Shown here in pieces: positions 1-40,341 of a stretch of DNA of 40,341 nt; positions within the stretch are counted from its first letter, which is position 1, and the number at the start of each line of letters is the position of its first letter. This stretch comes from Pseudomonadota bacterium. Its GTDB lineage: Bacteria; Pseudomonadota; Gammaproteobacteria; Acidithiobacillales; Acidithiobacillaceae. The DNA is taken from the NCBI GenBank assembly GCA_021821885.1, contig JAKARO010000015.1, forward strand, positions 1 to 40,341, written 5' to 3'. The position numbers were made by a program, and so were the translations under genes. The notes under the pieces were generated by a model, which made no database searches, was not told the origin of the DNA, and saw nothing but the letters and a program-made list of their open reading frames with translations.

Positions 1-2816
1 GGGTGCGGCTGGTGCGCTCACAGACGGGCAATGGCCTGTCCAAGCTGCACGTCTATTTCGACTCGAACATGAACCCCGAGACGGCCTATCTCATGCTCCA
101 GGCCCGCCTCGCCCACATTCCGCTGCCCCCCGGCGCGAGAATGCTCGTCCGGCTCATGGCTCCCAATATCTATCCATTCGCCGAGTACGCCCTGGTCTCT
201 GACCATCTGGACAGTTCGGCCATGATGCCTGCCTTCGCCTTCCAGATCCGCCCGGCGCTCCTGTCCATACCCGGAGTCTACCGGGTGGACGAAACCAGCC
301 GTGGCTGGCCGGAAGTGCACATCGCCCTGGATCCCCTGCGCCTCGCCCAGTACCACCTGGATGCCACGCAGGTCATTGACGCCCTGCGCGCTGCACAGGG
401 GCCTTTTTTCTCCGGGGTGCTGAATGTCTTTCACCAGCAGTTTATCGTTGCCACAACCCCCCGGCCTGAGGATACGGCCCGACTGGCCGCCCTGACGCTG
501 CCCCTGGGACCGCCCGATGCGCACGGTGTCCGCACCCCCCTGGCGCTGGGGGTGCTGGGGAAGGTGGGTATCGGTCCTCCACCCCTGCTGCGGGAAGCTG
601 CGGTGCCTGGCTACCGGCACGCCCTGATGATTGATGTGCTGGCCCAGTCGGGTGCCAATGAAGTGACCGTGGCCAGGGCGGTGCGGGCCCGGATTGAGGA
701 GCTGCAGGGCCATTTGCCCCCGGGCGTGAAGCTGGTCCCCATCTATGATCTCAGCCATCTGGTCAGCAGCAGTCTCAAGGATGTCTGGATCGCCCTGGGG
801 CTGGGCAGTCTCATCGCCTGGCTGGTGGTCCTCATTTTTCTCGGCCGCCTCGACGGGGCGCTCGCCACCATGGTGGTGGTGCCCATGTCCCTGGCGGCCA
901 CTTTCCTCGTTCTGCATGGTCTGGGATATGGTCTCAACATCATCACCCTGGGGGGACTGACGGCGGCCATCGGTGCCCTGGTGGACCACGCCATTGTGGT
1001 CGTGGAACGGGGGCTGCACGGCCTGCACGGTGACCTCGAAACCCGGCGGCGGACCGCCCTGCGCCGGGCCGGCGAGATCCTGCCCCTCATGACGCTGGCC
1101 ACCCTGACCTCCTGTCTCATCTTCCTGCCTCTGGTCTTTCTTTCGGGGACTCTGGGGCTGCTCTTCCGGCACATGGCGCTCTCCATCGTTATTGCCCTGG
1201 TGACCTCCCAGCTGGTGGCACTCTTCATCACGCCAATGCTGGCGGTCTGGCTTGCAGGACGGGCGCGTGACGGGCGCCGGAGCCTGGGGGAGAAATGGCT
1301 GCGGCGCCATTACAGCCGCTGGCTGATCGGCGGGATGCGCCGGCCCTGGCTGGCCGTGCCCGTCATCCTGGTCCTCGCCGCTACCGGCTGGTATGGGTTG
1401 AAGACCCTGCCTACCGCCTTTCTGCCCCATTGGGACGAAGGCATCATCTCGGTCCCCTTCCGCATGCCGGTTGGCAGCAATGTGGCAGAAACAGCCCGGG
1501 CAGGACGTGCGCTTATGCGGGTGGCCCTGAAAAACAGCAATGTGGAACGCGCGTCGCTGATGGTCGGCCGCGCTTTTGGCAACCCGTATTCCACACCCAA
1601 CAAGGGCGCGATTACCATCGTCCTCAAGGCGACCCGCAAGGAGACCACGGAGGCGGTCATGCGCACCCTGCACCGGGAGTTCCGGCAGGCGGTACCCGAT
1701 CTCCTCGCCGTGCAGACCACCCAGGTAATGGTCAACCGGCTGGGTGATCTTTCCGGCGCCCACGCCCCCCTGGAAATCTTCCTGTTCGGGTCCGACTCGG
1801 CAACGCTCCGGGAGGCGGGCGGCAGGCTGGCCGCCGCCCTGCGCCAAGGCAGCACATTCCAGTCCGTGGTCTTCAAGTCTCCCTCCGCAGGCCCGGAAAT
1901 CCAGGTAGACCCCCTGCCCATGGCGGCGATTTACGGTGTCACGCCGCCGGGGCTCGCCGACCAGATCAGGGCACGCCTGTGGGGCCGGCAGGCCGGCTTT
2001 CTTCTCCATGGTGAGCAGATTCTGCCTATCCGTGTCCGCCTGGGTGGCCAGTCGGTCACCCCTGCCGGCGTGGGGGCAATGCCGGTCCGCCTGCCCGGTG
2101 GCACCTATACCCCCCTGTCCAGTGTGGCCAGCGTGCGGGTGCAGGGAGCCGTGCCCTACGTGACCCACCAGGATCTCGTCCCCTACGCGTATATCTGGCT
2201 GCAGCCCAAGCCTGGGGAAGGCCTTGCCAGAGCGGCAAAAAAAGCACGTGCGGTGATCGCCGCCATGCATTTTCCGCCCAGCATCAGTCCTCTGCTCGGG
2301 GGCTATTACCGGCAGCAGGCGCAGAGTTTCCGGCAGATGGCCATGATCCTGGCTGGCGCCCTGGCCCTGCTCGTAGTACTGCTCGGCTTCCAGTTCAGCA
2401 GCCAGCGGGCGGCGGGAGCCGCGATGATCGCGATCGCTCTCGCGGCTCCGGGGGCGCTGCTGGCCCTCGTTCTCCTTGGCATTGACCTGGACAGCACCGC
2501 CTTCCTCGGGGTGCTGCTCGTCTTTGCCATTGCCGTGAATAACGTCATCCTGATCTTCGCCCGCGCCCGCCAGCTCGGTGGCGCCCGCCCACATCCCGCC
2601 ATCGTCGCCCTGGCCTCACGCCAGCGCATGCGCCCGATCCTTATGACCATGCTGGCAGACGTTCTGGGCTTTCTGCCACTGGTGATCGGCATTGGCCGCG
2701 GGACCGATCTCCTGAAGCCCCTGGCCGTGGCCGTCATGGGCGGTCTTCTGCTTTCGGTATTTATGTCCCTGTGGCTTGCGCCGGTGATCTACAGCGCCTG
2801 GATGGGAAAACGGTAA
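1..2816 (+). CDS. RND-family efflux pump permease (CusA/HME-like), 5' truncated by window edge
   Basis: Inner-membrane proton-driven exporter subunit that would work with a periplasmic adaptor and an outer-membrane channel. The frame is open at base 3 and runs 937 codons to a TAA. The first visible residues match the porter domain about 70-100 residues into a normal RND protein, so the start lies outside the window. A transmembrane block near visible residue 260 is followed by GALVDHAIVVVERG, the TM4 segment whose Asp takes part in proton relay. A second membrane block at residues ~775-930 contains RPILMTML and a GIGRGTDLLKPLA stretch, typical of the C-terminal half. The central sequence (MVGRAFGNPYSTPNKGAI) resembles HME-type pumps more than AcrB. 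The substrate cannot be decided: I did not confirm the Cus methionine triad. The adaptor and outer-membrane genes are presumably upstream, outside the window. Confidence 0.9.
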   Translation, partial: VRLVRSQTGNGLSKLHVYFDSNMNPETAYLMLQARLAHIPLPPGARMLVRLMAPNIYPFAEYALVSDHLDSSAMMPAFAFQIRPALLSIPGVYRVDETSRGWPEVHIALDPLRLAQYHLDATQVIDALRAAQGPFFSGVLNVFHQQFIVATTPRPEDTARLAALTLPLGPPDAHGVRTPLALGVLGKVGIGPPPLLREAAVPGYRHALMIDVLAQSGANEVTVARAVRARIEELQGHLPPGVKLVPIYDLSHLVSSSLKDVWIALGLGSLIAWLVVLIFLGRLDGALATMVVVPMSLAATFLVLHGLGYGLNIITLGGLTAAIGALVDHAIVVVERGLHGLHGDLETRRRTALRRAGEILPLMTLATLTSCLIFLPLVFLSGTLGLLFRHMALSIVIALVTSQLVALFITPMLAVWLAGRARDGRRSLGEKWLRRHYSRWLIGGMRRPWLAVPVILVLAATGWYGLKTLPTAFLPHWDEGIISVPFRMPVGSNVAETARAGRALMRVALKNSNVERASLMVGRAFGNPYSTPNKGAITIVLKATRKETTEAVMRTLHREFRQAVPDLLAVQTTQVMVNRLGDLSGAHAPLEIFLFGSDSATLREAGGRLAAALRQGSTFQSVVFKSPSAGPEIQVDPLPMAAIYGVTPPGLADQIRARLWGRQAGFLLHGEQILPIRVRLGGQSVTPAGVGAMPVRLPGGTYTPLSSVASVRVQGAVPYVTHQDLVPYAYIWLQPKPGEGLARAAKKARAVIAAMHFPPSISPLLGGYYRQQAQSFRQMAMILAGALALLVVLLGFQFSSQRAAGAAMIAIALAAPGALLALVLLGIDLDSTAFLGVLLVFAIAVNNVILIFARARQLGGARPHPAIVALASRQRMRPILMTMLADVLGFLPLVIGIGRGTDLLKPLAVAVMGGLLLSVFMSLWLAPVIYSAWMGKR

Positions 2817-3126
2817 AAATGCATTCCCGGTCCGCGGCAGCACCGTACCAGCCCGATTTTCCTGTCCGGTTCTGGCCAGTACGGGCTCATGCACTGACAG
2901 CCGATGAGTGGTCCTGCGCTGCGTTGCCCTGGAACCCAGACCTGTCTTCCGGTCTGGACACGGGCCTTTCCGCCTGGTCCAGTCCGGGCTTCTCCTCTCC
3001 CGCAGGAAAATTCCGCACGGATGGTCCCGGGCCCCGCAGGACCCCTCGCGTTCCCGGGTCAGGCCTGGCAAGCGGGAAGTGAAGTGGACCTATCCAGGAA
3101 GGGCTATAACCCTCCATAATACAGCC
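2817..3126. other. 310-bp non-coding gap between RND gene and DUF455 gene
   Basis: No convincing gene is present. Reading frames here are short and lack homology I recognise. One perfect 7-bp inverted repeat (CCAGACC, 8-nt loop, GGTCTGG) lies at 2936-2957. It has no T-run, so it is at best a weak terminator or an operator. TATAAC- and CATAAT-like hexamers just before 3127 could be a -10 element for the downstream gene, but no clear -35 accompanies them. Confidence 0.5.
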
Positions 3127-3930
3127 ATGAACGACATGCAGCGCCGAACGGCTGATGCCCTTTTCTGCAGCAATCCTGAACAGAAACTTGTCCTGGTAGC
3201 GATGCTGGAGGCGCCGGAAACGGCAGGGGACTGGTGTGCGGTGTCCCCTGTACGCCGTGCCGGAATTCCGGACCGGCCCGAACTGGTGGCGCCGAAGGCA
3301 CTCCCAAGACGACGGAACCTGCACAGTCGGGAGGGGCGTTTTGCCCTCCTGCATGCGCTGGCCCACATTGAATTTAACGCGATCAATCTTGCCCTTGATG
3401 CCGCCTACGGATTTGCGGGCCTTCCTGTGGAATATTATGCGGACTGGATCCGGATAGCCCAGGAGGAGGCTTTTCACTTCGGCCTGCTACGAAACCTCCT
3501 GCAGAACCTTGGCGGGGACTACGGAGATCTCCCGGCTCATGGGGGGCTCTGGGAAATGGCAGAAAAAACCATGGGTGATGTGCTGGTCAGGATGGCGATG
3601 GTCCCAAGGCTGCTGGAAGCCCGTGGCCTTGATGTTACTCCGGGAATCCGTGCGCGCCTGGCGGGGGCGGGAGACCGGGATGCCGTCGCGGTGCTCGAAC
3701 GCATCGAGGCCGATGAGGTAGGTCATGTGGCGACGGGTTCCCACTGGTTCCGGACCATCTGTGCCCAGCGGAACCTGGATCCGGACGCGGCATTTCTCTC
3801 GCTTCTGGAAAAGCACTACCGTGGACGGACTGCGGGGCCCCTGGCCCGGGAGCAGCGGCTGAAAGCCGGTTTCAGTCCCGCAGAGCTGGAGTTCCTGGAA
3901 AGCCGGCTGGACGGCAGAGAGGGGGCGTAG
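3127..3930 (+). CDS. DUF455 ferritin-like diiron protein
   Basis: A 267-residue protein of the DUF455 family, whose function is not established. The fold is a four-helix ferritin-like bundle, and the probable iron ligands are visible. These are H80/E82 ([12 protein letters not shown]), E114 and H117 in an EExxH motif (AQEEAFHF), E164 ([12 protein letters not shown]) and E197/H200 in a DExxH motif ([15 protein letters not shown]). The HWF ending of the last helix is characteristic of the family. The ATG at 3127 is preferred over longer readings because upstream residues are low-complexity and Arg/Pro-rich. It ends two bases before tsaD, so the two are almost certainly co-transcribed. A role in tRNA hydroxylation (as for the ferritin-like MiaE) or in iron handling is possible, but that is inference from fold and neighbour only. 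Confidence 0.85.
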
Positions 3931-3932
3931 GT

Positions 3933-4940
3933 ATGGGCAGAACCGTGCTCGGAATCGAGAGTTCATGCGATGAGACTGGCCTGGCCCTGTTTGAGGAAGG
4001 AAGGGGGCTGGTTGGAGAAGTGCTGTTTTCGCAGACAGAAATCCACGCGCCCTACGGCGGTGTGGTTCCAGAACTGGCGGCCCGTGACCATGTGCGAAGG
4101 CTTCCGCGGCTCTGGAACGCACTCCAGGCAAGCACTGGAGTGCGGCAGGCGGATGCAGTGGCGGTGACCGCCGGCCCTGGTCTCCTGGGCGCCCTTCTGG
4201 TTGGGGTAAATTTTGCCCGTGCCCTCGCCTATGCGTGGAATGCACCCGTAGTACCGGTGCATCATCTGGAAGGGCATCTGCTGGCCCCCATGCTGCAGGG
4301 CGTCCTGCCTTTTCCGGCAGTGGCTCTGCTGGTTTCTGGTGGACATACGCAGCTGGTGGAGGTCCTGGGGATCGGACAGTACCGTCTCCTGGGAGACACC
4401 CTGGACGACGCGGCAGGGGAGGCGTTCGACAAAGCGGCCAAAATGCTGGGCCTGCCCTATCCTGGTGGGCCGGCTCTGGCCAGGCTGGCTACTGGTGGGG
4501 ATCCGGAGCGCTATTCCCTGCCCCGGCCTATGCTGGACCGGCCTGGGCTGGATTTCAGTTTTAGCGGACTGAAAACCGCTTTCCGGCTTCAGGTGGAAAA
4601 GCTGCCCAGGGGGGACGCTTCGGCAGGGGCAGATCTGGCCGCCTCTTTTCAGCGGGCCGTGGTGACGACGCTGGTAGAGAAATGCCTGCGTGCCCTGCAG
4701 CAGACTGGCCATTCCCGCCTTGTGGTGGCGGGAGGAGTGAGTGCCAACCAGGATCTGCGCCTGTCCCTGCATCGGCTGGAGAAACAGGGGATCCAGGTCC
4801 ATTTTGCCAGCCTTGCCCACTGTACCGACAACGGTGCCATGATTGCGCTGACTGGTGCCCTGCGGCTGGCGGAGGGCGTCTCTCCCCTGGAACCCATTGA
4901 TGTCCGTGCCCGCTGGCCTCTGCCTGGGCCTCCGGAATGA
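3933..4940 (+). CDS. tsaD: tRNA N6-threonylcarbamoyladenosine synthase catalytic subunit TsaD
   Basis: Transfers the threonylcarbamoyl group from TC-AMP to A37 of ANN-decoding tRNAs, working with TsaB, TsaE and TsaC in the cytoplasm. At 335 residues it has the usual family length. It opens with the ASKHA signature [12 protein letters not shown] (residues 5-16). The metal-binding HxxxH is HHLEGH, with H111 and H115. Further family blocks are VSGGHTQL near 135, FSFSGLKTA near 208, [10 protein letters not shown] near 268 and [10 protein letters not shown] near 290-300, which supplies the conserved Asp. The start lies two bases after the DUF455 stop codon, implying translational coupling. No anomalies were seen, and the identification is secure. 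Confidence 0.97.
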
Positions 4941-5119
4941 CACCCGAAATTCTCCACCTGTAGCCAGTAGCCACGGGCCCCCAGGAAGAGATGGCGGGGA
5001 AGCATGCGGATTCCGGTGAAAGCCTGGACTGGCGCAGGCGGGTCGGGAGCGATCCAGGAACACAGGGGGAAGCTGGGGCTGGCAGAGCCCGGCGGTGGTG
5101 GAAACCGCAGGGCTGCAGG

Positions 5120-5125
5120 TATACT
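5120..5125 (+). promoter_or_regulatory. Possible -10 element for speE
   Basis: TATACT lies about 34 bases before the speE ATG in the 218-bp gap after tsaD. No good -35 hexamer is found at 16-18 bp (GGTGGA or TGGAAA are the nearest), so the call is tentative. A ribosome site, TGGAG, precedes the ATG by about 9 bases. Confidence 0.35.
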
Positions 5126-5158
5126 GGCCCCCATTCTTCTGACCCTGGAGCAGTCCCC

Positions 5159-5998
5159 ATGAGTACGGAATTGTGGTACACCGAGCGCTATGAGGAACAC
5201 GGCGCGGCGCTGAGCCTGCGGGTGCGCGAGGTCCTCCATCGTGAGCAGAGTGCCTACCAGACCATCGAAATTTTTGAGACCGAACATTTTGGCACGCTCA
5301 TGACACTGGATGGTCTGGTAATGGTGACAGACCGGGATAATTTCCTTTACCACGAAATGATGACCCATCCGGCCCTCCTTGCGCATCCTGCGCCTGTGCG
5401 GGTCCTGGTGATTGGCGGGGGAGACTGCGGAACCCTGAGGGAAGTGCTCCGGCATCCGCAGGTGGCACGGGTCGATCAGGTGGAACTGGATGAGCGGGTA
5501 ACCCGGGTGGCGGAACGTTTTTTCCCCGAACTGTGCGAGCGAAATTCGGATCCCCGTGCGCGTCTCCATTTCCAGGATGGAATTGCATGGGTCCAGGAGA
5601 TTTCCCCGGAAAGCTACGATGCCATTATCGTCGACTCTACCGACCCGGTAGGGCCTGCGGCTGGACTGTTTTCACGGGAGTTCTACTCTGCCTGCTGGAG
5701 GGCCCTTGGACCGCAGGGGATTCTCGTAGCCCAGAGCGAGTCACCGCTGCTGCACGCCCCGCTGATCTGCCAGTGCCAGGACCGGATGGCCACCGCCGGA
5801 TTTGAAACCGTGGATACCCTGTACTTCCCCCAGTTTTCCTACCCCTCTGGCTGGTGGAGCGCCACGCTTGGGCGGAAAGGCATTTCGAGGGACAGTTTCC
5901 GTCCGGCAGCTGCCCATGCGCTGGAAGGATTACGGTACTACCACGCAGGGATACAGCAGGCTGCCATGGTACCGCCAGCCTTCCTTCTCCGGGGGTAG
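5159..5998 (+). CDS. speE: Polyamine aminopropyltransferase (spermidine synthase)
   Basis: Transfers an aminopropyl group from decarboxylated S-adenosylmethionine to putrescine, giving spermidine. The protein has 279 residues, normal for the bacterial SpeE class. Diagnostic segments are the N-terminal LMTLDGLVMVTDRDNF with YHEMMTHPAL, the nucleotide loop VIGGGDCGTLREVLRH, the acidic VELDERV that contacts the ribose, and the catalytic-region VDSTDPVGPAAGLF. The glycine loop reads GGGDCG where GGGDGG is common; E. coli has GGGDGA, so this position tolerates change. The start at 5159 gives the canonical short N-terminus, LWYTERYEE. The gene converges on cfa, with only 23 bases between stop codons and no obvious bidirectional terminator. 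Confidence 0.95.
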   Translation: MSTELWYTERYEEHGAALSLRVREVLHREQSAYQTIEIFETEHFGTLMTLDGLVMVTDRDNFLYHEMMTHPALLAHPAPVRVLVIGGGDCGTLREVLRHPQVARVDQVELDERVTRVAERFFPELCERNSDPRARLHFQDGIAWVQEISPESYDAIIVDSTDPVGPAAGLFSREFYSACWRALGPQGILVAQSESPLLHAPLICQCQDRMATAGFETVDTLYFPQFSYPSGWWSATLGRKGISRDSFRPAAAHALEGLRYYHAGIQQAAMVPPAFLLRG

Positions 5999-6021
5999 GC
6001 CGGTCTGGCTGGTTGTGGGGG

Positions 6022-7281
6022 TCAGATATCTCCCCAGTCCAGCTCTGCAGGAAGATAGTCCTTTCCCCCGCCATACTGGTAACGGCGTTCCCAGGGGCGT
6101 GCAGTGAGTGCTTCTCCGGCCTGTTTTATGGCCAGGACCTGGTGGAGACAGGACCAGTTGCGCCAGAACGCATGGGCGCAGCCTGCCATGTAGATGGCCC
6201 AGATACGGTAGGATTTGGGGCCCACCAGCCGGAGCGCTTCTTCTTTCCGGGCTTCCAGGCGCCTGACCCAGTGAATCAGGGTTTGGGCATAGTGGGGCCG
6301 CAGGTTCTCCACATCCAGAACTTCCAGATTCTGCCCGGCCATGGCGTGTACCACCCTCCAGAGATGGGGAATTTCTCCATCAGGGAATACATATTTGTCG
6401 ATGAATCCGCTTCCGGAATGATGCCCGAGTTCATCATCCTGCTGGCTGGCCGTAATCCCATGGTTCAGTACCCATCCCCCTTCCCGGAGCACCCGCTGGA
6501 TGACACTGAAATAGCCCGGTAGCTGGCTCCTTCCGACATGCTCGAACATGCCGACCGAGGTGACCTTGTCGAAATGGTCCCGTTCCGGAATGTCCCGGTA
6601 ATCCTGCAGCCGGATTTCAATCCTGTCGGCCAGGCCCTCGGCTTCCATGCGCTCCCTGGCGAACGCATACTGCATTTCGCTGAGGGTGACACCAACCCCC
6701 TGGATGTCATAGTGCCGTGCTGCCCAGGACAGCAGACCGCCCCAGCCGCAGCCTATGTCGAGAAGCTTTTCGCCAGGCTGGAGGTGCAGCTTGCGGCAGA
6801 TATGGTCCAGTTTCTGCTCCTGGGCCGTATCGATGTCCTCCCGGCCGGTATGGAAATAGGCACAGGAGTAGACCATGTTGCGATCCAGCCAGAGCCGGTA
6901 AAAATCGTTGGAAACATCGTAGTGGTAGCGGATGTTCCGGGCATCACTGGACCGGCTGTGTTTCCCGCGGCCAAAGAACCGGATGAGGCCTTTCCGGGGC
7001 TGGGGAAACGCCTCGCCCAGCCCCTCGGCCACGGCAAGAATATCCTGGTATCGCCCCTCCAGGCCCAGGTCTCCTTCCACATACCCCTCCCCGAGGACAT
7101 CAAGGGTGCTGCCGGTGAGGAGGCGTCCCAGGAATGTCGCCGAGCGGAATTCCATGACGACCCGGATGTCGCTGGCAAAATCGTATTCGTGTCCATCCCA
7201 GAACCGGATACGCAAGGGCAGGGCAATGTTTCCGGCGCTCTTGCGTATATGGCTGAGAAAATGGTCACGCAGGTCCTTCAT
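6022..7281 (-). CDS. cfa: Cyclopropane-fatty-acyl-phospholipid synthase
   Basis: SAM-dependent enzyme that methylenates the cis double bond of unsaturated acyl chains in membrane phospholipids, a classic acid- and stationary-phase adaptation. It is 419 residues long. An N-terminal lipid-binding region contains LGEGYVEGDL (near 63-72). The Rossmann methyltransferase domain starts with YHYDVSNDFYRLWLD and MVYSCAYF, followed by the SAM loop LLDIGCGWGG (173-182). GVTLSEMQ, VTSVGMFEHVG and the C-terminal YRIWAIYMAGCAHAF match the CFA family. The ATG at 7281 begins the recognisable sequence, preceded by a GGAG at short distance. The in-frame extension to 7689 runs antisense through the DUF190 gene and is rejected. 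The diiron desaturase-like gene further upstream on the same strand could supply its substrate. Confidence 0.95.
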   Translation of the reverse strand: MKDLRDHFLSHIRKSAGNIALPLRIRFWDGHEYDFASDIRVVMEFRSATFLGRLLTGSTLDVLGEGYVEGDLGLEGRYQDILAVAEGLGEAFPQPRKGLIRFFGRGKHSRSSDARNIRYHYDVSNDFYRLWLDRNMVYSCAYFHTGREDIDTAQEQKLDHICRKLHLQPGEKLLDIGCGWGGLLSWAARHYDIQGVGVTLSEMQYAFARERMEAEGLADRIEIRLQDYRDIPERDHFDKVTSVGMFEHVGRSQLPGYFSVIQRVLREGGWVLNHGITASQQDDELGHHSGSGFIDKYVFPDGEIPHLWRVVHAMAGQNLEVLDVENLRPHYAQTLIHWVRRLEARKEEALRLVGPKSYRIWAIYMAGCAHAFWRNWSCLHQVLAIKQAGEALTARPWERRYQYGGGKDYLPAELDWGDI

Positions 7282-7504
7282 AAGGATCTCCGCTTCCTCT
7301 GTCCGGGAAAGTGGGTGGATATGCCCTCCACAAAGTGTAGTCCATCGGCAGGGCTGTATTCCTGTGGGTTTGCGGGCGGGCCTGCAGGGCAGACTGGCGC
7401 TGTGCATGGGGCCAGGATAGCCCCTGCGTCCGTCTGCCGGGGAAATGGGCAGCAGGGGCCACGGAAGTGCAGTTCCTTGGGGCAGGGAAACCGGTTGGGG
7501 ACCG

Positions 7505-7822
7505 CTAGATACAGTTGCAGTCTGCTTCCCAGCGGAGCAGGTGGCCCGGAGGTACCAGGTCGAGCAGGACGGGCAGGATGGCATCCACCTTTTCCGGATC
7601 GTCATAAAATTCCAGGACAAGGGGCAGGTGCACGCTGAGCCGGAGTATATCGTCGGCCAGTATGGTCCCGTGGCTGCCGAACCCGGCAATGCCGCGGAAG
7701 GCGGTGACCCCGCGAACCTTGTGCTCGTCGTGGAGTGTCCGGAAAATTTCCTGCATGAGATTGTGACCGGCGTGCCGGTCTCCCTCCCGGATATAGATGC
7801 GGACGATGGATACGGTTTTCAC
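7505..7822 (-). CDS. DUF190 family protein (PII-like fold)
   Basis: Small cytosolic protein of 105 residues, matching DUF190 over its whole length. Recognisable parts are the N-terminal strand KTVSIVRIYIREGDRH, the central GVTAFRGIAGFGSHG and the C-terminal LVLEFYDDPEKVDAILPVL. The family is commonly found beside crcB/fluC and has a PII-like ferredoxin fold; its biochemical role is not known. The GTG at 7822 is chosen as the start because an excellent ribosome site (AGGGAGGAG) sits just before it and family similarity begins there. It lies 11 bases after the crcB stop, so the two form an operon. The 223 bases between this gene and cfa hold no recognisable gene. Confidence 0.85.
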   Translation of the reverse strand: MKTVSIVRIYIREGDRHAGHNLMQEIFRTLHDEHKVRGVTAFRGIAGFGSHGTILADDILRLSVHLPLVLEFYDDPEKVDAILPVLLDLVPPGHLLRWEADCNCI

Positions 7823-7833
7823 GGCGCTCCTCC

Positions 7834-8211
7834 CTAGAGAATGCGGGACAGCGTGGCCCCTGCGAACGCTGCCAGTACACAAAGAAACAGCGATGCGCAC
7901 ATGTAGAGTGCACCCTTGAGCATTTCGCCATTTTCCAGAAGGTTGACGGTTTCCAGGGAAAAGGTCGAGAAGGTGGTATAGGCGCCGAGCCCTCCCGCCA
8001 GGATACCTGTACGCAGGGCCGGAGAAAGGGTAAGGCGGTCAAGCGTGAGGAAGAAAAGAAAACCCATGATGAAACAGCCGAGCACGTTGACGCTCAGCGT
8101 GGCCCAGGGAAAGTCGCGTCCCAGAAAGGACTGGACAAGCAGGGTCTGGCCATAACGGGCCCAGGCCCCGAAAATTGCAAAAACCGCGATAAAACCGAGT
8201 GTAGAAAGCAT
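7834..8211 (-). CDS. crcB: Fluoride ion channel CrcB/FluC
   Basis: Inner-membrane fluoride channel that works as a dual-topology dimer and lets F- leave the cytoplasm. The 125-residue protein has four hydrophobic segments. Family motifs are GAWARY near 15-20, VNVLGCFIMGF near 41-51 with the pore Asn at 42, and GGLGAYTTFSTFSLE (73-87), which includes the conserved Phe box. The start at 8211 is the first Met before the first membrane helix; the long upstream reading frame is Arg/Pro-rich and not membrane-like. I looked for a crcB-type fluoride riboswitch in the 390 bases upstream and did not recognise one. Fluoride matters in acidic habitats because HF crosses membranes freely. Confidence 0.95.
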   Translation of the reverse strand: MLSTLGFIAVFAIFGAWARYGQTLLVQSFLGRDFPWATLSVNVLGCFIMGFLFFLTLDRLTLSPALRTGILAGGLGAYTTFSTFSLETVNLLENGEMLKGALYMCASLFLCVLAAFAGATLSRIL

Positions 8212-8603
8212 TTCCGATACCTGTCTGTTTCGGGCCGGATAGCTGGAACTGTTGCCCTGCCCCGGTGCACCATAAGCGGACCATATACGGAACATACCAT
8301 TTCCGGACAGGCCCGGGCAAAAACCGGGAGGTGTATCCCCATGAATCCGGACCCGCCTGGCGGTACGCGGGAGCCCCTTTCCTGCGTCCATGTGCAGCGG
8401 TCTGTCCGGGCCGCATGGGGGCCGCCAGGTACGGACTGTCCTGTCCGGCAACGGATCGGGTGGCCGGGAAGCCCGCAGCAGCACTTTGCGGATCTCCGGA
8501 TCTGTTTTCCTGGCCATAGATAGGGGTCCGGAAAGTCCCTATGGCAGCATGCCGGACGGGAATTCTGGTCCCAGCGGAGAAGCCTTGGCTCTGGCGCTGC
8601 CGT
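8212..8603. other. 392-bp gap between LRV gene and crcB
   Basis: No supported gene. On the minus strand an open frame runs on from crcB up to 8517 (102 extra codons), but its composition is typical of random high-GC sequence. An inverted repeat GTCCGG...CCGGAC occurs at about 8526-8557 with a 20-nt interior. No tRNA, riboswitch core or clear promoter was recognised. Confidence 0.4.
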
Positions 8604-9077
8604 CTAGCGGTAGAGTACCGCCTGCCCCGGGCGGACACGGGTCTGGGGTAGCCGGGGGCCCCGGCGTGCTGCCTGCCGGACCACCTCATCCGCGTCATCG
8701 CACAGGGCCACCCGCTGGGCCATGTCCAGAAGGGGATTCCGGGCAACGGCATACCGGACATTGGGGTCGTGGTCGTGGCAGAAAGCCTGCAGCTGCTGCT
8801 CCGAGAGATCCGGCCGTTTGGCAATGCAGAGACGGATTACATAATCGGGATCGCGGGCCAGAACTGCTATCTCGGCCGCGCGCAGATCCTGGCGGCGGGC
8901 GAAGTAACAGCGCGTCTGAACCCACTGCTCCGCGAGAAGCGCCGTCCGGTAGGTGTCCGGAATTTCCGGGCGCAGCGCCCAGGCCAGACGGGCCTCCAGG
9001 TTCAGGCCGCGCCAGGGAGGCACCCCCTCCGCTTCTTCTCCCGGAGGGCCAGCACTGGCCGCGCCCGGAGGCATCAC
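8604..9077 (-). CDS. Leucine-rich-repeat-variant (LRV/HEAT-like) repeat protein
   Basis: A 157-residue protein dominated by about three tandem helical repeats of roughly 25 residues, covering residues 50-140. Each repeat has the form VRxxxAxxPxLxxxxxxxLxxDxD: for example VIRLCIAKRPDLSEQQLQAF, then VRYAVARNPLLDMAQRVAL, then VRQAARRG. This is the LRV pattern first described next to nitrogen-fixation genes in Azotobacter. The visible protein does not show that protein's N-terminal cysteine cluster; only scattered cysteines are present. It probably acts as a protein-interaction scaffold. Its ATG overlaps the stop of the upstream desaturase-like gene by four bases (ATGA), so the two are translationally coupled and may form a functional pair. 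Specific function unknown. Confidence 0.75.
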   Translation of the reverse strand: MMPPGAASAGPPGEEAEGVPPWRGLNLEARLAWALRPEIPDTYRTALLAEQWVQTRCYFARRQDLRAAEIAVLARDPDYVIRLCIAKRPDLSEQQLQAFCHDHDPNVRYAVARNPLLDMAQRVALCDDADEVVRQAARRGPRLPQTRVRPGQAVLYR

Positions 9078-9928
9078 CCTGCAGCTAGCTGTCCGCGGTT
9101 TTCCATGTGGCCTGCCATCCGTTTGCGATACTGGCTCAGGTCTTTTGCGTTGTGGATGGGGGAATCCAGGAGGGTGGACAGGTTGCGCAGGATGCCATTG
9201 ATCACCTTGCCTTCCCAGATGGCATCAAAATTGATCTGCGTGTCGAGCCAGCGTTCCAGCCAGCCAGGATCCGGCAGGTGGCTCTGGACACTGTCTTCAG
9301 GATACATCTTCTTGTTGACGTGCAGATTGGTGGGGTGCAGTGCCTTTGCCGTTTTGGTGTTGGCCATGAGTACCCCGATTTTTGCGAAGGCCATCCGGGC
9401 CGAATCTCCCAGATGGTCTATGGCGCGACGCATGTATTTCAGATAGATGCCGGCGTGTCTGGCCTCATCCCGGGAGAGGGTCTCATAGATGAACCGTATG
9501 ACGGGTTCCTGGTGCCACTGGGCCGCGGCCTTGTACCAGTGTGTCAGACGGATCTCCCCGCAGAAGTGGAGCATGAGGGTCTCCATGGCGGGGGCCGGGT
9601 CAAACTCAAACCGTACCTGGTGGAGCTCCTCGTCCGTAGGCTGGTATTCGGGTGCAAAACGGCGCAAATATTCCATCAGGACCAGGGCATGCTTCTGTTC
9701 CTCATAGAACCAGATCGACATGAAGGCCGAGAAATCGGAATCATCACGGTTGTCGCGGAGAAACATCTCGGTGGCAGGCAGGGCAGCCCATTCCGTGATG
9801 GCGTTCATCTTTATGGTCTGCAGATGCTCGGCGGTGATTTTTCCCGGATCAAACTGGTCCCATGGGATGTCCTTCTCCATGTTCCAGCGGGCTGCTTCAA
9901 GGGCCTTGAACAGTTCAGGGTATAGCAT
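9074..9928 (-). CDS. Ferritin-like diiron protein resembling soluble acyl-ACP desaturase
   Basis: A 284-residue helical protein with the full ligand set of the soluble desaturase/ribonucleotide-reductase-like fold. The set is E46 (NAITEW), E77 and H80 in EExxH (WFYEEQKHALVL), E125 (CGEIRLTHW), and E155 and H158 in ExxH (RDEARHAGIY). This order and spacing match plant and mycobacterial acyl-ACP desaturases, which insert a cis double bond with O2 and ferredoxin. Other members of the wider superfamily (AurF-type N-oxygenases) cannot be excluded. The start at 9928 has a good ribosome site (GGAGAGG, about 8 bases) and gives a soluble N-terminus. It is coupled by ATGA to the LRV gene, and cfa lies further down on the same strand, which supports a lipid role. 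A strong palindrome sits directly upstream. Confidence 0.75.
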   Translation of the reverse strand: MLYPELFKALEAARWNMEKDIPWDQFDPGKITAEHLQTIKMNAITEWAALPATEMFLRDNRDDSDFSAFMSIWFYEEQKHALVLMEYLRRFAPEYQPTDEELHQVRFEFDPAPAMETLMLHFCGEIRLTHWYKAAAQWHQEPVIRFIYETLSRDEARHAGIYLKYMRRAIDHLGDSARMAFAKIGVLMANTKTAKALHPTNLHVNKKMYPEDSVQSHLPDPGWLERWLDTQINFDAIWEGKVINGILRNLSTLLDSPIHNAKDLSQYRKRMAGHMENRGQLAAG

Positions 9929-9943
9929 GCTAGAAACCTCTCC

Positions 9944-9970
9944 AAGTATCCGGCCTGTGCCTGGATACTT
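9944..9970 (-). promoter_or_regulatory. Palindrome/hairpin just upstream of the desaturase-like gene
   Basis: Perfect 8-bp arms AAGTATCC and GGATACTT are separated by 11 bases that themselves contain GGC/GCC, so a long stem is possible. It ends about 15 bases before the ATG at 9928, immediately beside the ribosome site. It could be a repressor operator or a translational hairpin. No T-run follows, so it is not an intrinsic terminator. Confidence 0.55.
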
Positions 9971-10023
9971 CAACGTAGAAAATCAGGCGGTTCCATAACC
10001 ACCATGAAACCATCGCTACCTGC

Positions 10024-10029
10024 ATTCTA
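10024..10029 (-). promoter_or_regulatory. Candidate -10 box for the desaturase-like gene
   Basis: On the minus strand TAGAAT lies about 95 bases upstream of the ATG at 9928, between the ftsZ terminator and the palindrome. No good -35 was found. It is reported because the gene needs its own promoter downstream of a terminator. Confidence 0.3.
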
Positions 10030-10138
10030 CGCGAAAGCGGCGGATTTGGTACACTACCCGGATGGGCAGCGAAATGCCGGACGCTCCGGGAGGAGCGCCC
10101 GGCAGATCCGGGCGGATTGCAGGAGAGGGGCTGCCCGG

Positions 10139-10168
10139 GGAAAACCCCGCCAGGGTGCGGTGGCGGGG
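10139..10168 (-). terminator. Rho-independent terminator of the dcw operon, after ftsZ
   Basis: On the minus strand CCCCGCCA, an 8-nt loop and TGGCGGGG form a perfect 8-bp GC-rich stem followed at once by TTTT. The stem begins eight bases after the ftsZ stop codon. Position, stem strength and T-run all fit an intrinsic terminator closing the operon. Confidence 0.85.
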
Positions 10169-10176
10169 CGGAAGCG

Positions 10177-11343
10177 TCAGTCTGCCTGCCGGCGGAGGAA
10201 GGCCGGGATGTCCAGGTCGGAATAGTCCGGCGTACCTCCGGTACCGGACCGGGAATGGGGGGCGCTGCTGCTCCGTCCCCCATGACGCAGGGCAGCCGGG
10301 CGGTCCAGCTGGCGCCAGTCGACAGCGGTCGCCGGGGTGGTGGTTTCCGGCCGGACCCGGTTGTTTTCTACGGCAAGGCGGACAGGTTCCCGCTGCAGTC
10401 CGGTCGCGACGACGGTGACCCGGAGTTCTCCTTCCATGTCCGGATCCACGACCGTGCCCACTTTGACGTTGGCGTCATCGGAGGCGTAACTGCGGATGAG
10501 TTCGCCGACTTCTTCAAATTCTCCCAGGGTGAGGTCCGGGCCGGCCGTGATGTTGACCAGAATGCCCCGGGCACCGGAAAGGTTGATGTCGTCGAGGAGG
10601 GGACTGCTGGCGGCCCGGCTGGCGGCATCCCTGGCCCGGTTCTCGCCGCGCCCGGCTGCTGTACCCATCATGGCCAGTCCCATTCCGGACATGACCGTAC
10701 GGACGTCGGCAAAGTCCAGGTTCATGAGGCCGGGCCGGGTTACAAGTTCCGAGATGCCCTGAACGGCGCCCATGAGTACGTTGTCTGCGGCCTGGTAGGC
10801 GTCCTGGAGGCTGATCTGCTTGCCCAGGACGGACAGCAGTTTCTCATTGGGAATGATGACGAGGGAGTCCACATACTGGGCGAGTTCCTCGATGCCGGCC
10901 AGGGCATGCTGCTGCCGTTTCTTGCCTTCAAAGTTGAACGGCTTGGTCACCACGCCCACCGTCAGGATATCCATGTCCCGGGCAATGGAGGCAACCACAG
11001 GTGCGGCACCGGTTCCGGTTCCACCCCCCATGCCGGTGGTGAGGAAGACCATATCGGCATTTTCAAGGGAAGCGCGGATTTCCTCCCGGCATTCTTCCGC
11101 GGCCTTGCGCCCGACGTCCGGATTGGCTCCGGCCCCCAGGCCACGGGTGAGCTGCGCGCCCAGCTGCAGGGCTCTGTGGGCCCGGGAAGAGCGCAGTGCC
11201 TGTGCGTCCGTATTGGCGCTGATGAATTCCACGCTGTCGAAGCCTGCGGATGCCATGTTGTTGATGGCATTGCAGCCCCCTCCACCGATGCCGATGACCT
11301 TGATTACCGCCCCTTCGAGTTCGCATTCGCTCAGTTCAAACAT
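10177..11343 (-). CDS. ftsZ: Cell division GTPase FtsZ
   Basis: Tubulin-like GTPase that polymerises into the Z ring at midcell and recruits the divisome. It has 388 residues. The nucleotide site is VIGIGGGGCNAINNM (16-30) and the tubulin signature GGGTGTGAAP (106-115). The synergy/T7 loop NLDFADVRTVM supplies the catalytic acidic residue. After the globular core a disordered linker rich in Pro, Ser and Arg leads to the conserved C-terminal peptide DYSDLDIPAFLRRQAD, the docking site for FtsA and other partners. A good ribosome site (AGGAGAGG) precedes the ATG. It is the last gene of the dcw operon, 62 bases after ftsA, and is followed directly by a terminator. lpxC, its usual neighbour in gammaproteobacteria, is not adjacent here. 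Confidence 0.98.
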   Translation of the reverse strand: MFELSECELEGAVIKVIGIGGGGCNAINNMASAGFDSVEFISANTDAQALRSSRAHRALQLGAQLTRGLGAGANPDVGRKAAEECREEIRASLENADMVFLTTGMGGGTGTGAAPVVASIARDMDILTVGVVTKPFNFEGKKRQQHALAGIEELAQYVDSLVIIPNEKLLSVLGKQISLQDAYQAADNVLMGAVQGISELVTRPGLMNLDFADVRTVMSGMGLAMMGTAAGRGENRARDAASRAASSPLLDDINLSGARGILVNITAGPDLTLGEFEEVGELIRSYASDDANVKVGTVVDPDMEGELRVTVVATGLQREPVRLAVENNRVRPETTTPATAVDWRQLDRPAALRHGGRSSSAPHSRSGTGGTPDYSDLDIPAFLRRQAD

Positions 11344-11405
11344 GTGCCGATCCTCTCCTGACTGTTGATGTCCATGTCCTGTGTGCTGCCGCCGTACCGG
11401 GAATG

Positions 11406-12686
11406 TCAGCCAAAGCTGGTCTGGACCCAGGAACGGATACGGCCCAGCATCCCGCCGGCAAGGCGGCCACCCCGATTGTGGTCATGGGTCGCGCTGCTGG
11501 CGGCGGCCGGAACCTGCGCCGGCTCTGCCTGGCCGGACAGGTGATTGTGTACGCCGTACATCACCAGGCCTACGCCGGTGGCATGCCATGGATTGCGGAC
11601 GACCGTTTCCATGCCGGGGAGATGCATCGGGGCACCCACCCGGACGGGCAGATGCAGGATCTCTTCGGCCAGTTCTGCAATGCCTTCCAGCTGGCTGGAA
11701 CCTCCGGTTACCACCACGCCAGCCGCCACGAGGTCTTCATAGCCCGTACGGCGGAGCTCCGCCAGAATCAGTTCAAAGAGCTCCTTGACGCGGGGCTCTA
11801 TAATGTCGTTAAGCACCCGCCGGGATACGGTCCTTGGCGGCCGGGTGCCGACGCTCGGGACGGGGATTTCGTCATCCTGCTCAATGAGATCGCCGAGTGC
11901 GCAGCCATAGAGTTTTTTGATCTGCTCGGCTTCGGCCGGCGGCGTGCGCAGGCCAAGGGCGATGTCGTTGGTGATCTGGTCCCCGGCAATAGGGATCACG
12001 GCGGTATGGCGAACTGCGCCGTCCCGGAAAATGGCAATATCGGTGGTTCCCCCACCAATATCCACGAGGCAGACTCCCAGCTCCTTCTCATCCGCGGTCA
12101 GTGTCGCATCGGCCGATGCCAGCTGTTCCAGGACAAGGCCCTGGACATGCAGGCCGCAGCGTTCGACACATTTGCTGATGTTCTGGGCGGCACTGACCGC
12201 ACCGGTAACGATATGTACCTGGGCCTCCAGGCGTACCCCGGACATCCCGATGGGGTCGCGGACCCCTTCCTGGCTATCAATCATGAACTCCTGGGGAAGG
12301 ACATGGATAACGTTCTGGTCCTGGGGAATGATAATTGCCCGGGCAGCGTCCATGACCCGGCCAATATCGTCGTTGCTGACTTCCTTGCTCTTGATCGCGA
12401 CGATGCCGTGGCTGTTGTGGCCCCGGATGTGCCCGCCGGCAATCCCCACGACCGCTCCGCGGATCTGTACGCCGGCCATGAGTTCCGCCTCCTGTACGGC
12501 GCGGGTAATGGCCTGGACGGTGGATTCAATATCCACGACCACGCCCTTTCTGAGACCGCGGGAGGGATGCTGGCCGACACCAATGATTTCTGCCTCACCG
12601 TTGCCACGGCCCTGCGCCACGATACAGGCCACCTTGGAAGTGCCGATATCCAATCCGACGATAAGTTCCTGACTGCCCCGTTTCAT
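11406..12686 (-). CDS. ftsA: Cell division protein FtsA
   Basis: Actin-like ATPase that tethers FtsZ filaments to the inner membrane. At 426 residues its length is typical. Phosphate loop 1 is VGLDIGTSKVACIVA (near 10-24). The 1C subdomain unique to FtsA includes AVVGIAGGHIRGHNSHG, the second phosphate loop is VCLVDIGGGTTDIAIF, and the adenosine motif is VVTGGSSQLEGI. The protein ends with a short amphipathic helix (MLGRIRSWVQTSF) that serves as membrane anchor. Its ATG overlaps the ftsQ stop by four bases (ATGA). It lies between ftsQ and ftsZ in the canonical order. Confidence 0.97.
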   Translation of the reverse strand: MKRGSQELIVGLDIGTSKVACIVAQGRGNGEAEIIGVGQHPSRGLRKGVVVDIESTVQAITRAVQEAELMAGVQIRGAVVGIAGGHIRGHNSHGIVAIKSKEVSNDDIGRVMDAARAIIIPQDQNVIHVLPQEFMIDSQEGVRDPIGMSGVRLEAQVHIVTGAVSAAQNISKCVERCGLHVQGLVLEQLASADATLTADEKELGVCLVDIGGGTTDIAIFRDGAVRHTAVIPIAGDQITNDIALGLRTPPAEAEQIKKLYGCALGDLIEQDDEIPVPSVGTRPPRTVSRRVLNDIIEPRVKELFELILAELRRTGYEDLVAAGVVVTGGSSQLEGIAELAEEILHLPVRVGAPMHLPGMETVVRNPWHATGVGLVMYGVHNHLSGQAEPAQVPAAASSATHDHNRGGRLAGGMLGRIRSWVQTSFG

Positions 12687-13555
12687 TTCTGTTTACTCCT
12701 TGGGATTCCTGATCCCTCTATGACGCTGGACGTGGCTGCCGTCGGCAGGGCGACAGCAAACCCGTTACTGTACCGCAGATCCATGGTAGCCCCTGGTACC
12801 AGGTATTTTCCGATTTCTGGTGCGACCCGTACCCAGCGGTGCAGGGCTGAGATCACGTGGGTCCTGCCAGGCACCAGCCGTACGCCGTTATTCAGGATGC
12901 ACCGCCAGCCCCCCCGCGGGTTTTCTTCCAGATCCGTGACGTGCAGGCCGAGTGGCGCCAGAATGGCATTGAACCGCCCAAGCTCTTTCATCATGCCTGC
13001 CCCGGCATTGGCCGGTCCGACCAGGTTGGGTAGCCCTGCCGGTATCCCACCGGGTGGAACGTGGTAGACCTGTCCGCCCGCATCCATGACCTCACCGCTA
13101 CCTCCCAGCCAGCGCGCAACGGGTGTAACTCCCCCCAGCTGGATGTCCAGCCGGTCTGGCCAGACGCGCCGGACATCGGCCGTTGCCACCCACGGAACCT
13201 GCAGCAGGGCCTGCCGGATCTGGCTGGGATCGATCCACAGGAAGCCCTGGTGGAGGTAGGGCCGCAGGGCCTGGTTGACGGCCGGAAGTCCGATGCGTGG
13301 GGAAAGTCCACGCACATGGATGGTTGAAATGGGCATGAAGGCAGGCCGCCGTACCACCTGCCAGCCCTGCCACCCACCCCAGGCCGCAGCCCCGAGTGCA
13401 CACGCCAGGAGGGCAGAGCGAAGGGTTTTTCTCCAGGGGAAGGGGACAGTCCCGCTCCTGGGGTGTTCGGCAGGAGAAGGGTCGTGCCTGGGAGGGGCTG
13501 CCTGGCCCTGGCGTGCTTCCCGGTAGTGGCGCATGTCGCGCATGACGCTAACCAT
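12683..13555 (-). CDS. ftsQ: Cell division protein FtsQ
   Basis: Bitopic inner-membrane protein of the FtsQLB complex that regulates septal peptidoglycan synthesis. The 290-residue protein has a cytoplasmic, charged N-terminus (~1-45) and one transmembrane segment (LRSALLACALGAAAWGGW, about 46-63). The POTRA domain follows, starting with ISTIHVRGLSPRIG and including VPWVATADVRRVWPDRLDIQL. The C-terminal beta domain contains WRCILNNGVRLVPG and MDLRYSNGFAVAL, typical of the family. The ATG at 13555 has a strong ribosome site (GGAGGAC, six bases). It overlaps ddl by eight bases upstream and ftsA by four bases downstream. Confidence 0.95.
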   Translation of the reverse strand: MVSVMRDMRHYREARQGQAAPPRHDPSPAEHPRSGTVPFPWRKTLRSALLACALGAAAWGGWQGWQVVRRPAFMPISTIHVRGLSPRIGLPAVNQALRPYLHQGFLWIDPSQIRQALLQVPWVATADVRRVWPDRLDIQLGGVTPVARWLGGSGEVMDAGGQVYHVPPGGIPAGLPNLVGPANAGAGMMKELGRFNAILAPLGLHVTDLEENPRGGWRCILNNGVRLVPGRTHVISALHRWVRVAPEIGKYLVPGATMDLRYSNGFAVALPTAATSSVIEGSGIPRSKQK

Positions 13556-14471
13556 GCCGTGTCCTCCCCAGAGTGGCTTGCAGAATATCCAGGCAGAGGT
13601 CTGCCAGATCCTGGCCGGCGGCCCGGGCCGCCATCGGGACCAGACTGTGGCTGGTCATTCCAGGAACGCTGTTGATTTCCAGGAGATAGGGACGCCCGGT
13701 GGCATCAACCAGAAAATCGACCCGGCCCCAGTCGCGCCCGCCAATTTCGGAAAATGCCTGCAGGGCAAGGGTCTGCAGCCGCTGTTCCACCGGTCCGGGA
13801 AGACCCGATGGAAGGAGGTAGCGGGTCTCTGTGGACTCATACTTGGCGTGGTAGTCATAGAACGGACGGCTGGTACGGATGGCAATGGGGGGCAGTGCCC
13901 GGCCGCCCACTATGCCGACCGTGACTTCCTCTCCGGTGATGCCCTGCTCTACCAGAATTTCCTCATCCAGCAGAAAGGCAGCCTGGATTGCGGGTTCCAG
14001 TGCTTCTGCGCTGTCTACCCGGCTGACACCAAGACTCGAACCGGCGCGGTTGGGCTTGACAAAAAGGGGCCAGGACCGGTCTTCTGTCCCCGGGATGGCA
14101 TCGCCCTGGCGCAGCAGGATCCCCCGGGTGACTGGCAGTCCTGCCGCTTCCCAGAGACGTTTGCTGCGCCATTTGTCCATGGACAGGGCACTGGCCAGGA
14201 CCCCGCTGCCGGTATAGGGGATTCCCTCCGCTTCAAGGCACGCCTGAAGAATGCCATCCTCGCCAAAGGTACCATGACAGACATTGAAGGCGAGCTTCGC
14301 CCGGCTTTCCTGCAGCTGCTGGTGGATCTGCCGCGGGTCCGCGTCTATGCCCACCACATCCAGTCCCCGGCCAGCCAGCGCCGTGAGGACCGCAGCGCCA
14401 CTTTCCAGCGAGACTGCGCGTTCTCCCGAGGGGCCGCCATGGAGTACCGCAATGCGTGGCCAGTCAGACAT
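13548..14471 (-). CDS. ddl: D-alanine--D-alanine ligase
   Basis: ATP-grasp ligase that makes D-Ala-D-Ala for the pentapeptide stem. It has 307 residues, the DdlB size. The N-terminal signature is IAVLHGGPSGERAVSLESG (7-25), and the CHGTFGEDGILQ loop follows. ATP-grasp elements are PLFVKPNRAGSSLGVSRV, EILVEQGITGEEVTVGI and the metal-binding LLEINSVPGMTSHS near the C-terminus. A strong ribosome site (GGAGGAAACGG) precedes the ATG. It overlaps the murB stop by eight bases upstream and the ftsQ start by eight bases downstream, so it is deeply embedded in the dcw operon. Confidence 0.97.
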   Translation of the reverse strand: MSDWPRIAVLHGGPSGERAVSLESGAAVLTALAGRGLDVVGIDADPRQIHQQLQESRAKLAFNVCHGTFGEDGILQACLEAEGIPYTGSGVLASALSMDKWRSKRLWEAAGLPVTRGILLRQGDAIPGTEDRSWPLFVKPNRAGSSLGVSRVDSAEALEPAIQAAFLLDEEILVEQGITGEEVTVGIVGGRALPPIAIRTSRPFYDYHAKYESTETRYLLPSGLPGPVEQRLQTLALQAFSEIGGRDWGRVDFLVDATGRPYLLEINSVPGMTSHSLVPMAARAAGQDLADLCLDILQATLGRTRHG

Positions 14472-15354
14472 CCGTTTCCTCCTCCCCGATCACCCGCATT
14501 TCGGGAATGAGGGATACCCCCGACTGCCGGCATACGGTCTCCTGGACTTCCCGGACCAGTGCTTCCACCTGCCAGGCCCTGGCCTCACCACGGTTGATAA
14601 TGAAATTCGCATGCTGTGCGCTGATTTCAGCGTCACCAATGCGCATTCCCTTGAGTCCGGCAGCCTCGATCAGCCGGGCCGCAAAATCCCCCGGAGGATT
14701 GCGGAATACCGAGCCGCAGCTCGGCCAGGCCAGAGGCTGCGTGGTAGCCCGGCGTTCCTGCCACTGGCGCAGGCGGGCCATTACCGCTGCCGGATCTTCC
14801 GGCTGGAGGCGCAGTCCTGCACGGACAAAACAGTTTTCCCCCTGCCCCGTTACTTCCCGGTACCCCGTGTCTATGGCGCTGCGGGGGAGGCGGACCAGTT
14901 CTCCCGTAACCGACAGGATTTCCACCCATTCCACGAAATCCCAGGTTTCTCCCCCGTTTGCCCCCGCATTCATGGCCAGGCATCCGCCCAGGGTACCCGG
15001 AATGCCGGCCAGAAATTCTGCACCGGCGAGTCCCAGCCGGGCCGCAAAATGTGCCAGTTTCACCGCGCCGGTTCCCGCACCGGCGACAATCCGTTCCAGC
15101 CCTTCCTGGTGCAGGCTGTCCAGTCCATGCGCAAGACAGATGACCGTTCCGCGGATGCCCCCATCCCGGACCAGCACGTTGCTCCCCAGTCCCATCCAGG
15201 TGATGGGGGGAACAGCGTAGCTGCGCAGGAAGGCAGCAAGGTCTGCGACAGTCGACGGGAGATAGAACCGGTCGGCGGAACCGCCGATCCGCCAGCTGGT
15301 ATGGCGGGCCAGGGATTCTCCAAGCCGCAGGCGGCCGCCGCTGTCCCGGCTCAT
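14464..15354 (-). CDS. murB: UDP-N-acetylenolpyruvoylglucosamine reductase
   Basis: FAD enzyme that reduces UDP-GlcNAc-enolpyruvate to UDP-MurNAc with NADPH. With the start at 15354 it has 296 residues. FAD-binding elements are HTSWRIGGSADRFYLP, MGLGSNVLVRDGGIRG and GAGTGAVKLAHFAARLGLAG. The next block is EFLAGIPGTLGGCLAMNAGANGG, and the catalytic Ser/Glu region includes WPSCGSVFRNP and SAQHANFIIN. This short-loop form corresponds to type II MurB (Gram-positive and many proteobacteria) rather than the longer E. coli type I. The ATG at 15354 overlaps the murC stop by four bases; an alternative Met at 15384 would overlap more and adds only basic residues. Confidence 0.95.
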   Translation of the reverse strand: MSRDSGGRLRLGESLARHTSWRIGGSADRFYLPSTVADLAAFLRSYAVPPITWMGLGSNVLVRDGGIRGTVICLAHGLDSLHQEGLERIVAGAGTGAVKLAHFAARLGLAGAEFLAGIPGTLGGCLAMNAGANGGETWDFVEWVEILSVTGELVRLPRSAIDTGYREVTGQGENCFVRAGLRLQPEDPAAVMARLRQWQERRATTQPLAWPSCGSVFRNPPGDFAARLIEAAGLKGMRIGDAEISAQHANFIINRGEARAWQVEALVREVQETVCRQSGVSLIPEMRVIGEEETDV

Positions 15355-16745
15355 GGGACGTCTCCGGAGAACAGGGAATGCCACTGGCCGGCCAGCTGGG
15401 CAATGCTTCCGGCTCCCATGGTCAGCAGAACGGCCCCTTCCGGAAGCTGGGCCAGGATCTGCTGTGGCTGTTCCAGGGCTTCTGGCAGGTGGCGCACGTC
15501 TGCACCGTGCCGGCGGAGGGCCCCGGCCAGATGGCCGGAACTGATACCGGCCAGGGGGGATTCGCCGGCGGCATAGACATCCAGGAGGATGATCCGGTCG
15601 GCCTCCGCCAGCACCTGTACAAAATCGTCAAAAAGGTCACGGGTGCGGCTGTAACGGTGGGGCTGGAAGGCGACGGCCAGTGGGCGCCCGGGCCAGACGC
15701 TGCGCGCGGCCGCCAGCGTCGCGGCGATTTCCCGGGGATGGTGGCCGTAGTCGTCCACAATGGTAATGCCTCCCCAGTCTCCCAGAAGTTCAAAGCGGCG
15801 GCTTACGCCCCGGAAATCTGCCAGGGCCTGGCGGATGGTCCCGGCATTTACCCCGACTTTGGCGGCTATGCCCAGGGCGGCCAGCGCGTTAAGAACGTTG
15901 TGCCGCCCCGGAACGCCCAGTTCGAGGTCCAGCCAGTGGACTGGACGGCCGTCGATCCGCCGCCAGGCCTCAAACCTGCTGCCCATGCCGGCAGAATGGA
16001 GGTTGCGGGCCTGCAGGTCCGCCGATTCGGAAAAACCGTACCCCAGTACCGGTGTCCGCAGTTCCGGAATCAGGTCCTTCACCATGGGATCGTCCGTGCA
16101 GAGCACGGCTAGGCCATAAAAGGGCAGGCGCTGCAGAAACTGCAGGAAGGCGGCACGGAGCGCGTCCATGCTTCCTCCATAGGTGTCCATGTGGTCAGCA
16201 TCAATATTGGTGACTACAGCCATTACGGGTGCAAGATAGAGGAAGGAGGCATCGGACTCGTCCGCCTCCGCCACGAGGTATTCCCCGCTGCCCAGGGCGG
16301 CATGGGTGCCGGCGCTTTTCAGGCGTCCCCCGATGACAAAGGTCGGATCAAGACCGGCTGCCGCCAGGAGGCTGGCCACCAGGCTCGTGGTTGTGGTCTT
16401 GCCATGGGTGCCGGCAATGGCAATTCCTTGCCGGAACCGCATGAGTTCGGCAAGCATTTCGGCCCGACGGATTACGGGAATCCGCTGTTCCCGGGCTGCG
16501 ATGATTTCAGGATTTTTTTCCGGGATGGCCGAAGAGACCACAATCACGTCGGCGCCCCGCACATTTGCCGCTTCGTGACCACTGAAAATGCGGGCCCCAA
16601 GGTCGGCGAGCCGCAGGGTGGCCGGACTGGCCCGGAGATCCGACCCGGAGACAGCGTACCCGAGATTGAGCAGAACCTCGGCAATGCCGCGCATCCCGCT
16701 GCCGCCAATGCCAACCATGTGAATCTGCCGTACCCAGTTACGCAT
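15351..16745 (-). CDS. murC: UDP-N-acetylmuramate--L-alanine ligase
   Basis: Adds the first stem residue, L-Ala, to UDP-MurNAc with ATP. It has 464 residues. The N-terminal UDP-binding domain has HMVGIGGSGMRGIAEVL (9-25). The P-loop is IAGTHGKTTTTSLVA, then EADESDASFLYL and TNIDADHMDTY carry the metal- and carbamate-region residues. The C-terminal domain has FRGVSRRFELLG, VDDYGHHPREIAATL and FQPHRYSRT, all diagnostic for MurC. The start at 16745 overlaps the murG stop by eight bases. The in-frame extension to 16928 is antisense-like within murG and is rejected. Confidence 0.97.
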   Translation of the reverse strand: MRNWVRQIHMVGIGGSGMRGIAEVLLNLGYAVSGSDLRASPATLRLADLGARIFSGHEAANVRGADVIVVSSAIPEKNPEIIAAREQRIPVIRRAEMLAELMRFRQGIAIAGTHGKTTTTSLVASLLAAAGLDPTFVIGGRLKSAGTHAALGSGEYLVAEADESDASFLYLAPVMAVVTNIDADHMDTYGGSMDALRAAFLQFLQRLPFYGLAVLCTDDPMVKDLIPELRTPVLGYGFSESADLQARNLHSAGMGSRFEAWRRIDGRPVHWLDLELGVPGRHNVLNALAALGIAAKVGVNAGTIRQALADFRGVSRRFELLGDWGGITIVDDYGHHPREIAATLAAARSVWPGRPLAVAFQPHRYSRTRDLFDDFVQVLAEADRIILLDVYAAGESPLAGISSGHLAGALRRHGADVRHLPEALEQPQQILAQLPEGAVLLTMGAGSIAQLAGQWHSLFSGDVP

Positions 16746-17811
16746 GCCGCACCTCCATGCAGGCATGGGCCACCTGTGTGGCGGCATCCGTCCTGGCGAC
16801 GGACCGGGCTGATTTCGCCCACTGCAGGCGCAGTAGGGGGTCCTGCAGCAGAGGCAGGAGGACATCCCGCAGACGGGGGCCGTCCAGAAGCTCCTGCCGC
16901 AGCATGCGTCCCGCGCCGGCATTTTCAAGAAACCGGGCGTTCACCGCCTGGTGATCGTCGGTTGCGTGGGGGAAAGGAATGAGGAGAGCCCCGAGGCCTG
17001 CGGCCGCCAGTTCTGCTACCGTAGCGGCTCCGGACCGGCAAATGGCGAGATCTGCCCAGCCGAGAGCTGCGGCCATATCGTCGATAAAGGGCTCCACCCT
17101 TGCGGTCACGCCGGCTTCGGCGTAGGCGGCCTGCACAGCCGGAAAGTCCTCCCGTCCAGTCTGGTGCCTGATTTCTGGCAGCAGACTGCCGGCAAGGTCC
17201 GAAAACGCCGAAACACAGAGGCGATTGAGGACCCTGGCTCCCTGGCTCCCACCAATGACCAGTACCCGGACGGGTCCGCTGCGGCCAGCAAACCGCAGGG
17301 CCGGGTCGGGCAGGGCGGCAATTTCAGCCCGCACGGGGTTGCCCACCCACCGGGCGTGGGGCAGTCCGCTGTCCGGGAACCCGGTGAAGACGCCGCGGGC
17401 GAAACGGGCCAGCAGGCGGTTGCTCATGCCGGAGATGGAATTCTGTTCGTGGAGAAACAGGGGGCGCCGCAGGGTCCAGGCGGCGATGCCTACTGGTGCC
17501 GAAACATAACCGCCCATGCCGAGCACGACTTCACTCCGGCATTCCCGGATGATCTGGCGTGCCTGGTGGATAGCCCTGCCCAGAAGCCAGGGGGCCCGCA
17601 GCCAGCGTAACCAGCCCTTTCCGCGCAGGCCCTGCATTTCCAGCAGGTGGAGGGGGTACCCCCGCTCCGGTACCAGCCGCGATTCCAGGCCCCGGGCGGT
17701 TCCGGCAAAATTGACCTGGCAGCCCGCCTCGCGCAGTACGTCCGCTACCGCCAGGGCCGGGAAAATATGCCCTCCGGTACCACCAGCCGCAATCAGGATC
17801 CGCTCAGCCAT
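16738..17811 (-). CDS. murG: Lipid II synthase, UDP-GlcNAc transferase MurG
   Basis: Membrane-associated GT28 enzyme that transfers GlcNAc to lipid I, making lipid II on the inner leaflet. It has 357 residues. The acceptor loop is ILIAAGGTGGHIFPALAVAD (5-24). Also visible are VLGMGGYVSAPVGIAAW, PLFLHEQNSISGMSNRLLA and the second glycine loop VIGGSQGARVLN. The donor-site signature is CRSGAATVAELAAAGLGALLIPFPHATDDHQ. The ATG at 17811 starts eight bases inside the ftsW 3' end. All family motifs are intact and the length is typical. Confidence 0.97.
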   Translation of the reverse strand: MAERILIAAGGTGGHIFPALAVADVLREAGCQVNFAGTARGLESRLVPERGYPLHLLEMQGLRGKGWLRWLRAPWLLGRAIHQARQIIRECRSEVVLGMGGYVSAPVGIAAWTLRRPLFLHEQNSISGMSNRLLARFARGVFTGFPDSGLPHARWVGNPVRAEIAALPDPALRFAGRSGPVRVLVIGGSQGARVLNRLCVSAFSDLAGSLLPEIRHQTGREDFPAVQAAYAEAGVTARVEPFIDDMAAALGWADLAICRSGAATVAELAAAGLGALLIPFPHATDDHQAVNARFLENAGAGRMLRQELLDGPRLRDVLLPLLQDPLLRLQWAKSARSVARTDAATQVAHACMEVRHA

Positions 17812-18976
17812 GGCGGGCCTCCGTAGACCGGGCAGGAGCCGGATGCCGGGCGGGGGGATAGCGGCGGCTGACGGCCAGGACGACGCCCAGGGTGGCACAG
17901 AGAAAAACCAGGGCACTGCCGCCATAACTGATCAGGGGCAGGGCAAACCCCTTGGTAGGCAGGGCTCCCAGGTTGACGCCCATGGACAGCACGGCTTCAC
18001 CACCGAACCAGATCAGGGAGCCGTAGCAGAAGAGGGCGTAAAAGGAATCCCCGGCCGCCGCGGCGCGCTGGCCGATCCGGAAGATCCGCCAGCTTGCTGC
18101 GGCATAGAGCATCGCCAGGGACCAGACTCCGACCATGCCCAGCTCCTCTCCGATTACGGCCAGAATAAAATCGGTATAGGACTCTGGAAGGTAGAAATAT
18201 TTCATGATGCCATTGCCCAGGCCCACCCCAAAAATGCCACCGCGTCCAAAGGCGATGAGGGACTGCACCAGCTGGAAACCGGTGCCGTAGGGGCTGGCCC
18301 AGGGATTCTGGAAGGCCGTGAGGCGCGCAAGCCGGTAGGGAGCGGATACTGCCAGAAGACTCAGGACACCTCCGGCGAACAGGCCGGCCATGGCCACATA
18401 CCGCAATGGAAGCCCTCCAAGGAAAAGCAGGATGCCGGTAATGGCAACCACCATTGCATATGAACCAAAATCTGGCTGGAGCAGCAGCAGGACACCCAGG
18501 ACGGTGAGGACAACGAAGATGGGCCAGATTCCTTCCCAGAATTTCCCCAGTACCTGGCCCTTGCGTACGACATAGCGTGATATGAACAGCAGCAGGGCAA
18601 ACTTGAGCAGTTCCGAGGGCTGGAGACGGACCACCAGAAAGTTGATCCAGCGGTGCGAGCCATTGACGGACACGCCCAGTACCGGCAGGAAAACAGCCAT
18701 GAGGGCGACCAGGGAGAGTCCCATGAGCGGCAGGGTCATGCGCTCCCAGAATGCGAGATCAATACGGCTGAAATAGTAAAGCACCCCCAGCCCCAGAGTG
18801 GCATAGATGGCCTGCCGTCCGGCAAAAAAGAGCGGATTTCCGGTTTCGTGCTGGGCAATGGGCGCGCTGGCCGAATAGACCATCACGAGGCCAAAGCCGA
18901 TGAGGGTAATGAGAATCCACCAGAGCATGGTGTCCGCCCGGCCCTCCTCCGCCAGCCACCAGGAAGGCCTATGCAT
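17804..18976 (-). CDS. ftsW: Septal peptidoglycan glycosyltransferase FtsW (SEDS)
   Basis: Polytopic SEDS-family polymerase that elongates septal glycan from lipid II together with the class B PBP FtsI. The 390-residue protein has about ten membrane helices. SEDS landmarks are VMVYSASAPIA in TM1, GSHRWINFLVVRLQPSELLKF-like sequence around residues 110-130, LLLQPDFGS carrying the catalytic Asp region, and YLPESYTDFILAVIGEELG. The C-terminal PTKGFALPLISYGGSAL is equally typical. It overlaps murD and murG by eight bases each. No ftsI partner is encoded in this cluster, so its cognate transpeptidase must be encoded elsewhere. Confidence 0.96.
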   Translation of the reverse strand: MHRPSWWLAEEGRADTMLWWILITLIGFGLVMVYSASAPIAQHETGNPLFFAGRQAIYATLGLGVLYYFSRIDLAFWERMTLPLMGLSLVALMAVFLPVLGVSVNGSHRWINFLVVRLQPSELLKFALLLFISRYVVRKGQVLGKFWEGIWPIFVVLTVLGVLLLLQPDFGSYAMVVAITGILLFLGGLPLRYVAMAGLFAGGVLSLLAVSAPYRLARLTAFQNPWASPYGTGFQLVQSLIAFGRGGIFGVGLGNGIMKYFYLPESYTDFILAVIGEELGMVGVWSLAMLYAAASWRIFRIGQRAAAAGDSFYALFCYGSLIWFGGEAVLSMGVNLGALPTKGFALPLISYGGSALVFLCATLGVVLAVSRRYPPARHPAPARSTEARHG

Positions 18977-20333
18977 GGCGTGCCTCCCCCAGGGCAGCCA
19001 CCGCACGGGCGAACTGCCGGCCCCGGTCCTGGTAGTCCTGGAACATGTCGGTGCTGGCGCACGCAGGGGACAGCAGGACCTGGTCCCCGGGCCTGGCCAG
19101 CTCTGCCGCCAGGGCGACCGCCGTTTCCATGCCCTGGCGGCCGGCATGCCGCAGGGGCAGTGCTCCCTCCAGAACCGCAGCGAGGTGGTCCGCGTCACGG
19201 CCCAGCAGGACCGCACCCCGGTGCCCTGCACAGGCAGCCCTCAGGGGAGAAAGATCGGCCCCCTTGGCGTCGCCGCCCAGGATGAGCACCAGCGGGCCAG
19301 GGAGGGCGGCCATTGCCCGCAGACTGGCTCCAAGATTGGTTCCCTTGGAATCGTCGTAATAGTCCGTGCCGTGCACCTGCCCGACCCACTGCAGGCGGTG
19401 GGGTAACCCTGGAAATTCCTGGAGGGCCTGACGGACCGGACCAGCAGGAATCCCCAGCGCTCTGGCCATGAGCGCTGCGGCCAGGGCATTTTCCAGATTG
19501 TGCCGCCCCCGGATTTTTAGGGATTCCGCCGCCACCAGCGGGCCGGTTTCCTGAAGGTGCAGGTGACCGTCGTGTATCCATCCGTCCGGCTTTCCGATGC
19601 CGCCGAAATGCCGCACACGCGGTCCTGCGGCCGGTTTCCCCGCCGATTGCAGCAGCCGCGTGTCTTCTCCGTTCAGTACCAGGGTGTCTTCCGGTCCCAT
19701 ATTGCGGAAGACGCGGAGCTTGTCCCGGATATAGCTGTCATAGTCGCCATGCCAGTCGAGATGGTCGGGGCTGAGATTCAGGATGGCCGATACCCGGGGA
19801 TGGAAGCTCTGTGTGTAGTGGAGCTGGAAACTCGAAACTTCAATCACATACAGTGCCGGCGATGGTTCGCCAGGACCGGGCAGCAGGTCCAGCGCCGGAG
19901 TGCCCAGGTTGCCACCCACCGCCGTGTGCCATCCGGCTGCCCTGGCCATTTCCCCGAGCAGCGTCGTGACAGTGCTTTTGCCATTGCTTCCAGTGATCGC
20001 AGCGACCGGTGCCTGGGCCAGCTGCCCAAAAAGTTCTATATCTCCGACAACCGGGATTCCTTCTGCCCTGGCACGGGCAATGGCAGGAAGCTGGGGGGAG
20101 AGCCCGGGGCTGCTCAGGATGAGGTCCGCTCCAGTCAGGGCATTTGCGTCAAGGGGGCCAAAGTGGAACGTGGCTTCCGGATAGCGCTGTTCCCATTCCC
20201 GGCTGTCCAGATGGGTGCGGGTATCAAAAACCGTGCAGCGCCCCCCCTGGCTGGAGGCGTGGCGCAGCAGGGTTTCCCCGGTTTTCCCGAGGCCCAGTAT
20301 GCGGATATCCCTGCCATTCCAGAGTCTGTCCAT
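18969..20333 (-). CDS. murD: UDP-N-acetylmuramoylalanine--D-glutamate ligase
   Basis: Adds D-Glu to UDP-MurNAc-L-Ala. It has 454 residues. The N-terminal Rossmann part reads IRILGLGKTGETLLRHA and LILSSPGLSP. The central ATP domain has the P-loop AAITGSNGKSTVTTLLG, VIEVSSFQL and LNLSPDHLDWHGDYDSYI followed by RDKLRVF, which carries the carbamylated Lys. The C-terminal domain has DDSKGTNLGAS and LLSPACASTDMFQDYQDRG, specific for MurD. The ATG lies one base after the mraY stop codon. All key residues are present. Confidence 0.97.
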   Translation of the reverse strand: MDRLWNGRDIRILGLGKTGETLLRHASSQGGRCTVFDTRTHLDSREWEQRYPEATFHFGPLDANALTGADLILSSPGLSPQLPAIARARAEGIPVVGDIELFGQLAQAPVAAITGSNGKSTVTTLLGEMARAAGWHTAVGGNLGTPALDLLPGPGEPSPALYVIEVSSFQLHYTQSFHPRVSAILNLSPDHLDWHGDYDSYIRDKLRVFRNMGPEDTLVLNGEDTRLLQSAGKPAAGPRVRHFGGIGKPDGWIHDGHLHLQETGPLVAAESLKIRGRHNLENALAAALMARALGIPAGPVRQALQEFPGLPHRLQWVGQVHGTDYYDDSKGTNLGASLRAMAALPGPLVLILGGDAKGADLSPLRAACAGHRGAVLLGRDADHLAAVLEGALPLRHAGRQGMETAVALAAELARPGDQVLLSPACASTDMFQDYQDRGRQFARAVAALGEARHA

Positions 20334-20334
20334 G

Positions 20335-21417
20335 TCAGCGTATCTTCAGGCTGGAGAGGCCAATGAGCACCAGGATCACGGTAATGATCCAGAACCGGAC
20401 GGCGACCCGGGGTTCAGGCCACCCTTTTTTCTCGTAGTGGTGATGGATGGGGGCCATGCGGAACACCCGCTTTCCGGTTAGGCGGAAAGACGCCACCTGG
20501 ATCATGACCGACAGGGTTTCCACGACAAAAACGCCACCCATGATTACCAGGACCAGTTCCTGCCGGGCGATGATGGCCACTACCGCGAGGGCGGCACCAA
20601 GCGCCAGGGCCCCGGTGTCTCCCATGAAGACCTCGGCGGGATAGGTGTTGAACCAGAGGAAGCCCAGACCTGCGCCCACCAGTGCGCCGCAGAAAATCAG
20701 CATCTGTCCGGAACCGGGAACCCAGGGCACTTCGAGATAATGGGAAAAAACCGCGTTTCCGGACACATAGGCAAATATGCCCAGTGCGCCAGCGACCATG
20801 ACAGTGGGTACGATGGCCAGTCCATCAAGTCCGTCTGTCAGGTTTACCGCGTTGGAGGTGCCCACGATGACGAAATAGCTGAACACAATGTAGCCCAGCC
20901 CCAGAGGAATCAGGACGTGAGGGACAAAGGGAATGATCAGGCTGGTTTCCACGGGAGTCCGGGCCAGGGAATAGAGGGCGGCCGCGGTACCCAGGGCTAC
21001 GGCCGACTGCAGGCCGTATTTGGCTCTGGCCGAGAGTCCGCGACTGTTCCTGCGGACCAGCTTTCTCCAGTCGTCAATGAAACCAATGGCGCCAAAAGCA
21101 CAGGTGGTTGCGGTGGCCACCCATACCAGGGGATTCCCGAGATCCGACCACAGGAGAGTGGTAATCAGGACTACAACCAGGATCAGCGCCCCACCCATGG
21201 TGGGTGTCCCCTGCTTGCTCAGATGGGTTTCCGGACCATCGGTCCGCACCATCTGGCCAATCTTGTACTGGCGCAGGCGGGCAATGGCCAGTGGTCCCAG
21301 GGACAGGGAAAGGACAAGGGCCGTAAGGATGGACAGCACCCCACGCAGGGTCAGGTACGAAAAGACGTGGAACCCGTGGTAGACGCCCTGGAGCTGCAGA
21401 AAAAGGTAATACAGCAT
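20335..21417 (-). CDS. mraY: Phospho-N-acetylmuramoyl-pentapeptide transferase
   Basis: Integral membrane enzyme that transfers phospho-MurNAc-pentapeptide to undecaprenyl phosphate, forming lipid I. The 360-residue protein has about ten membrane helices. Family signatures are [27 protein letters not shown] carrying the Asp pair, [34 protein letters not shown], and the histidine motif [15 protein letters not shown] near 325-339. The start directly follows the murF stop (TAGATG). No departures from the family were noticed. Confidence 0.98.
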
Positions 21418-22764
21418 CTAGCCTTCCTCCACCAGCGCGCTGGCAACCCTTTCCATGTGCGCAGCCCTGGAGCCCTTGACCAGAATGGTTGTTTGCCTGC
21501 CCAGTACAGGCTCCATGGCCCGCAACAGGTCTTCTAGTCCGGAAAAGGCGTGGGCCCCGGTACCGAAGCTTTCGGCCGCCGCGCGGGAGAGATCGCCGAG
21601 GGTAAAAAGCCCCTCGATGCCCAGCTGCTTCAGCCGCATGCCGGCCTGGTGATGGTAGAGGGCCGCATCCGGTCCGAGCTCCCCCATATCCCCCAGGACC
21701 AGGTAGCGCTGCCCGGGCTGCTGCGCCAGAACCTGTATGGCCGCCTCAAGGGAGGCCGGATTGGCGTTGTAGCTGTCGTCCAGGATCCGGGTTCCCAGCC
21801 GTCCCGGACGCCAGCGCAGGCGGCCCGGTACGCCGTCCAGGTGGGCAATGGCACGGCTGATGTGTGCCGGGGGGATGTCGAGTGCCAGGGCTGCCGTTGC
21901 AGCGGCAAGGACATTGGCACCGTTGTGTTTTCCTGGAAGGGGGATGTCCACAGAAAACTGGCCCTGGGGTGCACGGATTTCCATCCGGCCTCCCGTCTCG
22001 GCAGGCTGCCACGATCCCCGTACCCGGACTGGACGGTCTTCCATGCTGAAGAGCCAGACCTCTCCGGAGGCCTGTCCCTTCCAGTAGTCCGCATAGGAAT
22101 CGTCGCCGTTGAGTACCGCAATCCCGCGCTCCTGGAGTCCCACCAGAATTTCCCCTTTGGCGGCAGCAACTGCCGCAATGCTTCCGAGGCCTTCCAGATG
22201 TGCGGCTGCCGCGTTGTTGATGATGGCGATTCCGGGAGCGGCCATCCGGCTGAGGAGAGTCAGTTCCCCGGCATGGTTCATGCCCATTTCAATGACCGCA
22301 TGGCGGTGCTCTTTCCCCATCTGTGAAAGTGTGAGGGGTACGCCGATGTGATTGTTGAGGTTTCCCCGTGTGGCAAGTACCTCGCCAGACTCGCGCAGAA
22401 TGGCCGCGAGGATTTCCTTGACCGTTGTCTTGCCACAGGACCCGGTGACTGCCAGCACCGGGATCCGGAATTGCTGCCGCCAGTGCGCGGCAAGGCGCTG
22501 GAAGGCTTCCAGACTGTTTCCGGCGAGTACCCCTGGCGCATCGGACGGGCGCTCGGCCAGTACGGCGGCAGCGCCCTGCGCCATGGCCTGGGAGACGAAA
22601 TCATGGGCATCGAAATGCTCGCCACGCAGCGCAACAAAAAGGGCACCGGGAATCATTTTGCGCGTGTCCGTGACCACGCCCCGAACCCGGAGGCCGCCCG
22701 CACTGCCTGGCAGAAGGCAGCCACCGGTAATGCGGGCGATTTCGCTCAGGGTATAGGTCAGCAT
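21418..22764 (-). CDS. murF: UDP-MurNAc-tripeptide--D-Ala-D-Ala ligase
   Basis: Attaches D-Ala-D-Ala, made by Ddl, to the UDP-MurNAc-tripeptide. It has 448 residues. The N-terminal substrate-binding domain contains VVTDTRKMIPGALFVALRG (31-49). The ATP site is VTGSCGKTTVKEILAAIL, where most relatives have a Ser or Val at the Cys position. TRGNLNNHIGVPLTL, VIEMGMNHAGEL and LDDSYNANPASLEAAI are family-specific. The ATG starts seven bases inside the murE end, and the stop abuts the mraY start. Confidence 0.97.
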   Translation of the reverse strand: MLTYTLSEIARITGGCLLPGSAGGLRVRGVVTDTRKMIPGALFVALRGEHFDAHDFVSQAMAQGAAAVLAERPSDAPGVLAGNSLEAFQRLAAHWRQQFRIPVLAVTGSCGKTTVKEILAAILRESGEVLATRGNLNNHIGVPLTLSQMGKEHRHAVIEMGMNHAGELTLLSRMAAPGIAIINNAAAAHLEGLGSIAAVAAAKGEILVGLQERGIAVLNGDDSYADYWKGQASGEVWLFSMEDRPVRVRGSWQPAETGGRMEIRAPQGQFSVDIPLPGKHNGANVLAAATAALALDIPPAHISRAIAHLDGVPGRLRWRPGRLGTRILDDSYNANPASLEAAIQVLAQQPGQRYLVLGDMGELGPDAALYHHQAGMRLKQLGIEGLFTLGDLSRAAAESFGTGAHAFSGLEDLLRAMEPVLGRQTTILVKGSRAAHMERVASALVEEG

Positions 22765-24203
22765 GTCTGCAGGGCTTCCCTTGCGGTCTCCGCATCACTA
22801 AATGGAAGCCGCTGTCCTGCGGTATCCTGGAAGGTTTCGTGGCCTTTGCCGGCAATAAGGACCCAGTCGCCGGCAGCCGCTCCGGCAATGGCCGACCGGA
22901 TGGCCGAACGCCGGTCGTGCTGCACGGCTGCCGCGCCGGCCGGCATGCCGGACAGGATCTGTCCGACGATATGTTCCGGGTTCTCTCCCCTCGGGTTGTC
23001 GTCCGTAACGATGGTCCGGTCGGCCAGCCGCGCGGCAATGGCACCCATCTGCGGACGTTTGCCCGGGTCGCGCTCCCCACCGCAGCCGAACACTACCGTG
23101 ACCTGCCCCTTGGCCACATCGCGCAGGTCGGCAAGTACCCGTTCCAGGGCATCGGGGGTGTGGGCGTAGTCTATCAGAACCTGGGGACGGCCAGGCTGGG
23201 GCTCCAGCCGCTGGTATCGGCCTGGGGGAAGGGAAAGGCCGGCAATCTGCGCATCCTCCGTAGACCATCCCAGACTGTCGGCACATGCCAGCGCAGCGAG
23301 CAGGTTGCTGGCATTGCTTCTGCCGAGAAACGGACTGCGCAGCTGACGGCGGCCATGGGGCGTCTCCAGTACCAGGAAGGTCCCGCTGGCGCCGGGATGG
23401 TATTCCTGGATCCGGTAGTCACCGGCGCTGAAACCAAAGCGGCGGATTTCCATTTTGCCGGCAAGTCCTGCAGACAGGGCCTGCCCGAGGGGATCTTCTG
23501 CATTGAGGATGGCCAGACGCATCTCGGGCGTGTCGAAAAGCCGGGCCTTGGCCTGTCCGTAGTGTTCCATGTCTCCATGAAAGTCGAGATGGTCCTGGCT
23601 GAGATTCAGAAAAATGCCCACGCCAAAGGGGATCGCCGCCACACGCCCGAGTGCCAGGGCGTGGGAAGACACTTCCATGGCCACGGCCGTCGCTCCGGCC
23701 CTGCGGGAGCGGTCAAGAAGTTCCCAGAGGGTAACGGCTTCCGGAGTGGTGTTGGGGAGTGGTTCCCGGGCTCCAGGACAGCCGTAGCCCAGGGTGCCGA
23801 CCAGATGGGCGGGAGCGGGAGCCAGCTGGGCCAGCAGCCAGGCGACGCTGCTTTTGCCGTTGGTGCCCGTGATCCCGATGATTGTGGGTGTCTCTCCATG
23901 GTCCCAGGCATGCCAGCGGCGAAGACCCAGACCCAGCAGCTGGCGGGCATCGGGCCGGATCCAGACCGGCCGGCCATGGTCTGCCGTGGCGGTTGCGGGA
24001 GATCCCTCCAGCAGGGCTCCGCCGGCTCCGGCTGCCCACGCAGCACCAAGAAACTGGCGTGCATCGCCATGCCGGTTTTCGAGGCCAACGAAAAGCATGT
24101 TCTTCTGTAGCCGACGGCTGTCGCTGTCCAGTCCGGAAATCCGGAAATCCGCTGGAGGCGCCAGCTCGGGCAGGATGGCGGCGAGCGGTTCAATGTGTGG
24201 CAT
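22758..24203 (-). CDS. murE: UDP-MurNAc-L-Ala-D-Glu--meso-diaminopimelate ligase
   Basis: Adds the third stem residue. The motif TDDNPRGENPEHI contains the DNPR signature of meso-diaminopimelate-specific enzymes (lysine enzymes differ), as expected for a Gram-negative. It has 481 residues. The P-loop is IGITGTNGKSSVAWLL, followed by NTTPEAVTLWELL, VAMEVSSHALALGRV, LNLSQDHLDFHGDMEHY and the C-terminal VIDYAHTPDALE-type region. The ATG at 24203 is chosen because AGAAGGAG lies seven bases upstream and family similarity begins there. A 64-codon in-frame extension upstream is not MurE-like. The first bases overlap a short ORF at the place where ftsI is normally found. Confidence 0.97.
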   Translation of the reverse strand: MPHIEPLAAILPELAPPADFRISGLDSDSRRLQKNMLFVGLENRHGDARQFLGAAWAAGAGGALLEGSPATATADHGRPVWIRPDARQLLGLGLRRWHAWDHGETPTIIGITGTNGKSSVAWLLAQLAPAPAHLVGTLGYGCPGAREPLPNTTPEAVTLWELLDRSRRAGATAVAMEVSSHALALGRVAAIPFGVGIFLNLSQDHLDFHGDMEHYGQAKARLFDTPEMRLAILNAEDPLGQALSAGLAGKMEIRRFGFSAGDYRIQEYHPGASGTFLVLETPHGRRQLRSPFLGRSNASNLLAALACADSLGWSTEDAQIAGLSLPPGRYQRLEPQPGRPQVLIDYAHTPDALERVLADLRDVAKGQVTVVFGCGGERDPGKRPQMGAIAARLADRTIVTDDNPRGENPEHIVGQILSGMPAGAAAVQHDRRSAIRSAIAGAAAGDWVLIAGKGHETFQDTAGQRLPFSDAETAREALQTC

Positions 24204-24489
24204 CGCCGGCTCCTTCTGGCCGAAAACCCTGCCGCACCCTACTGGCACGGAGCTTTCTGTGGCCTGCCACAGGACCGTCAGACACGGCTCCGGCCTTTGC
24301 GGGGAGCCTGCGCGGGTGGCGCTGCGCGCCACGGGCACGCAGAAAATGGGAGTGTTCCATCGGCTCCCGCCAGGGCTGGAACCGGGGATTGGCAAATCCC
24401 GCCGCTGTCTGCCCCATCAGGGCCGGCGTCCGCCATCCCGGAAGGGGGGCGGGCTGCTGCCAGGGGATAGAGGCGGACAAGGCTCTCAC
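24190..24489 (-). pseudogene. 99-codon ORF at the ftsI position, possible ftsI remnant
   Basis: A GTG start overlaps the ftsL stop (GTGA), and the ORF runs into the murE start, exactly where ftsI (about 1.7 kb) normally sits. The translation has no penicillin-binding domain: no SxxK, SxN or KTG motif and no clear membrane helix. A faint match to the FtsI N-terminal region is visible. HFLRARGAQRHPRRLPAKAG followed by AVSDG can be laid on the family pattern FLxxxGxxRxxRxxxxPAxRGxIxDRNG, with the key RG and DRNG residues degraded. I read it as a possible vestige left by a deletion, kept as a translational bridge to murE. It could also be a chance ORF. Confidence 0.35.
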
Positions 24490-24746
24490 CGGGACTGCAC
24501 CATCACGGTCTGGCTGTTCTTGGGGGCCGAGAGGCCAAGTTTATGGGCAATGTCCCCGACCCGGGTGTTGGAGGACAGGGTCGCCTGTTCAAGCTGCAGC
24601 TGGCCCCAGCGGTTGTCGAGGGCAAAGATGCGGGACTGCGCGGACTGGATGCGGATGAACTGGGCACGGCTGCTCTCCCGGGCGCCTACGATCCCCAGCA
24701 GGGTCAAGGTAACCAGAGTGGCCAGAACCAGGGTGCTATGTCGCAT
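24486..24746 (-). CDS. ftsL: Cell division protein FtsL
   Basis: Small bitopic protein (86 residues) of the FtsQLB divisome subcomplex. A very short cytoplasmic tail is followed by one transmembrane helix (about 5-21, STLVLATLVTLTLLGIVGA). A periplasmic coiled-coil follows with the pattern RIQSAQSRIFALDNRWGQLQLEQATL, in which aliphatic residues recur at heptad spacing. The C-terminal VGDIAHKLGLSAP is typical of the family. The ATG at 24746 overlaps the rsmH stop by 11 bases. Identification rests on size, topology and position, since FtsL sequence is poorly conserved. Confidence 0.88.
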   Translation of the reverse strand: MRHSTLVLATLVTLTLLGIVGARESSRAQFIRIQSAQSRIFALDNRWGQLQLEQATLSSNTRVGDIAHKLGLSAPKNSQTVMVQSR

Positions 24747-25710
24747 GGGCGATCTCCGGGTTTTTGGTGGCGTACCGCAGGGTGGCTGACCGGGCCCTGG
24801 GGTTGGCACGCATTTCTTCTGCAGAAGCCTTTATGGCCCGGGAAATGCCGGTCCATGGCCGGGGGGGGAGTTCGGTGCTGCGCAGGGGGATCCGGTGGTC
24901 CGGCTGCTGTTCCTCGGCGCGAAAGAATCTCTTCACGATGCGGTCTTCCAGGGAATGAAAACTGATGATCGCCAGCCGTCCGCCCGGGCGCAGGGCCCGG
25001 AAGGCCTGGGGCAGGAAGCGCTGGAGCTGTCCGAGCTCATCGTTGATGTGGATGCGGATGGCCTGGAAGGTGCGGGTGGCCGGATGGATGCCGGGCGCAC
25101 GCTGGGGGAGCAGTCCGGCGATCAGGTCCGCAAGGTCCCGGGTCCGCAGCAGTGGAGCGTCCTCGCGTCTGCGGACGATGGCCTGGGCGATGGCACGGGC
25201 TGCGCCCTCCTCCCCAAAATCGCGCAGGACCTGCGAGATCTCGCGTGCCCCGGCTTCTGACAGCCATTCCGCCGCCGACTGGCCTTCGCCGGGATTCATT
25301 CGCATGTCGAGCGGACCATCACGGAGAAAACTGAATCCCCGTGCCGCATCGTCCAGCTGGGGGGAGGAAACCCCAAGATCGGCCAGAATGGCATCCACCC
25401 GTCCTGCGAGCGCCGCGCCAGAGAGGATCTGCTCCAGGCGGTCAAACCGTTCCTGGAAGAGCGAAACACGGGGGTCGCCGCCAAAACGGCTGGCGAGTGC
25501 GGCAATGGCTTCAGGATCGCGGTCCAGGATGATGAGCCGGTCGCCTGGTTCCATGCGGTCCAGGAGGGCTGCACTGTGTCCGCCGCGCCCTCCCGTGGCA
25601 TCCACCACATGGCGGGGATGGAGGCCTTCCATCGCTGGCCCGAGCGCCCCGCAGACCTCTTCCAGCAGGACCGGACTGTGGGCGGCGGCCGGCGCCCCTG
25701 ATGCCGCCAT
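24736..25710 (-). CDS. rsmH: 16S rRNA (cytosine1402-N4)-methyltransferase RsmH
   Basis: SAM-dependent methyltransferase acting on C1402 in the decoding centre of 16S rRNA (formerly mraW). It has 324 residues. Family blocks are HSPVLLEEVCGAL at the N-terminus, VVDATGGRGGHSAALLD (the SAM loop), ILADLGVSSPQLDDAARGFSF, DGPLDMRMN and FQAIRIHINDELGQL. The C-terminal GGRLAIISFHSLEDRIVKRFF and RARSATLR are equally diagnostic. The ATG shares one base with the mraZ stop (TGATG). A longer in-frame reading that continues through mraZ is a shadow and is rejected. Confidence 0.97.
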   Translation of the reverse strand: MAASGAPAAAHSPVLLEEVCGALGPAMEGLHPRHVVDATGGRGGHSAALLDRMEPGDRLIILDRDPEAIAALASRFGGDPRVSLFQERFDRLEQILSGAALAGRVDAILADLGVSSPQLDDAARGFSFLRDGPLDMRMNPGEGQSAAEWLSEAGAREISQVLRDFGEEGAARAIAQAIVRRREDAPLLRTRDLADLIAGLLPQRAPGIHPATRTFQAIRIHINDELGQLQRFLPQAFRALRPGGRLAIISFHSLEDRIVKRFFRAEEQQPDHRIPLRSTELPPRPWTGISRAIKASAEEMRANPRARSATLRYATKNPEIAHAT

Positions 25711-26165
25711 CACAGAACGATATCCCCAAGATCGCCAAACCCGGCGCTGTCCGCCATCCAGCGTACCTGGCTGGCTTCCCAGCAGGCCGCGTCCCAGATT
25801 TCGAATTTCTGGATCTGCCCGACCAGAACCAGGTCTTTCTCGAGGCCGGCAAACTGGCGCAATGTGGCCGAGAGAAGAATCCGGGACTGGTTGTCCATGC
25901 GCAATTCTTCCGAGTGGCCGATAAAGAGGCGCTGGAAACGTCTGGCCGTGGGATTGTTGCCCGCAAGCGCCGCAAGGCGCTGTTCCACGGTTTCCCAGTA
26001 CGGCAGGGGATAGGCCAGCAGGCAGCGTTCTCCATCCTGGCTCTGGGGATCGATGGTGACCACCAGCTGCCCGTCGCAGTGGGCTGCCAGCCAGTCGCGG
26101 AAACGGGCCGGGATGTTCAGGCGTCCCTTGTTGTCCAGATTGTGATGGTGCGTTCCCCGGAACAT
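25710..26165 (-). CDS. mraZ: Transcriptional regulator MraZ
   Basis: DNA-binding regulator of the dcw operon that forms a ring of AbrB-like double repeats. The 151-residue protein has two SpoVT/AbrB half-domains: LDNKGRLNIPARFRDWL near residue 10 and LRMDNQSRILLSATLRQFA near 90. The ATG at 26165 gives the canonical N-terminus MFRGTHHHNLD; an earlier in-frame Met at 26204 lies inside the operator. It is the first gene of the operon, and four TGG-type boxes at 10-bp spacing lie between the promoter and the gene, so autoregulation is expected. Confidence 0.95.
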   Translation of the reverse strand: MFRGTHHHNLDNKGRLNIPARFRDWLAAHCDGQLVVTIDPQSQDGERCLLAYPLPYWETVEQRLAALAGNNPTARRFQRLFIGHSEELRMDNQSRILLSATLRQFAGLEKDLVLVGQIQKFEIWDAACWEASQVRWMADSAGFGDLGDIVL

Positions 26166-26178
26166 TGCAGCGATGGCT

Positions 26179-26213
26179 CTCCAGTTTTTTCCACTTTCTA
26201 CCACTTTTCCCCA
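26179..26213 (-). promoter_or_regulatory. MraZ operator: four TGG boxes at 10-bp period
   Basis: On the minus strand TGGGG, TGGTA, TGGAA and TGGAG occur with exact 10-bp periodicity in the leader of mraZ. MraZ is known to bind tandem TGGGN-type repeats with 5-nt spacers in this position. The first box is the best match and the others are degenerate. Confidence 0.75.
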
Positions 26214-26221
26214 CTGAAGAA

Positions 26222-26250
26222 AGGTTAGAGTGCCGGCATTTTGGTGTCAA
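26222..26250 (-). promoter_or_regulatory. Sigma70-type promoter of the dcw operon (Pmra)
   Basis: On the minus strand a perfect -35 TTGACA (26250-26245) is followed by a 17-bp spacer and TAACCT (26227-26222). Transcription would start near 26215, just ahead of the MraZ boxes. An AATATC/GATATT palindrome (26255-26268) lies directly upstream of the -35. Confidence 0.8.
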
Positions 26251-26402
26251 GGGAAATATCCTGATATTACGGTATGTTAGCCGTTCCTTTTCCCAATCCT
26301 TGAAAATGGATGAAGAAGAGGTGGCAACCTGTTCAATTTGAATGCGATGTCTGTTGGCCAGGCGCGGGCCAGGAAGGAATAACAGGGGCTGTGGGAAAAA
26401 GT

Positions 26403-26745
26403 GGAGTGGGCCGATAAGCCGGGTTCTGTCGTGGACGACCATTCCTCTAGGCCAGCGTTTGCACGCTGGCTCAAGCAACCTACCCGCGTACACTGCGGGC
26501 CGCAGCATCGTACGCCTATTTGGTCTTGCTCCAGGCGGGGTTTTCCCTGCCACTGCCGTTACCGGCAGCGCGGTGCGCTCTTACCGCACCTTTTCACCCT
26601 TGCCGGCGCCTAAACGCTTGGGCGGTATGTTTTCTGTGGCACTTTCCGTAGGCTCACGCCTCCCGGCCGTTAGCCGGCGCCCTGCCCTGTGGAGCCCGGA
26701 CTTTCCTCTCCGGAAATTTCCGCAGCGGTCGTCTGGCCCACTCCG
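26403..26745 (-). ncRNA. rnpB: RNase P RNA (class A)
   Basis: Catalytic RNA of RNase P, which matures tRNA 5' ends with the RnpA protein. The ends pair as P1: GGAGTGGGCC at the 5' side and GGCCCACTCC at the 3' side. Universally conserved pieces appear in order on the minus strand. These are GAGGAAAGTCCGGGCTCC near the 5' end, ACAGAAA, GGTGAAAAGGTGCGGTAAGA with GCGCACCG, GGTAGGTTGCTTGAG, AGAGGAATGGTCGTCC and ACAGAACCCGGCTTATCGG at the 3' end. Length is about 343 nt. Termini are set by the P1 helix, so they may be off by a few bases. It lies upstream of mraZ on the same strand. Confidence 0.97.
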
Positions 26746-26752
26746 CGGGCTA

Positions 26753-26780
26753 TCATACCGTTTTTCCCCGGCGGTCCATA
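26753..26780 (-). promoter_or_regulatory. Promoter of rnpB
   Basis: TATGAT (26758-26753, minus strand) lies seven bases before the predicted 5' end of RNase P RNA, the right distance for a -10. The -35 is weak (TATGGA at 26780-26775, 16-bp spacer). Confidence 0.55.
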
Positions 26781-26835
26781 GCCCGCTTCCAGGAACTATA
26801 CTGGAAAAGGGCGCCAGGAGTCCGGGGGGTGGGCG

Positions 26836-27102
26836 ATGATTAGCGATGCGTTTCTGGATGAGGTGAGGGAACTGCCTTCGGTTGCTGCCATGGACAGGGT
26901 GGTGGCCTGGTCGGTCTTCCGGAGCCGGGAAGAGGCCCACGGTCTTCTGGGGCATGTCCATCTGGCACCAGGGCAGGCCCTGGTGGGCGGGCATGGCCGG
27001 GATAGCGTGGCAGACTACTGGTGGGTGGGCGTCCAGGTGCAGAACCTGGAGCAGTGGGGGAACCGGTCTGCGGTCCACAAGCAGGGCCGTCTGGGGGACT
27101 GA
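26836..27102 (+). CDS. Small protein of unknown function (88 aa)
   Basis: I do not recognise the family. The ORF has 88 codons with strong G/C preference at third positions like real genes nearby. It has a purine-rich stretch (GGGGGGTGGG) before the ATG and a TATACT hexamer at 26797-26802, 34 bases upstream. The protein is soluble, with no signal peptide or membrane helix, and is rich in Val, Trp and Gly (VVAWSVFRSREEAHGLLGHV; DYWWVGVQVQNLEQWG). It is divergent from rnpB and convergent with fadD, ending 18 bases from the fadD stop. The absence of any better frame here supports it. Confidence 0.5.
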   Translation: MISDAFLDEVRELPSVAAMDRVVAWSVFRSREEAHGLLGHVHLAPGQALVGGHGRDSVADYWWVGVQVQNLEQWGNRSAVHKQGRLGD

Positions 27103-27120
27103 AGCCGGTATCCCCGGTTT

Positions 27121-28884
27121 TCAGGATCCATCCGGTGCGGTGCCCGGCGGCTCCGGCTTTCCTTCCAGGCCAGCCAGCAGGGCGGCGTACTGTTCTCCCA
27201 CCTGGCGCCGGCGGATTTTCAGCGTGGGAGTGAGCGTGCCCGTTTTTTCGCTCAGCGGTTCAGGAAGGAGGGCAAAACGCCGCACCTGCTCGAAAGAAGG
27301 CAGTCCGGCCAGCGCCTCGTCCACGGCGCTCCGGACCAGGCGCTGGAGGGTCTGGGGGTCCGGGTGCAGGCCCATTCGTTCTGCTGCCACCTCCGGGTGC
27401 GGATAGACGAGGGCGACCAGATAGGGCAGACGGTCCCCAAAGACCACGGCCTGGGAGATCAGGGGGTGGGCCATCAGCCGCATCTCGATTTTCTGCGGAG
27501 CAATATTTTCGCCCGCCGCATTGACGATCATGTCTTTCTTGCGGTCGGTGATCCTCAGGTAACCCTCGGCGTCCACTTCCCCCACATCCCCGGTGTGCAG
27601 CCAGCCATCCTTGAGGGCTTCCCGGGTGGCGCTGCCATTGTTCCAGTATCCCTGCATGACCGAAGGTCCGCGGACAAGGATTTCTCCATCGCCCGCGATG
27701 CGTCCCTCCAGGTTGGGCAGGAACCGGCCAACGGTACCCGGACGGATGGCCTCCAGCGGATTGGCCGAGATCACCGGGCTGGCTTCCGTCATGCCATAGC
27801 CTTCTACGACCGGCAGTCCCAGATCCAGGAAAAACTGGCAGATCTGTGGATCCAGGGGGGCCCCTCCGGAAACCAGGTACCGGATCCGTCCCCCCATCTT
27901 TTTTCTCAGTCTTCTGGCAACGAGGCTGCGCGCAATCTGCTGCTGCCACGGGCCTGTCCGTGCGGCAGGGGTCCCCAGCAGTCCCTCGCGCAGAAACCGG
28001 CCCATCCAGCCATGGTGGTCCTCGAGATTCCGTCGTACCCGCCCGTAGAGCAGCTGCAGGATCCGGGGAACGGCGATGACGATATCTGGCCGGGCCGCTG
28101 CCATGTCGCGCAGGACCGTGTCCGGGCGTTCGGCATAGGCAACCTCGAGCCCCAGCAGGTAGGCACCGAAATGGCCCGTACCACGTTCAAAAATGTGGGA
28201 CAGCGGGAGAACGGACAGCAGGCGCTGGCCAGTGCGCAGGGGAACCAGCGGAAGAAATCCCTCGATGTTGGACAGGATGTTGCCGTGGCTAAGCATCACG
28301 CCCTTTGGCCACCCGGTGGTGCCCGAGGTGTAGACGATGCTGGCCAGATCCGTGCGGCCTATCCCTGCAAGGCGTTCCGCAAGAGCCTCCTCTGGCATTT
28401 CGGGCTCCGCCTGTTCGAGCTCGGTCCAGCTGCGCAGTCCGGAGTCCGGAAGGCCGTCCGTATTCCGGAGCAGGATGGGGCCGTGGCCGATGTCCCAGCC
28501 ACCTTCCGGCAGGCGGCAGTATTCCGTGGCGCCTTCGAGGAAAATGGCGGTAACGCCACTGTCTTCCACGACATAACGAATTTCCCCCTGGCCAAGGCTT
28601 GGATAGAGGGGAACGGTGATGGCACCGATTGTGAGGATGGCAAAGTCCAGCAGGGCCCACTCCAGGGAGTTCGGGGCCATGACCAGTACCCGGTCGCCGG
28701 CATGTATCCCGAGCCTGGCCAGGCCAGCGGCAAGCCGGCGGACCCGTGTGCCAAATTCCGCAGCGGTCACCGGCCGGAAATGGCCGTCACGGCGGGTCCA
28801 GGAGATGGGGGCGCCGGGATCCCTGCGGCAGCGGGCGAAAAGTCCCTCCGCAAGGTTTTTCAGGCCGGACAGCTCCGGGGGCAT
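27121..28884 (-). CDS. AMP-forming long-chain acyl-CoA synthetase (FadD15/FAA1-like)
   Basis: Adenylate-forming enzyme that activates a fatty acid with ATP and transfers it to CoA. It has 587 residues. The P-loop is YTSGTTGWPKGVMLSH (185-200). Next come LSVLPLSHIFERG, typical of the long-chain subgroup, and the acyl-binding core YLVSGGAPLDP. The A5 motif is VVEGYGMTEASPVIS, and the hinge region includes GWLHTGDVGEVDAEGYLRITDRKKDMI. The catalytic-lysine segment at the C-terminus is EKTGTLTPTLKIRR. The ATG lies one base after the sspA stop, so it is the second gene of a two-gene operon. Substrate chain length cannot be read from sequence. It may recycle or import fatty acids for membrane lipids. 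Confidence 0.9.
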   Translation of the reverse strand: MPPELSGLKNLAEGLFARCRRDPGAPISWTRRDGHFRPVTAAEFGTRVRRLAAGLARLGIHAGDRVLVMAPNSLEWALLDFAILTIGAITVPLYPSLGQGEIRYVVEDSGVTAIFLEGATEYCRLPEGGWDIGHGPILLRNTDGLPDSGLRSWTELEQAEPEMPEEALAERLAGIGRTDLASIVYTSGTTGWPKGVMLSHGNILSNIEGFLPLVPLRTGQRLLSVLPLSHIFERGTGHFGAYLLGLEVAYAERPDTVLRDMAAARPDIVIAVPRILQLLYGRVRRNLEDHHGWMGRFLREGLLGTPAARTGPWQQQIARSLVARRLRKKMGGRIRYLVSGGAPLDPQICQFFLDLGLPVVEGYGMTEASPVISANPLEAIRPGTVGRFLPNLEGRIAGDGEILVRGPSVMQGYWNNGSATREALKDGWLHTGDVGEVDAEGYLRITDRKKDMIVNAAGENIAPQKIEMRLMAHPLISQAVVFGDRLPYLVALVYPHPEVAAERMGLHPDPQTLQRLVRSAVDEALAGLPSFEQVRRFALLPEPLSEKTGTLTPTLKIRRRQVGEQYAALLAGLEGKPEPPGTAPDGS

Positions 28885-28885
28885 T

Positions 28886-29506
28886 CTAGCGCATGGCCTT
28901 TTCTGCCGGAGTCAGGCTACGCCGGAAGCTCTCCATGCCGAAAATCTGGTCCATATAGTCGAGGGTGGCTTTTGCGCCTTTTGGGAGTTCAACACCAAGG
29001 ACCGGAAGACGCCAGAGGAGAGGGGCCAGGGCGCAGTCGGCGATGGACAGCTCATCACCAAAGAGGAAACGCTGGCGGGTGAAGAGGCTGCTCAGCGTGG
29101 AAAGGGTGCTGCGCAGCTCGTCCCGGGCCCGCTGCTTTTCGGTCTCGCCATGGCCGGGCCGGAACAGGATATCAAACCAGTCGCGGTCGAAGCGGTGGAG
29201 CCCCAGTCGCACTCGCGCCCTGGAAATGGGGTCGACGGGAATGAGCGGGGGGTGGGGAAAGCGCTCATCCAGGTACTCCATGATGAGTACCGACTCGTGC
29301 AGGGCGAGCTCCCGGTCTACCAGAACTGGAACCTCGCTGTAGGGATTGAGGTCTGCCAGGTCCTCGGGCCGGTTGGAAAAATCCACGTTGACAGTCTGGT
29401 ATTCCATGGCCTTTTCTTCGAGAACAAAGCGGACCCGGTGGGCGTAAACGCAGTCCGCTGCGGAGTACAGGGTCATCAGGGTTTTCTTGTTGCTGGGCGT
29501 CGCCAT
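28886..29506 (-). CDS. sspA: Stringent starvation protein A (glutathione-S-transferase fold)
   Basis: RNA-polymerase-associated protein that in E. coli helps starvation and acid tolerance. The 206-residue protein has an N-terminal thioredoxin-like domain (MTLYSAADCVYAHRVRFVLEEKAM, then NPYSEVPVLVDRELALHESVLIMEYLDERF). An all-helical GST C-domain follows, containing FLFGDELSIADCALAPLLWRLP. The PHPPLIPVDPISRARVRL segment is typical of SspA. The start at 29506 is favoured because AAGGAA lies six bases before it; Met codons at 29524 and 29533 are alternatives. The usual partner sspB is not adjacent. Instead the gene leads an operon with an acyl-CoA synthetase and is divergent from lpxC. Confidence 0.88.
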   Translation of the reverse strand: MATPSNKKTLMTLYSAADCVYAHRVRFVLEEKAMEYQTVNVDFSNRPEDLADLNPYSEVPVLVDRELALHESVLIMEYLDERFPHPPLIPVDPISRARVRLGLHRFDRDWFDILFRPGHGETEKQRARDELRSTLSTLSSLFTRQRFLFGDELSIADCALAPLLWRLPVLGVELPKGAKATLDYMDQIFGMESFRRSLTPAEKAMR

Positions 29507-29564
29507 GTGCAATTCCTTGATCATGTTGGGCAAATCATTCCGGCGCCGCTGCGCCCGATTTTCT

Positions 29565-29570
29565 ATTATA
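29565..29570 (-). promoter_or_regulatory. -10 element of the sspA promoter
   Basis: A perfect TATAAT on the minus strand lies about 60 bases upstream of the sspA ATG in the 233-bp gap to lpxC. No convincing -35 was found, so an activator or an extended contact may compensate. Confidence 0.5.
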
Positions 29571-29650
29571 CACCGAACATCAAAAGGAGTGGGCGGGGAC
29601 GGAAGGTTTGCCAGCCGGGCGGGCAGCGGCTAAACTGGCAGGCATTTCCA

Positions 29651-29688
29651 GTTGTATATTGACAACAGGCGTTGTAAAGTAGGATACA
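29651..29688 (+). promoter_or_regulatory. lpxC promoter with overlapping GTTGT/ACAAC half-sites
   Basis: TTGACA (29659-29664) is a perfect -35, followed at 17-18 bp by GGATAC/GATACA as a weak -10. The -35 and spacer form a near-perfect palindrome, TTGACAAC-AGGC-GTTGTAAA (29659-29678). A further GTTGT at 29651-29655 gives three half-sites in alternating orientation. This looks like a repressor operator. Confidence 0.5.
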
Positions 29689-29739
29689 GAGAGTGCAGGG
29701 AGCGGCCAGGGAGGGCGGTCGTCATGACCGCGTGGGGAG

Positions 29740-30657
29740 ATGATCCGTCAACGTACACTGAAAAACATGATCTGGGGCACGGGGATAGGTCTCCACAGCG
29801 GCCGGAAGGTATATATCGGCCTGCGGCCGGCTCCGGTGAATACGGGGATTGTTTTTCACCGCAGTGATCTTGAGGGCGATGCCTACGTCCGGGCCGATCC
29901 CCTGCATGTAGTGGACACCCGGCTTTCCACCAATATTGGCGAGGGTGGGGTTCGTGTCGGCACCATCGAGCATCTCATGTCCGCCCTTGCCGGGCTCGGT
30001 ATCGACAACGTCTATGTGGACCTGGACGGTCCCGAGGTGCCGATCATGGACGGGAGTGCGGCTCCCTTCGTCTTTCTGATCCAGTGCGCCGGCATTGAAG
30101 AGCAGGGAGCGCCCAAGCGCTTTATCCGCATCCTGCGGAGCCTGCATGCCGAGGATGGCGACCGCTGGGTGCGGCTGGATCCCTTTGATGGTTTCAAGGT
30201 CAGTTTTACCATTGATTTCGACCATCCCGTCGTCCGCAATGGCGGACAGGAAGTGACGGTGGATTTTGCCCGCACTTCCTACCTGAAGGAAGTTTCCCGG
30301 GCCCGCACCTTTGGTTTCATGCGCGAGGTGGAAACCCTGCGGCGCATGGGCCTGGCCCTGGGTGGCAACCTCGACAATGCCATTGTCGTGGACGACTACC
30401 GTGTCCTCAATGAGGAAGGCCTGCGGTATACCAACGAATTTGTCCGCCACAAGGTTCTGGATTCCATCGGGGACCTCTACCTGCTGGGCCATCCCCTGCT
30501 GGGGCATTTTTCCGGCCACAAGGCGGGCCATGCCCTCAATAACCAGCTCCTCCGGGCTCTCCTGCAGCAGGAGGATGCCTGGGAATTCGTGGATTATCCC
30601 TCCGAAGAGCGGGCTCCCTTTTCTTTTGTGGAATCGCTGGCCGCCGCGCCGGCCTGA
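29740..30657 (+). CDS. lpxC: UDP-3-O-acyl-N-acetylglucosamine deacetylase
   Basis: Zinc enzyme that catalyses the committed step of lipid A synthesis. It has 305 residues, the same as the E. coli protein. Zinc ligands are H78 (in [12 protein letters not shown], with catalytic E77), H237 and D241 ([11 protein letters not shown]); H264 is the general acid region ([11 protein letters not shown]). The N-terminus [21 protein letters not shown] matches the family and fixes the start. The ribosome site is poor: GGGGAG nearly abuts the ATG. In E. coli LpxC level is controlled by FtsH through its C-terminal tail; here the tail ends in SLAAAPA, non-polar and Ala-rich. The last 64 bases overlap dciA on the opposite strand. 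Confidence 0.97.
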
Positions 30658-31103
30658 TCGAGCGTTTCCACCAGCCGCGCGATTGCGCTGCGCAGCGGTT
30701 CGCCGCAGTCTGCCATCAGGGAACGCAGCTCCGCCGGAGCCGGTCCCTGGAGAGGCGGGCGGGACCGCAGCGCAGGTTTCCGGGCCGGAAAATCCGGCCA
30801 GGGGCGGACGCTCCCGGCCACCTGCCGGGCTTCTTCGCCCGGGAAACGTGCATTCCACTGCTTCAGGATCTTTTTTTCATTCCGCCGCAGCCAGGCGAGC
30901 CATGCGCCGCTCTGGCAGAGCACCTGGAGTGTTCCACCCCGCCAGCCAAGAAGCCATGTGCGGTCCTGCGCCTCAAGCGCCAGCAGCCGGTTCCACTCGT
31001 GCTGGCGTGCCTGCAGGTCCAGTCCCTGGCGGTAGATCCTGCCCAGTATCGGGCCTGGCTGCTGTCCCAGCGGGCGGGGTCTGGAATGGCGTTTATCCTC
31101 CAT
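30594..31103 (-). CDS. dciA: DUF721 protein, probable DnaB helicase operator DciA
   Basis: DciA is the ancestral bacterial replicative-helicase loader or operator, present where DnaC is absent. The 169-residue protein shows the DUF721 core at about residues 12-90: [20 protein letters not shown], then [20 protein letters not shown] and [18 protein letters not shown]. In the family this reads as an N-terminal helix, a strand pair ending in a V-x-V-type segment and a W-x-x-x-L helix. The C-terminal half is Pro/Arg-rich and probably disordered. The start at 31103 is the best guess; a Met at 31151 is also in frame, but neither has a strong ribosome site. It sits between lpxC and secA, where E. coli has secM, but on the opposite strand. 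Its 3' end overlaps lpxC by 64 bases. Confidence 0.75.
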
Positions 31104-31153
31104 GGGCTTTCGTGTTACTCTCCGGCATATTTTTTGGCTAGGTTTTGTCACTC

Positions 31154-33889
<2,736 letters not shown>

Positions 33890-33898
33890 GGAGGTTCC

Positions 33899-35122
33899 AT
33901 GCCCGTAGGCCTGTCCGCTCCCCGTGACCTGCTGCCTGTTTCGGGGGTACGCCTTGCAACTGCCGAGGCAGGGATCCGGTATGCCGGAAGGCGCGACCTG
34001 ACCCTGATCCACCTGGATCCGGGAACCCGCGTGGCGGGAGTGTTTACCCGCAACCGTTTCCGCGCGGCCCCGGTACTGGTGGCGGAAGCCCATCTGGCAG
34101 CCGGCAGGGAAATACGTGCCCTGGTCATCAATACCGGCAATGCGAATGCCGGGACCGGTGAAACCGGTCTGCGCAGCGCGCAGGAAAGCTGCGAGGCGGT
34201 GGCCCTGGCCCTGGGCTGCACTTCCGGGCAGGTGCTGCCCTTTTCGACCGGAGTGATCGGCGAGCCAGTGGACCTCGCGGCACGGATACGCGGGGCCCTG
34301 CCCGGCTGCGTGCCGGCCCTGGACAGGAACGGGTGGAACGGGGCTGCCCAGGCGATCCTGACCACCGATACGGTTGCCAAGGCCTTTTCCCGGCAGGTTG
34401 AAGTGGACGGCCGGCCTGTCACGGTGACCGGCATGGCCAAGGGATCCGGAATGATCCGGCCAGACATGGCGACCATGCTCGCTTTCATTGCCACGGACGC
34501 CGCCGTGGAGAAAGCTGCCCTGGACGAGCTGCTCCACCGGGCAGTGGACGCCTCTTTCAACCGCATTACCGTGGACGGGGACATGTCCACCAACGATGCC
34601 TGTATCCTCATGGCCACGGGCCAGGCCGGGAATGGGCCGGTGGAGTCCGGCAGCGCCGGTTTTGGGCGGCTGCGGGAAGCGGTGCAGGAAGTGGCGCTGG
34701 CGCTGGCCCAGGCTATCGTCCGCGACGGGGAAGGCGCAACCAAGTTCATTCCAGTCCGGGTCAGCGGAGGAAAAAATCCGGCGGAATGTCTGCAGGTAGC
34801 CTACCGGATGGCGCACAGTCCCCTGATCAAAACGGCCTTTTTTGCCTCCGATCCCAACTGGGGGCGCCTGCTGGCCGCAATCGGCTCGGCGGGGGTGGAA
34901 GACCTGGACGTGCGCCAGGTACAGATCTCGCTTGGCGGACTGTGCATCGTACGCCAGGGTGCCCGCGACCCTGCCTATACCGAAGCAGCCGGACAGGCGG
35001 TCATGGCCAGGGAGGAAATCCCGGTTCACGTGGACCTCGGACGCGGGACGGCAGAAGAGGAGATCTGGACCTGCGACCTTTCCCACGAATACGTGCGCAT
35101 CAACGCCGAATACCGGAGCTAG
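33899..35122 (+). CDS. argJ: Arginine biosynthesis bifunctional protein ArgJ
   Basis: Ornithine acetyltransferase (and possibly N-acetylglutamate synthase) that recycles the acetyl group in the arginine pathway. It has 407 residues. The precursor self-cleaves before T192 in MAKGSGMIRPDMATMLAF (179-196), giving alpha and beta chains. Upstream, LVINTGNANAGTG (75-87) and LPFSTGVIGEP (113-123) are substrate-site blocks; the C-terminal FFASDPNWGRLLAAIG is also diagnostic. GGTT-rich purines (GGGAGG) serve as ribosome site nine bases after secA. The cyclic acetyl pathway implies that argE is unnecessary in this organism. Adjacency of argJ to secA and a mutT-like gene is common in beta/gammaproteobacteria. 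Confidence 0.97.
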   Translation: MPVGLSAPRDLLPVSGVRLATAEAGIRYAGRRDLTLIHLDPGTRVAGVFTRNRFRAAPVLVAEAHLAAGREIRALVINTGNANAGTGETGLRSAQESCEAVALALGCTSGQVLPFSTGVIGEPVDLAARIRGALPGCVPALDRNGWNGAAQAILTTDTVAKAFSRQVEVDGRPVTVTGMAKGSGMIRPDMATMLAFIATDAAVEKAALDELLHRAVDASFNRITVDGDMSTNDACILMATGQAGNGPVESGSAGFGRLREAVQEVALALAQAIVRDGEGATKFIPVRVSGGKNPAECLQVAYRMAHSPLIKTAFFASDPNWGRLLAAIGSAGVEDLDVRQVQISLGGLCIVRQGARDPAYTEAAGQAVMAREEIPVHVDLGRGTAEEEIWTCDLSHEYVRINAEYRS

Positions 35123-35129
35123 GGTCCTG

Positions 35130-36137
35130 ATGCAGGTCGTTCCCGTTGCTACGGGCATTCTCCGCCGTCCGGACGGCCGGGTACTGCTGGACCTCCGCCC
35201 GGAAGGCCGGCCATGGCCAGGCTACTGGGAATTTCCGGGGGGCAAGGTCGAGCCCGGGGAAACGCCCGGGCATGCCCTGCAGAGGGAGCTCAAGGAGGAA
35301 CTGGGGATCCGCGTGCGGCACTTCCATCCCCTGCGGGTTCTGGAACATGCCTATCCGGAACGCATGGTCCGGCTGCATTTTTATGCCGTTGACCAGTGGG
35401 AGGGGGAACCCGAAGGCCAGGAGGGACAGGAATTGGGGTGGTGGTCGCCCTGGGAAATTCCGGCCCTGAAAGGTCTGCCCGCCAACCGGCCCATGGTGGC
35501 TGACCTCCTGTCCGAAACCCTGCCACAGCCTCCGGTCTGGCTCATCGCCGATCCGTCGCGGGCGAAGCCGGGCGGCTTTTTCCGGGACCTGGATGCGGTG
35601 CGGGACGCCGGCCTGCGGGCCATGGTCCTGCGCTGCCGGACGGATCTGGCCCCGGATATCGGGAAGGTTCTGCCAGAATGGCTGGAGAACGCCCGGGCCG
35701 GGGGAGTCCAGGTTTTCCTGAACCACCCTTCTCCCATTCCCTCCTGGCCCGTTACGGGGCGGCATCTTACGGAAGCCCAGCTGCGCGCCGGGGAAATTCC
35801 CGCCGGGCCCTTTGGGGTTTCGTGCCACAGTGCGGAAGCCCTGGAGCTGGCGGCACGCCACGGGGCCAGATACGCCTTCCTCTCCCCGCTGTTTCCTACG
35901 GCGACGCACCCGGATGTTCCGGCGCTCGGAGCCGAACGTTTCGCGGCCCTTGTGGCGGAATCGCCCCTGCCCGTACTGGCACTTGGGGGACTGGTACCCG
36001 AACGGGCCGCCGCGGCCCGCGCGGCCGGAGCCCGGGGGATAGCTGTCCTCTCGGGCCTTCTGGAGTCCCCCGATCCCCGGGCCGCGGCCCGCGCATTCCT
36101 GACCGCCTGGAACCCTGCATGCCGCAGTATTCCATAG
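35130..36137 (+). CDS. Nudix hydrolase (MutT-like) fused to a ThiE-like domain
   Basis: 335 residues in two domains. The N-terminal ~130 residues are a MutT-type Nudix hydrolase with the box running from G38 to I60 (GGKVEPGETPGHALQRELKE and onward), all consensus Glu residues present; it probably hydrolyses 8-oxo-dGTP. Residues ~133-335 form a thiamine-phosphate-synthase-like TIM barrel (FGVSCHSAEALELAARHG, LSPLFPTATHP, PVLALGGLVPERAAAARAAG). The LGQED-like loop of true ThiE reads HLTEAQL (212-218), so a key metal or pyrimidine contact is missing and thiamine synthesis is doubtful. Such fusions are known in proteobacteria. The start at 35130 lies just after argJ; the longer frame upstream is argJ shadow. 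The 3' end overlaps the next gene by 19 bases. Confidence 0.9.
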   Translation: MQVVPVATGILRRPDGRVLLDLRPEGRPWPGYWEFPGGKVEPGETPGHALQRELKEELGIRVRHFHPLRVLEHAYPERMVRLHFYAVDQWEGEPEGQEGQELGWWSPWEIPALKGLPANRPMVADLLSETLPQPPVWLIADPSRAKPGGFFRDLDAVRDAGLRAMVLRCRTDLAPDIGKVLPEWLENARAGGVQVFLNHPSPIPSWPVTGRHLTEAQLRAGEIPAGPFGVSCHSAEALELAARHGARYAFLSPLFPTATHPDVPALGAERFAALVAESPLPVLALGGLVPERAAAARAAGARGIAVLSGLLESPDPRAAARAFLTAWNPACRSIP

Positions 36138-37081
36138 TTATTCCCCTCTACAATGAGGTGGACAATGTGCGTCCCCTGCTGGATGCCCTCCGGGCCGCCC
36201 TCGAAGGGGAGGATGCCGAAGTCCTGATTGTCGATGACGGGAGCCGGGACGGTAGCGCCGCTGCCCTCGACCGGGCGGTAGCCGAATGGCCGGATGTGCT
36301 CCAGGTCCTCCACCTGCAGCGCAATTTCGGCCAGACGGCTGCCATGCAGGCCGGCATTGATGCCGCCAGCGGGGAGGTCATCGTTACCCTGGACGCGGAC
36401 CTGCAGAATGATCCGGCCGACATTCTTCCCCTGGCCCGCTGGCTACTGGCGGAGAATCTCGATGTGGTAGCCGGCTGGCGGCAAAATCGCCGGGATGGCC
36501 TTTTCCTGCGCAAGATTCCCTCGTGGATTGCCAACCGCCTGATCCGGCACCTGACCGGAGTCCGGCTGCACGACTATGGCTGCACCCTGAAGGCCTACCG
36601 TGCCCAGGTCCTGAAAGGTGTGCGTCTCTATGGGGAAATGCACCGTTTTATTCCGGTCTGGCTGTCGACCCTGACCTATACGGACCGCATCGTTGAAATC
36701 CCGGTCCGGCACCATGCCCGGCATGCCGGAAAGAGCAAGTATGGAATTTCGCGCACCTTCCGCGTACTGGTTGACCTGCTTTTCGTAAAGTTTTTCCTCG
36801 GATTCAGCCAGCGGCCGATGCATTTCTTTGGTGTTACTGGCCTGGTTTCCCTGTCGCTCGGGTCGGCCATGCTCATCTATCTGGCCATAGACAAGTTTGT
36901 GAATGGGGTGCCAATTTCGGGACGCCCCATGCTGATTGCCGGTGTGCTGTTTTTTCTGGGGGGGCTGCAGTTCCTCAGCACCGGAATTCTGGGCGAGATG
37001 CTGGCCCGCATCTATTTCGAGGGGCAGGGCAAGACCACCTATGTGATCCGGGACTGGAACCGGGGAGAGCCGCGCGGATGA
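36119..37081 (+). CDS. GT2 undecaprenyl-phosphate glycosyltransferase (ArnC/GtrB/FlmF2-like)
   Basis: Membrane-bound family 2 glycosyltransferase of 320 residues, predicted to transfer a sugar from a nucleotide donor to undecaprenyl phosphate. The GT-A domain has SIVIPLYNEVDNVRPLL at the N-terminus, LIVDDGSRDGS, RNFGQTAAMQAGIDAASG, the metal-binding TLDADLQNDP, and a DYGCTLKAYRA block. Two C-terminal membrane helices (about 235-255 and 268-290) carry the anchor typical of DPM1/ArnC/GtrB enzymes. The ATG lies inside the 3' end of the Nudix-ThiE gene, and the stop overlaps the deacetylase start (ATGA). The sugar cannot be predicted, but pairing with a deacetylase suggests an N-acetyl- or N-formyl-amino sugar. 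Confidence 0.88.
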   Translation: MPQYSIVIPLYNEVDNVRPLLDALRAALEGEDAEVLIVDDGSRDGSAAALDRAVAEWPDVLQVLHLQRNFGQTAAMQAGIDAASGEVIVTLDADLQNDPADILPLARWLLAENLDVVAGWRQNRRDGLFLRKIPSWIANRLIRHLTGVRLHDYGCTLKAYRAQVLKGVRLYGEMHRFIPVWLSTLTYTDRIVEIPVRHHARHAGKSKYGISRTFRVLVDLLFVKFFLGFSQRPMHFFGVTGLVSLSLGSAMLIYLAIDKFVNGVPISGRPMLIAGVLFFLGGLQFLSTGILGEMLARIYFEGQGKTTYVIRDWNRGEPRG

Positions 37082-37797
37082 GCCCCGTGCCGATTCTCAT
37101 GTACCACAATATTGATGCGCCCCCGCGCGGGGTGCGGCTACGGGGGCTGTACGTGAAACCTGGCCGTTTTCTGCACCAGATGCACCTTCTCCGGTGGCTG
37201 GGCTACCAGGGGCTCTCCATGACGGCGGCCCTGCCCTACCTGCGTGGCGAACGTTCTGGACGGGTAGCCGTCATCACCTTTGATGACGGCTACCGGGACA
37301 ATCTGGAAAATGCCCTGCCGGTGCTGGCGGATCTGGGGTTTTCAGCCACCTGTTATGTGGTGGCAGGCGAAATCGGGCACCATAACCACTGGGATGCGGA
37401 GGCTCTGGGGGTACGCAAGCCTCTCATGGATGCCGGTGGCCTGCGTGCCTGGCGCCAGGGCGGGATGGAAATCGGCGCCCATACCCGGAGCCATGCCCGG
37501 CTGACGGAACTGCCGGAGCCGGCCATGCGCGAGGAAATCTCGGCAGGTCGCCAGATGCTGGAAGACCTGCTGGGAGCCGGGGTCCCGCAGTTCTGCTATC
37601 CGTATGGAGCGGCCGGAGAGCGGGAGCGGGATGCCGTGCGCGAAATGGGGTTTGCCTCGGCTGTGACCGTCCACCGCGGGCGCGCCCGGGTGGGAGACGA
37701 TCCCTGGCTTCTTCCACGGGTGGCGATCGGGGGCCACCATGGTCCACACATGTTTCCCCTCCAGATCCTGACGGGCTATGAAGACCGGCGGCACTGA
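37078..37797 (+). CDS. Polysaccharide deacetylase family (CE4/NodB) protein, NaxD/ArnD-like
   Basis: 239-residue carbohydrate esterase 4 protein without a signal peptide. The NodB-type motifs are visible: VPILMYHNID at the N-terminus, motif 1 ITFDDGYRDN carrying the catalytic Asp pair, motif 2 IGAHTRSHARL with two metal-binding His, motif 3 region FCYPYGAAGER and a later LPRVAIGGHHGP. It is likely to remove an N-acyl group from a sugar. The four-base overlap with the upstream GT2 gene suggests that it acts on the undecaprenyl-phosphate sugar made by that enzyme, as NaxD does after FlmF2 in Francisella and ArnD after ArnC. That substrate is inference. It could alternatively act on LPS core sugars. 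Confidence 0.85.
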   Translation: MSPVPILMYHNIDAPPRGVRLRGLYVKPGRFLHQMHLLRWLGYQGLSMTAALPYLRGERSGRVAVITFDDGYRDNLENALPVLADLGFSATCYVVAGEIGHHNHWDAEALGVRKPLMDAGGLRAWRQGGMEIGAHTRSHARLTELPEPAMREEISAGRQMLEDLLGAGVPQFCYPYGAAGERERDAVREMGFASAVTVHRGRARVGDDPWLLPRVAIGGHHGPHMFPLQILTGYEDRRH

Positions 37798-37827
37798 ACA
37801 GGACGCCCCCGTGGAGCGGGCGTTGCC

Positions 37828-38943
37828 ATGGCCGTGAAGCCGCTGTCCGGATCCGGAGCCGGGAAGATACGGCGTATCCTTTGGGTGGGCACCAATCCCG
37901 GTGGTGGAGGGACGGAAACCCATATGGTGACCATGCTCCAGGCGCTGGCATCGGCTGGCGTCGAAACCCATGCCCTGGTCCATCCCGGAGGGCGGATCGC
38001 CGGTGCCCTGTCGGGTACCCCGGTGAAACTGCAGGGTGGGATTTTCCATAACAGTGCCGATCCAGGAGGACTCCGTGCCCTGGACCGTGCGCTGAGGGTG
38101 ACCCGGCCAGATGCTGTTGTCGGAAGTTTCAGCAAGGAGTATTGGCCCCTGGCGCTGCTGGCGCGCCTGCATGGCCATCCTCTGGTCCTGTTCCGGCACA
38201 TGGACCTGCGCCTGCGTCCCGCCACGCGCTGGCTGCTTTCCCGCTGGCCTCTGAGGCTTGTTGCCATATCCCGGTACCTGCAGCGCCGGCTGGTGGAGCA
38301 GGGACTTCCCGCCGGGCGGGTGGAATATCTGCCCAATCCACTGATTTCCGGGAATTTTGTCCGCGATCCCGAGGCCAGAAGGAAACTCCGGAGCCAGCTG
38401 GGCATTCCGGAGGATGCATTCCTGGCCGGATATGTCGGGGCGTGGCACCGCGGGAAGGGAATTTTTGCCCTGGCCGACGCCGTGGATGCGGCACATGCCC
38501 GGGATCCGCGCGTCCATGCCCTCTGGCTGGGGGGTGGTCCCCATGAGGAAACATTCCGCCAGCGTCTCGGGAACCGCGCCTGGCACTGGCTGGCCGGCTG
38601 GCAGGAGGACCCCGCACCCTGGTACAGCGCAATGGATGTGCTGGCGCTTCCCTCCATAGAGCCCGATACGTTCGGGCGGGTCTGCGTGGAGGCCCAGGCC
38701 TGCGGTACACCCGTTCTGGGCTCGGACCTGGGAGGGATCCCTGAAACGTTCGCTCCTGGCCGTTCCGGAATCCTGCTGCCGCCTGGTGATATCCCGGCCT
38801 GGACAGGAGCCCTGCAACATCTGGCGGGTGATGCAGGGCTCCGGCAGGCCCTGGGCTGCACCGGGATTGAGGAAGTCCGCCATTTTGAGGCCCGGCAGGT
38901 GGCCGGCCAGTTTCTGGCAATGCTAAATGATCCTGGCCCATGA
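37828..38943 (+). CDS. Glycosyltransferase family 4 protein (GT-B)
   Basis: 371-residue GT-B transferase. The N-terminal acceptor domain starts ILWVGTNPGGGGTETHMVTM, with the glycine loop usual in this family. The donor domain includes AGYVGAWHRGKGIFALADAV, ALWLGGGPHEE, and the nucleotide-sugar signature PSIEPDTFGRVCVEAQACGTP, with the E-x7-E motif, then GGIPETFAPGRSGILLPPGD. It starts 30 bases after the deacetylase, and the following GT9 gene overlaps its stop by four bases. It probably acts in LPS core or O-antigen assembly at the cytoplasmic face. The specific sugar is unknown. Confidence 0.88.
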   Translation: MAVKPLSGSGAGKIRRILWVGTNPGGGGTETHMVTMLQALASAGVETHALVHPGGRIAGALSGTPVKLQGGIFHNSADPGGLRALDRALRVTRPDAVVGSFSKEYWPLALLARLHGHPLVLFRHMDLRLRPATRWLLSRWPLRLVAISRYLQRRLVEQGLPAGRVEYLPNPLISGNFVRDPEARRKLRSQLGIPEDAFLAGYVGAWHRGKGIFALADAVDAAHARDPRVHALWLGGGPHEETFRQRLGNRAWHWLAGWQEDPAPWYSAMDVLALPSIEPDTFGRVCVEAQACGTPVLGSDLGGIPETFAPGRSGILLPPGDIPAWTGALQHLAGDAGLRQALGCTGIEEVRHFEARQVAGQFLAMLNDPGP

Positions 38944-40034
38944 AACGGTTTGACCCCACACGGGAGAATCCCCGGAATATTCTTCTCGTGAAATCCCACA
39001 GCGCGGGCGTGGGCGACATTCTGCGCAGTTCCGCGGCCTGGGCCGTACTGCACCGGCGCTGGCCGGAAGCCCGGCTGCATCTTCTTTTTCTGACCCGGTG
39101 GCCGGGGTATCCCAGCGAGGAACTGGTCCGGGACCATTTTCTGCTGGAAAGCGCCCATTTTATCCCCCTGCGGGAAGGAAAATTTGCCGGGATGCGCGGG
39201 GTTGGTCCCGGAGAATGGAAAAAAATATTTGCCGCACTTGGAGAAATTGCCGGGCGAATCCGGCCGGAACTCATCATCGACCATGAGCCCCATGGCCTTG
39301 AGAGCACAATCGTCAGCCGCTATCTGCGTTCCCGTAGTTCCGGTTCAGTCACCGTTGGCGTTGCTGAGGTCCCGGGCCGGGGGAAGCTCTATGACTTTGC
39401 GGGTCCCAGCCTCCGGCGCTATGCCAGGGAAAGGTCACTGCCAGAGCCAATGGACTACACCTGCCGGGATTTTGCGGCTCTGGCCGCACTGGGGCTGGAA
39501 CGGAATGGGCAGCCCATCGTTCTGCAGGTGGGCGGGGAAGGGCAGGCCTGGCAGTCGGGTCCGGGGAAGAAAATTTCCGGTAATTTGCGGATTGGGCTGA
39601 ATATCGGATGCGGAACGCCGGATGCCCATGAACGGCGCCCGGACATAAATATGCTCGTGGATGCATTGGGAAAATTTCGGCAGACGCATCCCTTCACCCT
39701 GCTGCTCACTGGGGCTGCCAATGAACAGCAGATAAACAGGGAGTTCATACTGGGAGCTGCCGAGCGGTGGGGGGATGTTTCAGGGATTTTTGATCTTTCC
39801 GGTACGGGCAGTCTCAATACGCTTGCAGGAATCATTTCACACTGCCATCTTTTTATCTCTGGCGATTCCGGTCCTTACCATATGGCCGTTGCACTGGGCA
39901 TCCCCACTCTGGCGATTTTTAACCTGTTTATGCCGGAAGCGTTCCATAAGGTACCCTATGTCCGGATCTGTCTGTCCCCGGATACGGAAACGGTCATGGC
40001 CAAAATTGAGGAGCTTCTGCCCCATGGCCCCTGA
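38940..40034 (+). CDS. Glycosyltransferase family 9 (heptosyltransferase-like) protein
   Basis: 364-residue GT9 protein related to the heptosyltransferases WaaC/WaaF/WaaQ that build the LPS inner core. The N-terminus NILLVKSHSAGVGDILRSSA matches the family pattern IL(I/V)xxxxxGDxxxxxP. The C-terminal domain has GLNIGCGTPDAHERRPDI, LLLTGAANEQQIN, and FISGDSGPYHMAVALGIPTLAIF, where family members read (S/T)xDSGxxHxAxAxGxP. Gly-Cys-Gly stands where relatives usually have a PG-A or G-G-S stretch, so the donor may not be heptose. It overlaps the GT4 stop (ATGA) and precedes an O-antigen-ligase-like gene. Confidence 0.88.
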   Translation: MKRFDPTRENPRNILLVKSHSAGVGDILRSSAAWAVLHRRWPEARLHLLFLTRWPGYPSEELVRDHFLLESAHFIPLREGKFAGMRGVGPGEWKKIFAALGEIAGRIRPELIIDHEPHGLESTIVSRYLRSRSSGSVTVGVAEVPGRGKLYDFAGPSLRRYARERSLPEPMDYTCRDFAALAALGLERNGQPIVLQVGGEGQAWQSGPGKKISGNLRIGLNIGCGTPDAHERRPDINMLVDALGKFRQTHPFTLLLTGAANEQQINREFILGAAERWGDVSGIFDLSGTGSLNTLAGIISHCHLFISGDSGPYHMAVALGIPTLAIFNLFMPEAFHKVPYVRICLSPDTETVMAKIEELLPHGP

Positions 40035-40049
40035 AGGAAATGGTCTCCC

Positions 40050-40341
40050 ATGAAAAACCCCATTCCGGATGGTCTCCTGTTCAGTGCCTATGCCCTGCCC
40101 CTGTTTTTCTTTCCGCTCAGTACAGCCGGATCGGGCATTGCCATGGGGCTGCTGATTCTGCTTTATGCGCTCAGCGGATACTGGAGGAACTGGCGTGCGG
40201 TGAAATCCCGCCTATGGGCACTCCCTTGGGCCCTGCTCGTTTTCTGGACGGTTTTGGGGCTGCTGTGGACTACAGACAGGCATTTTGGACAGAAAGTGAC
40301 CATTGCGACACTGGATGCGGTGTTCGCGTATATGGGGGCCA
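40050..40341 (+). CDS. O-antigen ligase/polymerase-like membrane protein, 3' truncated by window edge
   Basis: The frame opens at ATG 40050, fifteen bases after the GT9 stop, and runs off the window after 97 codons. The visible N-terminus is strongly hydrophobic. Helices cover about residues 8-24 (LLFSAYALPLFFFPLS), 28-43 (SGIAMGLLILLYALSG) and 57-72 (LPWALLVFWTVLGLLW), with short basic loops between (YWRNWRAVKSR). The pattern of paired helices followed by LLWTTDRHFG is typical of WaaL/Wzy-type proteins of the O-antigen ligase family, and the LPS glycosyltransferase context supports it. The diagnostic large periplasmic loop lies outside the window, so ligase versus polymerase cannot be decided. 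Confidence 0.7.
   Translation, partial: MKNPIPDGLLFSAYALPLFFFPLSTAGSGIAMGLLILLYALSGYWRNWRAVKSRLWALPWALLVFWTVLGLLWTTDRHFGQKVTIATLDAVFAYMGA

Follow-up and report, generated by a model that had tools for sequence, protein, structure and literature searches.

The copy of ftsI in the dcw cluster, a gene treated as essential and as a fixture of that cluster, appears to have been lost naturally in the genome studied here, leaving a paralog as the only FtsI of the assembly. We consider it about 80% probable that the dcw protein (FtsI of clade C, FtsI-C) was lost by an in-frame deletion, that the stump left behind then decayed, and that the paralog (clade A, FtsI-A) alone now carries out septal transpeptidation. 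A more specific reading, put forward tentatively and at a little less than even odds, would be that a free-living proteobacterium has discarded its dcw FtsI, that its sole septal transpeptidase belongs to an acid-built FtsI line (with an SSD motif, likely disulfide-forming cysteines and Val at the K211 position) translationally coupled to an orphan protein with one transmembrane (TM) segment (“family II”), and that the broken gene serves as an in-frame bridge between ftsL and murE. If true, this natural loss would mean that an old paralog can take the place of the usual FtsW partner, and the genome would offer a second FtsI line for study without its twin.

The ftsI position of the dcw cluster

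The window, the whole 40,341-nt stretch of DNA analysed, is contig C29 of a draft genome (G000; 1.74 Mb, 43 contigs, 91.46% complete) and carries the dcw cluster on its minus strand (Table 1). The first-pass annotation had placed a 99-codon ORF where ftsI is expected, between ftsL and murE, and an ORF of 99 aa with a GTG start was indeed present there. The space free of flanking genes, given earlier as about 240 bp, exists but measures 282 bp (from the ftsL end at 24486 to the murE ATG at 24203), and is occupied by this ORF. The remark that FtsW stays in the cluster without its cognate PBP also held, as only a stump of ftsI accompanies ftsW. mraZ and mraW, presumably, lie upstream in the cluster (both named by sequence and gene order).

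A degraded match to the N-terminal region of FtsI had been proposed for the ORF, and this match proved to be above chance. With an HMM built from 19 dcw FtsI proteins of relatives (17 of the family and 2 of the order), the frame scored 32.5 bits, with codons 12-68 aligned to dcw FtsI, whereas 300 codon shuffles, read in six frames, reached 3.9 bits at most. A second HMM, of 56 FtsI proteins, was searched against the 630 stop-to-stop frames of at least 30 codons in the six frames of the window; the stump frame was its sole match at E up to 1 (E 1.2e-5). In tblastn with the dcw FtsI of relatives, the top match to the stump had an E value of 5e-13 (database size set to 100 kb), and the best 15 rows, which covered overlapping stretches, showed 37-52% identity over 50-71 residues, the highest being 52% over 50 residues.

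Both junctions of the ORF are those of a native ftsI, which bears out the earlier suggestion that it once linked ftsL and murE. The ftsL stop and the ftsI start overlap as (A/G)TGA in the window (GTGA) and in all 17 family rows. At the other end, the last 14 nt of the gene, stop codon included, begin with an ATG in the window, in E. coli (where murE is annotated to start there) and in 15 of the 16 family rows that contain the ftsI 3' end; in G001 the ftsI/murE overlap is 8 nt. Intact FtsI-C proteins of the family have 578-595 aa (n=16), and thus 479-496 codons are gone from the 99-codon stump, in frame. No Pfam or NCBIfam domain was matched in the ORF, in keeping with the catalytic part having been noted as absent. 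The 3' end gave less signal: when its last 127 nt before murE were aligned as DNA to complete ftsI-C genes, they outscored every one of 30 shuffles in a single row of 18, and on its own the end scored -2.3 bits against the FtsI HMM (not significant). It is identified by the junction and final codons that it shares with intact ftsI; these codons also contain the murE ribosome-binding site, likely GAAGGAG. In relatives (L065-L080), the codons of the ftsI C-terminus WAEGAGD include a GAAGGAG-like ribosome-binding site immediately ahead of the murE ATG.

Taken by homology in place and in frame, loss of the catalytic domain and signs of relaxed constraint, the ORF is an ftsI pseudogene, namely an internally deleted dcw ftsI of clade C.

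Table 1. Features of the dcw cluster in the window (positions in the window; ORFs of ftsL and ftsW are given with the earliest start).
Feature	Position	Strand	Basis or remark
ftsI-C stump, 99-codon ORF, GTG start	24190..24489	-	keeps the start and stop of native ftsI but lacks 479-496 internal codons
stump part homologous to the beginning of FtsI (cytosolic end, TM, start of pedestal)	24286..24444	-	tblastn; some of the top rows cover 46-204 of the interval; hydrophobicity of the TM lost
stump 3' end, EGAGDATH and stop	24190..24216	-	carries GAAGGAG; overlaps the murE ATG by 14 nt
ftsL	24486..24809	-	TIGR02209, 63.7 bits (cut-off 42.45); true start probably the ATG of MRHSTLV
murE	22758..24203	-	profile scan
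murF	21418..22764	-	Mur ligase domains; name from gene order
mraY	20335..21417	-	Glycos_transf_4; name from gene order
murD	18969..20333	-	MurD-like_N and Mur ligase domains
ftsW	17804..19231	-	SEDS partner without its dcw-encoded PBP
murG	16738..17925	-	glycosyltransferase family 28 domains; name from gene order
murC	15351..16928	-	Mur ligase domains; name from gene order
murB	14464..15384	-	domain scan
ddl	13548..14471	-	domain scan
ftsQ	12683..13555	-	domain scan
ftsA	11406..12686	-	domain scan
ftsZ	10177..11343	-	domain scan

Decay of the remnant

Several measures indicate that the stump is decaying. These comparisons used 16 intact homologs, leaving out the G015 gene (cut by a contig end) and two order-level rows, with three proteins trimmed to the start overlapping ftsL. 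The hydrophobicity of the membrane helix was lost: the best 19-residue hydropathy was 0.17 in the stump vs. 1.13-2.17 in the intact homologs. Ten of 13 aligned invariant columns were kept, vs. 23/23 to 23/26 in each of the intact homologs, counted over a longer stretch than in the stump, and the HMM score was 35.4 bits vs. 65.8-92.8 bits for leave-one-out fragments of the same 16 proteins. Composition across codon positions was flattened, with a second-position GC of 0.64, compared with 0.50-0.54 over codons 1-70 of six genus mates. Between the stump and the 16 homologs, differences at second positions amounted to 0.32-0.52; they averaged 0.32 (0.21-0.41) in 69 intact pairs under 55% identity; since the two ranges overlap, this measure alone is not decisive.

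By base composition, such a frame would stay open in about 14% of sequences under a single-base model and in 24% of 5000 Markov draws; multiplied by the one-in-three chance for the frame of the deletion, this gives roughly 5-8% together. The open frame with its native start and stop speaks for a working short protein, for example a helper of FtsW or FtsL, an explanation that we nevertheless regard as improbable: no membrane helix remains in the 99-aa product, codon-position composition is flattened, second-position changes are on the high side, and bridging between ftsL and murE would explain an open frame without any working product. The new role that the first-pass annotation had offered for the product is likewise unsupported, because the membrane helix and some conserved residues have been lost. 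The open frame may perhaps persist as a bridge carrying ribosomes from ftsL to the murE start, which we give as a suggestion only, because composition would keep the frame open as often as stated above.

Decay of the stump also argues against a plain assembly gap. The missing 1.5 kb might be an artefact of assembly or of strain mixing, with an intact ftsI at this locus in the organism, and a draft genome in 43 contigs that is the lone exception among 26 genomes invites this explanation. A dropped segment, however, would leave sound ends, whereas the N-terminal end of the stump is without its membrane helix and some conserved residues, while the branch lengths of murE, ftsL and ftsW are not unusual. 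An artefact is accordingly given a low probability, slightly below that of a working short protein.

FtsI clades in the family

A tree of 56 FtsI proteins and MrdA contained three groups: clade A (18 rows, 96/92), clade B (19 rows, 100/98) and clade C, the dcw proteins (19 rows, 100/100). Genomes of the family carry up to three of these clades. Clade C was found in 27 of the 29 family genomes searched, the exceptions being G000, with the stump, and G005, a 61% complete close relative in which neither ftsI-C nor murE was found and the locus is missing. Wherever murE was contained in a family genome, ftsI-C adjoined it (25 of 26), with G000 as the sole exception. FtsI-A was present in 28 of the 29 genomes; it was missing only in G012 (71% complete), which has no row in the clade A set. 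The FtsI-A proteins of G005 and of the window genome were 93% identical, and FtsI-A shared 45-51% identity with the dcw FtsI of 17 family genomes. In one relative (G037:C94:6727-8449) FtsI-A is split over two frames, through a frameshift or an assembly error.

The G000 assembly itself contained clade A only, on another contig than dcw, and gave no match to a clade B or clade C FtsI. The whole-genome search for class B PBPs advised in the annotation yielded three PF00905 proteins: a single FtsI-like one, outside dcw (contig C19), MrdA (C28) and a frame of 862 aa (C22). The option that a divergent PBP replaces ftsI therefore fits, as the clade A paralog is the only FtsI found in the assembly. 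With the genome 91.46% complete, a second FtsI could lie in a gap, and an intact clade C ftsI might have moved to an unassembled part. Such a move is very improbable: the assembly gave no clade C or B match, and each of the 27 family genomes with clade C had one such match, 25 of them beside murE and the other two (G011 and G015) on a contig that gave no murE match, the G015 gene running off its contig.

Among the literature matches listed, neither the loss of dcw ftsI in a proteobacterium nor FtsI clades of Acidithiobacillus were found in titles and the beginnings of abstracts.

Sequence and predicted fold of FtsI-A

FtsI-A has the Transpeptidase (PF00905, 207.9 bits) and PBP_dimer (PF03717, 58.3 bits) domains, and its SXXK (SVMK) and KTG (KTGT) motifs are intact. 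The SXN motif differs between clades: SSD in 18 of 18 clade A rows, SSC in 19 of 19 clade B rows and SSN in 19 of 19 clade C rows, and FtsI-A thus lacks the Asn in third place. Clades with Asn, Asp and Cys at this place would be a ready test of the role of the residue in acid. The third-place Cys of clade B (L113-L131, from relatives) looks unusual; in the Zn-binding PBPs of C. difficile, Cys is reported as the middle residue of SXN, not the third (PMC9334274).

NCBIfam scores were 325.5 bits for PenA, 323.5 for FtsI (below the curated cut-off of 737), 271.6 for SpoVD and 240.2 for MrdA. The best PDB chain by sequence was an FtsI (354.5 bits), and the best-scoring solved chains were FtsI/PBP3. 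A structural model built with 38 rows of clades A, B and C reached pLDDT 88.8 and pTM 0.84 (an earlier one with 13 clade A rows gave pLDDT 45.2), and among the Foldseek matches listed for it 50 of 50 were PBP3/FtsI, mostly named P. aeruginosa and including chain B of the FtsWIQBL complex. By sequence and predicted fold, FtsI-A resembles FtsI more than it does MrdA.

Clade A has seven invariant cysteines (266, 274, 320, 327, 461, 555 and 560), which may form disulfides. Cys 266, 274 and 560 also occur in 19 of 19 clade B rows and Cys 320 and 327 in 17 of 19 clade C rows, Cys 555 in 7 of 19 clade B rows, and Cys 461 in clade A only. In E. coli FtsI numbering, G57, R60 and R71 are conserved in the 18 clade A rows, whereas D76 is replaced by Ala or Gly, R167 by Thr or Ser and K211 by Val; the G000 protein has Ala at D76 and Thr at R167. 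K211I is a hyperactive allele of E. coli FtsI, and because other K211 substitutions are reported not to rescue FtsN loss (PMC8078798), the Val of clade A is only a lead.

These departures from a canonical FtsI (SSD, Ala for D76, Thr for R167 and the low NCBIfam score) count against a septal role for FtsI-A. Septal cross-linking could instead be done by MrdA (PBP2) or another PBP, with FtsI-A doing something else; both MrdA and the 862-aa PF00905 frame are at hand, and C. difficile is described as dividing without a canonical FtsW/FtsI pair (PMC10693644). We rate this as very unlikely, since FtsW, FtsQ, FtsL and an FtsB-type protein are kept and FtsI-A stands nearer to FtsI than to MrdA. The divisome genes present in G000 were those for FtsZ, FtsA, FtsQ, FtsW, FtsL, the FtsB-type protein and two SPOR-domain proteins; of the two SEDS proteins that the genome encodes, one is the FtsW of dcw and the other lies elsewhere. 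Faster evolution of FtsI-A, FtsW or FtsL, which might mark a switch of partner, was not clearly seen in trees: the ratios read from them, path of the window lineage to path of G006, were about 1.2 for FtsI-A, 0.93 for FtsW, 0.77 for FtsL and 1.06 for MurE.

Genomic context of FtsI-A

The FtsI-A gene of G000 lies at G000:C19:14991-16736, and the ORF upstream of it has matches in 16 of 17 relatives. The suggestion that ftsI had moved was rejected: FtsI-A is not a displaced dcw ftsI, because its neighbourhood is shared with relatives that retain clade C in dcw as well.

Its stop codon overlaps, as GTGA, the start of a 103-aa orphan protein with a hydrophobic N-terminal stretch, which was found in 28 of the 29 family genomes and directly after FtsI-A in all 28. 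In one relative (L095:6737-7048 onward) GTGA and ATGA overlaps link FtsI-A, the 103-aa protein and a third small ORF, an arrangement like that of one translationally coupled operon. In the same relative (L095:6710-6740) FtsI-A ends in WAEGGGGK before this protein, resembling the WAEGAGD/ribosome-binding-site end of ftsI-C. By length and neighbours, not by sequence, the 103-aa protein fits the orphan “family II” of Acidithiobacillus, described as 103 aa long with one TM segment and drawn near ftsI, ispB and an ABC gene (PMC5186765). Such orphan families are called absent from Thermithiobacillus in that paper, the relevant passages of which make no mention of several FtsI clades or of the loss of a dcw copy.

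Proposed course of events and comparison with known systems

Under the preferred reading, FtsI-A would already have shared septal transpeptidation in acid beside FtsI-C, so that FtsI-C could be lost. An in-frame internal deletion would then have removed most of the dcw ftsI-C in this Acidithiobacillaceae lineage, the remaining stump would have decayed, and its retained open frame may perhaps bridge translation from ftsL to murE. FtsI-A would now pair with the FtsW still encoded in dcw. We infer that FtsI-A works with FtsW at the septum, that it already did while FtsI-C was still there, and that the living population truly carries the deletion.

Compared with a dcw FtsI (PBP3), FtsI-A has the same domains, predicted fold, SXXK and KTG, and the stump is a broken copy of the dcw gene. 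Unlike a dcw FtsI, it is encoded outside dcw, has SSD for SSN, is without Asp76 and Arg167, and has seven invariant cysteines. Its nearest precedent would be PBP3SAL of Salmonella, an acid-specific FtsI paralog, also encoded outside dcw; in the absence of ftsI it is reported to be able to sustain division by itself at pH 5.8 or below, and its second motif is given as SXN/D (PMC5736910). Salmonella naturally has both genes, whereas here the dcw copy is naturally broken, and its two copies share 63% identity (PMC5736910) vs. 45-51% for FtsI-A and FtsI-C. PBP3PARA of Klebsiella is likewise an acid-inducible paralog of a division PBP but is found beside PBP3, and the abstract describes no loss (PMC13251458). 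In Clostridioides difficile, too, the dcw-encoded PBP is reported not to supply vegetative septal synthesis; there, however, the dcw genes serve sporulation, whereas here ftsW is kept and ftsI is broken (PMC10693644).

Other observations in the window

Two further regions of the minus strand were noted. The gene after ftsZ (9074-9973) gave weak AurF and EncFtn-like matches; lpxC, which is often located after ftsZ, was not seen there among the window ORFs scanned. An 858-aa open frame at 18-2594, with no Pfam match at E 1e-5, lies opposite a 937-aa plus-strand frame and is probably a shadow frame.
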